Below are positions 1-64,000 of a stretch of DNA of 64,000 bases, piece after piece. Source of the DNA: Amycolatopsis sulphurea (GTDB taxonomy: Bacteria; Actinomycetota; Actinomycetes; Mycobacteriales; Pseudonocardiaceae). The stretch covers positions 5,332,001 to 5,396,000 of the forward strand of contig NZ_PDJK01000002.1 of NCBI RefSeq assembly GCF_002564045.1, written 5' to 3'. Each line of letters begins with the position of its first letter. The stretch's first letter is position 1. Under the pieces are notes generated by a model that saw only the letters and a program-made list of their open reading frames with translations, had not been told where the DNA came from and searched no databases. A program made the position numbers and the translations under genes.

Positions 1-76
1 GGGGCAGGTAACCGCAGGATGCAGGATTTCCAGATCTGGCCTGGCGACGACCCGGAAACGGAATAAGGGGTGAACG

Positions 77-151
77 TGGATATTTTCGAAGCCACCGGAT
101 TCGGTCATCATGCAGCCGGGAAGCGCGTGCAATCTGGACTGCGTTCACTAG
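77..151 (+). pseudogene. possible radical-SAM gene remnant
   Basis: Reading from 77, the frame gives a peptide ending in MQPGSACNLDCVH followed by TAG at 149-151. CNLDC preceded by a V-I-M-Q-P-type strand is how many radical-SAM proteins open their CxxxCxxC iron-sulfur motif, and the stop falls exactly where the third cysteine is expected. I infer a truncated or mutated radical-SAM gene start. Just upstream, frame 1 (1-66) ends in the peptide MQDFQIWPGDDPETE and TAA, which may be the C-terminus of a gene lying left of the window. Both readings are short and could be chance. Confidence 0.28.
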
Positions 152-211
152 GCAAGCCGGGTGTCGGAACCGGGGTTGTCGGATCGCGTTGACCGTTCTG
201 GGAGATCGCGG

Positions 212-1691
212 TCAGGATGTCCGGGGCGGGCCGAGGAGCTCGATGCCGATGGCGACAACGCCGAGGGCTTCGCGCTCGGGGGGATAGATCTGGCGGATGT
301 TCGCGAGCTGGTCCTCGCGGGTGGCCAGCGGGTTGACCGAAGCGACGGTCTCGTGGGCGAACATGTCGTCAAAGGTGGCGTAGCGGGCGATGCGCGTGAC
401 GCGGGTGAGGATTTCGTCCCCCTGGCAGCGGAACCGGATCAGCGAGCCTTCCTTGATCTTTTTGCGGCTGGAGTCGTTGACCCGGATCTCGGTGGTCTTG
501 CGGCCGGCGGCGATGAGGTCGAAGTAGCGCTTGTAGATGCCCATTTCGTGGGCGCGCACCAGGGGCTCGGTGGGGCGTGCGGTCATGAGCCTGCCTAGTT
601 CCTTGACGGTGAACGAGCGGAAGAAGTGCTTGGGGTCAGTGAGCAGTTCGCCGACCAGCCAGACCAGCGCGTCGACGTAGTTGTCGACGTCGGCGGGCCA
701 GGCGGTGGTGTCGAGCATCCAGGGCTCGACATCGGCGGGCAGGACGTCCTTGCCGTGCTCGCGTAACAACGACTTGGACAGTTTCGCCCCGGTCGGGGCC
801 AGCACCTGGGGCGTGAAGATCCTCGATGGCATCCGCGCCGGCGGCGTGTCCAGGGCGCCGAGGGCGCCGTCGACGAGCTGGCAGCCGAAAGTCCAGTCGC
901 CGCCTTTCATCATCACGTGCAGCGTGCGCTCGTCACGGCCCAGCGCGCGTTCCTTGACCAGGTTCCGATAGAGCGTGGCCAGGTCCAGGTAAGGTTGATC
1001 GTCTTCGGGGTCAATGTGTGCCTCGTAAGGGCCGTGGTCGAAGCAAGCGGCGGTGGAGGTGGCGCCGTCCTCGTCGAGGTGGGCGAGTTTGGTGCGGTCG
1101 GCGCGTTTCTCCGCCCAGCCGCAGTCCGGGCAGGGAATCCTGATGTGGACGACGCCGTGGCTGGGCGCCATCCACCAGCGGATGTCTTCCAAGTGTTCAA
1201 GGGTGCGCAGGAACTCGGCTCGGAAGCCGGGGCCGGCTTGCTGGTCGGCGTAGGTCTCCACCGCATAGTCGGTGTCGGTGGCTTCGGACAGTGAGTCGAA
1301 GAACGCCCGGTAGTAGCGCTCGATCAGCTCGCCGACGCCGTCCTTGCTCAGGGCGTGGTAGTAGGTCTGCTGGTAGGCGCTGTGTGTTTCCGGGTCGAGC
1401 ACCACGTCATAGGGCGCGTTATCGAGCGCGCCGAACCGGACGATGGTGTCGATGGAGAACTCCCGCCGGGCGATCTTGGCGAGCAGAAACGCCCGCCGTG
1501 GTCTGGACCAGGTTCGTCCCGAGGTGCGGGGCGCCGTTGATCTGGGTGCCGACCACGAACTCGATCCGCGCCGGCCGCGCGGCCAGCACTTCGGGGCGCA
1601 GGATGTCGATCGAGCGCAGCAGTGCGTTGGCCAGCACGCTGTTCGGCGAGAGCAGCAGCCCGGATGTTTCTGGTTTTCCGTTGCGGGACAA
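212..1691 (-). pseudogene. class I aminoacyl-tRNA-synthetase-like protein with C-terminal ASCH domain, frameshifted
   Basis: The gene reads from a TTG at 1691 (GTG of another frame lies nearby). The first frame contains a HIGH-like motif (GAPHLGTN, about residue 53) and runs off into nonsense near 1495. A one-base shift restores the protein (FLLAKIARREFSIDTIVRFG...), which then continues to a stop at 212. The second part has a CPDCGW zinc-knuckle-like element, a KLSKS motif matching the class I KMSKS loop, and a C-terminal ASCH domain (about the last 120 residues), a fold that binds RNA or modified nucleotides. No anticodon-binding domain is apparent, so a tRNA charging role is doubtful; an amino-acid-activating or nucleotide-modifying side role is more likely. 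It is followed on the same strand by nothing and preceded by an NTPase gene 6 bp away, so it is the third gene of a small operon. The shift is either a real mutation or a sequencing error. Confidence 0.6.
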
Positions 1692-1697
1692 TGCGGT

Positions 1698-2309
1698 TCA
1701 CGCTCCTCGGCTGGGTTTGGGCAGGCGCAGGTTGGAGCAGATGAAGTCCAGCCGGGCGGCTGCGGCGTCGGGGGCGACGAACACCGGTTCGTAGCCGGCG
1801 TCGTAGTAGCCCTGCACGATCAGTTCGTGCACTCGGCGGATCTCGCGGTCCTTGGCCCAGACGATGTCGTCAGGGTCCTCGAAGGTGTCCAGCGGGCCGA
1901 GTACGAAGATCGCGTCGTAGCGATAGAGCCGGGTGGCCTCCTCCAGTTCGGCGGTGGGGCGCAGCCCGAAGAACGCGTCCCAGCCGTAACCGTCGGGGAT
2001 GCCGCGGTTGTAGAACCTGATCCCGTGCTTGTGCGCGGTGTATTCGGCGACGAACGCCTCCAGTACCTCGAGCGAGTAGTCGCGCCGGTCTTCCCGAAGC
2101 AGGTGCCGGCCGAGCCGTTCCCGGTGCTTGCGGTAGATCTCCCGGCCCGGTTCCTCGGCCATGCAGGGAATCCCGGCGGCGTGGATCGCCGTGATCAGGT
2201 CGTCCTTGCCCGACGAGGGGCCGCCGATGATGACGTAACGGCGCGGGTCACCGCCTGCTGCAGCCTGAAGGGCGGCGGTCAGGGCGGGGTTGGTGGTTGT
2301 GCTGGTCAC
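1698..2309 (-). CDS. AAA-type P-loop NTPase (AAA_28/NadR-like)
   Basis: This 203-residue protein has a Walker A variant near its N-terminus (GGPSSGKDDL, residues about 29-38), a downstream EEPGREIYRKH segment, and FYNRGIPDGYGW, a pattern of small kinases and NTPases of the AAA_28/NadR ribosylnicotinamide-kinase-like group. An IFVLGPL strand and a final arginine-rich helix follow. It starts at GTG 2309, which overlaps the stop of the upstream gene (GTGA), and ends 6 bp before the synthetase-like gene, so the three are probably co-transcribed and work together. The substrate cannot be told from sequence; a nucleoside or a nucleotide-linked metabolite is my guess. Confidence 0.65.
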   Translation of the reverse strand: MTSTTTNPALTAALQAAAGGDPRRYVIIGGPSSGKDDLITAIHAAGIPCMAEEPGREIYRKHRERLGRHLLREDRRDYSLEVLEAFVAEYTAHKHGIRFYNRGIPDGYGWDAFFGLRPTAELEEATRLYRYDAIFVLGPLDTFEDPDDIVWAKDREIRRVHELIVQGYYDAGYEPVFVAPDAAAARLDFICSNLRLPKPSRGA

Positions 2310-3223
2310 GACGCTGATCCGTTCTCCTGCTCGATGCTCTCGATACTGCTGTCGGGGGATGCGGGGCGGGCGAAGAACCCCTCGACCCAGGCGTTGCCCA
2401 GCCCGGTCTCACCGTGGAGGGCGGCGACAAACTGCTCGCGGCTGGCGCCGCCGGCGGCCGCCTCGGTGAGCCGGGACGTCTGCGCCGCGGTCAGAGCCGG
2501 GGTCCAGCCGGCGAGGGCGACCAGCTCGTCGGGGCCGGTGTCGCCGCCGGGGGCGAACGCCGTGGTGTAGCTGATCGCCTCGGCGCGGGCGGCGGCCCAC
2601 CGCCAGGCCGCGGTCACCGCGGTGGTGGTGATGTCCACCCGGCCGGCCTCCAGGCTGATCACCCGCTCGACGGCCAGCAGTTCGGCGCGGGCGGCGTAGA
2701 GGGCCGACCACAACCTGCTCAGCTGCTCCTCGTGCTCGGCGACCTCCCAGGCGAACGGGTCCGCCGGAACCGGCTGCCGCGTCGTGGCCGGGGCCAGCCG
2801 CGGCGCGATCATCGCCAAGCGGGTGAACCGGTCCGCGTCTGCCAGCAGCTCCCAAGCGACCTTCTCGACCAGCTTCGGCTCGACCCGCTTGCGGAAGTGA
2901 TGGACCTCGTGCCCGGCGGCCGCGGCGGCGAGTTCGCGGCGGACGGTGAGGTTCTGCCCCGGCTCGGCCGGCGGCAGCCCGAACAACGCCCGCGCCGCCG
3001 GCGCGTAACGGGCATCGTCGAACCGAGCCAGCAGCCCCCGCAGGGTGCCATCCAGCGCCGCCGTGCAGCTGGCTCCGTCGGCGGGGTCCACCGCCCTGGC
3101 GACGATACCGTGCAGGTCGAGCAGGGCCGTGTCCGCGCTGGCCGGGGTCACCGGCAAGCCGCGCCGTAGAAGCCGCTGCAAGCCAGCAACTACGTCATCC
3201 CTTGCTGGGCTTTTTCTGGGCAT
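2306..3223 (-). CDS. conserved actinobacterial protein of unknown function
   Basis: The protein has 305 residues when started at ATG 3223 (MPRKSPARDDVV); a longer reading to 3283 is open but lies across an inverted repeat. It is largely helical and has no signal peptide or membrane segment. A motif HEVHHFRKRVEPKLVEKVAW in the first half recalls the DHFRK-type segment seen in many uncharacterised actinomycete proteins; I know no function for it. It overlaps the downstream NTPase by 4 bp (GTGA), so it is the promoter-proximal gene of the three-gene module. The start codon lies inside one arm of a perfect inverted repeat, which could make translation or transcription initiation structure-dependent. 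Confidence 0.5.
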   Translation of the reverse strand: MPRKSPARDDVVAGLQRLLRRGLPVTPASADTALLDLHGIVARAVDPADGASCTAALDGTLRGLLARFDDARYAPAARALFGLPPAEPGQNLTVRRELAAAAAGHEVHHFRKRVEPKLVEKVAWELLADADRFTRLAMIAPRLAPATTRQPVPADPFAWEVAEHEEQLSRLWSALYAARAELLAVERVISLEAGRVDITTTAVTAAWRWAAARAEAISYTTAFAPGGDTGPDELVALAGWTPALTAAQTSRLTEAAAGGASREQFVAALHGETGLGNAWVEGFFARPASPDSSIESIEQENGSAS

Positions 3224-3259
3224 GCCCGTAGTGAAGCACAATGCCCAGAAAAAGCCCAG
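3205..3259. repeat. perfect 19-bp inverted repeat over a start codon
   Basis: The left arm is 3205-3223 (CTGGGCTTTTTCTGGGCAT), the right arm 3241-3259, its exact reverse complement, with a 17-bp loop. Each arm read outwards begins ATGCCCAGAAAAAGC, so both encode M-P-R-K-S-P; the left one opens the leftward gene, the right one a 14-codon rightward frame ending at 3285. It could be an operator, a hairpin controlling translation, or the scar of an inversion or duplication of the gene start. Confidence 0.8.
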
Positions 3260-3445
3260 TGATGCGCCTGGGTTTACGCTCATGAGCGGGTGGGCTCGGC
3301 AGGCTACTCGGCCGGTTCCCGGATCCGGCGCTGGCCATCGACGTCACCGAGGTGCGCTGGCAGCGCGGCCGCCGTCAGCGTGGCCCGGTTCGCCTGCCGC
3401 TGACCTGGACGACGGCGTTGCCCGCGCGGTGACGTTCGCCGGAAT

Positions 3446-5320
3446 TCAGAGGTACGGCCGCTGGGCGCGTTTGGCCGCGCGGTAGGTTTCCCGGGCCCGT
3501 CGGGTGGAGTCCAATTCGGACACTTCGCCGACCGGGACGTCCCACCAGGCCGACCCGGGTGGGACGGGGCCGCGGGGATCGGTTTCGACGTGCACCACGG
3601 TGGTCGTGGAGTTCGCCTTGGCCTGCGCGAGCGCGGTGCGGAATTCCTCCACTGTGGACGCTCGGAGCACGGTGGCGCCGAGGCTGGCCGCGTTCGCCGC
3701 CAGATCCACCGGCAGCGCCGCGCCCTCGATCAGTCCGGAATCCGGGTCGCGATACCGGTAGGAGGTGCCGAACCGTTGTGAGCCCAGGGATTCCGACAGG
3801 GCGCCGATCGAGGCGAACCCGTGGTTCTGTACCAGCACCACGATCACCTTCAGCCGTTCGGCGACGATGGTCACCAGCTCCTGTGCCATCATCAGGTAGG
3901 AGCCGTCGCCGACCAGCACGACGACCTCGCGGTCCGGGGCGGCCAGCTTGACCCCGGCCCCGGCGGCGATCTCGTAGCCCATGCAGGAGTAGGCGTATTC
4001 CACATGATAGGCCTTCGGATCCCGGGCACGCCAAAGCATCTGAAGATCGCCGGGCATCGAACCGGCGGCGTTGATCACCACGTCACGGTCGTCGAGCATG
4101 CGGTTGAGCGCGCCGAGGATCTCGGTCTGCGCGGGCAATGGGCCATGACCGGCGTCGAAACACGCTTCGGTGGTGCGATTCCAATCCTCGGCGAGCAGCC
4201 GCGTGCGAGCCCGGTACGTTTCGTCGACCTGCCAGCCGGTCAACGCTTCGTGCACCGCGAGGATGCCACGCTTTGCGTCCGCGAGAACCATTTCGGCGGA
4301 GTGCTTCGCCGCGTCGAGCCGCGCGATGTTGAGGTTCACGAACCGGACGGCGGGATTTCCGAACACGGTGTGCGAGGCCGTGGTGAAGTCGCTGTAGCGG
4401 GTGCCGATGCCCAGCACCACGTCCGCCTCCGCGGCCAGCGCGTTCGCTGTCGACGTGCCGGTGGAACCGATTCCGCCGACTGCGCACGGGTGATCCCACG
4501 GTACGGCGCCCTTCCCCGCGTGCGTGTCCGCGACCGGAATGCCGGTCGCCTCGGCGAACGCACGCAGCTCCCGTTCGGCTTCGGAGTACACCACGCCGCC
4601 ACCGGCGACGATGAGTGGCTTCTTCGCGTTGCGCAGCAAGGAAACCGCGCGGGCCACCGCGGCCGGATCGGGCGCCGGCCGGTCGACGTGCCAGACCCTG
4701 CGGCGGAAGAACTCCTCCGGCCAGTCAAACGCCTCGGCCTGCAAGTCCTGGGGGAGCGCGAGAGTGACGGCGCCGGTTTCGGCCGGGTCGGTGAGCACAC
4801 GCATCGCGGCGAGCGCCGCCGGGATGAGCTGCTCCGGCCGGGTGATCCGGTCGAAGTACTTCGACACCGGGCGGAACGCGTCGTTCACCGTGAGGTCGCC
4901 GCCGCGGGCGTCTTCCAGTTGCTGCAGCACGGGATCCGTCACCCGGGTGGCGAAGACGTCGCTGGGCAGCAGCAGGACCGGGATCCGGTTCGTGGTGGCG
5001 AGCGCGGCGCCGGTGATCATGTTCGTCGAACCGGGGCCGGTCGAAGCGGTGCAGGCAAAGGTCTGCAACCGATTGCGCATCTTCGCGTACGCGGCGGCCG
5101 CGTGCACCTGGCCTTGTTCGTTGCGGGACAGGTAATACGGTAGATCCGCCTCGCCGGTACGGGCGGCCTGCAGCAGCGCCTGCCCGATCCCGGCGACGTT
5201 GCCGTGCCCGAAGATCCCCCAGACGCCGGGGATCAGCCGCTGCTCCGCGCCGTCGCGCGCGGAGTACTGAGTGGACAGAAACCGCACGAGGGCCTGCGCG
5301 GTGGTCAGCCGGACGGTCAT
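3446..5320 (-). CDS. iolD: 3D-(3,5/4)-trihydroxycyclohexane-1,2-dione acylhydrolase
   Basis: IolD opens the ring of the diketo inositol derivative to 5-deoxy-glucuronate in the cytosolic myo-inositol pathway. The 624-residue product is full length for this thiamine-diphosphate enzyme family. Visible are the N-terminal PYR domain (GHGNVAGIGQAL, then a RNEQG segment with the family glutamate region), the central domain (PLIVAGGGVVYSEAE) and the C-terminal PP domain with the ThDP motif GDGSYLMMAQELVT...NHGFAS. ATG 5320 overlaps the stop of iolB (ATGA), which supports this start and coupled translation. It is the last gene of the iolC-aldolase-iolB-iolD operon. Downstream, 3284-3445 holds no gene I recognise. 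Confidence 0.93.
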   Translation of the reverse strand: MTVRLTTAQALVRFLSTQYSARDGAEQRLIPGVWGIFGHGNVAGIGQALLQAARTGEADLPYYLSRNEQGQVHAAAAYAKMRNRLQTFACTASTGPGSTNMITGAALATTNRIPVLLLPSDVFATRVTDPVLQQLEDARGGDLTVNDAFRPVSKYFDRITRPEQLIPAALAAMRVLTDPAETGAVTLALPQDLQAEAFDWPEEFFRRRVWHVDRPAPDPAAVARAVSLLRNAKKPLIVAGGGVVYSEAERELRAFAEATGIPVADTHAGKGAVPWDHPCAVGGIGSTGTSTANALAAEADVVLGIGTRYSDFTTASHTVFGNPAVRFVNLNIARLDAAKHSAEMVLADAKRGILAVHEALTGWQVDETYRARTRLLAEDWNRTTEACFDAGHGPLPAQTEILGALNRMLDDRDVVINAAGSMPGDLQMLWRARDPKAYHVEYAYSCMGYEIAAGAGVKLAAPDREVVVLVGDGSYLMMAQELVTIVAERLKVIVVLVQNHGFASIGALSESLGSQRFGTSYRYRDPDSGLIEGAALPVDLAANAASLGATVLRASTVEEFRTALAQAKANSTTTVVHVETDPRGPVPPGSAWWDVPVGEVSELDSTRRARETYRAAKRAQRPYL

Positions 5321-6156
5321 TGCGCGCCTCCGAACGGCAGCCGTGGGTCGATATCCTGGGCCTCCCAGGTCTGCCGGACCCAGGCGTGCGCCGGGTCGTC
5401 GCAGATCAGCCAGGCACGTTCCGGCCCGGGACCGGCCATCACGTTGAGGTAGTAGAGGTCGTAACCGGGCGCGGCCATCGACGGCCCGTGCCAGCCGTGC
5501 GGGATCAGCACCACGTCGCCGGTGCGGACCTCGGCGAGGACTTCGATCGGCCGTTCGTCGGTGCCGTACACGCGCTGGTATCCGATGCCTCCGCGGGCCA
5601 CCTCGAAGTAGTAGATCTCTTCGAGTTCGCTTTCGCCCTCGCGTGCTTCGTCGTGCTTGTGCGGCGGGTAGGACGACCAGTTTCCGCCGGGCGTCAGTAC
5701 CTCGCAGACGAGGAGCTGATCGGCTTCGAAAGTGTTTGGCAGGCAGTAGTTGTTGACCTGACGGCTGCAGTTGCCGGCTCCGCGCAGCTCGCGCGGCACG
5801 CCGGACGCCGGGCCGTATCGGGCGGGCAGCCGCTTCGCGGTTTTCGCCGAGGGTAGGGCGAACCGGCCGGTCCCAGTGATCTCGGCGACGGAATCCCTGG
5901 GGAGATAAGCGAAATCGGTTACCGAATCGAACACGCCGGTACGTCCGATCAGGGCGAAGGGCTCTCCGTCGACGCGTACGGTGCAACTGCCCGAAAGCGG
6001 CAGGACGAGCGCTTCGGAGTCCGAAGTGGACACGGTATGGGTGCCGTCGAATTCGAGGATCCGCAGGCCGGAGAGACCCCAGCCGGCCGATTCCGGGGTG
6101 ACGACCACGCTGAACGGTGCGTCGGCGGTGCTGCCCGCCTTGCGGTGGAGGTTCAC
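5317..6156 (-). CDS. iolB: 5-deoxy-glucuronate isomerase
   Basis: IolB converts 5-deoxy-D-glucuronate to 2-deoxy-5-keto-D-gluconate. The 279-residue length fits the family. The KduI/IolB double cupin is visible: TPGGNWSSYPPHKHDE carries the metal-binding histidines, followed by LEEIYYFEV and the second-strand GDVVLIPHGWHGPSMAAPGYDLYYLNVMAG. GTG 6156 is chosen because it overlaps the stop of the upstream aldolase gene (GTGA); the open frame reaches further to 6270 but would then lie wholly inside that gene. Confidence 0.93.
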   Translation of the reverse strand: MNLHRKAGSTADAPFSVVVTPESAGWGLSGLRILEFDGTHTVSTSDSEALVLPLSGSCTVRVDGEPFALIGRTGVFDSVTDFAYLPRDSVAEITGTGRFALPSAKTAKRLPARYGPASGVPRELRGAGNCSRQVNNYCLPNTFEADQLLVCEVLTPGGNWSSYPPHKHDEAREGESELEEIYYFEVARGGIGYQRVYGTDERPIEVLAEVRTGDVVLIPHGWHGPSMAAPGYDLYYLNVMAGPGPERAWLICDDPAHAWVRQTWEAQDIDPRLPFGGAQ

Positions 6157-7022
6157 AGCAGCCCCACCGCCGTGTCGACCGCTTTCGCCACATCGCCGTC
6201 CTGCGGGTAGAGCAGGGCGCGGCCGACCACCAGCCCTTGCACGGTCGGCAGCGCGAGCGCTTCCTGCCACGCCGCGAACGTCGCATCGGCGTCGGCGACT
6301 TCACCGCCGAGCAGCACGGCCGGCAGCGTCGAAGCCGCCAGCACGCGCGCCATGTCGTCGACCACAGGAAGCTTGAGCCAGGTGTAGGCGGACGAGCTGC
6401 CGAGCCCGGAGGCGATGGTGATGGCGCGGATCACCGCGTCGGGGGAGAGGTCGTTGCGCAGCCGCCCGCCGGCCCAGACGGACAGGAACGGCTCGACCAT
6501 CGCGATCAGGCGATGCCCGGCCAGCTCGTCGACTGCTCGCGCGGTGTTCTCCAGCACCGTGGGCGTGACCGGGTCGTCGAGGCAGATGCGGGTGAGCATT
6601 TTACCGCCGTCGAACCGCATCCGCGCCAGGGCGTCCGCGTCGTAACTCGCGAACCGGTCGTCGATCTCGAAGCTCGACCCGGCCAGCCCGGTACGGTTCA
6701 TCGAGCCCAGCACGGTCTTGCCGTCGAGCACGCCGAGCAGCAGCAGATCATCGATCACGTCGGCGGTGGCCAGCACCCCGGTGACCCCGGGCCGTTCCAG
6801 CGCGAGATAGAGCCGCTCCAGCAACTCGCCGCGGTCGGCCATGGCGAGCGGGTCCCCACCGGCCGCGTGCGCCCCGCGGGCCGGATGGTCCGCGGCGATG
6901 ATCATCGTCCGGCCTTTGCTGTTGAACGGCGATTTCGCGCGCACGCGGGCCGCCGCCGCCTCGGCGATCGCCTCCGGGTGGTGCACCCGCCGGGAGACGA
7001 TGCCGCGCACCGTGTCGATCAC
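6153..7022 (-). CDS. Cgl0159-type (beta/alpha)8 aldolase of the inositol operon
   Basis: This 289-residue TIM-barrel protein belongs to the LacD/DeoC-like aldolase group often annotated as Cgl0159 family in actinobacterial iol clusters. It shows AADHPARG near residue 40, LGSMNRTGLAGSSFEIDDRF, RFDGGKMLTRICLDD and a C-terminal barrel strand LVVGRALLYP. In this operon it probably takes the place of IolJ, cleaving 2-deoxy-5-keto-gluconate 6-phosphate to dihydroxyacetone phosphate and malonic semialdehyde; that role is inferred from position, not shown. GTG 7022 overlaps the stop of iolC, and its own stop overlaps the start of iolB. Confidence 0.82.
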   Translation of the reverse strand: MIDTVRGIVSRRVHHPEAIAEAAAARVRAKSPFNSKGRTMIIAADHPARGAHAAGGDPLAMADRGELLERLYLALERPGVTGVLATADVIDDLLLLGVLDGKTVLGSMNRTGLAGSSFEIDDRFASYDADALARMRFDGGKMLTRICLDDPVTPTVLENTARAVDELAGHRLIAMVEPFLSVWAGGRLRNDLSPDAVIRAITIASGLGSSSAYTWLKLPVVDDMARVLAASTLPAVLLGGEVADADATFAAWQEALALPTVQGLVVGRALLYPQDGDVAKAVDTAVGLL

Positions 7023-7978
7023 CGGTTCCCTCCGAGCTTTCGCAGGACTTGTTCCTCCGTGGGCATCGCGTCGGAGCAGGCCAGCTCGCCCGCCACGTGC
7101 GCCCCGGCCGCGTTCGCGAACCGCATGATCCGCTCGGTGTCCCATCCGGACAGCAGACCGTGCACGAGGGCGCCGCCGAACGCGTCGCCCGCGCCGAGAC
7201 CGTTGACGACTTCGACCGGTATCGGCGGTACTTCGACCTCGCCGGAATCGTCTGCCGCGAGAACGCCCTTCGGGCCTTGCTTCACCACCGCGAGGGAGAC
7301 TCCCTTTTCCTGCAATGCCTTCGCCGCCTCGTGCGGGTCCTGTGTGGCCACTGCGGTATCGCATTCGTCGAGATTGCCGACCGCGACGGTGACCTGTTCC
7401 AGTGCCTTGCCGACCCAGCCGCGGGCTTGTTCGCGCGAATCCCAGAACATCGGCCGGTAGTCCAGGTCGAGCACGGTGATCCCGCGCCGCCCGCGGGCTT
7501 CGAGGGCGGCCAGCGTGGTCGTGCGGCTCGGCTCCCGGGACAGCCCGGTGCCGGTCACCCAGAAGACCTTCGCCGCCCGGATCGCGTCGAAGTCCACTTC
7601 GGACTCGTGCAGATCGAGGTCGGGGGCCAGCGGGTGGCGGTAGAAGTACAGCGGGAAGTCGTCGGGCGGGAAGATCTCGCAGAAGGTGACCGGCGTGGGC
7701 AGGCCGGGGGAGGTGCCGACCCACCGGGTGTCGACCCGGTACCCGGTCAGTGCCCGCCGGAGGAAGGTGCCGAACGGATCGGCCCCGGTCTTGGTCACGA
7801 CCGCGGCCCGTCGCCCGAACCGCGCCGCCGCGACCGCGACGTTGGTGGCGCTGCCGCCGAGGTACTTGCCGAACGAGGTCACCTCGGCGAGCCCGACGCC
7901 GATCTCCAGGGGGTAGATGTCCACCCCGATCCGGCCCATCGTGATGAGGTCGAACGCGGGTGCCGTGCCTGTGCTCAC
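7019..7978 (-). CDS. iolC: 5-dehydro-2-deoxygluconokinase
   Basis: IolC phosphorylates 2-deoxy-5-keto-D-gluconate. The 319-residue protein is a PfkB/ribokinase-family sugar kinase with GGSATNVAVAAARFG near residue 40, a central NLDECDTA segment, and the C-terminal catalytic signature VVNGLGAGDAFGGALVHGLL, whose GAGD aspartate is the base. GTG 7978 is preferred: an AGGAGG Shine-Dalgarno lies about 7 nt upstream, whereas the further open frame to 8056 has none. It is the first gene of the operon and is divergent from the GntR regulator. No iolA, iolE or iolG is present here, so those steps must be encoded elsewhere. Confidence 0.9.
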   Translation of the reverse strand: MSTGTAPAFDLITMGRIGVDIYPLEIGVGLAEVTSFGKYLGGSATNVAVAAARFGRRAAVVTKTGADPFGTFLRRALTGYRVDTRWVGTSPGLPTPVTFCEIFPPDDFPLYFYRHPLAPDLDLHESEVDFDAIRAAKVFWVTGTGLSREPSRTTTLAALEARGRRGITVLDLDYRPMFWDSREQARGWVGKALEQVTVAVGNLDECDTAVATQDPHEAAKALQEKGVSLAVVKQGPKGVLAADDSGEVEVPPIPVEVVNGLGAGDAFGGALVHGLLSGWDTERIMRFANAAGAHVAGELACSDAMPTEEQVLRKLGGNR

Positions 7979-8056
7979 CGTCGTCCTCCTGGTTGCCGCG
8001 GCGCCTACCACGGTACTGGCGGATCGACCCTGCCAGCGGCTTCGCGACTTTGTCAA

Positions 8057-8075
8057 GACATACGGACATTATGTC
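8057..8075. promoter_or_regulatory. candidate operator between iolC and the GntR gene
   Basis: GACATA (8057-8062) and TATGTC (8070-8075) form a 6-bp dyad with a 7-bp spacer in an AT-richer patch of the 127-bp divergent intergenic region. Position and symmetry suit binding by the adjacent GntR-family repressor, with inositol or a pathway intermediate as inducer; this is inference. Confidence 0.5.
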
Positions 8076-8105
8076 ACTGTGACCGCGGCCGGTAGGCTGC
8101 CGCGG

Positions 8106-8870
8106 GTGAACAGCAGCCCGGCCTGGGATCCCGCCCGCGAGATCGTGGTGGAACCGGCCCGCCCCGAGCCGTTGTACGCGCAGGTCGCGCGGCAGTTGCA
8201 GGCGGCGATCGAGGACGGCCGGCTGCCCGCGGGCACGCGGCTGGCCAACGAGATCGACTTGGCGGCGGGTCTGCGGCTGTCCCGCCCGACCGTGCGCCAG
8301 GCCATCCAGACCTTGGTCAATCAGGGCCTGCTGGTGCGCAAACGCGGTGTCGGCACCCAGGTCGTACGGACGAAGGTGGCTCGCCCGCTGCGGCTGAGCA
8401 GCCTCTTCGACGACCTGGCCGGGCTGGGCGGGACGCCGGGCTCGGCGGTCCTGGTCAACCGGCTCGAACCGGCCGGGCCGGACGCCGCCGCCCGGCTGGA
8501 ATGTCCCGGGCTCGGCGAGGTCCGCCGCCTCCGGCGGATCCGCACCGTCGACGGTGAACCACTGGCGGTGATGAACAACTACCTGCCGCCCGACCTGCCG
8601 GCCCCGGCCGACGAGGAGCTGCGCGGCCACGGTCTCTATCAGCTCCTGCGCACCGCGGGCGTGCGGCTGCACTCGGCACAGCAGTCGATCGGCGCCCGGC
8701 TGGCCACGCCGGAGGACGCGGACCTGCTGGGGGAGCAGCCCGGCGCGGCCCTGCTGACGATGGCCCGCACGACCTACGACGAAACGGGCCGGGTCGTCGA
8801 GTACGGGTGGCATGTCTACCGGGCTTCGCGGTATTCGTTCAATCTGTCGCTGACGAATGGGCCGGCCTGA
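8106..8870 (+). CDS. GntR/HutC-family transcriptional regulator, probable iol repressor
   Basis: The N-terminal winged helix-turn-helix (about residues 19-88) contains PLYAQVARQLQAAIEDGRLPAGTRLANEIDLAAG and RLSRPTVRQAIQTLVNQGLLVRKRGVGTQV, typical of GntR. A UTRA effector domain follows (RLRRIRTVDGEPLAVMNNYL... to LTMARTTYDETGRVVEYGWHVYRASRY), placing it in the HutC subfamily, which sense small sugars or acids. With GTG 8106 it has 254 residues; the frame is open to 7917 but that would overlap iolC. It is divergent from the iol operon, so control of inositol catabolism is likely. It ends head to head with the SDR gene, whose stop begins at the next base. Confidence 0.85.
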   Translation: MNSSPAWDPAREIVVEPARPEPLYAQVARQLQAAIEDGRLPAGTRLANEIDLAAGLRLSRPTVRQAIQTLVNQGLLVRKRGVGTQVVRTKVARPLRLSSLFDDLAGLGGTPGSAVLVNRLEPAGPDAAARLECPGLGEVRRLRRIRTVDGEPLAVMNNYLPPDLPAPADEELRGHGLYQLLRTAGVRLHSAQQSIGARLATPEDADLLGEQPGAALLTMARTTYDETGRVVEYGWHVYRASRYSFNLSLTNGPA

Positions 8871-9677
8871 TCACACTCCGGAGAGGGTCTTGCCCGTGAT
8901 CCGCCGCATCAGCGCCAGCGTCGTCCGAGCGGGCAAGCGCTGGGTCAGGCCGGTGAACAGCGAGTAGCGGCGGCCGTCGACCACCGAGAACTTGCGCGAG
9001 CCCAGCGCACGGAAAGCAGTGGTGACGACGTGCTCCGGCTGCCGCAGGCCGCAGAATTTCGCCATTACGCCCAGGATCTCTTCGGACCGCTGCCCGGTGA
9101 CGGTCACGCCCGGGTGCACCGCCAGCACCCGGACACCCGAGCCGGCGACCTCCTCGCCGACTGCCTGGGTGAAGGACTGCACCATCGCCTTGCTCGCGGC
9201 ATAGGCGGCCAGGTACGGCGTGGGCTGGAACGCGGAAGCGCTCACGACGTTCACGATCGCTCCGCGACCACGGGAGACCATGCCCGGAAGGAAGCGAATC
9301 ATGCTGTCCACCACGGCATGCGAGTTCAGCTGCACCATCGCCGCGACGCCCGCCGGATCGGCTTTCGCCGCCGGCCCGCCCACCCCGCCGCCCGCGTTGT
9401 TCACGAGGAAGCCGATCTCGATCCCGTGCTCGACGGTCTGCTCGAACAGGTCCCGCGGCGCGTCGGTCTCGGACAGGTCCAGCTTCTCCGTCCACACCCG
9501 GACTCCGTAGGCCGAGCGCAGGAACGACGCGAGAGTCTCCAGTTTGTCGCCTGAGCGCGCCACGATCACGAGGTCCGCACCGCGCTGGGCGAGCCTGCGG
9601 GCGAACTCGGCGCCGATCCCGCCCGATGCCCCGGTAACCAGGGCCGTAGTGCCGGGCAGGCGTGCCAGGTCGTACAT
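8871..9677 (-). CDS. SDR-family short-chain dehydrogenase/reductase
   Basis: A classical SDR of 268 residues: cofactor loop TGASGGIGAEFARR near residue 16, NNAGGG near residue 96, catalytic serine in VVSASAFQ and YAASK as the catalytic tyrosine/lysine. The C-terminal third has no recognised specificity motif. ATG 9677 has an AGGAG 4 nt upstream. It is divergent from a TetR gene (93-bp gap), so TetR control of this reductase is the simplest reading; the substrate is unknown. Confidence 0.85.
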   Translation of the reverse strand: MYDLARLPGTTALVTGASGGIGAEFARRLAQRGADLVIVARSGDKLETLASFLRSAYGVRVWTEKLDLSETDAPRDLFEQTVEHGIEIGFLVNNAGGGVGGPAAKADPAGVAAMVQLNSHAVVDSMIRFLPGMVSRGRGAIVNVVSASAFQPTPYLAAYAASKAMVQSFTQAVGEEVAGSGVRVLAVHPGVTVTGQRSEEILGVMAKFCGLRQPEHVVTTAFRALGSRKFSVVDGRRYSLFTGLTQRLPARTTLALMRRITGKTLSGV

Positions 9678-9770
9678 GATTCTCCTTGTGCTCAAAGGAA
9701 AAGATCTTGATGCACGCATGCTAACGTCGTAACTGGAAGCACTCGACCACTTGGCCCGAAGTGAGAAACA
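9678..9770. promoter_or_regulatory. divergent promoter region SDR/TetR
   Basis: These 93 bp separate two divergent genes and are AT-richer than the surroundings. They must hold both promoters and probably the TetR operator, but I see no clean dyad that I would name as the site. Confidence 0.4.
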
Positions 9771-10472
9771 TTGCTTGATCAGGATTCTCATAACACTGCC
9801 GATCCCACCCCCGAAGAGCCGCCCGGCCCGCCCGGCGCGGAACTGCGCGCCGACGCCCGCCACAACCGCGAACGCGTCTTGAAGGCCGCGCGCGAGGTGT
9901 TCGCGGCCCACGGCGTCGACGCCCCGATGAGCGCGGTCGCCCGCCGGGCCGGCGTCGGCGTGGCCACCCTCTACCGCCGCTTCCCGAACCGCTCCGCGCT
10001 CGTCGTCGCCGCCTTCGACGATCAGGTCGTCACGTGTACAACCGCCCTGGAGGAGGCATTGGCCGACCCCGATCCGGGGCACGGCCTGTTCGTCTTCCTG
10101 AAGACGGTCTGCACCACGCTGGTCACCGACCGCGGCTTCGACATGGTGTCCATGACCGGCTTCCCCGAGGCGGTGGACTCCGGCGGGCAGCGCACCCGCG
10201 CGGAGGAGGTCGTGTCCACCTTGATCCGGCGCGCCCGTGACGCCGGGCAACTCCGCGCGGACTTCGACCCCGCGGATATCCCCCTTCTCCTGCTGGCCGT
10301 CAGCGGCTTGGCCCACCATCCGCCCGAGATCGCCCTGCCCGCCGCGCTCCGCCTCCTCACCTACCTCTTCCAGTCCTTCCTGGCCCACCCGCCGTCCCGC
10401 CCCGGCACGCTTCCTCCCGCACCACCGATGGATCTGACCGGACTGCGCCGCCCCCGCACCACGGACCGGTGA
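9771..10472 (+). CDS. TetR-family transcriptional regulator
   Basis: The 233-residue product has a proline-rich N-terminal tail, then a TetR helix-turn-helix at about residues 32-78 (RERVLKAAREVFAAHGVDAPMSAVARRAGVGVATLYRRFPNRSA in consecutive parts). The C-terminal ligand domain resembles the SbtR-like C-terminal group of actinomycete TetR proteins. TTG 9771 is the only start upstream of the HTH in this frame that clears the promoter gap, so the start is uncertain. Its target is probably the divergent SDR gene. Confidence 0.82.
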   Translation: MLDQDSHNTADPTPEEPPGPPGAELRADARHNRERVLKAAREVFAAHGVDAPMSAVARRAGVGVATLYRRFPNRSALVVAAFDDQVVTCTTALEEALADPDPGHGLFVFLKTVCTTLVTDRGFDMVSMTGFPEAVDSGGQRTRAEEVVSTLIRRARDAGQLRADFDPADIPLLLLAVSGLAHHPPEIALPAALRLLTYLFQSFLAHPPSRPGTLPPAPPMDLTGLRRPRTTDR

Positions 10473-10847
10473 CCTCGGTATTCAGAAGCTGTCCGAGGTT
10501 TTTGCCCGATTATCCTTGCTCCCCGCGTGCGCTCATTTGCCCCGTCCGTGGGACGCGGCCCCGCACTGCGAATGCGGACCGTCCGCGCTCGTGATAGTCG
10601 TGTTCCCGGCGGAGTAACCGGGAACGCATCGTGGCGGTCCGGCTCCGCCGGTTTTCGCGCGCCCAGGGTGCGCCGAATTCACCGGAATTGATGAAGTGTG
10701 ACCGGCCATATTTCACCCGCTGGACGGATATTCACTTCACGAACCCGGGAAAAGTTGATCCGCGCCATTCGCTGGGCTAACTTGCGGAGCCGGTTTTAGC
10801 CCGATCGGGGACATCCCCGGTGTACTCGAGACGGAAACGGAGGACCG
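10473..10847. promoter_or_regulatory. 375-bp gene-free region upstream of the polyketide cluster
   Basis: No credible gene is seen on either strand. TGAAGTG (10692-10698) and CACTTCA (10733-10739) form an inverted repeat around an AT-richer stretch about 110 bp before the polyketide start, a candidate operator or promoter zone. A GGAGGA Shine-Dalgarno lies just before GTG 10848. Confidence 0.4.
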
Positions 10848-13800
10848 GTGGGGACTTCATCGGGGACGGCGCGGGAGGAGCGCGTGCTGGTGCTCGGGCT
10901 CAGCCCGGCCGGGGCGCCGGACGCGCGGCTGGTCGCGGCGGTGGCCCGCGGCGGCGGGCTCGGCGTGCTCGACCTCGGCAGCGGCGACGCGCAGGCCCGG
11001 CGGGCGCTCGAACTGGCCGCGGCGTGGGCCCCGGGTGGCTTCGGGGTCCGGGTCGGCCCCGGCTGCCGGCTCGGCCCGGCCGATCTGCCCGCGGCGGTGG
11101 ACACCGTGGTGCTCGCCCGCGGCGCGACGTGGTCCGGGCTCACCGCGTACCGCGTGCTCGCCGAAGTGACCAGTCTCGACGAAGCCCGGGCGGCGGCCGG
11201 ATACGACGGTGTGCTCGCCCGCGGGCACGAGTCCGAGCTGAGCTCTTTTGTGTTGCTGCAACAGCTTGTGGCGCAGTCCGGCACCCCCGTCTGGCTGGCC
11301 GGTGGGCTCGGCCCGCGCACCGCCGCGGCGGCGGTCGTGGCCGGGGCGAGCGGGGTGGTGCTCGATCGCGAGCTGACCCTGCTGTCCGAAGTGGACATTC
11401 CGGGAACGTCGGACGAACTGCTGGCGCCGTTGTTCGCGGAGCGGTTCGGGGACGTCGATCGCGCGGTCCGTGCGGTGCGCGAAGCGATCCTCGCGGTCCC
11501 CGCGGCGGCGCCCGCGCCGCTGGGCGCGGAGTCCCCGCTGGCCAGGGCGACCGGGGTGGCGCTGCCGGTCGCGCAGGGGCCGATGACGCGGGTGAGCGAC
11601 CGGCCCGGGTTCGCCGCGGCCGTCGCGGAGGAGGGCGCGCTGCCGTTCGTGGCGCTCGCGCTGGCGGACGCCGAGCAGACCAGGGCGTTGCTGGAGGACA
11701 CCCGGCGCGCGATCCCGGATCGCCCGTGGGGCGCGGGCATTCTCGGCTTCGCCCCGGAAGAGGTGCGCGCCGCGCAGCTCGCGGTGATCCACGAGGTCAA
11801 GCCGGCGTGCGTGATCGTGGCGGGTGGCCGTCCCGCGCAGGCGGCGGCGCTGGAGGCGGAGGGCATCCAGGCGTTCCTGCATGTCCCTTCTCCCGTGCTG
11901 CTGCGGCAGTTCCTCGAAGCCGGGGCGCGCAAGTTCGTGTTCGAGGGCGCCGAATGCGGCGGGCACGTCGGCCCGGCCGAGAGTTTCCCGTTGTGGGAAG
12001 CGCAGATCGACGTGCTCCTCGCTCATCTGAAGGACCACCCGGGCGACCAGGTGCACGTCTACTTCGCCGGTGGAGTGCACGACGCGCGTTCCGCGGCGGC
12101 GGTCGCGGTGGCCGCGGCGCCGCTGGCCGAACGCGGCGCCGGGGTCGGCGTGCTGATGGGCAGCGCGTACCTGTTCACCCGCGAAGCGGTCGAACAGGGC
12201 GCAGTGCTCCCGGCTTTCCAGCGTCAGGTGGTCGAAGCCGAGCGGACGGAGCTGCTGGAGACCGCGCCCGGCCACGCCACCCGGTGTGTGGCCAGCCCGT
12301 TCGTCACCGAATTTCGCGAGCTGCGTGCGACGCTGCGCGCCGGTGGCCTGCCCGAGCGCGAGGTGTGGGAAGAACTCGAACAGGCCAACGTCGGTCGCCT
12401 GCGGATCGCGAGCAAGGGTGTGCGCCGCGAAGGTGCGCGGCTGGTCGACGTGGACGAAGCCGCGCAGGTCGAAGCCGGTCTCTACATGGCCGGACAGGTG
12501 GCTGTGCTGCGTTCGTCGGTCGGCACGGTCGGCGCGTTGCACTGGTCGGTGACGGACGGGGCGAAGGACTTCCACGAGTCGCGTGCCGCCCAGTTGCGGT
12601 GCCGGTTCGGCCTGCCCGCACCGGCGAGCGCCGAGGCGCCGCCGCCGCTGGACGTGGCGATCGTCGGGATGTCCGCGATGTTCCCGCAGGCACCGGACCT
12701 GGCCGCGTTCTGGGCCGGGATTCTCGCCGGGACGGACGCGGTGACCGAGGTGCCCGCGCACCGCTGGGCACCGGAGATCTACCACGGCGAGGGGCCGGGC
12801 CGGACGCCGTCGAAGTGGGGCGGGTTCCTGCCGGAGATCCCGTTCGACCCGCTGGCGTACGGGATTCCGCCGTCGTCGCTGGCCGCGATCGAGCCGGTGC
12901 AGCTGCTCGCGCTCGCCGCGGCCGACCAGGCGTTGCAAGACGCGTCGCTGGGCGCGTTCGACCGCGCTCGCACCAGCGTCGTGTTCGGTGCGGAAGCGGG
13001 TAGCGACCTGTCCAACGCGACCGTGCTGCGCACCGTGCTGCCCAGTTATCTGGGGCAGCTGCCGGAGGAACTCGGCGAGCAGCTGCCGCGGATCACCGAG
13101 GATTCGTTCCCGGGCATGCTGGCCAACGTGATCGCCGGGCGGATCGCCAACCGGCTGGATCTCGGCGGCGCGAATTACACCGTGGACGCGGCCTGCGCCT
13201 CGTCGCTGGCCGCGGTCGACGTGGCGTGCAAGGAACTCGTCAACGGCACCAGCGACGTGGTCCTCTGCGGCGGCGCGGACCTGCACAACGGGATCAACGA
13301 CTACCTGATGTTCTCGTCCGTGCAGGCGCTTTCCCCGACCGGCCGCTGCCGCACGTTCGACAGCTCGGCGGACGGGATCGCGCTCGGCGAGGGCGTGGCG
13401 TGCGTCGTGCTGAAGCGGCTGGCCGACGCCGAACGCGACGGCGACCGGGTCTACGCGGTGATCAAGGGCCTGGGCAGCGCCAGCGATGGCCGTTCGCTCG
13501 GCTTGACCGCGCCGCGGCCGGAAGGCCAGCGCTCGGCGCTGGAACGGGCCTACCGCAATGCGCGTCTTTCCCCGGCCTCGGTCGGGCTGATCGAGGCGCA
13601 TGGTACCGGCACCGTGGTCGGCGACCGCACCGAGTTGACCACGCTCAGCGCGGTGTTCACCGAGGCGGGCGCCGAGCCCGGCGGCTGCGCGATCGGTTCG
13701 GTCAAATCGCAGATCGGGCACACCAAGTGCGCGGCCGGGCTCGCCGGGCTGATCAAGAGCGCGCTGGCCCTGCACACCGGGACCCTGCCACCGACCCTGC

Positions 13801-16800
13801 ACGTGCGCTCGCCGAACCCGGGCTGGGGCGAGGACAGCCCGTTCGCCTTCCGGGACCAGGCGCGCCCGTGGGCGGCCGCGCCCGCCGACCGGGTGGCCGG
13901 GGTGAGCGCGTTCGGCTTCGGCGGGACGAATTTCCACGTCGTACTCACCGCGGGCGCTCGCGGTCCGGTGCCCCGGCACGCGGCCGATGAATGGCCCGCC
14001 GAGCTGTTCCTGTTCCCGGACTTACGGATGGACTGGTTGCAGGAGCTGATCCGGTCGGGTCCGGTGCGGCTGCGGGACCTCGCCGCGACCGCGGCCCGGC
14101 GCGCGGCCCGGCGGGGCGGGCCAGTGCAGGCGGCACTGGTTGCGTCCACTGTGGACGAACTGGGCGAGCTGCTGCCGCGGCTGGCGGCCGGCGAACACGA
14201 CCCACCGGCCGGGCTGTTCCAGGCCGACGCCGTGGTGCCGGGCAAGCTGGCGCTGCTGTTCCCGGGCCAGGGCAGTCAGCGGCCGGGCATGCTCGCCGAG
14301 CTGTACGTCACCTTCCCGGAGGTGCAGCACTATCTGCGGCTGCCGGGGGCGCCCGCGGCGGAGCTGTTCCCGCCCGCCGCGTTCGGCGCGGAGGCCGAGC
14401 AGGAGCGGCGGCTGCGGGACACGAGGGTGGCGCAGCCCGCGCTCGGGGTGACCGGGCTGGCCGTGCACCATCTGCTGACCCGGCTCGGTGTCCGGCCGGA
14501 TTTGCTGGGCGGGCACAGCTACGGCGAGCTGGTGGCGTTGTATGCGGCGGGTTCCTTCGACGCGGCCACGCTGCTGAGCCTTTCCCGCGCGCGTGCGGAA
14601 GCGATTCTCGACGTGGCGGGTGCCTATCCGGGCACGATGGCCGCGGTCGCCGCCTCCGCGGACGAGGTACGCGCCGCGCTCGGCGACCTCGATGTGGTGA
14701 TCGCGAACCACAACGCACCACGGCAGGTGGTGATCTCCGGCCCGGAACCCGCGGTGGACGAGGCGTGTGCGATCCTGCGGGGAGCCGGGATGAGCGCGCA
14801 GCGGATCCCAGTCGCGTGCGCGTTCCACAGCCCGGTGCTGCACGGCGCCGGGCGGCGGTTCGCCTCGGCGCTGGCCGGGGCCGAGGTGCGCGCGCCGGAG
14901 CTGCCGGTCTTCGCGAACCGGACCGCCGGGGAGTATTCCGGTGCGGTACGGGCGGAACTGGCCGCCCAGCTCGAGGCGCCGGTCGCGTTCGTCGCGCAGA
15001 TCGAGGCGATGTACGAGGCCGGGGCGAGGGTGTTCGGTGAGGCCGGTCCGGGGCGAGTACTGTCCCGTCTGGTCGGTGCGATCCTCGGTGACCGTCCACA
15101 CACGACGGTCGCCTGCGACGGCGGGCTTCGCGGCTTCCTCGGCGCGGTGGCGATGCTGGCCGTGTCCGGCATCCCGCTCGACGCGGGCTGGCTCTTCCGG
15201 GGCCGGGACGTGCGGGACGCGGCGAAGGAGCCGCCGAAGCGTCCGAAGTGGACCGTGGACGGGCAGGCCGTGCGCACCGCGGACGGGACACCGCCGGCGG
15301 GCGGGCTGGTCCCGGCGCGGCGGATCGAAGCGTTGACCAGGGGTGAAAGGCAGACGGCGCCGATGAGTGAACGGGAAGACCTGATCCGCGAGTTCCTGCG
15401 GACGAGCCGGGAGCAGGTCGCCGCGCAACGGGACGTGCTGCTGACCTACCTCGGCGCACCGGCTGCGCTGCCTGCGCCCGTCGTGGTGGAGCAGCCGCCG
15501 GAGCAGGCGGCCCCCGCCGTGAAACCGGAGCCGGAACCGGTGACGGACGTGCTGGACGTGCTGGACGTGGTGGTCTCGGTGGTCGCCGACCGGACCGGGT
15601 ATCCGGCGGACATGGTGGAGCCGGAGCTGGATCTGGAAGCGGACCTGAGCGTGGATTCCATCAAGCGCACGGAGATCGCCGGGGAACTGGTGCGGCGGCT
15701 GGCGGTCCCCGCGGGTGCGGACGTGGAGGAGCTGTCGGCGCTGCGCTCGGTGGGGGCGATGGCGGAGTGGTTCGGTGGCGCGCAGCAGCCGCCCGCCGCA
15801 GTCGCCGACGTGGCACCGCCGGTGCCGGTGCCGGCCGTGGATACGCCGCGCGGGACCGCGCCACGACGGTACGTGCTGGAGCCGGTTCCGTTGTCCGGCG
15901 CCGGAATCGTGGTGGGAGAGCACGAGCTGGACGGGATGACCGTCGCCTTGGCCGGTGGCGATGCGGAGCTGCACGCTTCGCTCGGCGCAGCGCTCGCCCG
16001 GCACGGCGCGGAGGTCGCGGCCGGCGGCGCCGACACCATCGTCCACCTCGAACCGCTCGCCGACACCGACGCGACGTTGCCGGACCTGATCCCGAGCCTG
16101 CGCGAAGATCTGGCGCGGGCGCCCCAGCGGCTGTTCGTTCTCGCGCGGCCGGACACGACGGCGTTCGCCGGGCTGCGCGGGCTGTTCCGGTCGCTCGCGC
16201 GGGAGTATCCGGACACCGACCTGCGGGCCGTCGAGCTGGACGGGCCGGTCGAACTGCTGGTCCGGGAGCTGGCCGTGAGCGGGGCGCCGGTGGTGCAGGT
16301 CTCGGCCGGTGCGCGAGCCGAACCGCGGCTCGTGCCCGCGCCGTTCGGGGCGCTCGCGGCGACCGGCGCGGGGCCGGCCGGTGACGGCGCGGCCGAAGCG
16401 GCCGCACTCGGGCTCGGCCCCGATGCGGTGGTGCTGCTCGTCGGTGGCGGGCGGGGGATCACGGCGCACGCGGCGCAGGCGTTCGCCGCCGGTGGCTGCG
16501 CGATCGAGCTGGTCGGGCGGACGCCGTTGCCGTCCGGTCCGGAGGACCCGGCCGTGCAGGCCGCGGCCGATCTGCCCGCGCTCCGGCGTGTGCTGGCCGG
16601 CAAGGGGGTGGGCGGCCCGGCCGAGGTGGCCCGCGCGGCGCGTCTGGTGCTGGCGCAACGCGAGGTCACCGCGACACTGGATACGTTGCGGGGCAAGGCA
16701 TCCAGCGTGCGTTATCACGCCGTCGACGTGCGCGACAGCGAGGCGCTGCACCAGGTGGTGAAGGAGATCCACGCCGAGCACGGCCGGCTGGACGGCGTCG

Positions 16801-17258
16801 TCTACGCCGCGGGCGTGATCGAGGACCGGCTGTTCGCGGAGAAGGCCCCCGAATCGTTCCGCCGCGTCTACAGCACCAAAGTGGACGGTGCGCGGGCGCT
16901 GCTGGCCGCGCTGGACACCGTGCCGCAGCCGCCCGGGTTCGTCGTCCTGTTCGGCAGCATCGCCGGGGCGCTGGGCAACCGCGGGCAGACCGACTACGCC
17001 GCGGCCAACGACGCGCTGGAGACCCTCGGCGCCGCCTGGGCGCAGCGGAGCGGGCAGCGCGCGCTGACCGTCCACTGGGGACCGTGGGCGCCGGACGCCA
17101 CGCACGGCGGCATGGTCTCGCACGAACTGGCGCGCAGCTACGCCGGGCGCGGGATCGAGCTGATCGACCCGGAGGAGGGCACCGCCGCGCTGCTGCGGGA
17201 GCTGGCCTGGGGCGACCCGGCGCTGACCGCCGTCGTGCACACCGCCTCCGGCTGGTGA
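10848..17258 (+). CDS. iterative type I polyketide/PUFA-like synthase, ER-KS-AT-ACP-KR
   Basis: A 2136-residue multidomain synthase. Residues about 1-590 are a PfaD/nitronate-monooxygenase-like TIM barrel (VAQGPMTRVSD, FEGAECGGHVGP), an FMN enoyl reductase in PUFA synthases, here fused at the N-terminus. The KS (about 597-1045) has Cys783 in DAACASS, His918 in EAHGTGT and His958 in IGHTKCA. The AT has Ser1224 in GHSYG. A single ACP carries Ser1604 in DLSVDSIKR, the PUFA/HglE-type phosphopantetheine site. The C-terminal KR has GGGRGIT near 1866 and Tyr2050 in TDYAAAN. One set of domains and a matching second protein point to iterative use building a long, partly reduced chain, as in heterocyst glycolipid or PUFA synthases. 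GTG 10848 has a GGAGGA upstream. The next gene begins 3 bp after the stop. The product is unknown. Confidence 0.88.
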   Translation: MGTSSGTAREERVLVLGLSPAGAPDARLVAAVARGGGLGVLDLGSGDAQARRALELAAAWAPGGFGVRVGPGCRLGPADLPAAVDTVVLARGATWSGLTAYRVLAEVTSLDEARAAAGYDGVLARGHESELSSFVLLQQLVAQSGTPVWLAGGLGPRTAAAAVVAGASGVVLDRELTLLSEVDIPGTSDELLAPLFAERFGDVDRAVRAVREAILAVPAAAPAPLGAESPLARATGVALPVAQGPMTRVSDRPGFAAAVAEEGALPFVALALADAEQTRALLEDTRRAIPDRPWGAGILGFAPEEVRAAQLAVIHEVKPACVIVAGGRPAQAAALEAEGIQAFLHVPSPVLLRQFLEAGARKFVFEGAECGGHVGPAESFPLWEAQIDVLLAHLKDHPGDQVHVYFAGGVHDARSAAAVAVAAAPLAERGAGVGVLMGSAYLFTREAVEQGAVLPAFQRQVVEAERTELLETAPGHATRCVASPFVTEFRELRATLRAGGLPEREVWEELEQANVGRLRIASKGVRREGARLVDVDEAAQVEAGLYMAGQVAVLRSSVGTVGALHWSVTDGAKDFHESRAAQLRCRFGLPAPASAEAPPPLDVAIVGMSAMFPQAPDLAAFWAGILAGTDAVTEVPAHRWAPEIYHGEGPGRTPSKWGGFLPEIPFDPLAYGIPPSSLAAIEPVQLLALAAADQALQDASLGAFDRARTSVVFGAEAGSDLSNATVLRTVLPSYLGQLPEELGEQLPRITEDSFPGMLANVIAGRIANRLDLGGANYTVDAACASSLAAVDVACKELVNGTSDVVLCGGADLHNGINDYLMFSSVQALSPTGRCRTFDSSADGIALGEGVACVVLKRLADAERDGDRVYAVIKGLGSASDGRSLGLTAPRPEGQRSALERAYRNARLSPASVGLIEAHGTGTVVGDRTELTTLSAVFTEAGAEPGGCAIGSVKSQIGHTKCAAGLAGLIKSALALHTGTLPPTLHVRSPNPGWGEDSPFAFRDQARPWAAAPADRVAGVSAFGFGGTNFHVVLTAGARGPVPRHAADEWPAELFLFPDLRMDWLQELIRSGPVRLRDLAATAARRAARRGGPVQAALVASTVDELGELLPRLAAGEHDPPAGLFQADAVVPGKLALLFPGQGSQRPGMLAELYVTFPEVQHYLRLPGAPAAELFPPAAFGAEAEQERRLRDTRVAQPALGVTGLAVHHLLTRLGVRPDLLGGHSYGELVALYAAGSFDAATLLSLSRARAEAILDVAGAYPGTMAAVAASADEVRAALGDLDVVIANHNAPRQVVISGPEPAVDEACAILRGAGMSAQRIPVACAFHSPVLHGAGRRFASALAGAEVRAPELPVFANRTAGEYSGAVRAELAAQLEAPVAFVAQIEAMYEAGARVFGEAGPGRVLSRLVGAILGDRPHTTVACDGGLRGFLGAVAMLAVSGIPLDAGWLFRGRDVRDAAKEPPKRPKWTVDGQAVRTADGTPPAGGLVPARRIEALTRGERQTAPMSEREDLIREFLRTSREQVAAQRDVLLTYLGAPAALPAPVVVEQPPEQAAPAVKPEPEPVTDVLDVLDVVVSVVADRTGYPADMVEPELDLEADLSVDSIKRTEIAGELVRRLAVPAGADVEELSALRSVGAMAEWFGGAQQPPAAVADVAPPVPVPAVDTPRGTAPRRYVLEPVPLSGAGIVVGEHELDGMTVALAGGDAELHASLGAALARHGAEVAAGGADTIVHLEPLADTDATLPDLIPSLREDLARAPQRLFVLARPDTTAFAGLRGLFRSLAREYPDTDLRAVELDGPVELLVRELAVSGAPVVQVSAGARAEPRLVPAPFGALAATGAGPAGDGAAEAAALGLGPDAVVLLVGGGRGITAHAAQAFAAGGCAIELVGRTPLPSGPEDPAVQAAADLPALRRVLAGKGVGGPAEVARAARLVLAQREVTATLDTLRGKASSVRYHAVDVRDSEALHQVVKEIHAEHGRLDGVVYAAGVIEDRLFAEKAPESFRRVYSTKVDGARALLAALDTVPQPPGFVVLFGSIAGALGNRGQTDYAAANDALETLGAAWAQRSGQRALTVHWGPWAPDATHGGMVSHELARSYAGRGIELIDPEEGTAALLRELAWGDPALTAVVHTASGW

Positions 17259-17261
17259 GGC

Positions 17262-20200
17262 GTGACTGAGCGGACGCCGGTCGCGATCGTCGGCATGGCG
17301 GTGCTCCTGCCCGGGGCGCCGGACCTGGCCCGGTACTGGCACAACCTGGTCACCGGGGTGGACGCGGTGACCGACGTGCCCGCCGGGCGCGGGCTGCCCG
17401 GCGGCCGGGGCGGGTTCGTGGCGGCGAGCGCCGAACCCGCGCTGTCCGGGACCGAGCCCGAGCAGCTGATCGCCGTGCAGGTGGCGGCCGCCGCGGTGGA
17501 CGACGCGGGCGGCGAGGGAAGGCTCGGTGACCGGTCGCGGACCGGGGTCGTCCTCGGCCGCGGCGGCCATCTCACGCCCGGGATCGCGCGGCTCGACCAG
17601 CGCGTGCGGACCGCGCGGCAGCTCGTGCACACCCTCGCCGAGCTGGTTCCCGGCCTTTCCGCCGGCCAACTGTCCGAAGTGCACACTGCGTTCACCAGCG
17701 CACTCGGCGAGGACCGGCCGGAAGAGACCCTTGGCCTGGTGGCCACTCGCGTGGCCCACCGGCTCGGCCTCGGTGGCCCGGCCTACACCGTGGACGCGGC
17801 CTGTGCCTCGTCCCTCGTCGCGGTCGACCAGGCGGTGACCGAGCTGAGCATCGGCCGGTGCGACACGATGCTCGCCGGCGGCGTGCACCATTGCCACGAC
17901 GTCACGTTCTGGAGCGTGGTCGAACGGCCGCGCGCGCTTTCGCCGAGCAAGCGCATCCGGCCGTTCGATCGCGGTGCCGATGGCATCGTGCTCGGCGAGG
18001 GCGCCGGCGTCGTGGTGCTCAAACGCCTCGCCGACGCGCAGCGCGACGGTGACCGGATTTACGCCGTGGTGCGGGGTTCCGGCGTCGCCGGGGACGGCCA
18101 CGGCGCGGGTCCGGCCGGGCAGGTCCGCGCGGTCGAGATGGCCTGGCGCGCAGCCGGTCTCGACCCGGCCGCCCCCGGCTCGATCGGACTGCTGGAGGCG
18201 CACGGCAGCGGCACACCGGCCGGGGACGAGGCGGAACTCGCCACGCTGCGCCAGGTTTTCGGTGAGGGCGAGCCCGCCGCGCTGGGCTCCGTCACATCGA
18301 TGATCGGGCACACCATGTCGGCCGCCGGGGTCGCGGCGCTGGTGAAGGCGGCGCTCGCGGTCCACCACGGCGTGCTGCCGCCGACCCTGCACTGCGACGA
18401 TCCGCACCCGGCGCTGTCGGGCACCCGGTTCGCGCCGGTTCGCGAGGCCCGCGAGTGGACCGGACCGCGCCGTGCCGGGGTGAATGCGTTCGGGTTCGGC
18501 GGGATCAACGCTCACGTCGTGCTGGAGCAGGCGCCCGGTGCCGCCCCGGTTCCGGCGCCCGTGGTGACCGAACCGGACCGCGTGCTGCGGTTCGCCGCGG
18601 ACACCACTGCAGACCTCGCCCGCCTGCTCGATGCTGCCGATGGCGACCTGCGGGCCGCGGCGCCGGGCACCGGCCGGATCCGGCTCGCGCTCGTCGCGCC
18701 GACGGCGAAACGTCTTGCGCTGGCCCGGAAAGCGGTCGCCAAGGGTCGGCCGTGGCGCGGCCGGCAGGACCTCTGGTTCAGCCCCGCGCCGCTGCTTGCC
18801 GATCCGCGGGCGAAGGTGGCGTTCGTCTTCCCCGGCCTGGAGGCCGAGTTCGCCCCGAGTCTCGACGACGTCGCAGTCCACTTCGGACTGCCGAAGCCGG
18901 TGGTGTGCACCGACGGGGTCGGCCGGCACGGGCTCGCCGTGCTGCAGGTGGATCGGTTGCTGGACACCGCGTTGCGGGGCCTCGGCGTGGTGCCGGACGC
19001 GGTCGCCGGGCACAGCGTCGGCGAATGGGCCGCGATGGTCTCGGCCGGGGTGCACTCTGCGTCCGAAGTGGACACTCTGCTCGCCCGGTCCGATCCGGAG
19101 TCGCTGCAGGTGCCCGGGGTGGAGTTCGCGGTGCTCGGCTGCCCGGCGGACCGGGTGCGGGCCGCGCTGCCGCCGGAACTGGTGGTCTCGCACGAGAACT
19201 CGCCGTTGCAGACGATCGTGTGCGGCCCGGCGGAACCAATCGCGCAGCTGCTCGGCGAGTTCCGCGCGCAGGGCGTGCTGTGCCAGGTGCTGCCGTTCCG
19301 GTCCGGCTTCCACACCCCGATGCTGGCGCCCTATCTCGCGCCGTTCCGCGTTTTCGCGGAGACGCTGGCCGTGCACGAGCCGTCCGTGCCACTGTGGTCG
19401 GCGACGCTCGCCGCGCCGTTCCCGCGGGACGAGGCGGCGGTGCGCGAGGTGTACTTGCGGCATCTGCTGGAGCCCGTGCGGTTCACCGAGCTGATCCGCG
19501 CGCTCTACGCCGACGGCGCACGGGTGTTCGTGCAGGCCGGGCACGGCCAGCTCGGCTCCCTTGTGGACAGTATCCTCGATCGGGACGAGCACCTCGCGAT
19601 CGCCGCCAGCTCGGCACACCGGAGCGGGCTGGACCAGCTGCGCCGGGTCGCCGCCGCGGTCTGGGCCGAAGGCGGGGAGCCGGACTTCGGCGTCCTCACC
19701 CGGCGGCCCGGCACGGTGCCGATCGACCTGTCCGCGGGCCTGGTCAGCCTTTGCCCCGAGGCGGCGGGACTCCTGCCCGCCAGTGCGCCCCGGCACCCGC
19801 TGGCCGCGGAGTTCGACGATCTGCTGCGCGAAACCGCCGAGTCGGCCTCCGCCGTACTGGCCGCGAGCCGGCCACCGGAGCGGATGCGATTCTCCCTGGA
19901 GACCATGCCGTATCTGCTGGACCACACGTTCGCGCCGCAGCGGGAGGGCTGGCCGGACGACACCGACCGGCGGCCGGTCGTCCCGGCGACCACGATCGTG
20001 CGGCACCTCGCCGACGCCGCGGAGAAGGCCGCGCCCGGGGCACGAGCGATCGCGGTCCGCGACGTCCGGCTGCACCACTGGCTCGTCGCGGCCCCGGCCG
20101 TGGAGGTCGCCCTGACCGTCCGCCCGGCCGGTCCGGGGCAGCTCGATCTCGAACTCGGCGACTACGCGCGGGCCAGGGTCGAGCTGGCCGCGGACTACCC

Positions 20201-21122
20201 CGAACCGCCGGCACTCTGGCCGATGCCGGCCGGCCGGGCACCACGGCTGAGCGCGCAACGGTTCTACGGCGAGCGCTGGATGTTCCACGGCCCGCGTTTC
20301 CAGGGCCTGACGGAGACGATTTCGGTCGGTGCCCGGCATGTGGCGGCCACGATCACCGTGCCGCCCGCGCCCGGTGCGCTGCTGGACAACATCGGCCAGC
20401 TGTTCGGCCTGTGGGCGGTGGAGACCCAGGAGCACTACCGGGTGGCGTTCCCGGTGGAGATCCGGGAATTCCGGTTCCACAGCGAGGAACCGGTCCCGGG
20501 TACCCGGCTGCACTGCCTGGCGCGGGTGACCGAGGTGACCGGCACCGGGATGGAGTTCGAGGCGCAGCTGGTCCGCGACGGCCGGGTGCACGCCGAGGTG
20601 CGTGGCTGGCGTGACCGCCAGTTCGACTGCCATCCGGACATCGAGCCCGCCTACCTCGTCCCGGAACGGAACCTGATCGCGCAACGGCAGCCCGGCGGCT
20701 GGTACGCGGCGTTCGAGCGCTGGCCCGGGCTCGCCTCCCGCGAGCTGTACCTGGGCAAGTACCTCAGCGCGGCGGAACGCGCGCAGTACGAACGGGTCCC
20801 GGTGCGGGACCGTCGGCACTGGGTGCTCGGCCGCATCGCGATCAAGGACGCCGTGCGCGGCCTGTTGTGGGAGCGTGGGGCCGGTCCGATCTACCCGGCC
20901 GAGATCCTCGTCCGCGAGGACGGCACGGTGACCGGCTGCCACGGCTTCGCGCTGCCGGAGCTGAAGGTCGCCTTCGCCTGCCACGGCGAGCTGGGTGCCG
21001 CGATCGCCGGTACCGATCCGTGGATCCGCGTCTCCGGGGACGGCCCGGCGACGCTCGTCAATCCGCCCGGGCTGCCGCCGCGGCAGTACCGGGTGAGCTG
21101 GAAGGAGAACAGTGAGCAGTGA
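17262..21122 (+). CDS. polyketide synthase subunit, KS-AT-DH with C-terminal PPTase-like domain
   Basis: A 1286-residue protein translated next to the first synthase. The KS has Cys181 (DAACASS), His314 (EAHGSGT) and His350 (IGHTMS), so it is catalytically intact. The AT-like region has Ser585 in GHSVGEW but is short and lacks the usual GQGSQ opening, reading FVFPGLEAEF. Residues about 880-1130 form a hot-dog dehydratase with His888 in LLDHTF and a second lobe with FYGERWMFHGPRFQ. The C-terminus (about 1150-1270; WVLGRIAIKDAVRGLLW) resembles a fused 4'-phosphopantetheinyl transferase, which could activate the ACPs of the cluster; its metal-binding acidic residues are not obvious, so activity is uncertain. 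It overlaps the ACP gene by 11 bp. Confidence 0.85.
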   Translation: MTERTPVAIVGMAVLLPGAPDLARYWHNLVTGVDAVTDVPAGRGLPGGRGGFVAASAEPALSGTEPEQLIAVQVAAAAVDDAGGEGRLGDRSRTGVVLGRGGHLTPGIARLDQRVRTARQLVHTLAELVPGLSAGQLSEVHTAFTSALGEDRPEETLGLVATRVAHRLGLGGPAYTVDAACASSLVAVDQAVTELSIGRCDTMLAGGVHHCHDVTFWSVVERPRALSPSKRIRPFDRGADGIVLGEGAGVVVLKRLADAQRDGDRIYAVVRGSGVAGDGHGAGPAGQVRAVEMAWRAAGLDPAAPGSIGLLEAHGSGTPAGDEAELATLRQVFGEGEPAALGSVTSMIGHTMSAAGVAALVKAALAVHHGVLPPTLHCDDPHPALSGTRFAPVREAREWTGPRRAGVNAFGFGGINAHVVLEQAPGAAPVPAPVVTEPDRVLRFAADTTADLARLLDAADGDLRAAAPGTGRIRLALVAPTAKRLALARKAVAKGRPWRGRQDLWFSPAPLLADPRAKVAFVFPGLEAEFAPSLDDVAVHFGLPKPVVCTDGVGRHGLAVLQVDRLLDTALRGLGVVPDAVAGHSVGEWAAMVSAGVHSASEVDTLLARSDPESLQVPGVEFAVLGCPADRVRAALPPELVVSHENSPLQTIVCGPAEPIAQLLGEFRAQGVLCQVLPFRSGFHTPMLAPYLAPFRVFAETLAVHEPSVPLWSATLAAPFPRDEAAVREVYLRHLLEPVRFTELIRALYADGARVFVQAGHGQLGSLVDSILDRDEHLAIAASSAHRSGLDQLRRVAAAVWAEGGEPDFGVLTRRPGTVPIDLSAGLVSLCPEAAGLLPASAPRHPLAAEFDDLLRETAESASAVLAASRPPERMRFSLETMPYLLDHTFAPQREGWPDDTDRRPVVPATTIVRHLADAAEKAAPGARAIAVRDVRLHHWLVAAPAVEVALTVRPAGPGQLDLELGDYARARVELAADYPEPPALWPMPAGRAPRLSAQRFYGERWMFHGPRFQGLTETISVGARHVAATITVPPAPGALLDNIGQLFGLWAVETQEHYRVAFPVEIREFRFHSEEPVPGTRLHCLARVTEVTGTGMEFEAQLVRDGRVHAEVRGWRDRQFDCHPDIEPAYLVPERNLIAQRQPGGWYAAFERWPGLASRELYLGKYLSAAERAQYERVPVRDRRHWVLGRIAIKDAVRGLLWERGAGPIYPAEILVREDGTVTGCHGFALPELKVAFACHGELGAAIAGTDPWIRVSGDGPATLVNPPGLPPRQYRVSWKENSEQ

Positions 21123-21399
21123 ACCGGCCGTGGACACCCCGGCCTTCGAGACCGTCTGCGCGATCCTGCGCGACATCCTCGGCGAATACGAGGCCGAAGA
21201 CGTCGAGATCGTTCTGGACTCGTCGTTCCACGAGGATCTGCAGCTGGAGAGCATTGATCTGGTGGCGCTCGCCGGGCGGCTGCGCGAGCATTACGGGGAG
21301 CGGATCAACCTCGCCGAATGGCTGGCGGACAAGGACTTGGACGAGGTGATCGAGCTGACCGTCGGGCAGCTGGCCGGGTACGTCGAGAGCCGCCGGTGA
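21112..21399 (+). CDS. acyl carrier protein
   Basis: A free-standing 95-residue acidic protein with the four-helix ACP pattern and the attachment serine in LQLESIDLVALAGRL (about residue 46). ESIDL differs from the DSL of fatty-acid ACPs and DSIKR of the first synthase, suggesting a distinct partner, perhaps the second KS or product release. GTG 21112 lies inside the previous gene and its stop overlaps the next start, so translation is coupled. Confidence 0.85.
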   Translation: MSSEPAVDTPAFETVCAILRDILGEYEAEDVEIVLDSSFHEDLQLESIDLVALAGRLREHYGERINLAEWLADKDLDEVIELTVGQLAGYVESRR

Positions 21400-22199
21400 G
21401 CATGCTCGTCGCCAACGGCATCCGCATGCACTACGAGCGGATGCCGGCCGGGGATTCCGCGCGCCGCCCGCCGCCGCCGGTGGTGTTCGTGCACGGCCTC
21501 GGTACCGACAGCCTGGCCAGCTTCTACCTGACGCTGGCCGCCCCCGTCGCCGCTTCGGGCGTCGAAGTCCTCGCCTACGACCTGCGCGGGCACGGCCGCA
21601 CCGAGCAACCCGCCAGCGGGTACCGGGTCGGCGATTTCGTGGCCGATCTATGCGGCCTACTCGACGAGCTGGACCTGCGCCGCCCCGTGCACCTGGTGGG
21701 CAACAGCTTCGGCGGCACGATCGCGCTCAGCTTCGCCGCGCAGCATCCGGATCGGGTGGCCACGGTGGTGTCGATCGAATCCGAACCGGCCACCGCGGTG
21801 TGGGCCGGCAAGATGGGGCGCACCCTGGCCAACATCATGAAGGAACTCAGCCGTGAGGAGTTCTTCGACTGGCTGAGCGCGACCTTCGGCAAGCACCACG
21901 CCCGGCTCGCGCGCGCGACCGGGAAGCGCCTGCGTGCGACGACGATGGCGGAGGAGATTCCGCTGGGTCCGCTGCTGGATGCGGATGGGCTGGCCGAAAT
22001 TCGGTGTCCGGTGTTGTCCATTGTGGGCAGTGAGGGATTCCAGCGGGACGATCCGTATGCGGTGGGTGGGATGCTGCCGGACTGTCGCACTGAAGTGCTT
22101 CCGGGGCAGGGCCATTCGGTTCTGGTCGAGGCGCATCGGACGGTGCGGGGGCTGTTGCTGGACTGGGTGGCGGGGCATGAGCTGGTGGACGCGTGCTGA
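21396..22199 (+). CDS. alpha/beta hydrolase, probable chain-release or editing enzyme
   Basis: An alpha/beta-hydrolase of 267 residues: FVHGLGTDS oxyanion region, YDLRGHGRTEQPASGY, nucleophile elbow GNSFGG (Ser about 104), and C-terminal GQGHSV holding the catalytic histidine. No signal peptide is seen, so it acts in the cytosol. Placed between the ACP and a glycosyltransferase, it could hydrolyse or transfer the finished chain (inference). GTG 21396 overlaps the ACP stop; ATG 21402 two codons later is an alternative. The 3' end is duplicated immediately downstream. Confidence 0.83.
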   Translation: MSMLVANGIRMHYERMPAGDSARRPPPPVVFVHGLGTDSLASFYLTLAAPVAASGVEVLAYDLRGHGRTEQPASGYRVGDFVADLCGLLDELDLRRPVHLVGNSFGGTIALSFAAQHPDRVATVVSIESEPATAVWAGKMGRTLANIMKELSREEFFDWLSATFGKHHARLARATGKRLRATTMAEEIPLGPLLDADGLAEIRCPVLSIVGSEGFQRDDPYAVGGMLPDCRTEVLPGQGHSVLVEAHRTVRGLLLDWVAGHELVDAC

Positions 22200-22450
22200 G
22201 CGCGGCCGTCGGTAAGCGCCACGTCCGCGCGGCGGAGGAATCCCGGCCGGCGGAGATTCGGTGTCCGGTGTTGTCCATTGTGGGCAACGAAGGATTCCGG
22301 CAGGATGATCCGCACGCGGTCGGTGCGTCGCCGAGCTGCCGCACCGAAATTCCTCCAGGGCAAGGTCATTCGGTACTGGCCGAGGCACATCGGACAGTGC
22401 GCGGGTTGCTGCTGGACTGGGTCGACGGGCACGAACTGGTGGACGCGTGA
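22193..22450 (+). pseudogene. duplicated C-terminal fragment of the preceding hydrolase
   Basis: An 85-residue frame whose segment from about 22250 repeats the last 66 residues of the hydrolase: IRCPVLSIVGNEGF against IRCPVLSIVGSEGF, then GQGHSVLAEAHRTVRGLLLDW and HELVDA in both. Offset is about 251-257 bp. The copy has the histidine of the triad but no nucleophile, so it cannot be an independent hydrolase. It keeps an open frame and overlaps the following glycosyltransferase by GTGA, so it may still be translated to couple expression. Confidence 0.8.
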
Positions 22451-23568
22451 GGTTCCTGTTCGTGGTTCCGCCGTTTCCGGGGCACGTGAACCCGCTGGTC
22501 GCGGTCGCCGCCGAACTGCGCACGCGGGGACACGTGGTGGCGTGGACCGGCGCGCCCGAATCGCTCGCGGGGGAACCGGTGCTGCCCTGCGGGACGATCC
22601 CGTTTCCGCCGCGCCCGGACGGGTTGCAGGGCTTCGCCGCGTTGAAAGTCCTGTGGGAGAAGGTTCTTGTGCCGCTCGCCGAGGCGATGGCGCCGGGCGT
22701 CGAAGCGGCGATCGAGCAGTTCCGTCCGGACGTCGTAGTGGCCGATCAGCAGGCCTTCGCCGGAGCGTTGGTGGCGCAACGGCTGGGCGTGCCGTGGGCG
22801 ACGTCCGCGAGTACGTCGTCGGAGCTGGCCGATCCGCTGTCCGCGTTGCCGAAGGTCGCGCAGTGGCGGGCGGATCTGCTCGCCGCGCTCGCGCAGCGGC
22901 TGGGCGCACCGGTGGTGGATCCGCGGTTCTCGCCGCGGCTGGTGCTGGCGTTCACCACCGCGGCGCTGGCGGGGGAGTGCCCGGCCGGGGTGACGTTCGC
23001 CGGTCCAGCGCTCGGTGCCCGTCCCGAGGTCGATTTCCCTTGGCAGGACCTGGATCCCGCGCGTGCGCTGGTGCTGGTCACGTTGGGCACGGTCAACACC
23101 GGCGCGGTCTTCCTCGCCGAATGCGCCGCCGCCCTGCGAGAACGATCCGACCGGGTGCAGGCGGTCATCGCCGACCCCTCCGGCACGCTGGACGCGCCGG
23201 GGGCGCTGGTCCGGCGATCGATCCCGCAGCTGGACGTCCTGGCCCGCGCTGCCGCGGTGATCTGCCACGGCGGCCACAACACCGTGTGCGAAGCACTCGG
23301 ACACGGCCTGCCGCTCGTGGTCGCGCCGATCCGGGACGACCAGCCGATGATCGCAGACCAGGTCGTCACGGCCGGTGCGGGCGTCCGGCTGCGCTTCGGC
23401 CGGGCGAAGGCCGCGCAGCTGGGCAAGGCGGTGGATCAGGTGCTTGACGATCCGCGATACCGGGCGGCGGCCGGGCGCGTGGCGGAGTCCTTCCGCGCGG
23501 CCGGTGGCGCGCCGGCCGCGGCGGATGCGCTGGAGGAGGCGTGCACGCCGTTGGCCGTAAGCTCCTGA
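22447..23568 (+). CDS. GT1-family (UGT/MGT-like) glycosyltransferase
   Basis: The 373-residue GT-B protein opens with FLFVVPPFPGHVNPLVAVAAELRTRGH, the acceptor-domain signature of macrolide and carotenoid glycosyltransferases, and has the donor-site block around PQLDVLARAAAVICHGGHNTVCEALGHGLPLVVAP followed by DQPMIADQV. GTG 22447 overlaps the upstream fragment. Being the last gene of the polyketide operon, it probably attaches a sugar to the lipid product, giving a glycolipid; sugar and acceptor are unknown. Confidence 0.87.
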   Translation: MRFLFVVPPFPGHVNPLVAVAAELRTRGHVVAWTGAPESLAGEPVLPCGTIPFPPRPDGLQGFAALKVLWEKVLVPLAEAMAPGVEAAIEQFRPDVVVADQQAFAGALVAQRLGVPWATSASTSSELADPLSALPKVAQWRADLLAALAQRLGAPVVDPRFSPRLVLAFTTAALAGECPAGVTFAGPALGARPEVDFPWQDLDPARALVLVTLGTVNTGAVFLAECAAALRERSDRVQAVIADPSGTLDAPGALVRRSIPQLDVLARAAAVICHGGHNTVCEALGHGLPLVVAPIRDDQPMIADQVVTAGAGVRLRFGRAKAAQLGKAVDQVLDDPRYRAAAGRVAESFRAAGGAPAAADALEEACTPLAVSS

Positions 23569-23602
23569 CCGGTTGGACGCTGAGTCTGCCGGGGCCTGCA
23601 TG

Positions 23603-23735
23603 TCCGTGAAGGTGCCCTTCACGGACCTCCGTGGTTGTGCAGGGTCCTTCACGCCGACTTTGCCGACGCCCTGGATCCAGCGTCCGTGAAGGGCCCCTTG
23701 ACGGACTCAGAGTCCGTGAAGGGCCCTTCACAGCC
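23603..23735. repeat. composite palindromic repeat, copy 1
   Basis: Three hairpins of the GTGAAGG/CCTTCAC family are linked by a constant segment that includes CTCCGTGGTTGTGCAGGG and TTTGCCGACG. Copy 2 lies about 335 bp to the right with the same order. It follows the glycosyltransferase stop, so the hairpins may end transcription of the polyketide operon. Confidence 0.8.
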
Positions 23736-23938
23736 CCAGCCGCAGGTCCCGGCGAAGTTCGTCGAGGGCCTGTGATCAGCAGAGAGCGGTGGCTGCCGCG
23801 TCATTATCGGTGGTGCCTGCCCTCTTCATCGGTTTCGTCCGGTAGTGGCGATGCGGTTGTGTTCGGGGTGCGCGGCCACCTCGTGGTACGTGCCGGACCT
23901 GTTTCGGGTCCGTGAAGGACCCCTTCACAGACTCAGAG

Positions 23939-24072
23939 TCCGTGAAGGGGCCCTTCACGGACCTCCGTGGTTGTGCAGGGCCCCTTCACACCGACTTTGC
24001 CGACGCCTGGATCCAGCGTCCGTGAAGGTGCCCTTCACGGACTCACAGTCCCTGAAGGGCACCTTCACAGCC
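23939..24072. repeat. composite palindromic repeat, copy 2
   Basis: About 134 bp, near-identical to copy 1, preceded at 23909-23932 by another small hairpin of the same family. The space between the copies (23736-23908) holds no gene I recognise. Confidence 0.8.
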
Positions 24073-24132
24073 CCAGCCCCAGCCCCAGCCCCAGCCCCAG
24101 CCCCAGGGGCAGGGGCAGGGGCAGGGGCAGGG
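24069..24132. repeat. hexanucleotide tandem repeats (CCCCAG)n then (GGGGCA)n
   Basis: About six or seven CCCCAG units switch abruptly to about five GGGGCA units. The right half can form a G-quadruplex on the plus strand, the left half on the minus strand. It lies about 85 bp before the CopD-like start. Confidence 0.85.
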
Positions 24133-24216
24133 TGCGGACCGGCCATTGTGGACGAGTGTCGGGGATCACGCCGGGCCGCCGGGAACCGGTGCGGGGGAGG
24201 ATCCGACCGGTGGGGG

Positions 24217-26126
24217 GTGAGCAAAAGGAGGTTCCGCGGCGCACTGGTGGCCGCGGTGGTGGCGGGGCTGGCCCTGCTGCTGATCGTGGTTGCCACCGCA
24301 GGCGACGTCTACGCACCGCTGGGCACCGCCGATCCCGGGCCGTGGGTGACCTTCGGGTTCGCGATCGTCCGGTTCGCGGCGGTGGCGGCGGGCGCGGGCT
24401 GCGCCGGCGGGCTGGCCTTCGCCGCGTTCGTCGCGCCAGGGCGGCGTGACGGAAGCTGACCGCGGAGTCGTTCGCCGCGGTCCGGTTCGCCGCGGGGAGT
24501 GCCGCGTGCTGGCTCGCCGCGGCGATCGCGGCGGTACCGCTGTCCGCCGCGGCGGCGTCCGGTCTGCCACTGGGCACTTTGCTCGGCAACGGTGCCCTGC
24601 TGTCCACGATCGGCGCGACCGAAGAACCCAAGGCATGGCTCTGCGTGGTGGTCGTGGCGGCCGTTGTCACCGCCCTGACCTGGCCGGCGATGGCCTGGCG
24701 CACGACGGTGCTCGCGCTGGCCGTCTCCTTCGCCGGTTTGCTGGCCCCGGTGGTGATCGGGCACGCGTCGGTCGGGGCCGGACACGACTTCGCCACCGGC
24801 GCGCTGGTCTGGCACGTGCCCGCGGCCTCGGTCTGGCTGGGCGCGCTCTTCGCGCTCCTCGCCCATCTCCGCCGCCGCGCTCCCGACAAGCTGGTCCTGC
24901 GCCGTTACCACCGGCTGTCCCGGCTCTGTTTCGTGGTCGTACTGGTGTCCGGGGCGGTGGGCGGTCTGGTCACGGCCCGGCCGGACGGCCTGATGAGCCG
25001 GTACGGGCTGCTGCTCGCGGTGGAGGTGGTCCTGCTCGCGGCGGCCGGTGCGATGCTGGCGGCCGCACGCGGTGTCGCACCCCGGCGGGTCGCCGTGGTC
25101 GAGCTGCTGTTGCTGATGCTCGCCGCCGGCGGTTCGGTGGGGCTCACGGTCCTCGTCCCGCCGTCATTCGTGAACGATCCGGCGACCGTGCAGGAGACGA
25201 TCCTCGGCTACGAGCTGCCCGACCCGTCGTCGTGGCTGCGATTCCTCACCGACTGGCGCCCGGACTTGATCATTGGGTCGATCGCAGTGCTCGCGTGCGT
25301 GCTGTACGTGCTCGGTGTGCGGAGGCTGCGCCGGCGCGGCGACGCATGGTCCACCGGCCGGACCGCCGCGTGGCTGCTGGGCTGGCTGATCGTGGTGATC
25401 GCGACCTCGTCCGGGCTGGGCACGTACTCGCCCGGCACCTTCAGCCTGCACATGGTCACCCACATGGGGCTCAACATGTACGGCCCGGTCCTGCTCGTCC
25501 TCGGCGGCCCGGTCACGCTCGCGCTGCGGGCGCTGCCCGCGCGGTCCGGGGTGCCGGGCGCGCGGGAATGGCTGGTGGACCTGCTGCATGCCCCGGTCAC
25601 GCGGTTCCTCGCCCATCCGGCGGTGGCCGCGATCCTGTTCGCCGGATCGTTCTACGCGCTGTACTTCTCGGGCCTATTCGGGCAGGCGATGCTCTTCCAC
25701 TGGTCGCACGAGCTGATGCGGCTGCACTTCCTGATCACCGGGTACCTCTTCGCCTGGGTGGTGGTCGGCACCGACCGCACGCCCCGCCGGATCCCGCACC
25801 TGGCCCGCCTCGGCGTGCTGTTCGCGGTGATGCCGTTCCACGCGTTCTTCGGCGTGATCGTGATGAGCAAGCAGACCGTGATCGCCGCGACCTACTACCA
25901 CTACCTCGCCCCGCCCTGGGCCGGTGACCTGCTGGCCGACCAGCGCCTCGGCGGCGGGATCGCCTGGGCGAGCGGGGAGATCCCGCTGGTGGTCGTCGTC
26001 GTGGCGCTGCTCGTGCAGTGGTCCCGCGACGACGAACGGCGCGCCAAGCGCACCGACCGCACCGGCGAAGCCGATTTCGACGCCTACAACGCCATGCTCG
26101 CCCAGCTCGCCGAGCGTGGGCGATGA
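24217..26126 (+). pseudogene. CopD/CtaG-like bifunctional copper protein, frameshifted
   Basis: Homologues fuse a CopD copper-resistance domain to a caa3-type cytochrome oxidase assembly (CtaG) domain in one polytopic membrane protein of about 650 residues. Here the N-terminal frame (GTG 24217, SKRRFRGALVAAVVAG...) stops at 24459, and the remainder continues in another frame from about 24450 (RKLTAESFAAVRFAAG...) to 26126. Adding one base near 24450 gives a full protein. Many hydrophobic helices are evident, with the CtaG part containing THMGLNMYGPVLLVLGGP and HWSHELMRLHF, whose histidines and methionines suit copper. The downstream piece alone could start at 24579. It precedes copA by 19 bp, so both serve copper homeostasis. 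Mutation and sequencing error cannot be told apart. Confidence 0.78.
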
Positions 26127-26145
26127 CCGGAACACGGAGCCGTAC

Positions 26146-28389
26146 ATGACCATCACCACCCCGGCCGGTCCGTCGGTGCGCACCATCGAGCTGAATGTGA
26201 GCGGCATGACCTGCGCCGCCTGTTCCGCACGCGTCGAGCGGACCTTGAACAAGATCGACGGCGTCCGTGCCTCGGTCAACTACGCCACCGAACGCGCCAC
26301 CGTGCACGTATCGGCGGACGTCGGTGACGAAGTCCTGCTCGAACGCGTGCGCAAGGCCGGTTACCAGGCCAGGCTGCGCGGCGAGGATTCCCCGGACCTG
26401 ACCACGGCGCGGGTACGCGACCTCCGGCGACGGCTGATCGTGGCCGCGGTGCTCGCGGTCCCGATCGGAGACCTGTCGATCACGCTGGCGCTCGTGCCGT
26501 CCCTGCGGTTCCCCGGCTGGCAGGTGCTGTGCCTGGCGCTGGCGATGCCGGTGGTGTTCTGGGCCGCGTTGCCGTTCCATCGAGCCGCGCTGCGAAACCT
26601 GCGTCATCGCTCGTCAAGCATGGACACGCTCGTTTCGCTGGGTGTGCTCGCTTCGTTCACCTGGTCGGCATGGACGACGCTGGCTGGCAGCGCGGAGCCC
26701 GGCTACTGGGTCGGCTTCGGCCCGACCGCACCCGGCGCGGACGCGGTCTACCTCGACGTCGCAGCCGGAGTCACCACCTTCCTGCTCGCCGGGCGCTACT
26801 TCGAAAGCCGCTCCCGGCGAAGCGCGGCCGGTCTGCTGGCGGCGCTGGACGCATTGGCCGCCAAGGAGGTCCGGGTCCTGCGCGACGGCGTGGAGCGGCT
26901 GGTGCCGATCGGGGAACTGGCCGTGGACGACCGGTTCGTGGTCCGGCCCGGCGAGGCATTGGCCGCGGACGGGATCGTCACCGCCGGACGGTCCACTGTG
27001 GACACCAGTGCGCTGACCGGGGAACCGGTGCCCGCCGAGGTGACCGAGGGGGACCGGGTGCTCGGCGCCGCGCTGAACCGCGAGGGCCGGCTGGTCGTGC
27101 GCGCCACCGCGGTCGGCGCGCACACGCAGCTCGCGCAGATGACCGCGCTGGCCGAGCAGGCGCAGGCACGCAAGGCGTCGGTGCAACGGCTGGTGGACCG
27201 GATCTGCGCGGTATTCGTCCCGGCGGTGCTGGTGCTGGCCGTGCTGACCGCCCTCGGCTGGTGGTGGACCGGGCACCCGGTGCGGGACGCGTTCGCCGCG
27301 GCGATCTCGGTGCTGATCATCGCCTGCCCGTGCGCGCTCGGGCTGGCCACCCCGACCGCGCTGGCCGCGGGCGTCGGGCGGGGCGCGCAGCTGGGCATCC
27401 TGATCAAGGGCCCCGAGGCGTTGGAGGCGAGCCGCCGGGTGGACACCGTCGTGCTGGACAAGACCGGCACCGTCACCACCGGCCGGATGACCTGCACCGC
27501 CGCGCACCCGGTCGCCGGCCGGACCGGGGGCGAGCTGCTGTGGTTCGCCGGCGCGGTCGAGTCCGGCTCCGAACACGCCGTGGCCGCCGCCGTGGTGACC
27601 GCGGCCGAAGCCGAAGTCGCCGGGCTGCCCGAGGTCACGGAGTTCGCCGCGTTGCCGGGCCTCGGCGCGGAGGGCACGGTCGACGGCCACCGGGTGCTCG
27701 TCGGCAGCCCGCGGCTGGTCGCCGAGCGGGCGATCGTTCTGCCGCACGAGTGCGTCGAACGGATTGCCGCGGCGCAGGCCGACGGCGCCGTAGCCGTGGT
27801 GGTCGCCGTTGACGGCGAAGCCGCCGGGGTGCTGGTCGTGCGGGACGTGGTCAAGCCGTCCGCCCGCCGCGCGGTCGCCGAACTGAGGAAGCTGGGCCTG
27901 CGCACGGTGCTGCTCACCGGCGATCACCGGATCGCGGCCGAGACGGTCGGCGCGGAGATCGGCGTCGACGAGGTGCTCGCCGAGGTGCTGCCCGCCGAGA
28001 AGGCCGCGGTGATCGACCGGCTGCGGGCCGGGGGAGCGCGGGTCGCGATGGTCGGCGACGGCATCAACGACGGCCCCGCGCTCGCCGGCGCCGACCTCGG
28101 CCTGGCCATGGCGCACGGCAGCGACATCGCCCTGCGCTCGGCGGACGTGGTGCTGGTGCGGGAGGACCTCGGCGTGGTGCCGGACGCGATCCGGCTGGCG
28201 AACCGCACCCTCGGCGTGCTGCGCGGCAACCTCGTCTGGGCCTTCGCCTACAACGTCGCCGCGCTGCCGCTGGCCGCGCTCGGCTTGCTGAACCCGCTCA
28301 TCGCCGGGGCGGCGATGTCGCTCTCGTCGGTCCTGGTCGTGTCCAACAGCCTGCGGCTGCGGTCCTTCGGCGGGCACTCGCCGGACTGA
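26146..28389 (+). CDS. copA: copper-translocating P1B-type ATPase
   Basis: A 747-residue Cu+ export ATPase of the inner membrane. It has one N-terminal heavy-metal-associated domain with MTCAAC (about residues 23-28), the transmembrane metal site CPC in IIACPCALGLATPTALAAG, the actuator TGEPVPAE, the phosphorylation site DKTGTVTTG, and the hinge GDGINDGPALAGADLG. A C-terminal membrane pair NLVWAFAYNVAALPLAALGLLNP with MSLSS completes the Cu+ signature. ATG 26146 gives the usual family length. It is co-directional with the CopD/CtaG-like gene. Confidence 0.93.
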   Translation: MTITTPAGPSVRTIELNVSGMTCAACSARVERTLNKIDGVRASVNYATERATVHVSADVGDEVLLERVRKAGYQARLRGEDSPDLTTARVRDLRRRLIVAAVLAVPIGDLSITLALVPSLRFPGWQVLCLALAMPVVFWAALPFHRAALRNLRHRSSSMDTLVSLGVLASFTWSAWTTLAGSAEPGYWVGFGPTAPGADAVYLDVAAGVTTFLLAGRYFESRSRRSAAGLLAALDALAAKEVRVLRDGVERLVPIGELAVDDRFVVRPGEALAADGIVTAGRSTVDTSALTGEPVPAEVTEGDRVLGAALNREGRLVVRATAVGAHTQLAQMTALAEQAQARKASVQRLVDRICAVFVPAVLVLAVLTALGWWWTGHPVRDAFAAAISVLIIACPCALGLATPTALAAGVGRGAQLGILIKGPEALEASRRVDTVVLDKTGTVTTGRMTCTAAHPVAGRTGGELLWFAGAVESGSEHAVAAAVVTAAEAEVAGLPEVTEFAALPGLGAEGTVDGHRVLVGSPRLVAERAIVLPHECVERIAAAQADGAVAVVVAVDGEAAGVLVVRDVVKPSARRAVAELRKLGLRTVLLTGDHRIAAETVGAEIGVDEVLAEVLPAEKAAVIDRLRAGGARVAMVGDGINDGPALAGADLGLAMAHGSDIALRSADVVLVREDLGVVPDAIRLANRTLGVLRGNLVWAFAYNVAALPLAALGLLNPLIAGAAMSLSSVLVVSNSLRLRSFGGHSPD

Positions 28390-28545
28390 TCCGGGCGCCG
28401 TGAGGTCCACAGTGGAGGATCCATTTCGCGCCCGATGAGTTAACCTTGAAGGCCGGCGGGGTTCAGCTATGCTTCCGCTCTCCTTCAAGTGGCGGGCTCG
28501 CAGGGCAGCAGCGGACGAGGCAGCGGCGGACAGGCAGTGGCGACC
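28390..28545. promoter_or_regulatory. intergenic region after copA
   Basis: It contains a 10-mer TCCACAGTGG (28406-28415, a recurrent palindrome in this window) and an 8-bp inverted repeat CTTGAAGG (28445-28452)/CCTTCAAG (28482-28489). The latter could be an operator for the small genes that follow or a weak terminator. Confidence 0.35.
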
Positions 28546-28980
28546 ATGTACGTGATTCCGGTGACGGCGACCATGCAGCGGTGGTCGGTTTCGATCGAAG
28601 CCGGCAAGGCGGTCTTCGCGTGTGCTCCGGCAGTCGAAGACCACACGGCGGCCCGGGTGCTGCCCCGGATGTGGCCGGGCCACGGCCTCGGCGTGCTCGG
28701 CGCCGACGTGCCGGGCCTGCTGGCCTCGGTCGGCGAGGTGATGAAGGCCCCGCTCTACTGGATTTCCCGGTACGACGGGGCCCGCGCCTGGGACACGCAG
28801 CCGTGGACGGTCGTGCGGGAAGACCCGGACGACGGGTTCGTCTACGTCGGCGGTCCCTGCGGACCGGCCGACAGCTCGGTCGGCTACCGGCCGGTCTATC
28901 ACCTGCCGGTCGCGCTGACCGACGTCCGCGGGCTGCGCATCCGGCTGGGCGCGTACCTGCGCGCCGCAAGCCGGGTATGA
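28546..28980 (+). CDS. hypothetical protein
   Basis: I do not recognise this 144-residue protein. It is rich in W, Y and V, has no signal peptide, and contains a VLPRMWPGHGLGVLGADVPG segment. ATG 28546 is chosen; GTG codons at 28537 and 28489 are in frame upstream. Its stop overlaps the start of the next small gene (ATGA), so the two are a pair. Confidence 0.55.
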   Translation: MYVIPVTATMQRWSVSIEAGKAVFACAPAVEDHTAARVLPRMWPGHGLGVLGADVPGLLASVGEVMKAPLYWISRYDGARAWDTQPWTVVREDPDDGFVYVGGPCGPADSSVGYRPVYHLPVALTDVRGLRIRLGAYLRAASRV

Positions 28981-29264
28981 GCGTGCCCGAACGCGGCACC
29001 GGCGTGCCGCGCAGCGTGACCGACCTGGCCCGGTTGCCCGGCTGGTCGGTCGCCGTGCACGCGACCAGCCGCCGGTGGGAGCTGGCCGAGTATCCCGGAG
29101 CCGACGGCGACGACGAGGTACTGGTGGGCCTCACCCCGGTCGCCCGCGGCCTGGTCGCGGTGATCGTCTGGCGCAACGGTACGGTCGAGCAGCACCGGCG
29201 GCTACCCGAGGAACAGGCCTGCCTCGCCGCGTGGCGGTTCGCCCTCGGGCTGCGGCCGGGCTGA
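28977..29264 (+). CDS. hypothetical protein
   Basis: A 95-residue soluble protein of unknown function translationally coupled to the preceding gene. Beta-rich central part (WELAEYPGADGDDEVLVGLTPVARGLVAVIVW). No motif known to me. It is followed by a 53-bp palindrome that separates it from the convergent ABC operon. Confidence 0.5.
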   Translation: MSVPERGTGVPRSVTDLARLPGWSVAVHATSRRWELAEYPGADGDDEVLVGLTPVARGLVAVIVWRNGTVEQHRRLPEEQACLAAWRFALGLRPG

Positions 29265-29297
29265 GCGCGCCGGGCTGAGCGCGCCGCGTTCCGGCAA

Positions 29298-29350
29298 GCT
29301 GTGAAGGGGCCCTTCACGGACTCAGAGTCCGTGAAGGGCCCCTTCACAGC
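29298..29350. terminator. 53-bp perfect palindrome, likely bidirectional terminator
   Basis: Two 26-bp arms around one central A (29324); each arm is itself a GTGAAGGGGCCCTTCAC-type hairpin. It lies between two convergent genes (stops at 29264 and 29397). The same 53 bp recurs exactly at 35003-35055. Confidence 0.75.
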
Positions 29351-29396
29351 CTTGGTCTGGGCGGCCCGAGCGGGGGCGGCGTTTGCCGGTCGCCGC

Positions 29397-30242
29397 TCAG
29401 TCCGCCGCGACCCGGGAGGCCCGCAGGTACGCCAGCACCAGCTGCTCCACCTCCGGCACGGTCGCCTTCCACTCCGGTCCGACGGTGCCGGCGTGGCGGA
29501 CGAAGTAGCTCGCCTGCCGCCCGGTCCGGCCGGTCTCGATCACCTGCCCCGCCTCCGGGGCCGCAGCGGCGGCCGGGCCGACCAGCAGCCGGTGTTCCTG
29601 CAGCGTTTCCTCGACGTCGCCGGCCAGCCGCAGTTCGCCGCGGTCGAGCAGGAGCAGGTGATCGCAGACCGGGGCGAGGTCGCTCAGCAGATGCGAGGAC
29701 ACCAGCATGGTGGTGCCCCGTTCCGCCGCGTCGGCCATCAGGATGCGCAGGGTCTCGTCCCGGGCGAGCGGATCGAGGTCGGACAGCGGCTCGTCGAGCA
29801 GCAGCAGCTTCGGCAGCCGCCCGAGGGCGACGGCGAGCGAGACCTGCGTCCGCTCGCCGCCGGACAGGTGCCGGACCCGGCGGTCCGGTGCGACGCCGGA
29901 GAGCAGGTTCAGCATCTGCCGGGCGTACTCCGCCGACCAGCGGTCGTTGAGTTTCTCGCCGGCCCGCAGCGTCTGCTCGACGGTGAAGTCGCCGAACATC
30001 GGCCGGTTTTGCGCGACGAACGCGACATCCGGGTGCATCCGGCCGCGCACCGGGGCGTCGGCCACCTCGATCGTGCCCTCGCTCGGCCGGATCAGCCCGG
30101 CGATCAGCGAGAGCAGCGTGCTCTTGCCCGCGCCGTTCGGCCCCACCAGCGCACCCACCCGGCCCTCGGGCAGGGTGAACGAGCAGCCGCCCAGCGCTCG
30201 CGTCGAGCCGAACCGCTTGCCCAGCCCGTGCACGGTCAGCAT
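29397..30242 (-). CDS. ABC transporter ATP-binding protein
   Basis: The 281-residue ATPase has Walker A GPNGAGKST, Q-loop FVAQNRP, signature LSGGERTQVSLAVALG, Walker B LLLLDEPLSDLD and H-loop SSHLLSD. The C-terminal part is the variable tail seen in YtrB-like export ATPases. It is the last gene of a GntR-permease-ATPase operon, 28 bp after the regulator. Because the other ATPase of the operon has an internal stop, this one may be the only working motor. Confidence 0.9.
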   Translation of the reverse strand: MLTVHGLGKRFGSTRALGGCSFTLPEGRVGALVGPNGAGKSTLLSLIAGLIRPSEGTIEVADAPVRGRMHPDVAFVAQNRPMFGDFTVEQTLRAGEKLNDRWSAEYARQMLNLLSGVAPDRRVRHLSGGERTQVSLAVALGRLPKLLLLDEPLSDLDPLARDETLRILMADAAERGTTMLVSSHLLSDLAPVCDHLLLLDRGELRLAGDVEETLQEHRLLVGPAAAAAPEAGQVIETGRTGRQASYFVRHAGTVGPEWKATVPEVEQLVLAYLRASRVAAD

Positions 30243-30270
30243 GCCGCTTGTCCTCTCTTGCCCGCTTCGT

Positions 30271-30663
30271 TCACGCCTGCCGGTCTCGCCGGACGTCCTG
30301 ATACAGCGCGTCGATGTCCTCGAGGCCCAAGCCCTCGCCGAGCGCGCGGTCCATCCACTCGGCCAGTTCGCCGCGCAGCGGAGTCTCCCGCCCGCCCGCC
30401 TCGCTGCCGAGGCTGCCGGTGATGAACGTGCCGACCCCGCGCCGTCCCTCGGCCAGCCCCGCGTGCTCCAGTTCCCGGTAGGCCTTGGTGACCGTGTTCG
30501 GATTGACCGCGATCGCCTCCACCACCGCGCGCGCGGTGGGCAGCCGGTCGCCGGGCTTGAGCAGCCCGAGCCGCAGCGCCTGCTCTACCTGCTGGACGAT
30601 CTGCAGGTAGGTGGAGACCCCAGATCGCCGGTCGATCCGGAACTCGATCACCTGCGGGAGCAT
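30271..30663 (-). CDS. YtrA-subfamily GntR regulator
   Basis: At 130 residues it is a short GntR protein: winged helix with VSTYLQIVQQVEQALRLGLLKPGDRLPTARAVVEAIAVNPNTVTKAYRELEHAGL in sequence, and only a brief C-terminal dimerisation helix. YtrA-type regulators sit inside ABC operons like this and repress them, usually responding to cell-envelope stress. ATG 30663. Confidence 0.88.
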   Translation of the reverse strand: MLPQVIEFRIDRRSGVSTYLQIVQQVEQALRLGLLKPGDRLPTARAVVEAIAVNPNTVTKAYRELEHAGLAEGRRGVGTFITGSLGSEAGGRETPLRGELAEWMDRALGEGLGLEDIDALYQDVRRDRQA

Positions 30664-30700
30664 AGCCGCTGCCCGGCCGGGACCTGGGGAAGCCGTGCGG

Positions 30701-31681
30701 TCACACCCGCCGGTGCAGGGCCTGGCGGGCGATCGGCAGGCACAGCAGGGCCAGCCCGGTGACGATCGCGAACTCGGTCCAGTGCACGGCCGGGGCGGCC
30801 GAAGGGGGGAGCTCGTCGATGTAGAGCTTGGCCAGTCCGTGCTGCCGGTAGCAGTCGGCCAGGCCCGGGGTCACGGTGCCGTTGGTGTGCGCAGGGCACT
30901 GCGCGATCAGCGGCTCGGCGTCCGCCTTGCTGATCGTCTCGCCCTGGGGGGAGAGGTATCCGCTGTCCAGGTATTCGGAGTACTGCGAGCCGGACCCGGG
31001 CTGGGCCGTGGTGGGGTCGTCCGAGATCACCCGCTCGCTGCCGACCAGTCCGTATGCCTGTCCCAGCAGCGACCGCAAGACCACGAAGGTGGCCAGCGTG
31101 CCGGCCATCGCGACGAGACTGCGCCGGGTGAGCACGCCCAGCATCAGCCCGAACGAGAGGCAGAACAGCACATAGGACAGTGGAGCGACACTGGTCGTGC
31201 CGAAGGTGGTCCCCTGATACGGGCCGGCCTCGCGCGGGTTGAACTTGCCCGCGAGATCCAGCCAGGAGCTGACGCCCTGCTGCATCAGGAGCAGCACGGC
31301 GATCGCGGGCACCGCGGCGACCGCGAACTTGGTCAGCATCCAGCGGGTGCGCCCGATCGACTGGGTGAAGGCCAGCAGGTGCGTACCGTGCTCGATCTCC
31401 CGAGCGATCAAGGGCGCCGTGCAGAACATCCCGAGCAGCACCGGAAGCGCGGTCACCACCGTCTCGGCGCCGGTCATCAGGCCGAACCAGCTGTTCTTGA
31501 ACGCGGAGACGAGCGAGGAGCACGCCTTGCTGGTCCATTCCTCGTTCAGGCAGCCGCCGAGCGCCGTCACGTCCGACTGCATGGCCCCGCGCAGGAGCAG
31601 CACCGTGACGTAACCGGCCACGAGCAGGCCGAGCAGGACGAACACTTGGGCGCGCTGCTGGCGCCAGGCCACCCAGATCAT
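30701..31681 (-). CDS. ABC transporter permease
   Basis: The 326-residue membrane protein has six probable transmembrane segments: one near residues 12-30, an alternating hydrophobic core between about 75 and 215 (FAVAAVPAIAVLLLM, VLFCLSFGLMLGVLT) and a last one near 300-318. An extracytoplasmic loop lies between helices 5 and 6. It resembles ABC-2 permeases. ATG 31681 overlaps the stop of the upstream ATPase (ATGA). Confidence 0.85.
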   Translation of the reverse strand: MIWVAWRQQRAQVFVLLGLLVAGYVTVLLLRGAMQSDVTALGGCLNEEWTSKACSSLVSAFKNSWFGLMTGAETVVTALPVLLGMFCTAPLIAREIEHGTHLLAFTQSIGRTRWMLTKFAVAAVPAIAVLLLMQQGVSSWLDLAGKFNPREAGPYQGTTFGTTSVAPLSYVLFCLSFGLMLGVLTRRSLVAMAGTLATFVVLRSLLGQAYGLVGSERVISDDPTTAQPGSGSQYSEYLDSGYLSPQGETISKADAEPLIAQCPAHTNGTVTPGLADCYRQHGLAKLYIDELPPSAAPAVHWTEFAIVTGLALLCLPIARQALHRRV

Positions 31682-32568
31682 GCCACCTCCTCATGCGCGG
31701 CGCGCAGATATCCGAGAGCGAGCTGGGTCAACGTGGGCGGACGGCGGTGCCAGGACCGGTCCACCGGGGTACCGGGGCCGGTCGCGACGAGCAGGTGCGT
31801 GCGGCGATCATGGTGCATCGCGTCCACTACCGCATCGGCCGGGACGGGGAGGCACCCGCGGGGCGGACCGGACAGGACGGCGTGCCCGGCGATCAGCTCG
31901 CGGACATCCCCGGCGAGCCGGACCTGCCCGCCGGCGAACAGCAGCAGGTGATCGCACACCTGCTCGAGTTCGGCCAGCACATGGGAGGACAGCAGGATGG
32001 TGGTGCCGTGCCGCTGCCGTTCCTCGGCCAGCGCGGCGAGCACCGAACCGCGCGCCACCGGGTCGAGGTCGGCCAGCGGTTCGTCCAGCAGCACCAGCCG
32101 CGGCCGGGTGCCCAGTGCCACCGCGAGTGCGACCTAGGTGCGCTGGCCGCCGGACAGGGTGCCGATCCGTGCGCCCGCCGGGACCCGGCCACGGGCCAGG
32201 TAGTGCTCCGCATGCGCCTGGTCCCACTCCGGGTTCGCCGACCGGCCGAACCGCAGCTGATCCTCGACGGTGAACTGCGGGTAGAGTGGTTTTGCCTGGG
32301 ACAGAAAGGAAACCCGGTGATCCGGGCGGCGGCCGGACGGGGTCGTCCCGCACACCCGCACCTGTCCCTCGCTGGGTGCCAGCAGCCCGGTGAGCAGGCC
32401 CAGGAAGGTGCTCTTGCCCGCGCCGTTCGGCCCGACCAGCCCGGCCATCCGCCCGGCCGGCACGGTCAGCGAGCAGTCTCGCAGTGCCCAGCCGCGGCGG
32501 TAGTGCTTCCCGAGCCGTTCGGCCCGGATCGCGGACTGCTCGTCCGCGTTCGTCCTGTCCCCGGTCAT
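31678..32568 (-). pseudogene. ABC transporter ATP-binding protein interrupted by an amber codon
   Basis: From ATG 32568 the protein shows Walker A GPNGAGKST and the signature LSGGQRT, then TAG at 32134-32136 (minus strand). After it the frame continues without a shift: VALAVALGTRPRLVLLDEPLADLD (Walker B) and SSHVLAELEQ. The sister ATPase reads GGERTQV at this spot, so a single CAG-to-TAG change explains the break. As written the product would lack Walker B. It could be a true null, a read error, or suppressed. It is the first gene of the operon. Confidence 0.85.
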
Positions 32569-32613
32569 ATTCCCTGTTCCTGTTTCCTGGTCACGATAGA
32601 GCTTCGGTTCCGG

Positions 32614-32981
32614 TCAGTACTCGCAGGTCACCTGCGGCCCGGAGAAGGTGCAGGTGAACGTTGGGCCGGCGGTGGTCAGTGGGTAACTGACCACCGGTGC
32701 GCCGGTAGTGAAAAAGATGACTGCGCGCCGGCCGTCCGAGGGCGCCGGATAGTCCCGGCTACGGCCGGGTTCCTGCCGCGCGGAGAAGCCGTCGCCATTC
32801 CTGCCGGCCAGCCGGACTTCCAGCGGAAACCCGCCTGTGTGCACTCGAAGCAGAGTGGTGACCGGCCTGGCTCCGGTGTCCCCGGCGAAGGCGGTGCCGG
32901 CGAGCAAGAGTGCCGCGGCGGCGGTGAGCGCGGCACCCGCGTGAGACCGCGTACCGCGCGGCGTTGGTTCGGAGTGGACAC
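32614..32981 (-). pseudogene. small secreted protein with frameshift in the signal peptide
   Basis: GTG 32981 opens STPNQRRAVRGLTR, a basic n-region; after a one-base shift near 32940 the other frame gives AGAALTAAAALLLAGTAFAG, a clear hydrophobic core with an AFA-G cleavage site, followed by a 90-residue mature part with TFTCTFSGPQVTCEY (two cysteines) at the end. Neither frame alone makes a convincing protein. Function unknown; the neighbours concern cobalt and iron. The start directly abuts a perfect 42-bp palindrome. Confidence 0.55.
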
Positions 32982-33023
32982 GCTAACCTACTTTCACTAG
33001 TTAACTAGTGAAAGTAGGTTAGC
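32982..33023. promoter_or_regulatory. perfect 42-bp palindrome, candidate operator
   Basis: Each 21-bp arm contains GCTAACCTACTTTCACTAG; the centre is TTAA. It is AT-rich and directly upstream of the secreted-protein gene and of the cbtB riboswitch region. The half-site TAGGTTAGC resembles half of the DtxR/IdeR iron box. It could be a metal-regulator operator serving both directions, or an RNA hairpin. Confidence 0.7.
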
Positions 33024-33117
33024 AGGAATATCGATCTTTCCTGCGCCCGGGGTCGCAGCGGCTGCCACCGGGCGGCGGATTGACGGGCGGGAAGGCTGGT
33101 CGTACGGTTCAGCTCGC

Positions 33118-33215
33118 GCGGCGGCTTCGCGGAAGCCGGTGGGATTCCGGCACGGTCGCGCCACTGTGAGCCCTCCCCGGAGGGCGAGTCAGGTCCAGGA
33201 GCCGCCGGCAGTTCC
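33118..33215 (+). promoter_or_regulatory. cobalamin riboswitch
   Basis: The leader contains GCCGGTGGGATTCCGGCACG and the conserved GCCACTGTGA, then a hairpin (CCCTCCCCGGAGGGC) and a B12-box-like AGTCAGGTCCAGGAGCC. These features and their order match cobalamin riboswitches. It lies 37 bp before cbtB, a cobalt-uptake gene, which is a usual target. Ends are approximate. Confidence 0.85.
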
Positions 33216-33251
33216 ACCCGCAAGGGACGCGTCATCCCGAAGGAGAGCTCG

Positions 33252-33461
33252 ATGACCAGCATTCCCGCCGATCGGTCCACCCCGGTCGTCCTGCCCGTCT
33301 CGAAGGCCGCGCTGTGGCTGGGGCTCACCGTCTTCGGTGCCCTGCTGCTGTACTACTTCATCGGGATCGACCAGGGCGCGGTCTCCGTATTCGGCAGTGA
33401 CACGCACGTGCACGAGTTCGTCCACGACGCGCGGCACTTCCTCGGCTTCCCCTGCCACTGA
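33252..33461 (+). CDS. cbtB: cobalt transporter subunit CbtB
   Basis: A 69-residue protein with one transmembrane segment (AALWLGLTVFGALLLYYFIG) and a histidine-rich C-terminus (HVHEFVHDARHFLGFPCH), the CbtB hallmark for binding cobalt. ATG 33252 follows a good GGAG. It is controlled by the upstream cobalamin riboswitch and lies 7 bp before cbtA. Confidence 0.9.
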   Translation: MTSIPADRSTPVVLPVSKAALWLGLTVFGALLLYYFIGIDQGAVSVFGSDTHVHEFVHDARHFLGFPCH

Positions 33462-33468
33462 CACGCAC

Positions 33469-34314
33469 ATGGAGCGCAAACTCATCCTGCGCGGCCTGCT
33501 GGCCGGCGCACTCGGCGGGCTGTTCGCGTTCGTCTTCGCGCGCATCTTCGCCGAGCCGCCGATCCAGGCCGCCATCGACTACGAAGCCGGTCGCGACGAG
33601 GTCCAGTCGGCATTGGACAAGGCCGCCGGAATGCCGATGGATTCCGAAGGCCCGGAGCTGTTCAGCCGGGCGGTGCAGGGCAACCTCGGCATCGGCCTGG
33701 GCATGGTGCTGTTCGGCGTCGCGATGGGCGCCTTGTTCGCGGTCGTCTACACGGTGCTGCTCGGCCGGGTAGGCCGGGTCCGCGCCCGGGTGCTCGCCCT
33801 GCTGGTCTCCGGGGCCGGGTTCGTCTGCCTGTACCTGGTGCCGTTCCTGAAGTACCCGGCGAACCCGCCGGCGGTCGGCAACCACGCCACGATCGGCGCC
33901 CGCACCGGGCTGTACCTGGTGATGGTGGCCGCGGCGGTGTTGTTCCTGGTGGCCGCGCTGCTGGTGGGCAAGCGACTCGCGCCGAAGCTCGGCAGCTGGA
34001 ACGCGGCGCTGGTCGCCGGTGCCGCATTCGTGGTGCTGACCGGAATCCTGATGGCCCTGCTGCCCTCGCTGGGGGACCTGGCCGGCAACGTCGCGGAGCA
34101 CGGCGCGCAGGGCACCGAAACGCCCCTGCCGCTCAAGGACGCGGCGGGTCAGATCGTCTACCCGGGTTTCCCGGCGGACACGCTCTTCGAATTCCGGCTC
34201 TACTCGGTGCTGTCCCAGGTGGTTCTCTGGGGCACGATCGCACTCGTGTTCGGCCCGCTCGCCGAGCGGGTGCTGCACCGCGGCCGTCCGGCGGAAGCCG
34301 TCGCCGCGGCGTGA
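33469..34314 (+). CDS. cbtA: cobalt transporter subunit CbtA
   Basis: The 281-residue membrane protein has five to six hydrophobic segments, opening with LRGLLAGALGGLFAFVFARIFAEPP, and a conserved PFLKYPANPPAVG loop typical of CbtA. Together with CbtB it forms a predicted cobalt importer that feeds cobalamin synthesis. Its stop overlaps the next start by 4 bp. Confidence 0.9.
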   Translation: MERKLILRGLLAGALGGLFAFVFARIFAEPPIQAAIDYEAGRDEVQSALDKAAGMPMDSEGPELFSRAVQGNLGIGLGMVLFGVAMGALFAVVYTVLLGRVGRVRARVLALLVSGAGFVCLYLVPFLKYPANPPAVGNHATIGARTGLYLVMVAAAVLFLVAALLVGKRLAPKLGSWNAALVAGAAFVVLTGILMALLPSLGDLAGNVAEHGAQGTETPLPLKDAAGQIVYPGFPADTLFEFRLYSVLSQVVLWGTIALVFGPLAERVLHRGRPAEAVAAA

Positions 34315-35009
34315 ATCCGCTCGCCGGGCTCGGCCCGTTCTTCGCCGTGGAAACGCATCCGCCGGATGCCGCTCCGCCCGGGCCGTGGCGGCCGCTGGCG
34401 GAGGTGCTCGACGACGGTCCGCCGCTGCGGCACCGGGTCGGGCAGGTCCGTGAGGTGCTCGCGGCCGGGGGCGGTGACGTGGAGCTGCGGGTCGCCGCCT
34501 CGGTGGCGCACCTCGGGATGGCTGCCCGGCTGTGCTCGCCCGCGCTGGCGCTCGCGGCCGGGCACCACATCGTCCCGGATTTCGCGGACGCCTGGTGGCA
34601 GCCGGTGATCGGCGGGGCGATGCCGTTGTCGCTGCGCGCGGATGCCACGCCGGTCGCACCGTCCGAAGTGGCCGGTGCGTTCGCGGAGCGAGTCCTCAAT
34701 GGACCCATGGCCCGGCTGGACCGGGCCGTGGGGGCGTTCTCCCTGGCCGCCAAGGTGCGGCAGGGCAACCTCGCGTCGGCGTTGAACGGCGCGGCCGTCG
34801 TGCTCGGCGGCGAGCGTCCGGAGTGGACGGACGCCGTGTCGGCGCTGCTGGCCGCGCTGGAGCAGTCCCCGCCGCTGGCCGGTGCGGCCACTCGGACCGG
34901 CGGCCGGTTCCGCCGCACCAGCTGCTGTCTGATCTACCGCGCCGCACCCGGCCGCGCCGGACCCAAGTGCGGCGACTGCGTCCTCACCGGCCGACCGACG
35001 ACGCTGTGA
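34311..35009 (+). CDS. FhuF-like (2Fe-2S) protein
   Basis: A 232-residue soluble protein ending in TSCCLIYRAAPGRAGPKCGDC, the four-cysteine C-terminal 2Fe-2S site of the FhuF ferric-siderophore reductase family. The N-terminal part is alanine- and leucine-rich helix. GTG 34311 overlaps the cbtA stop, so it belongs to the riboswitch-controlled operon. A reductase for cobalt or corrinoid rather than ferric siderophore is possible given the partners; that is inference. Its stop codon lies in the flank of a 53-bp palindrome. Confidence 0.8.
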   Translation: MNPLAGLGPFFAVETHPPDAAPPGPWRPLAEVLDDGPPLRHRVGQVREVLAAGGGDVELRVAASVAHLGMAARLCSPALALAAGHHIVPDFADAWWQPVIGGAMPLSLRADATPVAPSEVAGAFAERVLNGPMARLDRAVGAFSLAAKVRQGNLASALNGAAVVLGGERPEWTDAVSALLAALEQSPPLAGAATRTGGRFRRTSCCLIYRAAPGRAGPKCGDCVLTGRPTTL

Positions 35010-35055
35010 AGGGGCCCTTCACGGACTCAGAGTCCGTGAAGGGCCCCTTCACAGC
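35003..35055. terminator. 53-bp perfect palindrome, second identical copy
   Basis: Identical in sequence to 29298-29350. It lies between the stops of two convergent genes (35009 plus, 35074 minus), as expected of a bidirectional terminator, and includes the TGA of the FhuF-like gene. Confidence 0.75.
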
Positions 35056-35073
35056 CCTTTCCAGGCGGCTGGG

Positions 35074-36189
35074 TCAGCGGCTGAGGGCGCGCTGCGCCGG
35101 TCCGGAGTAGACGCTGGACGGCCGGATCAGGCTGTTCGCCGCCAGCTGCTCGGAGATGTGCGCGGTCCAGCCGGTGATCCGCGAGGCGACGAAGATCGGT
35201 GTGAACACCGGGGTGTCGAAACCCATCAGGTGATACGCCGGTCCGGCAGGATAGTCGAGATTGGGGTGCAGGCCCTTCTCGGCGTACATCGCGCGGGCGA
35301 GCGATTCGTAGAGATCCAGCAGCCGGTGGCCGTCCCGCAGTTCGGCCACGGTCTGCAAGGCCCGGCGCATGGTCGGCACCCGGGAATCCCCGTTCTTGTA
35401 CACGCGGTGTCCGAAGCCCATGATCTTGCGCTTCTCGGCGAGCGCGGTCTTGAGCCAGGCTTCCGCGCTGCTCGGGTCGCCGATCTCCTCGAAGGTGGCC
35501 ATCACGGCTTCGTTGGCGCCGCCGTGCAGCGGCCCTTTGAGCGCGCCGATCGCCGCGGTGACCGCACTGTAGAGATCGGACAGCGTCGAGGTGACCACCC
35601 GCGAGGTGAAAGTGGACGCGTTGAAGCTGTGCTCGGCGTACAGCACCAGGGAGGTCTCGAAGGCGCGGACGATCTCCGGTTCCGGGATCGAACCGAGGGA
35701 GAGATAAAGGAAGTTCTCCGCGTAACCGAGGTCCTCGCGCGGGGCCAGCGGCAGCAGCCCGCGCCGGCGGCGCTGGGTGAGCGCGACCACCGAAGGCAAC
35801 GCGGCGAACAACCGCAATGCCTTCGCCTGGTTGGCTTCGGGGCTGTTGTCGTCCTCGTCCGGGTCGTTCGCGCCGAGGATGCTCACCGCGGTGCGCAGCG
35901 TGTCCATCGGATGCGCGGACTCGGGCAGGGCCAGCAGCGTGAGCACGAGGTCGTGGGGGAGCGCGCGGTGTGCGCGCTCGGCGGCGTTCTGCTCGGCCAG
36001 CTGTGCGGGCGTGGGCAGTTCGCCGTGCCACAGCAGGTAGGCGACTTCTTCGAACGTGCAGTTCGCCGCGAGATCCTGGACCGGGTACCCGCGGTAGGTC
36101 AGGGAGTTGGTGTCGGGGTTGACCATCGAGACCGCCGTGCGGTCGACGACGACCCCCGCGAGTCCTTTGTGGATGGTGAGTGCGGACAT
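35074..36189 (-). CDS. prpC: 2-methylcitrate synthase
   Basis: The 371-residue citrate-synthase-fold enzyme condenses propionyl-CoA with oxaloacetate. Present are GNALKGPLHGGANEA-like IGALKGPLHGGANEA with an active histidine, IMGFGHRVYKNGDSR, and the catalytic aspartate region NLDYPAGPAYHLMGF; length is that of PrpC rather than long citrate synthases. ATG 36189 is chosen because the frame upstream lacks similarity. It is the last gene of prpD-prpB-prpC, 37 bp after prpB. Confidence 0.92.
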   Translation of the reverse strand: MSALTIHKGLAGVVVDRTAVSMVNPDTNSLTYRGYPVQDLAANCTFEEVAYLLWHGELPTPAQLAEQNAAERAHRALPHDLVLTLLALPESAHPMDTLRTAVSILGANDPDEDDNSPEANQAKALRLFAALPSVVALTQRRRRGLLPLAPREDLGYAENFLYLSLGSIPEPEIVRAFETSLVLYAEHSFNASTFTSRVVTSTLSDLYSAVTAAIGALKGPLHGGANEAVMATFEEIGDPSSAEAWLKTALAEKRKIMGFGHRVYKNGDSRVPTMRRALQTVAELRDGHRLLDLYESLARAMYAEKGLHPNLDYPAGPAYHLMGFDTPVFTPIFVASRITGWTAHISEQLAANSLIRPSSVYSGPAQRALSR

Positions 36190-36226
36190 AGTGGTCCCCT
36201 TGTCGGAATTCGGCGCGCCGTGCTGC

Positions 36227-37120
36227 TCAGAGGCGGAAAGTGAAAACGTTCTCGTCGAATGCGGTGTAATCGGCGTAGTCGAGCAGTTCGTAAAGCTCCC
36301 GGCGGTGCTGCATCCGGTCCAGCAGCGGGGCCTGTGTGCCCTGTTCGGCAAGGGTGCGCAGGCCGGTCTCCGTGGCGTGCATGGCCAGCCGCAACAGGGT
36401 GACCGGGTAGATGACCAGATTCACCCCGGCCGATTCCAGGGTCTTGGCGTCGAGCAGTTCGCTTTTGCCGAATTCGGTCATGTTCGCCAGGATCGGGATG
36501 TCGACCGCGGCGCGGAGCCGCGCGAAATCCGCCGCGTCGGCCATCGCTTCGGGGAAGAGCAGATCGGCGCCCGCGTCGGCGAACTCCTTGGCCCGGTCGA
36601 CGGCTTCGGCCATGCCGTGCACGGCCTTGGCGTCGGTGCGGGCGGCGATGATGAAGTTCGGATCGCGGCGGGCCTGGACGGCGGCCTTGATCCGGCGGAC
36701 CGCGGTCTCCCGGTCGACCACGTCCTTGCCGTCCAGGTGCCCGCAGCGCTTCGGATTGACCTGGTCTTCGAGGTGCATGCCGGCCACCCCGGCGTCTTCG
36801 AGCAGCTGGACGGTGCGCGCGGCGTTCATCGGTTCGCCGAAGCCGGTGTCGGCGTCGACCAGCGAGGGCAGCGAGGTCACCCGGGCGATTTGCTGCGCGC
36901 GGCCGGCGACTTCGGTGATCGTGGTGAGGCCGATGTCGGGCAGGCCCAGGTCGGCCGACAGTACGGCGCCGGAGATGTAGACGCCCTCAAAGCCCTGCCG
37001 TTCGATCAGCTTCGCGCTCAGCGGGTTGAACGCGCCCGGAAAACGCTGCAGCTCGCCGGAATCCAGTGCGGCCCGGAACGCGGCGCGCTTCTCGGCGGCG
37101 GTCGGCGTGGCGTGCAACAT
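36227..37120 (-). CDS. prpB: 2-methylisocitrate lyase
   Basis: A 297-residue member of the isocitrate lyase/PEP mutase superfamily that splits 2-methylisocitrate into pyruvate and succinate. Motifs: YISGAVLSADLGLPDIGLTT, DADTGFGEP, MHLEDQVNPKRCGHLDGK (the KRCGH catalytic cysteine) and AARTDA. ATG 37120 overlaps the prpD stop by one base. Confidence 0.95.
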   Translation of the reverse strand: MLHATPTAAEKRAAFRAALDSGELQRFPGAFNPLSAKLIERQGFEGVYISGAVLSADLGLPDIGLTTITEVAGRAQQIARVTSLPSLVDADTGFGEPMNAARTVQLLEDAGVAGMHLEDQVNPKRCGHLDGKDVVDRETAVRRIKAAVQARRDPNFIIAARTDAKAVHGMAEAVDRAKEFADAGADLLFPEAMADAADFARLRAAVDIPILANMTEFGKSELLDAKTLESAGVNLVIYPVTLLRLAMHATETGLRTLAEQGTQAPLLDRMQHRRELYELLDYADYTAFDENVFTFRL

Positions 37121-38601
37121 CAGAAGATCCCCTTCGTGGCGGGTGTGGTGGCCAGGCCGGCCGGCAACGCGAGCGCGCGGACCTCGTTGGCGTCCAGCTC
37201 CGGCAGCCGGGCGACCGTGTCCAGGAAACGGTCCTGATCCGCCTTCGCGATGACGCCTTCGGCGAGGGTGCGGAACTTGGCCACGTACTGCTCGCGGGCG
37301 AAGGGCCGCGCCCCTGCCGGGTGCGCGTCGGCGACCGCGATCTCGTCGGTGATCACCGTGCCGTCCGCGAGCGTGATCTTGACACGGCCGCCGAAGGCAG
37401 GCTCCGGCTCGTGGTAGCGGCGAGTCCACTCGGGATCCTCGACGGTGGTGATCTTCTGCCACAGCTCCACGGTGTCCGGCCGGGTCGCGCGCTCCCGGGC
37501 GTAGGAGGTCTCGTGGTGCCAGCTGCCGTCCTGGAGTGCGACCGCGAAGATGTAGGGAATCGAGTGGTCCAGGGTCTCGCGGCTGGCCTGTGGGTCGTAC
37601 TTCTGCGGATCGCCCGCGCCGGACCCGATCACGTAGTGGGTGTGGTGGCTGGTGTGGATGACGATCCGCTCGACCTTGCCCGTCTCGCCGATCCGCGGGC
37701 CCAGCCTGCGGGCGAGGTCGATCAGCGCCTGGCTCTGGTACTCGGCCGAGTGCTCCTTGGGGTAAGTGTCTAAAATGGACCGTTTTGGCTCGCCTGGCGC
37801 GGGCAGCGGCACGGTGTAACTCGCCTCCGGGCCGCCGAGCAGCCAGGCGATGAAGCCGTCCTCGCCCTCGTAGATCGGGCTGGGCGCGCCCTCCCCGCGC
37901 AGCGCCCGGTCGACCGCCTCGATCGCGGCCTTCCCGGCGAAGGCCGGGGCGTAGGCCTTCCACGAGGAGATCTCGCCCTTGCGGGACTGCCGGGTCGTGG
38001 TCGTGGTGTGCAGTGCCTGCCCGATCGCCTGGTACACCGTCTCCGTCGGCAGGCCGAGAAGCGCGCCGAGACCACCCGCGACGGACGGGCCGAGGTGCGC
38101 GATGTGGTCGATCTTGTGCTCGTGCAGGCAGATTCCCCGGACGAGGTCGACCTGCAGCTCGTAACCCGCGGCGAGGCCGCGCACCAGCTCGGCGCCAGTG
38201 CGCCCGGCGTGCTGGGCGACCGCCAGGATCGGCGGGATGTTGTCGCCGGGGTGCGAATAGTCCGCGGCCAGGAACGTGTCGTGGTAGTCGAGTTCGCGCA
38301 CCGCGACCCCGTTCGCCCAGGCGGCCCATTCCGGGGCGTAATGGCCTTCGACGCCGAACACCGTCGCGCCCGGGGTCGCCGGATGCGCCAGCGCCTGGTC
38401 ACGGGCCGCGGAGACCGGCCGCCGCGCGAGCGAGGCTGCGGCCACCGCTGCGTTGTCGATGGCCCGGTTGATCACCATCTCGGTCACCTCGGCGGTGACC
38501 GGCACCGGATCGGTGGCGACGGCGGCGAGCTTCCAGGCCAGCTGCTGCTCGCGGGGCAGCGGCTCGGCGGAACGGTAGGTACGGACGGTGTGGTCGATCA
38601 T
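37120..38601 (-). CDS. prpD: 2-methylcitrate dehydratase
   Basis: The 493-residue MmgE/PrpD-family enzyme dehydrates 2-methylcitrate. [25 protein letters not shown] and [17 protein letters not shown] are family-typical, as is [28 protein letters not shown] 38601 has GGAAG 4-5 nt before it; a longer reading to 38631 adds only ten residues. It starts the prp operon. The promoter lies in 38602-38710, next to an insertion sequence. Confidence 0.93.
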
Positions 38602-38710
38602 CGACTTCCTTCGTGGACGGATAACGGGCACGGCATATCTGGCATGGTGCCGAGCTGCTCGCGCGCGCTCAACCCCGAAGGGCTGTGAAGGGTCCCTTCA
38701 CAGCCTCAGA

Positions 38711-40056
38711 TAGGGCTTTGTCAGGAGTTGTTGATCTTGTGGTGTGATTCTGGTGTGGATCTTGCTGTGGTGGGGGCGTTGAATGGTGAGCTGGAGCGGT
38801 TCGTGGGGGAGGTGTTCGTGCCGGGGCAGCCGGTTGCGGGTGCCGAGCGGCGGGCGGATATGTGCGTGCATCATCTGCGGGGTTCGTTGCTGACCGACGT
38901 GAAGCGCAAGACCGCGACCGGGATGGGGCGGGTGCTGGGGGTGTCTGCGCAGAGTTTGAATCATCTGGTCACGGACTCGCCGTGGCGGTGGGAGCCGGTG
39001 CAGAACCGGATCGCGGCGCGGGCGCAGCGGTTGCTGCGCCCGGCGGTGTGGGCGATCGATGACACGACGTTCCTCAAAGACGGTCACGACAGTGTCGGGG
39101 TGGCTCGTCAGCATTCCGGGCGGGTCGGTGGGCAGGCCAACTGTCAGGCCGCGGTGTCGGTGACCGCGTGCGGCAGGACCGGTGTGGTGCCGCTGGCGTG
39201 GCGGTTGTTCATGCCCGAGTCGTGGAACCCGGAACTCTCGGGCGAACGTCGGGGACCCGCCCGGGTCCCCGACGACGTCCGCCATCGCCCCAAGTGGCAA
39301 CTGGCGCTGGACGCTCTCGACGAGCTGGCCGAGCAGAAACTCACACCACCTCCGGTGGTGGCTGATGAAGACTACGGCCGGGCCGGTGAGTTCCGGGACG
39401 GTCTCGCCGGTCGTGGTCTGGGGTTCGTGGTGCAGGTCAACCACGACATCAGCCTGCTGCCCTGGCGTCGGGAACCCGACACCGCGTGGGCACGCGAAGG
39501 CAAACACCTGCCGGCTACCGGCATCGCCGCCGGTGCCACCAAGACCCCGGTGTCCTGGCACACCGACGACGGTGAACGGGTGGCCCATTTCAGCCTGCTA
39601 CGGGTACGTGAGGCCGGAAGGCCGGTACGGCAACGAGCGTCCGCGGCGAAAACCTGCCTGCCCGACCGGTGGCTGCTGATCCAATGGGACACCAAGAAAC
39701 CAGACGAGCCTGCCCACGTATGGCTGGCTCACCTTCCCGGCGTTGCCCGCCCCACCATCACGCGCCTGGTCCGGCTCGCCAAAGCCCGGTGGGCCATCGA
39801 GACCAGCTACCGCGAACTCAAAAACACCCTCGGTATCGACCACTTCGAAGGCCGCACCTGGCCAGGCTGGCACCGCCACGTCACGCTCGTCACCGCGGCC
39901 TTGCTGTTCCTCACCGAATACCGCGCCCGCACACTAAAAAACGCGGCCCCGGCCTGACACTCGGACAGGTCGCCCTGCTCCTGCAGAACCTGCTCACGTG
40001 CTGGACCGGGGCCTGCGCCCTCTGCCAACGAGAACTACCCCCATAACAAAGCCCTA
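38711..40056 (+). mobile_element. IS701-family-like insertion sequence, 1346 bp
   Basis: Terminal inverted repeats TAGGGCTTTGT (38711-38721) and ACAAAGCCCTA (40046-40056) are perfect over 11 bp; TCAGA at 38706-38710 and 40057-40061 is a 5-bp target duplication (the IS701 family more often duplicates 4 bp). One full-length transposase lies inside. Intact ends and gene suggest a recent insertion. It sits between the divergent prpD and prpR genes and may have changed their control. Confidence 0.88.
38728..39957 (+). CDS. IS701-family DDE transposase
   Basis: The 409-residue protein has a DDE nuclease core: first Asp in VWAIDDTTFLKDG, second in VVADEDYGRAGEFRDGL, and Glu in RWAIETSYRELKNTLGIDHFEGRTW. 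VARQHSGRVGGQANCQ is typical of the family. TTG 38728 is the first start; GTG 38755 is an alternative. No frameshift is seen, so it is probably active. Confidence 0.92.
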   Translation: MLILWCDSGVDLAVVGALNGELERFVGEVFVPGQPVAGAERRADMCVHHLRGSLLTDVKRKTATGMGRVLGVSAQSLNHLVTDSPWRWEPVQNRIAARAQRLLRPAVWAIDDTTFLKDGHDSVGVARQHSGRVGGQANCQAAVSVTACGRTGVVPLAWRLFMPESWNPELSGERRGPARVPDDVRHRPKWQLALDALDELAEQKLTPPPVVADEDYGRAGEFRDGLAGRGLGFVVQVNHDISLLPWRREPDTAWAREGKHLPATGIAAGATKTPVSWHTDDGERVAHFSLLRVREAGRPVRQRASAAKTCLPDRWLLIQWDTKKPDEPAHVWLAHLPGVARPTITRLVRLAKARWAIETSYRELKNTLGIDHFEGRTWPGWHRHVTLVTAALLFLTEYRARTLKNAAPA

Positions 40057-40201
40057 TCAGAGTCCGTGAAGGGACCCTTCACAGCCTTCAAGTCCGCATG
40101 GGGACAAGCGTGGCAGCAAGGGCGGGGTGGGGGCCATCGTGGCGGCTGTGAAGTGTTGTGCAGGTTTCCCGGGGGCTTGTAATAGTTGTTAAAGTCGGGG
40201 G

Positions 40202-41602
40202 ATGGAGAAGGTGTACGCCGGTGCGCGGGTGCGGCAGCTGCGGGAGGACCGTTCCCTTTCGCAGTCCGAATTGGCCAGGGCGCTCGGCATCTCGCCCAGT
40301 TACGTCAACCAGCTGGAACACAACGGCCGCCCGCTCACCCTCGCCGTGCTGCTGAAGCTCACCGGGCAGTTCGGGGTGGACGCGGAGTTCTTCGCCGCGC
40401 AGGACACCGCGCGTCTCGTCGCCGACGTGCGGGAAGTGTTCGCCGACGACACTCTCGACGGAGCGGTCTCGCCCGGCGCGGTGGACGAGCTGACCACGAA
40501 ACTGCCCGACGTCGCGCGGATGGTGGTCGCGCTGCACCGGCGTTACCGGGAATCGGTGGAGAACATCGCCGCGCTCACCGCGGAGCAGGGCATGGACCAG
40601 ACCGCCGCGCAGCAGCCGCACGAACAGGTGCGTGATTGGTTTTACACCCGTAATAACCACGTCGCGGCGCTCGACCGCAGTGCCGAAGAGCTGTCCGCGC
40701 ATCTGAGGCTGCGTCCCGGCGAGGTGCGTTCGGGGCTGATCACCGCGTTGCAGGACCGGCACGGCGTCCGGGTGGTCAGCGAGCCGCTGGGTACCGGACG
40801 GCACGAATTCGACGGCCGCCGCAAGGTGTTGCGGCTCGCGCCCGCGTTGCGGCCGGGGCAGGCCGCGTTCCGGCTCGCCTCGGAGCTGGCGATGCTGGAA
40901 TCAGGAGACGAGATCACGCGGCTGGCCGAGCGGGCCGGGTTCGGCGACGAGACCGCCCGGCGGCTGCTGCGCATCGGGCTGGCGAACTACTACGCGGGCG
41001 CGCTGGTGTTGCCGTATCGGGTTTTCCTGGGCGCGGCCGAACGGCTGCGCTACGACGTCACCCTGCTGTCCGGCGAGTTCGGCGTGGGCTTTGAAACGGT
41101 CTGCCACCGGCTGTCCACATTGCAGCGTCGCGGTGCACGCGGCGTGCCGTTCTCCTTCGTGCGGGTGGACCGCGCGGGCAACATCTCGAAACGCCAGTCC
41201 GCCACCGGGTTCCACTTCTCCCGGGTCGGCGGCTCGTGTCCACTGTGGATAGTCTACGAGGCGTTCGCCGCGCCCGGCCGGATCCTCACCCAGATCGCCG
41301 AGCTGCCGGACGGCAAGAAGTACTTCTGGCTCGCCCGCACGGTCACCGGCAGCACCGGCGGGCACGGCGAACCGGGCAAGACCTTCGCCATCGGGCTCGG
41401 CTGCGAACTGCGGCACGCCGTGCGCCTGGTCTACTCCGACGGGCTGGCGCTGGGCGCCGGCGCCGCGGTGACCCCGATCGGGATGGGCTGCAAGGTGTGC
41501 GAACGCCCGGCCTGCCCGCAGCGGGCGTTCCCGGCGATCGGCCGGCCGCTGCGGGTGGACGAGCACGCCAGCGGGGTGCTGCCCTACCCGCCGGCGCCGT
41601 GA
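40202..41602 (+). CDS. PrpR/RamB-type regulator of propionate metabolism
   Basis: The 466-residue protein has an XRE helix-turn-helix at about residues 7-60 (VRQLREDRSLSQSELARALGISPSYVNQLE), a central ImmA/IrrE-like (DUF955) region, and the C-terminal short-chain acyl-CoA-binding region with cysteines in GMGCKVCERPACPQRAFP that hold a 4Fe-4S cluster in mycobacterial PrpR. Family members activate prpDBC by sensing short-chain acyl-CoA. It reads away from the prp genes but is separated from prpD by the insertion sequence. ATG 40202. Confidence 0.88.
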   Translation: MEKVYAGARVRQLREDRSLSQSELARALGISPSYVNQLEHNGRPLTLAVLLKLTGQFGVDAEFFAAQDTARLVADVREVFADDTLDGAVSPGAVDELTTKLPDVARMVVALHRRYRESVENIAALTAEQGMDQTAAQQPHEQVRDWFYTRNNHVAALDRSAEELSAHLRLRPGEVRSGLITALQDRHGVRVVSEPLGTGRHEFDGRRKVLRLAPALRPGQAAFRLASELAMLESGDEITRLAERAGFGDETARRLLRIGLANYYAGALVLPYRVFLGAAERLRYDVTLLSGEFGVGFETVCHRLSTLQRRGARGVPFSFVRVDRAGNISKRQSATGFHFSRVGGSCPLWIVYEAFAAPGRILTQIAELPDGKKYFWLARTVTGSTGGHGEPGKTFAIGLGCELRHAVRLVYSDGLALGAGAAVTPIGMGCKVCERPACPQRAFPAIGRPLRVDEHASGVLPYPPAP

Positions 41603-41634
41603 CCGCGCGATGAGGGCTGCGCCACTCTCGACAT

Positions 41635-41650
41635 AGTAGGACTTCCTACT
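41635..41650. promoter_or_regulatory. AGTAGGA-CT-TCCTACT palindrome upstream of the mmsA riboswitch
   Basis: A 7-2-7 perfect dyad sits 17 bp before the riboswitch, where a promoter operator would be. The CCTACTTT on its right side also occurs in the 42-bp palindrome next to the other cobalamin riboswitch, which hints at a shared regulator. Confidence 0.6.
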
Positions 41651-41665
41651 TTATGGTGTCACCAA

Positions 41666-41812
41666 GGTCCACGGTGCAGGGAAGTCCGGTGCGAATCCGG
41701 CGCGGTCCCGCCACTGTGACCGGGGAGCGGTCCCCGAGGCAAGGCCACTGGCGCGAGCCGGGAAGGCCGGGGCGCCGCAGATCCGGGAGCCAGGATACCG
41801 GCTGTGGACGTC
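41666..41812 (+). promoter_or_regulatory. cobalamin riboswitch ahead of the valine-degradation operon
   Basis: Clear class features in order: P1 GGTCCAC (41666-41672) pairing with GTGGAC near 41804, GGGAAGTCCGGTGCGAATCC, GCGGTCCCGCCACTGTGACC, GGCAAGGCCACTGG, and the B12 box GATCCGGGAGCCAGGATACC. The nearest gene downstream is mmsA, 311 bp away on the same strand. Confidence 0.92.
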
Positions 41813-42123
41813 CGTGTTCGTCCACGAGGATGGAGCAGAACGCATGCGGATTCTTCCTGCCTGCGCGAACGCCGCCGGTCCACCCCAGGTGCCCCGGTAG
41901 CGCCGCCGCGCCCGTCCGGCGGGCGCGGCAGCGGTGGCGTGCCCGGTGCCTGCCGTGCCGGGGCCGTGCGCTGTGACGGGCCGATCGGCGCCCGGGCAGT
42001 GGTGTGCGGTCCCCGGTGCCCGGGGTGACCGCGCTCGTCATCCGGTGCCTGCGCCCTGCCGGTCGTCGCGGCTCGCTGCCGTGCGCCCCGGCCTCCTCCT
42101 GCGTGCTTTCCGAAAGGCTGATC
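41813..42123 (+). promoter_or_regulatory. long leader between riboswitch and mmsA, with possible short ORF
   Basis: Two overlapping small frames follow the riboswitch: ATG 41830 (48 codons to 41976, opening MEQNACGFFLPARTPP) and ATG 41844 (18 codons, ending 41900). A strong GC hairpin (CGCGCCCGTCCGGCGGGCGCG) lies near 41908-41928 and could be the attenuator or terminator used by the riboswitch. No gene I recognise is present. Confidence 0.45.
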
Positions 42124-43623
42124 ATGATCCCCGAACTCACCCACTTCATCGGAGGCAAGCCGATCCCCGGCACCTCCGGGCGGTTCTCCGACGTCTTCGA
42201 CCCCAGCACCGGCGCGGTGCAGGCACGAGTACCGCTGGCCTCCGTCGATGAGGTCGCCGCCGCGGTGGACATCGCCGTCGAAGGGCAGCGGGAATGGGCG
42301 CGGTGGAACCCGCAGCGGCGCGCCCGGGTGCTGATGCGCTTCCTCGACCTGGTGCGCCACGGCGAGGACAGCCTCGCGCAGCTGCTGTCGTCCGAGCACG
42401 GCAAGACCGTCGCCGACGCGCACGGCGACATCCAGCGCGGGCTCGAAGTGGTCGAGTTCGCGCTCGGTATCCCGCACCTGCTCAAGGGCGAGTACAGCGA
42501 CAGCGCGGGCACCGGCATCGACGTCTACTCGATGCGGCAGCCGCTCGGCGTGGTCGCCGGGATCACCCCGTTCAACTTCCCGGCGATGATCCCGCTGTGG
42601 AAGGCCGCGCCGGCGATCGCCTGCGGCAACGCGTTCGTGCTCAAGCCGTCCGAGCGGGACCCGTCCGTGCCGCTGCGGCTGGCGGAGCTGTTCCTCAAGG
42701 CCGGTCTGCCGCCGGGCGTGTTCTCGGTGGTCAACGGCGACAAGGAGGCGGTCGACGCGCTCCTGACCGAGCCCCGGGTGCAGGCGGTCGGTTTCGTCGG
42801 GTCGTCCGACATCGCGCAGTACGTGTACGCCACCGCGGCCGCGCACGGCAAGCGGGCGCAGTGCTTCGGCGGTGCGAAGAACCACATGATCGTGATGCCC
42901 GACGCCGATCTCGACCAGGTCGTGGACGCGTTGGTCGGCGCCGGTTACGGGTCCGCGGGGGAGCGGTGCATGGCGATCTCGGTCGCCGTCCCGGTCGGCG
43001 AGGCCACCGCGGACGCACTCGTCGAGCGGCTCGCCGAACGGGTGCGGAACCTGAAGGTCGGCCCGGCGCTGGCCGAGACGTCCGACTTCGGGCCGCTGGT
43101 CACCGCCGCGGCCGCACAGCGTGCCCGGGATTACGTCCGCGTCGGCGTGGCGGAGGGCGCCGAACTGGTGGTGGACGGCCGCGACCTGACCGTGCCCGGT
43201 CACGAGAACGGCTTCTTCCTGGGCGGCTGCCTGTTCGACCGGGTCACCCCGGACATGCGGATCTACCGGGAGGAGATCTTCGGCCCGGTCCTTTCGATCG
43301 TGCGGGCCGACACGTACGAGGAGGCCCTGCGGCTGCCGAGCGAGCACGAATACGGCAACGGCGTCGCGATCTTCACCCGCGACGGCGACACCGCGCGGGA
43401 CTTCACCTCGCGCGTCGACACCGGCATGGTCGGGGTGAACGTGCCCATTCCGGTGCCGATCGCCTACCATACCTTCGGCGGCTGGAAGCGGTCCGGCTTC
43501 GGCGACCTCAATCAGCACGGCCCGGACTCGATCCGCTTCTACACCAAGACGAAGACGGTCACCTCGCGCTGGCCGTCCGGCATCAAGGAAGACGCCTCCT
43601 TCGTCATCCCGACGATGGACTGA
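42124..43623 (+). CDS. mmsA: methylmalonate-semialdehyde dehydrogenase (CoA-acylating)
   Basis: The 499-residue aldehyde dehydrogenase converts methylmalonate semialdehyde to propionyl-CoA at the end of valine catabolism (and can act on malonate semialdehyde from inositol). Motifs: GITPFNFPAMIPLWKAAPAIACGNAF, LKPSERDPS, VGFVGSSDIAQYVY, active-site cysteine in GSAGERCMAISVAV. The N-terminal HFIGGK start is typical of MmsA. ATG 42124 is preceded by a GAAAGG. It leads a five-gene operon behind a cobalamin riboswitch. Confidence 0.94.
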   Translation: MIPELTHFIGGKPIPGTSGRFSDVFDPSTGAVQARVPLASVDEVAAAVDIAVEGQREWARWNPQRRARVLMRFLDLVRHGEDSLAQLLSSEHGKTVADAHGDIQRGLEVVEFALGIPHLLKGEYSDSAGTGIDVYSMRQPLGVVAGITPFNFPAMIPLWKAAPAIACGNAFVLKPSERDPSVPLRLAELFLKAGLPPGVFSVVNGDKEAVDALLTEPRVQAVGFVGSSDIAQYVYATAAAHGKRAQCFGGAKNHMIVMPDADLDQVVDALVGAGYGSAGERCMAISVAVPVGEATADALVERLAERVRNLKVGPALAETSDFGPLVTAAAAQRARDYVRVGVAEGAELVVDGRDLTVPGHENGFFLGGCLFDRVTPDMRIYREEIFGPVLSIVRADTYEEALRLPSEHEYGNGVAIFTRDGDTARDFTSRVDTGMVGVNVPIPVPIAYHTFGGWKRSGFGDLNQHGPDSIRFYTKTKTVTSRWPSGIKEDASFVIPTMD

Positions 43624-43631
43624 GGCCCGCC

Positions 43632-44771
43632 ATGCATCTCACCGACGAACAGCGTGCGGTACGCCAGACGGCGGCGGAGTTCGCCGCGGAGCATCTGGCC
43701 CCGCACGCGGTGGACTGGGACCGGAACCGGCATTTCCCGGTCGACGTGCTGCGCAAGGCGGCGCAACTCGGGCTCGGCGGCCTGTACCTGCCCGAGGACG
43801 TCGGCGGCTCCGAGCTGGGCCGGTTCGACGGCGTGCTCGCCTTCGAGGCGCTGGCGACCGGCTGCCCGTCGATCGCCGCGTACATCTCGATCCACAACAT
43901 GGTCACCGCGATGATCGACCGCTTCGGCGATACCGCGCAACGGCATCGGTACCTGCCCCGGATGTCCACAATGGAGGCTCTGGGCAGCTACTGCCTGACC
44001 GAGCCGGGCGCGGGTTCGGACGCGGCCGCGCTCACCACGAAGGCCCGCCGGGACGGCAGCGAGTACGTGCTGGACGGGGTCAAGCAGTTCATCTCCGGCG
44101 CGGGAACGGCCGAGGTGTACGTGGTGCTGGCCCGCACCGGCGGCCCCGGTGCGCGCGGGATCTCCGCGTTCATCGTGGAGCGGGACACCCCCGGTCTTTC
44201 CTTCGGCCCCAACGAAAGCAAGATGGGCTGGCACGCGCAGCCGACCCGGCAGGTGATTCTGGACGGAGTGCGGGTCCCGGAGAGCGCGCTGCTCGGCGAA
44301 GCCGGGAGCGGGTTCCGGGTCGCGATGGCGGCGCTGGACGGCGGGCGGCTGAACATCGCCGCGTGCTCGCTCGGCGGGGCGAAGACCGCGCTGGACAAGG
44401 CGGTTCGGCACCTCACCGAACGCAAAGCCTTCGGCAGCCCGCTTTCCGAGGCGCAGGCGCTGCAGTTCCGGCTTGCCGACATGCGCACCGAGCTGGAAGC
44501 GGCGCGGACCCTCCTGTGGCGCGCGGCCGACGCCTACGATCGGGGTGATCCGGAGGCGACCCCGTTGTCCGCGATGGCGAAGCGGTTCTGCACCGACACC
44601 GGGTTCGCCGTCGCGAACGAGGCGCTCCAGCTGCACGGGGGCTACGGCTACCTCACCGAATACGGCGTGGAGAAGATCGTGCGCGATCTGCGCGTGCACC
44701 AGATCCTGGAAGGGACCAACGAAATCATGCGGGTCATCATTTCCCGCCGGATGCTGCAGGAGGCCTCGTGA
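43632..44771 (+). CDS. acyl-CoA dehydrogenase, probably isobutyryl-CoA dehydrogenase
   Basis: A 379-residue FAD enzyme with the N-terminal helical domain (LTDEQRAVRQTAAEFAAEHLAPHA), CLTEPGAGSDAAALTT, a flavin/ETF region, and QLHGGYGYLTEYGVEKIVRDLRVHQILEGTNEIMRVIISR, where the second-to-last EGTNE holds the catalytic glutamate common to short-chain members. Its place in the valine operon indicates isobutyryl-CoA as substrate. It starts 8 bp after mmsA and overlaps the next gene by 4 bp. Confidence 0.9.
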   Translation: MHLTDEQRAVRQTAAEFAAEHLAPHAVDWDRNRHFPVDVLRKAAQLGLGGLYLPEDVGGSELGRFDGVLAFEALATGCPSIAAYISIHNMVTAMIDRFGDTAQRHRYLPRMSTMEALGSYCLTEPGAGSDAAALTTKARRDGSEYVLDGVKQFISGAGTAEVYVVLARTGGPGARGISAFIVERDTPGLSFGPNESKMGWHAQPTRQVILDGVRVPESALLGEAGSGFRVAMAALDGGRLNIAACSLGGAKTALDKAVRHLTERKAFGSPLSEAQALQFRLADMRTELEAARTLLWRAADAYDRGDPEATPLSAMAKRFCTDTGFAVANEALQLHGGYGYLTEYGVEKIVRDLRVHQILEGTNEIMRVIISRRMLQEAS

Positions 44772-45805
44772 GTGAAGTCGAGTTCATCGTCCACAGCGGA
44801 CTCGGCCGGATCACGCTGAACCGGCCACGCGCGCTCAACGCGCTGAACCACGAGATGGTCCGCGCCATCATCGCGCAGTTGCAGTCCTGGCGGGACGACG
44901 CCGGTGTCCGCGCGGTGCTGGTCGAGGGCGCCGGCGAGCGCGGCCTGTGCGCGGGCGGGGACATCCGGTCGATTTACGAGGACGCCAAGGCCGGCGGTAC
45001 GGACTCGCTCGAGTTCTGGGCCGACGAGTACCGGATGAACGCGCTGATCGGCCGGTACCCGAAGCCGTACCTGGCGATCATGGACGGGATCGTGATGGGC
45101 GGTGGGGTCGGCGTTTCCGCGCACGGCAGCCACCGGGTGGTCACCGACCGGACCCGGCTGGCCATGCCGGAGGCCGGGATCGGTTTCGTGCCCGACGTCG
45201 GCGGCACCTATCTGCTCTCGCGTGCACCGGGTGAACTCGGCACGCACGTGGCGCTGACCGCAGGCAGTGTCAGCGGGGCGGATGCGATCCACTGTGGACT
45301 CGCCGACCACTACGTCCCGGCCGCCCGGCTCCCTGACCTGTTCGACGCACTGGCCACCCGGACCCCGGACGAGGCACTCGAACTCGTCGCGGAACCTCCG
45401 CCGCCGAGCGTGCTTGCCGAGGCGCGGGAGTGGATCGACCACTGCTACGCGGCCGAGACCGTGGAGGAGATCCTCGTCCGGTTGCAGGACGGCGGGGAGG
45501 CCGCCGTGGCCGCGGCCAAGGAGATCGAGGGCAAGTCGCCGACCTCGCTGAAGGTGACGCTGCGGGCGTTGCGCGAAGCCGCGCGGCTGCCGGACCTGCC
45601 GAGCGTGCTGAAGCAGGAGTACCGGATCTCGCACCACGCGTTCCGTTCCGCCGACTTCGCCGAGGGGGTGCGGGCGCAGATCATCGACAAGGACCGTTCG
45701 CCGCGCTGGTCCCCGGCGACGCTCGCGGAGGTGGGCGACGACCTCGTCGCCGCGTACTTCGAAGACCTGGGCAACGACGAACTGACCGGGGTGACGCCGC
45801 GATGA
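44768..45805 (+). CDS. 3-hydroxyisobutyryl-CoA hydrolase
   Basis: A 345-residue crotonase-fold protein of the HIBCH subfamily. RGLCAGGDIRSIYEDA and the oxyanion loop MDGIVMGGGVGVSAHGSHRVVTDRTRLAMPEAGIGFVPDVGGTYLLSR match HIBCH rather than ordinary hydratases, as does the longer C-terminal domain. It releases free 3-hydroxyisobutyrate from the CoA ester. GTG 44768 overlaps the previous stop and its own stop overlaps mmsB. Confidence 0.9.
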   Translation: MSEVEFIVHSGLGRITLNRPRALNALNHEMVRAIIAQLQSWRDDAGVRAVLVEGAGERGLCAGGDIRSIYEDAKAGGTDSLEFWADEYRMNALIGRYPKPYLAIMDGIVMGGGVGVSAHGSHRVVTDRTRLAMPEAGIGFVPDVGGTYLLSRAPGELGTHVALTAGSVSGADAIHCGLADHYVPAARLPDLFDALATRTPDEALELVAEPPPPSVLAEAREWIDHCYAAETVEEILVRLQDGGEAAVAAAKEIEGKSPTSLKVTLRALREAARLPDLPSVLKQEYRISHHAFRSADFAEGVRAQIIDKDRSPRWSPATLAEVGDDLVAAYFEDLGNDELTGVTPR

Positions 45806-46680
45806 CCGTCGCGTTTCTGGGGCTGGGCAACATGGGCGGCCCGATGGCCGCGAACCTGGTGGCCGCCGGCGAACAGGTGACCGGCTACGACCCGGTGGCC
45901 GAGGCCGCCGCCACGGCGGGCGAACGCGGGGTCACGGTGGTCTCCTCGCCGGCGGTTGCGGCCGAGGGGGCGTCGGTCGTGATCACCATGCTGCCCAGCG
46001 GGAAGCACGTCCTCGACCTGTACCGCGAGATCGTGCCCGCCGCCGCGCCGGGCACCCTGTTCCTGGACTGCTCGACGATCGAGGTCGCCGACGCGCGAGC
46101 GGCCGCCGAGCTGGCCGAACAGGCCGGGCACCTGGCCGTCGACGCCCCCGTCTCCGGTGGTGTAGTGGGAGCCCAGGCGGGCTCGCTCACGTTCATGATC
46201 GGCGGCCGGTCCGCTGCCTATGACGCGGCCGAGCCCTATCTGCGCCACCTCGGCGCCCGGTTCGTCCACTGTGGAGAGTCCGGAGCCGGGCAGGCGGCGA
46301 AGATCTGCAACAACCTGATCCTCGGCGTCTCGATGGTCGCGGTCAGCGAGGCTTTCGCGCTGGGGCAGCGGCTCGGGCTCACCGACCAGGCGTTGTTCGA
46401 CGTCGCCTCCACGGCGTCCGGCCAATGCTGGGCGCTGACCACCAACTGCCCCGTGCCCGGCCCGGTGCCCACCAGCCCCGCGAACCGGGATTATCAGGGC
46501 GGGTTCGCCAGCGGCCTGATGCTCAAGGACCTGCGCTTGGCGCAAGCCGCCGCGGAGGCCACCGGCGCGGACACCGCACTGGCCCGGCACGCCACCGAGC
46601 TGTACGCCGGGTTCGTCGCCGAGGACGGCCCGGCCCGGGACTTCTCCGCCATCGTCACCACACTCCGGGAGCACGGATGA
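45802..46680 (+). CDS. mmsB: 3-hydroxyisobutyrate dehydrogenase
   Basis: The 292-residue beta-hydroxyacid dehydrogenase has the Rossmann loop [13 protein letters not shown], the substrate motif [22 protein letters not shown] and the catalytic lysine in [14 protein letters not shown]. It oxidises 3-hydroxyisobutyrate to methylmalonate semialdehyde, the MmsA substrate. ATG 45802 overlaps the upstream stop. Confidence 0.94.
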
Positions 46681-47444
46681 CCGTTACCGTCGAACGCCCC
46701 GCGTCGCGGGTCGCGCTGATCACGCTGAACCGGCCGCAGGCGCTCAACGCGCTGAACCTGGAGACCATGCGCGAACTGACCACCGCGGCCGCCGAGCTGG
46801 ACCGTTCGGCCGAGGTCGGCGCGATCGTGCTCACCGGCTCGGACCGGGCGTTCGCGGCCGGCGCCGACATCAAGGAAATGGCCTCGCGCACGTTCAGCGA
46901 GATGCATGCCGAGGATTGGTTCGCCGGCTGGGACGCGCTGACCCGCGTCCGCACCCCGCTGATCGCCGCCGTCGCCGGCCACGCCCTCGGCGGCGGCTGC
47001 GAACTCGCGATGATGTGCGACCTGCTGCTCGCCGCGGAATCCGCGCGATTCGGCCAGCCGGAGATCACCCTCGGCGTCATCCCCGGCATGGGCGGTTCCC
47101 AACGCCTGACCCGCGCGATTGGCAAGGCGAAGGCGATGGACCTGATCCTCACCGGCCGCACCATGCGCGCGGACGAGGCCGAGCGCTGCGGCCTGGTCTC
47201 CCGGGTGGTCCCGAACGAGCAGCTGCGCGCCGAAGCGATCGAGGTTGCCGCGAAGATCGCTTCGATGTCCCTCGTCGCGGCGCGGACTGCGAAGGAAGCG
47301 GTCAACCGTTCCTTCGAGAGCAGTCTGGCTGAGGGGGTGTTGTTCGAGCGGCGGGTGTTTCACGCGCTGTTCGCTACGGAGGATCAGAAGGAGGGGATGG
47401 CGGCCTTCACGGAGAAGCGGAAGCCGGACTTCCGGCACTGCTGA
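46677..47444 (+). CDS. enoyl-CoA hydratase
   Basis: A 255-residue crotonase with [14 protein letters not shown] and the oxyanion loop [45 protein letters not shown], which contains both catalytic glutamates (CELAMM and QPEITLG). In this operon it should hydrate methacrylyl-CoA to 3-hydroxyisobutyryl-CoA. It closes the operon; ATG 46677 overlaps mmsB and a 53-bp palindrome lies 55 bp after its stop. Confidence 0.9.
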
Positions 47445-47499
47445 TCTGGGGTTGCCCCGGCTCCGCCGCTCCGCTCGGCTTCTGTGCGGGGGTATCAAG

Positions 47500-47552
47500 G
47501 CTGTGAAGGGAACCTTCACGGACGCTGAGTCCGTGAAGGTTCCCTTCACAGC
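47500..47552. terminator. 53-bp palindrome of the GTGAAGGG family, variant copy
   Basis: 24-bp arms carry GTGAAGGGAACCTTCAC in place of the GGGGCCC core, with compensating changes in both arms, and a 5-bp centre. It separates the valine operon from the distal end of CRISPR array 1, which is read from the other side. Confidence 0.75.
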
Positions 47553-47678
47553 CGATGAACGCTGGCGCGTTGCCGGGGCGCGGTGTTTGGCGGGCGACTC
47601 GGGCGCCTCGGCTCGGTCCACCCGGGTCGTGATGCGCCGGTCTCGCAGGAAGGCTCGCGGATCTGGCGGCCGGGGTCG

Positions 47679-49722
47679 GGACCACCCCCGCTCGCGCGGG
47701 GAAGACGCGGTGCGGGACGATCGCGAGCGCGTCTGGCCAGGACCACCCCCGCTCGCGCGGGGAAGACGCAGCGCGTCGAGCAGTGGCGCGCGGCGCCGCC
47801 AGGACCACCCCCGCTCGCGCGGGGAAGACTGCTGTGGGACGTGCCGGCCACCAAGGCCACCGGGACCACCCCCGCTCGCGCGGGGAAGACTGTTCTTCGT
47901 CGTCTCCTTCGATATGAAGCGGCGGACCACCCCCGCTCGCGCGGGGAAGACCGAAGCGGCTGCGGCGTTCGCGCAGTCCCAGGCGGACCACCCCCGCTCG
48001 CGCGGGGAAGACTCCTGGCTGAGGACTTCTGCTGAAGCCCACCGAGGACCACCCCCGCTCGCGCGGGGAAGACCTGGGTATCGGGACCTAGGGGCGCGAA
48101 GTCCGTGGACCATCCCCGCTCGCGCGGGGAAGACTGAACATGCCCGCTTCTCTTGACTTCGCGGCCGGGACCATCCCCGCTCGCGCGGGGAAGACTGCCT
48201 GAACTACGCACTGGATCACCGGGAGCGGGGACCATCCCCGCTCGCGCGGGGAAGACCGGGCGAAGAGCACGTCGTCCTCGTCGAGCACCGGACCATCCCC
48301 GCTCGCGCGGGGAAGACATCAGCTCGCGGTAGAAGGGCACGCGCTCGGGCGGACCATCCCCGCTCGCGCGGGGAAGACCGGCGGCCTGACCGGCATCCTG
48401 CTGACCGCGCCGGACCATCCCCGCTCGCGCGGGGAAGACGGGCTCGGCGGGTGCCGGGCCGAGAGGGGGTGCGGACCATCCCCGCTCGCGCGGGGAAGAC
48501 TCGCCCGCGCTACCGCCGAGTGTGCACGGTTTGGGACCATCCCCGCTCGCGCGGGGAAGACCATGTCCGGCTTGATCTCGCGCACCGCGATCCGGGACCA
48601 TCCCCGCTCGCGCGGGGAAGACCGGTGCTGGGACCCGGGCCAGCACCGGGAACCGGGACCATCCCCGCTCGCGCGGGGAAGACCGCCGGCGAAGGCGGCC
48701 TCGTCCTCGAAGCCGACGGACCATCCCCGCTCGCGCGGGGAAGACCATGTCCGGCTTGATCTCGCGCACCGCGATCCGGGACCATCCCCGCTCGCGCGGG
48801 GAAGACCGGTGCTGGGACCCGGGCCAGCACCGGGAACCGGGACCATCCCCGCTCGCGCGGGGAAGACCGCCGGCGAAGGCGGCCTCGTCCTCGAAGCCGA
48901 CGGACCATCCCCGCTCGCGCGGGGAAGACTTCGAGGCCGAGAACGGGGCCGTGCTCGCACAAGGACCATCCCCGCTCGCGCGGGGAAGACCGACTGGGCC
49001 CTGATCGAGCGGCACTGGACGGAGGACCATCCCCGCTCGCGCGGGGAAGACTGGCCGCCTTCGCCCGTGACGACACACGCCAGCGGACCATCCCCGCTCG
49101 CGCGGGGAAGACAAACCGGAGCAGCGGGACGGCATCGAGTACGAGGGACCATCCCCGCTCGCGCGGGGAAGACGCGTTTGGTGGGGGTGGTGCGTGCGCG
49201 GTGGCGGGACCATCCCCGCTCGCGCGGGGAAGACCGGTGCGGCGGCTCGGCCTGGTAGCCACCCTCGGGACCATCCCCGCTCGCGCGGGGAAGACGGCAC
49301 CCCGCCATGGCTGATCGAGAAGGGGAACGGACCATCCCCGCTCGCGCGGGGAAGACAGCTGGCGCGGGTGCTCGACGCCCCGCTGGCCAGGACCATCCCC
49401 GCTCGCGCGGGGAAGACGGTGGTGTCCACGTCAGCGGACGTCGCCCGCTCGGACCATCCCCGCTCGCGCGGGGAAGACACCTGGGCCCGTTTCCCGGACC
49501 CGACCCACAACGGACCATCCCCGCTCGCGCGGGGAAGACTCCAGTCCTCGGGCTACGCGGCGACGCAGACCGGGACCATCCCCGCTCGCGCGGGGAAGAC
49601 CGGAACGGCGACGATACTGGCCGCGCGTCCTCGGGACCATCCCCGCTCGCGCGGGGAAGACTCGCATGTCGGGCACGCGGGGTGTCTGGTCACTGGACCA
49701 TCCCCGCTCGCGCGGGGAAGAC
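47679..49722 (-). CRISPR. CRISPR array 1, type I-E, 34 repeats
   Basis: 34 repeats of 28 bp with 33-34-bp spacers (period about 61). In plus orientation they read GGACCATCCCCGCTCGCGCG then GGGAAGAC; the seven leftmost have CACC instead of CATC. The leader is at the right end, so transcription is leftward and the crRNA repeat reads GTCTTCCCCGCGCGAGCGGG followed by GATGGTCC, like E. coli type I-E. The stem is CCCCGC/GCGGGG. Three consecutive spacers with their repeats (about 48561-48743) are repeated in tandem at 48744-48926. Repeats are otherwise nearly uniform up to the leader. Confidence 0.97.
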
Positions 49723-49800
49723 ACACTTCTTGACCTGCAAGTTTACCCCCGCCGTGCCCAGTTTTGCTTCACTTTGCATCCCCGCTCAGCACGAACCGGC
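49723..49800 (-). promoter_or_regulatory. leader of CRISPR array 1
   Basis: Immediately right of the last repeat, ACTTCTTGACCTGCAAGTTT and TAGTTTTGCTTCACTTTGC-like CAGTTTTGCTTCACTTTGC occur in the same order as beside array 2. Read on the minus strand this is an A/T-rich GCAAAGTGAAGCAAAACTGG leader with promoter and adaptation signals. Confidence 0.85.
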
Positions 49801-49881
49801 CAGCCTCGCCCTGGCAGCGCCCCACCCGGCCCACCCACAGCCACCCCACCGAAGCGACCTCCCCACCAGACACCCACCGCC

Positions 49882-50781
49882 CTACTCAACCACCGCCGCA
49901 ACCTGCCCTGCAGTCCGCCGAAACCGCCCGGGCGCCACCCCGTAATGCCGCCGGAACGCCCCGGAGAACGCGAACTCCGTCGAGTACCCGATCTGCCGGG
50001 CGATCGCCGCCAACGGTGCGTCGGTCTCGCGGAGCAGGCGGGCGCCGCGGCCGAGCCGCCAGCCGGTGAGGTAGCTCATCTGCGGCTGGCCGACCTGGGC
50101 GGTGAATCGCCGGGTGAACGCGGTCCGCGGCAGCCCGGCGATCTCGCTGAGGCCCGCCACGTTCCACGGGTGCTGCGGGTGCTCGTGGATCCGGCGCAGT
50201 GCGGCGGCGATCCCCGGATCGTCGGTGGCGGGCAGGCCGGTGTCCTGGTCGTGCCACAGCCGAAGGATCTTGACCAGGATCAGGTCGAGCAGGGACCGCA
50301 CCGTCGCGCCGCGGCCCGGCCGCGCCCGGCTCGCCTCCACCTTGAGCAGCTCGATCAGCGCCCGCATCTCGGGGTATCGGTCGTAGTCAGGCGACACCAC
50401 GATGAGGTCCGGCAGCGCGCGGAGGTACTGCGGGACCGGGCCGTGCTGGAGCTGGTAGGCGCCGCAGAGGAACTCGAACTCGCACGGTCCCGGCTCGGGC
50501 GGGAACCCGCCCATCTCCATTTCGGGCAGTTCGGCGAGCGGGCGCGGGGTCGTGGCGAGCCCGTGCGGCGCCCCGGCCGAGGTGAGCACGATGTCGCCGG
50601 GACGCAGCGGCACCGGGTCGCGGTCCGGGGTGATCAGCCAGCAGGTACCGCCGAGCAGGACGTGGAACCCGCTGCCCGAGAACTCGGGGAACCGGACCCC
50701 GCGCGGGTCGACCTGCCGGATCAGACGGCTGCCGTCACTGCTGACCCGGGCCATGCGGATGACCTCGCTCAGCATGTCCAT
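49882..50781 (-). CDS. AraC-family regulator with cupin domain
   Basis: The 299-residue protein has an N-terminal cupin_6-type sensory domain (FHVLLGGTCWLITPDRDPVPLRPGDIVLTSAGAPHGLA) and a C-terminal AraC double helix-turn-helix (WNVAGLSEIAGLPRTAFTRRFTAQVGQPQMSYLTGWRLGRGARLL, then IGYSTEFAFSGAFRRHYGVAPGRFRR). ATG 50781 is preferred over the longer 50838 reading. It is divergent from the acyl-CoA dehydrogenase-like pseudogene, its probable target. It lies between the two CRISPR arrays and has no link to CRISPR function that I can see. Confidence 0.88.
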   Translation of the reverse strand: MDMLSEVIRMARVSSDGSRLIRQVDPRGVRFPEFSGSGFHVLLGGTCWLITPDRDPVPLRPGDIVLTSAGAPHGLATTPRPLAELPEMEMGGFPPEPGPCEFEFLCGAYQLQHGPVPQYLRALPDLIVVSPDYDRYPEMRALIELLKVEASRARPGRGATVRSLLDLILVKILRLWHDQDTGLPATDDPGIAAALRRIHEHPQHPWNVAGLSEIAGLPRTAFTRRFTAQVGQPQMSYLTGWRLGRGARLLRETDAPLAAIARQIGYSTEFAFSGAFRRHYGVAPGRFRRTAGQVAAVVE

Positions 50782-50873
50782 TCCGCCAGTGTAATGATCG
50801 CCCGCACAGTCCCGTATGGATCGGAGCCGCGCACGCATGGCCGCCCGGTCTCGTCCGTGCTGAACTGGGGCTC

Positions 50874-51913
50874 ATGATCGATGACACGACCAGTGTGGTC
50901 CTTCGGGCGAACGCCGACAAGAGCGAGCAGAGTGGTCGTCCGGCCGCGGAAAGCCTGGAGGCCCTGCGCCGAGGTGGCTTCCTCGCGCTGCGGGCGCCGC
51001 GGGAGCACGGCGGCTCCTGGTCGGGCACGGAAGCCGCCGCGCGGTGCCTGACCGATCTCGGCCGTGCGTGCCCGTCCACCGCCTGGGTGGCCGGGACCTG
51101 CCTGACCTCGAAGAACGGCGCCGTCACCGGCGGGCTCGGGACGGCCGAGGTCTTCGCCGATCCGCACGCGCTGTGGTGCGGTTCGGGCTCGCCAACAGGA
51201 CGAGGAGAGCGGGTCGACGGCGGAGTGCGGGTCCGTGGCCGCTGGCGGATGGTGTCCGGCTGTGAGGACGCCGTGTGGGCGATGCTGGGGTTGATGGTGG
51301 GCGAGGTGTTCTCACTGGCTGTGATCCCGGTGGCCGATCTCGCTGTCGAACGGACGTGGGACGTCGCCGGCATGCGCGGAACGGGCAGCCACACCCTGGT
51401 CGCCGACGATGTGATGGTGCCAGATGGCCGCATCACGCCGATGTCGCCGTTCACGGCCAACGATTTGGTGCTGTACGCAATGACGGTGCTCGCTCCGTGC
51501 GTCGGGGCCGCACTCGGTGCGCTGGACGTGACCCGCGAGATGTTCGAATCGGACCGCAAGCCGTTCCCGAGCGCCTACTCACGGATGGTGAGTCACCGGG
51601 CGCCCGGCAATGGCTGGCCGAGGCGACCCATCTAGTGCACCGCGCCGAGGCCGCGATGCTCGAAGCGGCCCGTGAGGCCGACTCCGCCGAGCTGACCGAC
51701 GACGACGGTATCCGCCTGCGCCTGATCGTCGCCGAGTCTGCCCGTGACTGCCGTTCCGCAGTGGAGCGGATGCTGGACCTCGATGGCGCCAGCGGTTTCG
51801 CCGTGACTAACCCGCTCCAGCGCTACTGGCGCGATGTCGCGGTCGGCACCCGGTATCCGCACCTGAACCCGTACCTCGCAATGGAGCGCTACGGCGCCGT
51901 GCTGACCCGCTGA
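50874..51913 (+). pseudogene. acyl-CoA dehydrogenase/flavin monooxygenase-like gene, frameshifted
   Basis: The first frame (ATG 50874) encodes the N-terminal and central domains of an acyl-CoA dehydrogenase type-2-like flavin protein (GGFLALRAPREHGGSW, GMRGTGSHTLVADDVMVPDG). Near 51590 the protein moves to another frame (PGARQWLAEATHLVHRAEAAMLEAAREAD...) and ends at 51913 with RYWRDVAVGTRYPHLNPYLAMERYG, the usual C-terminus of this group. One missing base near 51590 explains it. Such proteins work as hydroxylases or oxidases on aromatic or polyketide substrates with reduced flavin. The substrate is unknown. Confidence 0.78.
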
Positions 51914-51925
51914 TAGCGTGGCCGG

Positions 51926-52723
51926 ATGGCTGACGACACCTGGGCAGGCCTGGCCGACCGTTTCGCGGACGAGGCCTACGCGTCGGTCAAGGGTTATGTG
52001 CGCACCTACGTCATCCACCACCAGCTCCTCTCACACCTGCCGCCGCCCGCGACAATTCTCGACGTCGGCGGCGGCGCAGGACACCAGTCCTTTCCCCTGG
52101 CTGAGGCCGGGTACGAGGTCACCCTGCTGGATCCGTCGCCGGCGATGCTCGACAAGGCCCGGCACCGGCTCTGCCAGCTCCCCGCCGAAACCCAGCGCCG
52201 AGTCCGGTTCGTCGAGGCGAGCGGCGAACAGGCAGCCGAAGCCGTCGACGGCCGCCGTTTCGCGGCCGTCCTCTGCCACGGCGTGCTCGGCTACCTGGAC
52301 GAGCCGGGCCTCGTCCTCGACCAGCTGTGTCTGTGCACTGTGGACGGTGGCGTAGTCTCGATCATGGCAGGCAACGCCACCGCGGCCGCGTTACGCCCGG
52401 CGATGCAGCAGCGATGGGCCGACGCCCTCGCATCTTTCGACACCCGGCACGAGATCGGCGTACTCGGCTTGCCCACTCGCGTGGACACTGTGGAGGAACT
52501 CAGCGGACTGCTGCGGGAACGGGGCGTCGAACCGCAGGAATGGTACGGCGTCTGGCATTTCGTCGACTGGCTTGATCTCGGTGGCGTCACTCTCGACCCT
52601 GCCGACCGTGAGAAACTCACCGCTGCGGCGGCCGTCGAACTCGAAGCCGGGCGGCGGGATCCGTATCGGGGGCTGAGCCGGATCTTCCATCTTGTCGGGC
52701 GGAAGGTTGGGGATCGGTTCTGA
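51926..52723 (+). CDS. class I SAM-dependent methyltransferase
   Basis: A 265-residue Rossmann-fold methyltransferase: motif I ILDVGGGAGHQSFPLAEAGYEV, acidic residue after motif II LLDPSPAMLDKAR, and FAAVLCHGVLGYLDEPG. The C-terminal part (VGVLGLPTRVDTVEELSGLL-like, ...EWYGVWHFVDWLD) resembles CmoM-like or small-molecule methyltransferases. ATG 51926, 12 bp after the flavoprotein pseudogene, so probably one transcript. Confidence 0.85.
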   Translation: MADDTWAGLADRFADEAYASVKGYVRTYVIHHQLLSHLPPPATILDVGGGAGHQSFPLAEAGYEVTLLDPSPAMLDKARHRLCQLPAETQRRVRFVEASGEQAAEAVDGRRFAAVLCHGVLGYLDEPGLVLDQLCLCTVDGGVVSIMAGNATAAALRPAMQQRWADALASFDTRHEIGVLGLPTRVDTVEELSGLLRERGVEPQEWYGVWHFVDWLDLGGVTLDPADREKLTAAAAVELEAGRRDPYRGLSRIFHLVGRKVGDRF

Positions 52724-53081
52724 GGCTTGGGTTTGGCCTGTCACCGCCGCGGAGCGCATTCGGCTGCGGTGGAAACCGTGCTACTGAGCTATCGATGGTA
52801 GGCGAGGCAGTCGGTGATCACCGATGAAGGAGGCGCTACTGGACGCCCCCTGCTCGCGCCGGGACGACAGACCGGAGCCGCGCGACACGGGACTCGGCGA
52901 GGGACTGCCTCGCTCGCGATGGGCCGGCGCGCTCTACGGCGCTGGCCAGGTCATCGGATCGTTCGGCAGGCTGCGCGACGGGGCGGCACGGCATAGCGAC
53001 GCGCCGGGGAGAACTGACCAAGTCGAGCCCGCCTTGGTCGAGAAGGTGCTACCAGTGGTGGGATGGGTGGCAGAAGGTAGT
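52724..53081. other. gene-free stretch between methyltransferase and antitoxin, with an orphan CRISPR repeat
   Basis: No gene is supported here apart from possible upstream starts for the antitoxin frame. The only recognisable element is the degenerate repeat at 52841-52868. Confidence 0.5.
52841..52868 (-). repeat. orphan degenerate CRISPR repeat
   Basis: GGACGCCCCCTGCTCGCGCC plus GGGACGAC matches the type I-E repeat at 24 of 28 positions when compared with a hybrid of the two arrays (CTCG as in array 1, GACGAC as in array 2). It is about 850 bp left of array 2, in the direction of its old, decayed end. Confidence 0.6.
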
Positions 53082-53291
53082 GTGAGCCTGCCGGAGGAGG
53101 ATCTCCGGTTACTGGATAGGTACGCGGCGGAGCAGGGAATCGAGTCGCGGTCGGCGGCGCTGCATGCGGCGGTGGAGGCGTTGCGCGCCGGGCAGCTCGG
53201 CGGCGCGTACGAGGACGCGTGGGGGTCCTGGGACACGTCGGGTGAGGCTGATGCGTGGGACGCGATCGTCGGCGACGGCCTGAAGGCGTGA
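53082..53291 (+). CDS. ribbon-helix-helix antitoxin-like protein
   Basis: From GTG 53082 (AGAAGG upstream) the protein is about 69 residues: VSLPEEDLRLLDRYAAEQGIESRSAALHAAVEAL is the RHH DNA-binding fold, followed by an acidic tail with three tryptophans (DAWGSWDTSGEADAWD) suited to cover a toxin. Its stop overlaps a GTG that opens a MazF-like frame, the usual antitoxin-toxin layout. Upstream GTG starts are possible. Confidence 0.7.
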   Translation: MSLPEEDLRLLDRYAAEQGIESRSAALHAAVEALRAGQLGGAYEDAWGSWDTSGEADAWDAIVGDGLKA

Positions 53292-53642
53292 TCCGTGCGA
53301 CGCGGTGAATCCGGTTCGTGAATCTGGACCCGGCGCGGGGTTCGGAGGCCAGCAAGACCCGGCCCGCGGTGATCGTCAGCAAACGATACGGCGAACGCGA
53401 CGGCCGAGCGGCTCGTGCGGGGCGTGGCGATGGTCGTCCCTGTGACGTCCAATATGGACAGTGTGTAGCCGTTTCAAGTGCTGTTGCCTGCGGACGGAAC
53501 GGGGCTGCATTGCGATTCCAAAGCACAGGCGGAGCAGGTCCGGACGGTGGCTGTCGAGCGCATCGGCCGCCGTTGCGGACGGCTCGACGCAGACCGGATC
53601 CGCAAGCTGGCCACGGCTTTGCGGCTGGACCTCGGACTCTGA
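53288..53642 (+). pseudogene. MazF-like endoribonuclease toxin, degraded
   Basis: FVNLDPARGSEASKTRPAVIVS (from about 53315) is the MazF N-terminal strand and PAVIVS loop; after a one-base insertion near 53384 the other frame gives NDTANATAERLVRGVAMVVPVTSN, and after a TAG at 53466-53468 it continues PFQVLLPADGTGLHCDSKAQAEQVRTVAVERI to a stop at 53642. With an in-frame TGA at 53306 there are three lesions, so no toxin can be made. The antitoxin gene upstream is still intact. Confidence 0.8.
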
Positions 53643-53719
53643 GCCGGGACCGGGTTCGCCGCGTACCCGGGGCAAGACGGGCTAATGACGCCGCCCGACG
53701 GCCGTGCAAATGACTTCGG

Positions 53720-55158
53720 GGACCACCCCTCGCTCGCGCGGGGACGACATCAGCCCTTTGGACGGGGTTCCCTTCCGGGCGGGACCACCCCCGCACACAC
53801 GGGGACGACGAGGAGGTCGCCGGGATGCCGGGTCGCGGCGTCGGACCACCCCCGCACGCGCCGGGACGACGGTTTGTGCGCGCAGGTCGACCCGGACACC
53901 TGGGGACCACCCCCGCACGCGCGGGGACGACCGGCGGCGGATCGCGGACGCGTTCGCGGTGGGACCACCCCGCACGCGCGGGGACGACAAATGGGTCGGT
54001 GGTGCTGCCGTTGATGAGGTGGGACCACCCCCGCAGGCGCGGGGACGACTGACCTGCTGGGCGCGGGAGTGGCGGCGGAGGAGGACCACCCCCGCACGGG
54101 ACCACCCCCGCACGCGCGGGGACGACGCGCAAGGACTTGCTCAGGAGCGGCTGGGACCACCCCCGCACGCGCGGGGACGACGGGAAGTTCGGCGGTCAGC
54201 CGGGTGAGCAGGAGGGACCACCCCTGCACGCGCGGGGACGACGCAACCGGTTCGGGCCTCGATGCCCAGATCATGGGACCACCCCCGCACGCGCGGGGAC
54301 GACAATTTCACCGCGCCAGCCTTGTGCCCGCGGAACGGACCACCCCCGCACGCGCGGGGACGACGTTTGGCGGCGCGGGGCCACCCGTCGGCGCAGCGGA
54401 CTACCCCCGCACGCGCGGGGACGACTCGGCGCAGTCGCGGTTGGGTAACCCGATCACGGGACCACCCCCGCACGCGCGGGGACGACTCCATCTGCGCAGC
54501 GCTGAACGTGCCGCCCGAGGGACCACCCCCGCACGCGCGGGGACGACGCCACCGAGAGCGACGACGCGACCGGCGACCTGGGACCACCCCCGCACGCGCG
54601 GGGACGACCACAGGTAGCGCGCCCGGGGCCAGGGGAAGAGGGACCACCCCCGCACGCGCGGGGACGACGTGAGGGGAGCCCCGAGTGAACGCCATGTCCA
54701 GGGACCACCCCCGCACGCGCGGGGACGACGACGGGCTGGCGCACGAACTCACAGACGAAGCGGGACCACCCCCGCACGCGCGGGGACGACGCGGGTATGC
54801 GTTGAGCCAGCTCGCGGGATCTCAGGACCACCCCCGCACGCGCGGGGACGACACCAGCTCGGGGCAGCCTGAGGTGGAGCAGACCGGACCACCCCCGCAC
54901 GCGCGGGGACGACCGCCACCACGGCGGCCCAATCGAGTGGGGCGGCGGACCACCCCCGCACGCGCGGGGACGACACGGACACGGCGGGCGGCGCACGCCC
55001 TGTGACCGGACCACCCCCGGCACGCGCGGGGACGACGCAGCATGCGCGCGGTCCTGGATCGGGCGGTCAGGACCACCCCCGCACGCGCGGGGACGACACT
55101 CGCCGGCGGCCGCCCGTTCGGCGCGGCCTGGGACCACCCCCGCACGCGCGGGGACGAC
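53720..55158 (-). CRISPR. CRISPR array 2, type I-E, 24 repeats
   Basis: 24 repeats of 28 bp with a period of about 61 bp. Plus orientation reads GGACCACCCCCGCACGCGCG then GGGACGAC, differing from array 1 at three to four positions. The left end is decayed: the first repeats have CTCGCTCG, CACACACG and GCGCCGGG variants, one lacks a base (near 53962), and a 16-bp truncated repeat at 54083-54098 abuts a full one with no spacer. One repeat near 55008 has an extra G. The right end is clean and adjoins the leader, so the oldest units are on the left. Confidence 0.96.
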
Positions 55159-55263
55159 ACTTCTTGACCTGCGAGTTTACCCACGAGGTGCCTAGTTTTG
55201 CTTCACTTTGCTTCGATCCCTTCGCCGACTCTGCCAACGGGGGCCGCCGCGGGGTCGGGTCGG
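55159..55263 (-). promoter_or_regulatory. leader of CRISPR array 2
   Basis: 105 bp between the array and cas2. It shares ACTTCTTGACCTGC-AGTTTACC and TAGTTTTGCTTCACTTTGC with leader 1. Transcription is leftward. Confidence 0.87.
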
Positions 55264-55632
55264 TCAGCGCCGCCCGTAGCGGCGGAGGCGTCCGGCGGTG
55301 CTCCAGCTTCGAGTAGGCGCGGCGCCGGGGGTGGTGTCGGATCCACTATCGGCCGGCGGTGTGGTGGGGCGGAGCATGAGCTGGATGCCGTCATAGTCAG
55401 TGGGGTGCCAGGTGTGGTTGTGGACGTGAAAATCCATGCCTTGTTCGTTGTCCGCGTGAAAAACCATGATGGCCCGGCCGTTCTTGACCATCTCGACGAC
55501 CCGGTTCCACAAGAGTTCACGGACGCGGGTGGTGATGGTGCCGATGAATACGCCGGGTGAGATTTCGAGGAGCCATCGGGTGAGGTGTCCGCGGAGTCCG
55601 GCGGGGCAGGCGGCGATGACGAGGACGGTCAC
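55264..55632 (-). CDS. cas2: CRISPR-associated protein Cas2, type I-E
   Basis: A 122-residue Cas2e that pairs with Cas1 to insert spacers. TVLVIAACPAGLRGHLTRWLLEISPGVFIG and LLWNRVVEMVKNGRAIMVFHADNEQGMDFHVHNH are subtype-typical. The tail after the domain (GSDTTPGAAPTRS...) is longer than usual and reaches into the leader. ATG 55632 overlaps the cas1 stop. Confidence 0.93.
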   Translation of the reverse strand: MTVLVIAACPAGLRGHLTRWLLEISPGVFIGTITTRVRELLWNRVVEMVKNGRAIMVFHADNEQGMDFHVHNHTWHPTDYDGIQLMLRPTTPPADSGSDTTPGAAPTRSWSTAGRLRRYGRR

Positions 55633-56594
55633 AGGTCCTCGTCCCGGTCGTCGTAGTTGGTTCCGGCGGCGACGGCGTTGCCGCGGTCGTCCCAGAGCAT
55701 GACGACGTTGCTGGGGTCGTCGAAGGCTTCGGGGCCGTATTCGACCTCCTCCTTGTCGTGCAGGAGGGTTTTGATGTCCTGGACGCAGGTGTCGAGGAAG
55801 GTGGTGGCCCGAATGTGGTCACGGACGGCGCGCCGGGTTTCGGTTCCGATGTCGGCGACGTCGCGGGCGGCGATGTCGAAGGCGATGGGGATGGTGATGT
55901 CGGCCTTGTAGAGGTCGGCGATGTCGTAGACGAACGATTTGGCGTGTCCAGTGTGGACGAAGCCGAGTCCGGGGGAGCAGCCGAGGGCGACGATGACGGC
56001 GTGGACGGCGCCATAGAGGCTGGTGTTGGCGGCGGAGAGGGCTTGGTTGACCGGTGTGCCAGAGTCGAAATCGGCAGTGTCGTAGTCACGGCGTTCCCAC
56101 GTAATGTCGGTGCGTTTGGCGTGCTGCTGGTACAAGCGTCGTACGCGGGCGCCTTCTCGGCCGCGGAGCTGCTGCATGGTGAGGGTGTCGATGTTCTCGC
56201 CGGGGAAGCGCATGGCGTACATCTCGCGTGCGACGCGCAGCCGGCTGCGTCGGTTGGTGACAAGGGCGGCCTGCCGTTGTAGCAAGTGTGTGGAGTTGGC
56301 GAGGGAGCGGCCGTGGGCGTAGTAGCGGACGCCGTGTTCGCCGACCCAGACGGCGGTGGCACCGCTTTCGGCGAGTAGCACCATGGCTTGCTGGCTGACG
56401 GTGGTACCGGGTCCGAGCAATAGTGCGCCGAGCGTGGCGGCAGGGATGTGGACGGTACCGCGTTTGTCCGTGGCGGTGATGGCGTTGTCGTCGCGGTGGA
56501 TGACGCTGTGTTCGAGATAGAGGAACGACAGCCGGTCTTGTGCGCGCACGAGGTACGAGAGGGGCACTGGTGGTGCGCCTGGGATGTCAGGCAT
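55629..56594 (-). CDS. cas1: CRISPR-associated endonuclease Cas1, type I-E
   Basis: The 321-residue integrase has Glu147 in RGREGARVR, His214 in GFVHTGHAK and Asp227 in YDIADLYK, which line up with the Cas1 metal site. The N-terminal beta domain and a disordered tail follow family pattern. It overlaps cas6e by 8 bp. Confidence 0.95.
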   Translation of the reverse strand: MPDIPGAPPVPLSYLVRAQDRLSFLYLEHSVIHRDDNAITATDKRGTVHIPAATLGALLLGPGTTVSQQAMVLLAESGATAVWVGEHGVRYYAHGRSLANSTHLLQRQAALVTNRRSRLRVAREMYAMRFPGENIDTLTMQQLRGREGARVRRLYQQHAKRTDITWERRDYDTADFDSGTPVNQALSAANTSLYGAVHAVIVALGCSPGLGFVHTGHAKSFVYDIADLYKADITIPIAFDIAARDVADIGTETRRAVRDHIRATTFLDTCVQDIKTLLHDKEEVEYGPEAFDDPSNVVMLWDDRGNAVAAGTNYDDRDEDL

Positions 56595-57249
56595 GGCGAA
56601 TGGGGGCGAGGGTGAGCAGTCCGCAGCCGTAGGCTTTGGCGGGGCCGATTCCCTCGGTGAGGGCGGTGCGCAGCGCATCGGGGTCGGTGATGCGGAGGTG
56701 GCCTTCGTAAGTGGCGGTGGTGAGGGTGACGGTGCGGCCTTGCCGGGCGAAGGCGAGGTTGTCGCGGCTGCGGATGGCGACGTCGGGTTCCTTGTGTTCG
56801 CCGACAGGGATCGTGAAGCCAAGGCGTTCGGTGCGGGTGAGCAGCCACACGGTCTGCTGGGCGACGGTGACGTGGCCGAAGCGTTGCGAGCGAGGGGAAT
56901 CGGGAGCTTTCCGGCGGCTGGCGGTGGGGTTGGCCGTGAGCCGGAACGCCCACTGCTGACCGATGTCGAGGCGGTCGAGCAGAGGTTGGTAGTCGCGGGT
57001 GTCCCACGTGCGGTCGCTGGTAGGCCAGCCGGCTTGCTCGACGAGATGGGTGAGGTCCGGGCGGTGCGGGCTGACGATGAACAGTGTGGCGCGGGGTTCG
57101 GCGCGGTCGATCCGCCACAGCACGCGTCCGGTTCCGTCGACGATCGGTGGGAACGAGGCCAGCACGGCGGCGTGGAGCTTCTGAGGGGAGGCCAGGAGCG
57201 CGCGGGAGTCGCGCCGGGCGGTGTTGATGTCGAATCGGGTGAGGTGCAT
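56587..57249 (-). CDS. cas6e: CRISPR RNA endonuclease Cas6e
   Basis: A 220-residue RAMP protein that cuts pre-crRNA within the repeat. His26 is at the catalytic position and the C-terminal glycine-rich loop GIGPAKAYGCGLLTLAP is present. It must handle repeats of both arrays, whose stems differ. ATG 57249 shares one base with the cas5e stop. Confidence 0.93.
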   Translation of the reverse strand: MHLTRFDINTARRDSRALLASPQKLHAAVLASFPPIVDGTGRVLWRIDRAEPRATLFIVSPHRPDLTHLVEQAGWPTSDRTWDTRDYQPLLDRLDIGQQWAFRLTANPTASRRKAPDSPRSQRFGHVTVAQQTVWLLTRTERLGFTIPVGEHKEPDVAIRSRDNLAFARQGRTVTLTTATYEGHLRITDPDALRTALTEGIGPAKAYGCGLLTLAPIRHA

Positions 57250-57968
57250 CAAGCGATTCCTTCGAAGGCCGCCATCGGGTCGTGCGGCTCGGCGGCACCA
57301 GCGCGGGCGGGCTGGTAGACGGGATTGGGGATCGTGACGTGTCCGATGTGGATTGTGCGCCAGCCGTATCGGCGGTGTTGGGGGTCGAAACTGATCGGAT
57401 CGTCCTGTACGAGTTCGGCGCCGTCAGTGCCGGGAGCGCAGTCGGTAACGATGTCGAGGTCGACGGTGGGACGCCGGTGGCTCTTCTGCACCCACGGTGA
57501 GGCCAGCCACCGGTGTTGCGCCAGCAGTTCGGCGGCGGACTGCTGATGGATGCCGTACAGGAGTTCCCCCGCGGGCGGGCAGGAGCGGCGTCCGAGGTAG
57601 AGGGGGAACACGGGTCTACGCAGCGCCTGCTGTACACCTTCGAGCAGCGCGTATTCGCCCTCGATGGCAACGGCGAACACGGCGTCGGCCAGGTAGAAGC
57701 GGTAGGACAGCGGCATGGAGGTCGCGCCGTCCCGGCTGCGGGCGGTGTGGAAGTCGCGTTCGAGCTGGCCGGGCTGGTCGATGCGGACGCCGATGCGCAG
57801 GTCGAGCAGTTCTTCCAGGGGATCCGTGCGGCGGCGTCCCTGGGCAGCGGCGAGCAGGCCGAGAATCCCGCTGCGGCTGGGTGCGCGGTCGGTATTGCGC
57901 CGCACGAAGCGGCTGGTGGTGCCCCAGGACTGCAGCGGGGCACCCAGCCGCAGCAAGAGGGTGCTCAC
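57249..57968 (-). CDS. cas5e: Cascade subunit Cas5e
   Basis: A 239-residue RAMP protein of the Cascade complex that caps the crRNA 5' handle. LLLRLGAPLQSWGTTSRFVRRNTDRAPSRSGILGLLAAA is the Cas5 N-terminal signature. GTG 57968 overlaps the cas7e stop. Confidence 0.93.
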   Translation of the reverse strand: MSTLLLRLGAPLQSWGTTSRFVRRNTDRAPSRSGILGLLAAAQGRRRTDPLEELLDLRIGVRIDQPGQLERDFHTARSRDGATSMPLSYRFYLADAVFAVAIEGEYALLEGVQQALRRPVFPLYLGRRSCPPAGELLYGIHQQSAAELLAQHRWLASPWVQKSHRRPTVDLDIVTDCAPGTDGAELVQDDPISFDPQHRRYGWRTIHIGHVTIPNPVYQPARAGAAEPHDPMAAFEGIA

Positions 57969-59086
57969 TGTCCCAGCCGTTCGCCGACCAGCGCTCCGAG
58001 GGCCGTGATCGCGGGCTCGAAGGTGGTGCGCTGCGCGAGTTCGGTCAGCGGGGCAACGCGCTCGTCCCCGACGCCGAACGCCCATGCGGCGACGGGCTGT
58101 TCATCGAAGGCAGTGTGCAGTTCACGGGCGTGCCCCGCGAGGTTACCGATGGCGGTCGCGATGCGGTTGACATTGTCCTTGATGGCATCCTCGAAAGCCC
58201 CGACGAGGTTGATCGGCTGGGTCTGACGAGCCACGATCAACACGGCGTCGGGAAGGGTGCGGTTGGCGAAGGTGTTCTGCTTGCCCGTGGGCATGCTGGC
58301 CACGAACGCGCGGGTGAACGTTTCCACCGCACGGGTCGTGGCGTCGTCGTCGCCGAGATTGTCACGTAGCCGGTCGACGTCGATGGTGGCGTAGCGGTAA
58401 AGAGTGGAGGAGTTGAACTCGACAGTGCCGATCATTCCGGCGCCGGCGTCCTCCTCGTCGTCCTTGTCCTTGTGGTCGTCCACAGCGGTGAAGTAGTCGT
58501 ACTCGGTGTCCACCGCATGCACGCTCAGGGCGTGTGCGACCTGGCAGGCGGCATCGACGTTGAGGTCGGTGGCGTCGGCGACCATCCGCCCGAACAATGC
58601 CACGTCCACAGAATGCTCTCGATCGGCGCGGGCGCGGGCAGAGGCCTTGTCGATGGCGGGTTTGCCCTCGGCGTGCCCGGCTTCGACGGCGAGTTCGGCC
58701 AGGCCGGTGATCTGGCGTGCGGAGAGGAACAACAGGAATTTCGACTCGTTCGCCGCACCCTTCTTGCGGGGTGCGGCGAGCGGGATACCGGCGGCGGTGA
58801 GTACGGCCTCGGCCAGTTCCGCGGCGCGGTCGGCGAGTGCGGCGTCCTGGCGGGTGATTTCCTCGGCGAGCAGTTCGACGACCTGTTTGGTGCGTACACC
58901 GAGTTCGCTGGGGTCGAGCAGTTCGCCGAACGCATTGCGGGTGGCGCGTTTCCACGCCTGGCTGGACACTCGAGCGCGCCGACGTCCGCCGTAGACGGCG
59001 GTTTTCGGACTGCCGTTGTCGTCGCGGTTGAGGTTGCTCGGCGGGACGGTCTGGATGACATGAATGTCGACGATGGTGCGCGCCAT
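57965..59086 (-). CDS. cas7e: Cascade backbone subunit Cas7e
   Basis: The 373-residue Cse4/CasC protein binds the spacer part of crRNA in about six copies. IDIHVIQTVPPSNLNRDDNGSPKTAVYGG-type opening (VDIHVIQTVPPSNLNRD) and SSQAWKRATR are family hallmarks. ATG 59086 has an AAAGGA upstream and a 29-bp gap from cse2. Confidence 0.95.
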   Translation of the reverse strand: MARTIVDIHVIQTVPPSNLNRDDNGSPKTAVYGGRRRARVSSQAWKRATRNAFGELLDPSELGVRTKQVVELLAEEITRQDAALADRAAELAEAVLTAAGIPLAAPRKKGAANESKFLLFLSARQITGLAELAVEAGHAEGKPAIDKASARARADREHSVDVALFGRMVADATDLNVDAACQVAHALSVHAVDTEYDYFTAVDDHKDKDDEEDAGAGMIGTVEFNSSTLYRYATIDVDRLRDNLGDDDATTRAVETFTRAFVASMPTGKQNTFANRTLPDAVLIVARQTQPINLVGAFEDAIKDNVNRIATAIGNLAGHARELHTAFDEQPVAAWAFGVGDERVAPLTELAQRTTFEPAITALGALVGERLGQ

Positions 59087-59115
59087 GGTGTGATTCCTTT
59101 GCAGCATAAGCGGAT

Positions 59116-59739
59116 TCAGGGTGTGTCGGGGGTCTGGTCGGCAGTGTCCGGGGCCGGGGTTCGGTAGAAGCCGCGGCCCCAGCGCATGCGCACGGTCGAT
59201 GCGCCGCCGGGTTTCTGCCAGAGCACGAGTTCGTCGGCCAGCAGCGCGTAATCCAGCGGCTGGCCTTGCCCTCGCAGCAGTTGCACGGTCCCGCGTAGGC
59301 GGTGCACGAGTTCGTCCACGCTCTCCGTGCTGCCCAGCGTGCGGAACCGGAGCAGGATCGGCGGGACCTTATCGCCGAAGTCTTGTGGGTGCAGCTGTCG
59401 CACCGCTCGCCCAAAGCCCCAGCCGCGCTGGTGCATGCGTTTCCGTTGGGACTGCTGGTGCACCGCGTAGAGCGTCAGCGCGGTGTGAGCGGCGATCTCC
59501 CCGACCGTGGGAGCGTCGGCCGAACCAGACGGGGCAAAGGCTTCCGACATCGTGTACTGGAGAATTTCCTGGACACTGCCGAAGGGTTTTCCCGCACCAC
59601 GGCGAAGGCGGGCCAGCCCGGCGACCGCGGCCGGCCGGTTCGCCAGCATGCCTTCCTGAAGTGCCTGGATTCGAGTGTGGATTTCCTTGCCCACCGGGGA
59701 TAAGGACAGCCAGCGGTCACTGGTGGCTTGCTGGGTCAC
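59116..59739 (-). CDS. cse2: Cascade small subunit Cse2 (Cas11)
   Basis: A 207-residue mostly helical protein with the RLRRG...(ALARLRRGAGKPFGSV-like LARLRRGAGKPFG) segment of Cse2 and FRTLGSTESVDELVHRLRGTVQLL near the C-terminus. GTG 59739 overlaps the cse1 stop. Confidence 0.92.
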   Translation of the reverse strand: MTQQATSDRWLSLSPVGKEIHTRIQALQEGMLANRPAAVAGLARLRRGAGKPFGSVQEILQYTMSEAFAPSGSADAPTVGEIAAHTALTLYAVHQQSQRKRMHQRGWGFGRAVRQLHPQDFGDKVPPILLRFRTLGSTESVDELVHRLRGTVQLLRGQGQPLDYALLADELVLWQKPGGASTVRMRWGRGFYRTPAPDTADQTPDTP

Positions 59740-61373
59740 GATGCCGCCTCGGAGTCGTCGTTGTAGGCGAAGGGGAACGCGTCTTTCACTGCCTTCCGGA
59801 AGTACCGGTCGGCGTGCGCGGAGGTCAGGAGATTCCCGTTGACGATCCGGCCCGCCCACGCTGTCATCGGCGCCTGCTCCAGTAGTTCGGCACCGAGCGC
59901 CCGGATTGACCGGTTGGCGGTGGTATGCCACGCCCTGGCGGCCTCGATCGGGTCGGTGCCGGCCCTCATGCCGCGCAGCCAGGTCCGGAACTCGATGTCG
60001 AGTGCGGCGTAACAGCGTTCGCTCGCTCGCGCGCGCGGCCCGTCCCGATCGTCCTTCCCGGCACCGGCCGCCGCGGCGAGGTTCGACGCCAGCCGGCTCA
60101 CGGCCAGTGCGCCGTTCTCCGCTGCGGCGACACTGTCGAGCGCGGTCTGTACCAAAGCCCGGGCGCCACGGCTGATCAGGACCGACCGCAGTTCGATGTG
60201 ATCGTCGAGGATGTCGGAGGTGGTGGAACTCTGTGCCCCATAGGTCATGCCGACGGTGTGCAGGCGCAGCGGTTGATCGGGGCCGACGATGTCCGCGACC
60301 TCGGCGACCCACTCCAGCACACCGGGGGACAGAAACGCAGCGGCTTCGCTGCCTTGCCCCTTTTCCGCGCCGGGCAGCAACGACTGCAGTCCACGCCATA
60401 CCGCTCGCTCGGGCAGATGCTCTCGCGGCATGTACACCAGCGGCTGGCGCAGCTTCTTTTCCTGGGCTTGGCTGCGCCGCCAAGCCGTATGCGGCTCGAC
60501 GAGATTCTTGTTCTGCGGGGTGGACCGTTCGCCGTTGCAGATCAGCACCGCGGTCACCGCGTTATCCTCGCGTACGAGCCGGATCCGCCGTGACTGCCAT
60601 GTGTACAGGTCCACCGGGCCTTCCGGTGCGCGCCCGCCTTCCTGCTCCTCGGTCACGCCCGCGGGTTTTCGTTCCCACACCGGCAGGTCGATGGCGGGGT
60701 CGCGATGGAGGGAGACGGAATCGGCGGCGATCAGGTTCAGCAGCAAGGTTTCGCGCAGGGTCCGGCCTTCGGGCAATACTCCACCGAGGTTGCCCGACCA
60801 GCCCGTGCCGATCGGATATCCCTTGCCTCCCTTGACTCGCGGATCGCCTTCGGCGCCGGACTTGATGCCGGAGGGGTCGAACGCGTGGCAATGCACCAGC
60901 CACCGTGCCGCCTCGGCATAGGACAGCCGCAGCGGACCGCCGATGCGGGTGGTGAAGAACGGGTGGCCGTTGGGAACGTCGGCGATGAGCTTGTTCAGCT
61001 CCGACACCTCACCCTTGGCGGTGCGCAGTCCCGCTACCTGAAGGAATGGCGTCTGCGGGTGGAACAGGTCGAACCGGTCGCGATGTTTGGCCAGATAGGA
61101 CACTATGGCGTCGGCAGGGAGCGTGTCCTGGGACCAGAGCTGCTCCCAGTGGTCCACGTCGCGCGGGCCGTCGATCGCGCCGTGCAGCACCGCCAGCAGC
61201 AGTCGTGTCAGCGCGAACATCTGCGTTCCGACCTCGCACGTCAGTCCGGATAACGTGTGGGCTTGGACCAAGACGTCCACAAGCGACAGTTCGAGCGGCT
61301 CGCCGGCCAGTGTCCGGACCGGCAGCCATGGCTGGTCGGTCAAGTCGAACGTAACGGGTTCAGCGTCGTTCAT
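59736..61373 (-). CDS. cse1: Cascade large subunit Cse1 (Cas8e)
   Basis: The 545-residue PAM-recognising subunit opens with FDLTDQPWLPVRTLAGEPLELSLVDVL, the standard Cse1 start, and contains PFLQV, HPFFTTR and YPIGTGWSGNLGG. It recruits Cas3 to bound targets. Its start lies inside the 3' end of cas3. Confidence 0.95.
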   Translation of the reverse strand: MNDAEPVTFDLTDQPWLPVRTLAGEPLELSLVDVLVQAHTLSGLTCEVGTQMFALTRLLLAVLHGAIDGPRDVDHWEQLWSQDTLPADAIVSYLAKHRDRFDLFHPQTPFLQVAGLRTAKGEVSELNKLIADVPNGHPFFTTRIGGPLRLSYAEAARWLVHCHAFDPSGIKSGAEGDPRVKGGKGYPIGTGWSGNLGGVLPEGRTLRETLLLNLIAADSVSLHRDPAIDLPVWERKPAGVTEEQEGGRAPEGPVDLYTWQSRRIRLVREDNAVTAVLICNGERSTPQNKNLVEPHTAWRRSQAQEKKLRQPLVYMPREHLPERAVWRGLQSLLPGAEKGQGSEAAAFLSPGVLEWVAEVADIVGPDQPLRLHTVGMTYGAQSSTTSDILDDHIELRSVLISRGARALVQTALDSVAAAENGALAVSRLASNLAAAAGAGKDDRDGPRARASERCYAALDIEFRTWLRGMRAGTDPIEAARAWHTTANRSIRALGAELLEQAPMTAWAGRIVNGNLLTSAHADRYFRKAVKDAFPFAYNDDSEAAS

Positions 61374-64000
61374 GGATCAGTCCTTCACTCGGGCTGTAGA
61401 CCACCCGGAAGTCCGCCTTACCGTGTTTCACGATCGCGGTGCGATCCGGATCGAGTACCAGCACGAGCTGCCCACGGAGCAGCGGCGACGCCTCGAAACC
61501 AGGGAAGTGGTCGGCCTCCAGGGCGGTGATGACGTCGAGATCGACCCCGGGATGACTCATCCCCACCGGCAACCGCAGCGCGCAGGCTGCGACCACCTTG
61601 GCCTGCGCCGCCTCGATCGGCAGGTCCACCGGCAACGGCTGCCCGCCGCCACGCTCGATCCAGTCCGGAGTGGACACTCCACCTGCGCCGTCGCTTTGCA
61701 CGACAAGAACTTCCAGAGACTCGGCGCCGTCGCGAACCTGCGCCACACCGCGGGGATCTTCGTCGGTGTCCCCGACTCCCGCGCGTACCCAGCCGACCAG
61801 TGAATGCCGGGTCGAGCCGACTTCGTCGAGCAGGAACGCCCGCGCCGCCTCCATCCGCCGCTCGGCACGGGTCTGCGCCTCGGCCGCGGCCTGTTCCATG
61901 GCCGGTTGCCATGCGTCAGGTCCGAGCGGATCCGGGCCGTAGGCCCGCTGTACCAGCGGAGCTATGTCAGCCGGTAGCGCCACCGTGTTCCGTTCGCTCA
62001 GCAGGGCCGACGACCGCAGCAGCAGATGCTCGCCGTAGACCCGCCGCGACCCCGCTACCGCCCGCACCGGCGTGCCCGCCCAATCCTCCACGCCGACGAC
62101 CGCGCACCGCGGCAGCGTGACGCGCGGGGGCCGGGACCGTCCGTGGCGGTGCAGCCGCCCAAGCCGCTGCAACACCAGGTCCACCGGGGCGAGATCGGTG
62201 ACCATCAGGTCGAAGTCCACGTCGAGGGACTGCTCCACCACTTGCGATGCCACCACGATGTGCCGTGCGGGCCGCTCACCGTCCGGCCCGAAACGTCGCA
62301 GCAGGTCCCGGTCGATTCGTGCCCTGTCGCAGGCCAGGAACCGCGAATGGTTCACCGTCACCTGGTCTCGGCCGAACTCCGCCTCCAGTCGTGCCGCAGT
62401 CTCCTGCACCCGCCCGACGGTGTTGCGCACCACGACCGCGCAGCCTCCTTCGGCAAGATGCTGCCGTAAGAACCGCACCAGCGTGTCCAGATCGTCGTCG
62501 AGACGGTCCAGCTGTACGCGCGTGCCCGGCTCCGGCAGCGGCAGGACCCGCGGCTGTGTCCCAGACGCGACGATCACCGGATACCCCAGCGCCGGCTCCG
62601 CCGGCACCGCACGATGTTCGTAGGCGGCCATCAGCTCGGCTCGGCGCTGCGCAGGCAGCGTCGCCGACAGCAGTACGACCGGCACCCCGTACGCACCGAG
62701 CCAGTGCAGCACTCGTTGCAAATATTGCGACATATAGACGTCGTATGCGTGTACCTCGTCGATCACCACGACCTTGCCCGCCAACGCCAGATGGCGCAGC
62801 ATCAGGTGCCGGCTCTTCAAGCCCGCGAAGAGAACCTGGTCGATCGTGCCCACCACGAACGACGCCAGTACGCCTTTCTTCCGCCCTCGCAGCCACTGAT
62901 GCGCCACAACCGGCGTCTCATCGCCGCGACCTGTCGCCGCGAACCAACCCTGGCGGACCAGCCCGTCGAACTCGTCATTCAACGAGGCTTTCCCGTGCGC
63001 GAGCGTCACACTCACCGCACCGTCACGGCCCGGCAGCGCGTCGAGCCACCGTCGTACCCGCGAGAACATCGCATCGGTCGTCGCCTGCGTCGGCAATGCG
63101 ACGAACACCCCGTCTGCACCGGACTTCGCCGCCAGCTCCTCCGCCGCCAGCAACGCCGCCTCTGTCTTCCCGATCCCCATCGGTGCCTCGATGATCACCA
63201 GCCCCGGCCGTTCCAGCCCCGCCGCGATCTCGACCATGGCCTGCTGCACCGGCCGCGCCCCGGCCGACTCGGGCCGGAACCGTGCCCGGAAGGCACTGTC
63301 CACATCGGATCCAACTGGCAGCGCCGACCACCGGCGCGGGAGATCAAGCAGCTTCCAGCCCTGATCCACTCGCGCGGTCAAATCCATCTCAACCGGATCC
63401 TCGTGCGCCTCCATCAATGGAAACAGCTCGGAGTTCGACGCGATCCAGTCCGCGAGGATCACCGCGGCGGTCAGCAACGACAACACCGGCCGGCTCAACC
63501 GCTTTTCGCTGTAGGCAGCCAAATTGATGTCCCCGGCCGCGCGATCGAGAAAGAACCGCCGCGCTTGCTCCCATGCCCCGTCACCGACGAGTTCGGGATA
63601 CTCCGCGACCGTACGCAGCACCGTCAACTCCGGCGGAACTCCGTGATGACTGCCCACCACGCTGCCCAACTGCTCCGCGATCACCCGGCTTTCCGGACCG
63701 CAGACCGCGAGCACGTGATCGCGGACCACCAGATGCCCCACCAACTCGTGTCGCACTCGGCTTCGCTGAGGATGCGTCAGCAACCCGGGCGCTGCGACAA
63801 TACCCGCGCGCCGCATCCGATCCGCCAACACTGGCACTTGAACGGCAAACGCCGGGCTGGCCTTGCCGACGTCGTGGACCCGCGCCAGCCACACCAGCAG
63901 CGCGCGAACTCCGTCGTGTCCGCCCGGGACTTCGCGTGCCAACCTGCTGATGGTCTGCTTCGACAGCCACTCGTCCACCAGGCGGGCGGCGACCGCACCG
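61360..64000 (-). CDS. cas3: CRISPR-associated helicase/nuclease Cas3 (5' end outside window)
   Basis: An HD nuclease fused to a DExD/H helicase. Present: ARVHDVGKAS (HD motif), GSHHGVPPEL, Walker A APMGIGKTEAA, VVIDEVHAYD, LLSATLPA, and motif VI LQRLGRLHRHGR. At least 880 residues are in the window; the frame stays open to the right edge (AVAARLVDEWLS), so the start is beyond it. It overlaps cse1 by 14 bp, completing the type I-E operon. Confidence 0.94.
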   Translation of the reverse strand, partial: GAVAARLVDEWLSKQTISRLAREVPGGHDGVRALLVWLARVHDVGKASPAFAVQVPVLADRMRRAGIVAAPGLLTHPQRSRVRHELVGHLVVRDHVLAVCGPESRVIAEQLGSVVGSHHGVPPELTVLRTVAEYPELVGDGAWEQARRFFLDRAAGDINLAAYSEKRLSRPVLSLLTAAVILADWIASNSELFPLMEAHEDPVEMDLTARVDQGWKLLDLPRRWSALPVGSDVDSAFRARFRPESAGARPVQQAMVEIAAGLERPGLVIIEAPMGIGKTEAALLAAEELAAKSGADGVFVALPTQATTDAMFSRVRRWLDALPGRDGAVSVTLAHGKASLNDEFDGLVRQGWFAATGRGDETPVVAHQWLRGRKKGVLASFVVGTIDQVLFAGLKSRHLMLRHLALAGKVVVIDEVHAYDVYMSQYLQRVLHWLGAYGVPVVLLSATLPAQRRAELMAAYEHRAVPAEPALGYPVIVASGTQPRVLPLPEPGTRVQLDRLDDDLDTLVRFLRQHLAEGGCAVVVRNTVGRVQETAARLEAEFGRDQVTVNHSRFLACDRARIDRDLLRRFGPDGERPARHIVVASQVVEQSLDVDFDLMVTDLAPVDLVLQRLGRLHRHGRSRPPRVTLPRCAVVGVEDWAGTPVRAVAGSRRVYGEHLLLRSSALLSERNTVALPADIAPLVQRAYGPDPLGPDAWQPAMEQAAAEAQTRAERRMEAARAFLLDEVGSTRHSLVGWVRAGVGDTDEDPRGVAQVRDGAESLEVLVVQSDGAGGVSTPDWIERGGGQPLPVDLPIEAAQAKVVAACALRLPVGMSHPGVDLDVITALEADHFPGFEASPLLRGQLVLVLDPDRTAIVKHGKADFRVVYSPSEGLIHERR

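Follow-up and report, generated by a model that had tools for sequence, protein, structure and literature searches.

A conserved five-gene operon for a putative glycolipid synthase

Five genes arranged head to tail on the + strand (10848-23568) of the 64,000-nucleotide stretch of Amycolatopsis sulphurea DNA analysed here, hereafter the window, probably encode an iterative two-protein synthase of a glycosylated long-chain (hydroxy)acyl lipid. They comprise two large genes and genes for a dedicated free ACP, an alpha/beta hydrolase and a GT1 glycosyltransferase, and a PPTase would act in trans. This reading draws on synteny, since 62 loci among the best 80 of 99 relatives have all five genes in the same order and on the same strand; on protein 1, whose N-terminus was matched in 48 of 60 genomes of the genus; and on catalytic residues that are kept. 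It draws further on PfaA as the best model for protein 1, a PKS-type dehydratase (PS-DH) without a FabA-type one, a FabK/PfaD-like second enoyl reductase (ER) barrel with a conserved His, a YjiC-like glycosyltransferase near which relatives carry a methyltransferase, MlaE/YrbE permeases in one lineage, and a single genomic PF01648 match. The system is real, conserved, probably functional and of a known kind, its unusual features being a live/dead pair of ER barrels and a half-lost PPTase. Our literature searches found no known product for any member of the cassette, which counts against the synthase reading.

The initial annotation had placed the genes at 10848-17258, 17262-21122 and 21112-21399, with a hydrolase gene that runs to 22199 and a glycosyltransferase gene at 22447-23568, all on the + strand, and these positions were borne out. 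Pfam likewise supported its assignments of the free ACP, the hydrolase (alpha/beta type) and the GT1 glycosyltransferase. It had also called the cluster an orphan, a label that does not survive the synteny and genus counts given above.

For the distribution, a scan took in the contigs of 84,980 species, each represented by a single genome, and the best 80 of 99 relatives were kept, including Streptomyces, Kutzneria, Amycolatopsis, Frankia, Pseudofrankia, Actinoplanes and Lentzea. In 16 of the other 18 loci the available DNA extends less than 4 kb beyond protein 1; the two real exceptions among the best 80 of 99 are L027 and L087. The former, from Actinophytocola, has proteins 1 and 2 with no ACP, hydrolase or GT match within 12 kb, which counts against the glycolipid synthase; the latter is a different PKS, matching at 44% over KS-AT. 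The genus count was obtained with the first 601 residues of protein 1 (E<=1e-40, own genome included, up to three matches per genome), and the same residues matched in 8 of 296 genomes of the phylum (E<=1e-60, own included). The cassette is therefore shared but patchy in the phylum. On the KS-AT tree, protein 2 groups with Amycolatopsis, the nearest sequence being that of Amycolatopsis acididurans (70% over 824 tree columns). The source genome (6.86 Mb, two contigs) carries further PKS genes, and matches to protein 1 elsewhere in it, outside the two large genes, do not exceed 37% identity.

Domain architecture and catalytic residues

Protein 1 (10848..17258, 2136 aa) starts at a GTG preceded, four bases 5′, by GGAGG (10839-10843). 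Pfam identified an NMO-type ER, KS, AT, one ACP and KR, and the reading frame, Pfam matches, aligned rows and a predicted model together give the order decayed ER barrel - ER barrel - KS - AT - ACP - KR. In protein 2 (17262..21122, 1286 aa), Pfam identified KS, AT and a weak PKS DH, which with the reading frame and the aligned rows gives KS - AT - DH - half PPTase. Stop codons are absent from the interior of both large genes. The large alignments, made from the best 80 of 99 relatives, hold 78 rows for protein 1 and 67 rows for protein 2, the window included; 3 of the 80 protein-1 loci and 14 of the 80 protein-2 loci were left out for short or shared frames. The catalytic residues of KS1, AT1, ACP, KR, KS2, AT2 and DH are all present in the window and nearly invariant across these rows.

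The PfaA-like KS1 (12651..13952; PF00109/PF02801) has its Cys-His-His in all 78 rows. The best NCBIfam model for protein 1 as a whole is TIGR02813 (PfaA), at 801.5 bits and thus under its cut-off of 1010.1. AT1 (14244..15107; PF00698; Ser and His in 78/78) carries an AFHS motif, which we take to be of the malonyl type. The integrated ACP (15567..15770) with its DSIKR motif is single, PF00550 matching one stretch (5.4e-8 alone; Ser in 78/78). It is followed by a KR (16425..17117; PF08659) whose Tyr, Ser and Asp are present in 76 of 78 rows, the remaining two being gapped, and which is presumably B-type, judging from an LDD-like Asp motif. The earlier assignment of a DSIKR ACP and a KR to protein 1 was thus upheld by PF00550 and PF08659.

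On protein 2, KS2 (17274..18551; Pfam) has an intact Cys-His-His, with Cys in 66 of 67 rows and the two His in 67 and 66; a single row is without the Cys, and a single row, which may be that same one, is without the second His. At locus L123 of the same genus (8156-10534), protein 2 has no KS2, the match beginning at residue 440. Because of these single rows and L123, the role of KS2 is unsure. AT2 (18966..19571; PF00698) keeps its Ser and His in 67/67. The dehydratase (19884..20624) is of the PKS type (PF14765, 5.3e-12 with the DH region alone), with His888 (64/67; two gaps, one Arg) and Asp1042 (63/67; four gaps). No FabA-type DH was matched in either protein at E<=0.001, nor in the DH region at E<=0.5.

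The enoyl reductase consists of two tandem barrels

By sequence profile and predicted model, the ER is a tandem of two FabK-like TIM barrels, the first of which is decayed. The initial annotation had placed an ER at the N-terminus of the KS protein, where Pfam indeed found one of the NMO type, and had overlooked that there are two barrels. With bounds inferred from the model, barrel 1 spans 10884..11522 and barrel 2, with a lid, spans 11523..12617. Barrel 1 has eight strands in the predicted model, its profile (A2) matched FabK (7l00) at 1.8e-23 over profile positions 36-229, and hhalign related it to barrel 2 at 96.6% (E 4.9e-10). In the window its catalytic-His motif is deleted; in the relatives the motif is mostly GGR or GGP, and the catalytic-His column of the 78 rows holds R in 57, P in 11, a gap in 7, H in 2 and Q in 1. 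In barrel 2, by contrast, 77 of 78 sequences retain the catalytic His (2 of 78 in barrel 1), and in the window this is His373 within ECGGHVGP. Judged from these residues, barrel 2 is apparently active as an FMN-type enoyl reductase. Its fold is FabK/PfaD-like: in the structure comparison, whose rows (VIA-align) cover mostly residue 220 onward and hence barrel 2, PfaD shares the fold and FabK is nearer. Among ER models FabK alone matched, with a score below its cut-off.

Two TIM-barrel ERs that may pair have been described for the ERb/ERc heterodimer of thraustochytrid PUFA synthase, in the available part of PMC13311796. There the barrels lie on two proteins and both are FMN-bound in the crystal, whereas the operon has them in one chain, one barrel being without the catalytic His. 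The live/dead tandem allows one to ask, in a natural system, whether a TIM-barrel ER depends on a second active site or is satisfied by a second barrel.

The PPTase domain is reduced to its N-terminal lobe

Protein 2 had been read as KS-AT-DH-PPTase. The first three domains stood, the DH as a weak PKS match, whereas the PPTase is cut down to its N-terminal half and no PF01648 match was obtained for protein 2 of the window at E<=0.5. This remnant (20769..21122, + strand) consists of the N-terminal lobe (KDAVR ... FACH), without GIDxE or KEAxxK. In the Streptomyces homologues inspected, a complete Sfp-like domain closes protein 2, typically with GIDIE followed by AAKEAVAKAEGTG, and in one of them, L012, PF01648 matched at 4e-16. 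With the catalytic half gone from the window and PF01648 silent, an active integrated PPTase was rejected. We take the DH-PPTase end of protein 2 to resemble enediyne-type PKS.

Among 94 protein-2 sequences, including that of the window, the PPTase was full in 54, truncated in 25, decayed in 2 and not callable in 13; it is whole, accordingly, in 54 of the 81 callable sequences. The state was scored by the KEA motif and length rather than by GIDxE, so that some rows called full (L113, L043) carry an altered GID motif, and L110 was assigned as full by hand from its sequence. The KS-AT tree of 79 sequences (the 13 without a callable end and 2 not covering KS-AT having been left out of the 94) requires at least four changes of state, the direction of which the tree does not give; read by eye, it has seven separate lineages without the catalytic half, some weakly resolved. 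Both states occur within the genus of the window, and on this tree loss of the PPTase half is common to whole lineages. Of 67 rows, 62 keep the Lys, Asp and Arg of the lobe, and four of the others are gapped there. Since the catalytic half has been lost repeatedly while the N-terminal half stays, these data suggest a structural job for the retained lobe. A genome-wide search with PF01648 gave one match, in a 299-residue open frame elsewhere. According to the part of PMC3909215 available, one Sfp-type PPTase serves many clusters in S. ambofaciens.

Accessory genes and a proposed cycle

The gene for the free ACP (21112..21399, +; PF00550, 6.3e-9) encodes the motif DLxLESIDLV, and its LES Ser is present in at least 95% of 63 aligned rows. 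The alpha/beta hydrolase (21402..22199, +; GNSFGG; PF00561, 1.1e-25) has an inferred start at either 21396 or 21402. A small ORF that follows (22193..22450, +), which had no Pfam match at E<=0.001, repeats part of the 3′ end of the hydrolase gene in tandem (80.8% identity over 208 nt). The GT1 glycosyltransferase (22447..23568, +) is MGT/YjiC-like: TIGR01426 matched at 3.9e-46 with 157.8 bits, under its cut-off of 260, and the best PDB match is the UDP-glucosyltransferase YjiC (1.4e-29).

Of the 62 loci with a GT, 45 carry a methyltransferase no more than 1.2 kb from the end of the GT, and in 42 of these the distance is at most 1 kb. Such neighbours, for example the SAM methyltransferase at 23989-25104 of L071 (PF13489), belong mostly to Streptomyces-type cassettes; among same-genus regions with a GT, 1 of 19 has one. 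The window gave no methyltransferase match except two 17-residue chance ones. The UDP-glucosyltransferase-like GT, the hydrolase and the methyltransferase of the relatives suggest, at the level of sequence, a glycosylated long-chain hydroxy acid as product.

In the cycle that we propose, the order of the steps, the saturation of the chain, the sugar, the mode of release and the product are those that we infer. A PPTase encoded elsewhere in the genome would arm both the free ACP and the one within protein 1; AT1 would load malonyl, and KS1 would elongate while KS2 would help or prime. The KR would reduce, the DH of protein 2 would dehydrate, and barrel 2 would reduce the enoyl, with barrel 1 as a presumably dead partner on the same polypeptide. 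One hydroxyl or more would survive on the acyl chain, which would pass to the free ACP; GT1 would then add a hexose, probably glucose, and the hydrolase would release or esterify the chain. The hydrolase could instead be a type II editing thioesterase, which counts against this explanation.

Relationship to known lipid synthases

The fused layout of ER-KS and KS-AT-DH-PPTase is already in print as Type M-like (PMC3098273, PMC13291983). In the available excerpts, Shulse and Allen (2011, PMC3098273) report Type M secondary lipid synthases from Frankia, Actinosynnema mirum, Renibacterium and S. avermitilis, their product uncharacterised, and PMC13291983 reports that two other bacteria have pfaDA and pfaBC-PPTase fusions closely like those of Renibacterium, a Type M strain. 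The operon shares with Type M the ER (pfaD) fused to a pfaA-like KS-AT-ACP-KR and the fused pfaBC. It differs in that protein 2 of the window, fused as it is, has no catalytic PPTase half. Frankia and Pseudofrankia loci are also among the best 80 of 99 relatives, and we consider the operon Type M-like from the published descriptions together with the cassette shared by other Frankia and Pseudofrankia homologues. In those excerpts, the Type M descriptions make no mention of two barrels, of an ACP-hydrolase-GT tail or of a product. A conserved cassette with intact active sites, found at the frequencies given above among the best 80 of 99 relatives and in the genus, and described in these excerpts only as an uncharacterised type of lipid synthase, is a good target for finding a common but unseen actinomycete glycolipid.

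Like hgl (Type F), the operon has no pfaC-type DH/I (excerpt of PMC3098273), and a glycosylated long chain is expected for both, the comparison being by description only; unlike the heterocyst glycolipid synthase, it is actinobacterial and has a fused ER and its own GT1 and hydrolase. One alternative changes the role of the product and leaves the chemistry as proposed, so that the two readings are not exclusive: instead of being secreted as a metabolite, the product might serve as a structural glycolipid of the envelope or spore, much like the heterocyst glycolipids of cyanobacteria. We hold this possibility tentatively. The frequency of protein 1 in the genus, own genome included, speaks for it, as do the MlaE/YrbE permeases near the cassette in one lineage and the occurrence of Type M in all three Frankia genomes finished in 2011 (excerpt of PMC3098273), whereas the patchiness in the phylum (8/296), the secondary-metabolite MGT type of the GT and the up to three copies per genome argue against it. 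The permeases, which are linked to lipid transport, lie with an ABC transporter downstream of the cassette in L128 (14555-19752), where Pfam confirmed two of them, in L128 only; clustering placed them in six same-genus loci (L117, L123, L125-L127 and L128), a few kb beyond the cassette.

Pfa systems can use their ER selectively. A PUFA or conjugated-polyene synthase, in which the ER acts rarely and double bonds are kept in the chain, would be compatible with this, with PfaA as the best NCBIfam model for protein 1 and with the Pfa-like architecture. The operon differs from the PUFA synthases PfaA-E (Types A and B), however, in having one PF00550 stretch in protein 1 instead of tandem ACPs, a PS-DH in place of the FabA-type DH/isomerase that methylene-interrupted cis bonds require, a KS2 that keeps its Cys instead of a cysteine-less CLF, an ER that is both fused and doubled, and a GT; protein 1 also stays under the PfaA cut-off. 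With an ER that appears active in addition, a PUFA product was rejected, and this whole reading is unlikely. The domain order of the operon agrees with published Type M-like genes in its ER fusion and departs from the pfa clusters in its carrier and dehydratase. From the route to a glycosylated long-chain or polyene lipid that had been suggested initially, the glycosylated long-chain part is favoured by the GT and the hydrolase.

Comparably doubtful is that the acyl chain serves as a building block for another assembly line or carrier, the GT acting on a later product. Other bacteria have related pfa-like genes whose products enter PKS-NRPS lines (excerpt of PMC13291983), and the free ACP could act as a donor. 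Against this, the neighbours vary by lineage while the five genes stay together, and the window has no further PKS beside the operon, in a search that covered protein 1 matches, of which there was no second one, and not NRPS genes.

A more speculative thought, for which we see little likelihood, is that the cassette family might be the missing genes for antiviral macrocyclic glucolipids of the cycloviracin/fattiviracin/glucolypsin type, with an ER that would be a one-chain dimer in which the dead FabK-like barrel scaffolds the live one. The available part of PMC4365757 describes these dilactones from Streptomyces and Kibdelosporangium as carrying hydroxy fatty acids on glucose, with an ester to C6′ in glucolypsin and O-methylated sugars in cycloviracin. 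The parts list (synthase, glucosyltransferase, hydrolase and sugar O-methyltransferase) would fit, the likeness being one of parts list alone. If so, the synthase would make a long 3-hydroxyacyl chain that GT1 glucosylates on the free ACP, the hydrolase would couple two units via the glucose 6-OH, and the Streptomyces-type methyltransferase would methylate the sugar. None of the producers named in that part of PMC4365757 is among the best 80 of 99 loci, and our literature searches found no gene cluster for the cycloviracin family.

Decay of the cluster in the genome of the window, to which the lost PPTase half, the partly duplicated hydrolase gene and the absent methyltransferase might point, is very improbable, given that the core catalytic residues are present, that the large genes are free of stops, that PPTase loss is common to whole lineages and that 18 of 19 same-genus GT regions are also without a methyltransferase.

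Surroundings of the operon

Clusters of flanking genes were mostly reading-frame shadows, and only Pfam-checked genes were used. A TetR-type regulator lies upstream (9771..10472, +; PF00440, 1.6e-13); it was rejected as a member of the cassette, with matches in 3 of 80 loci. An SDR was likewise rejected (1 of 80 loci, both counts among the best 80 of 99); at 25-32% identity it occurs in 7 of 20 same-genus regions and was taken as generic. A pattern scan of 8800-24600 found 0 promoter-like sites, against 0.3 expected. Further upstream, 3446-8056 on the - strand holds iolD, iolB and iolC (inositol catabolism) beside a GntR-type regulator.

On the 3′ side, the cassette of the window is followed by a palindrome-rich gap and copper genes, encoding a CtaG/CopD-like membrane protein and a heavy-metal (copper-type) P-ATPase (24579-28389). 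The palindrome GTGAAGGNNCCCTTCAC is located at 23606-24068, 29301-29347, 35006-35052, 38685-38701, 40066-40082 and 47503-47549, often as pairs 30 nt apart. With up to 3 mismatches allowed, the window has 15 such places, which together give 29 strand matches against 0.15 expected. Genome-wide, this large REP-like family has 1184 exact forward sites, compared with 0 for the reversed control.
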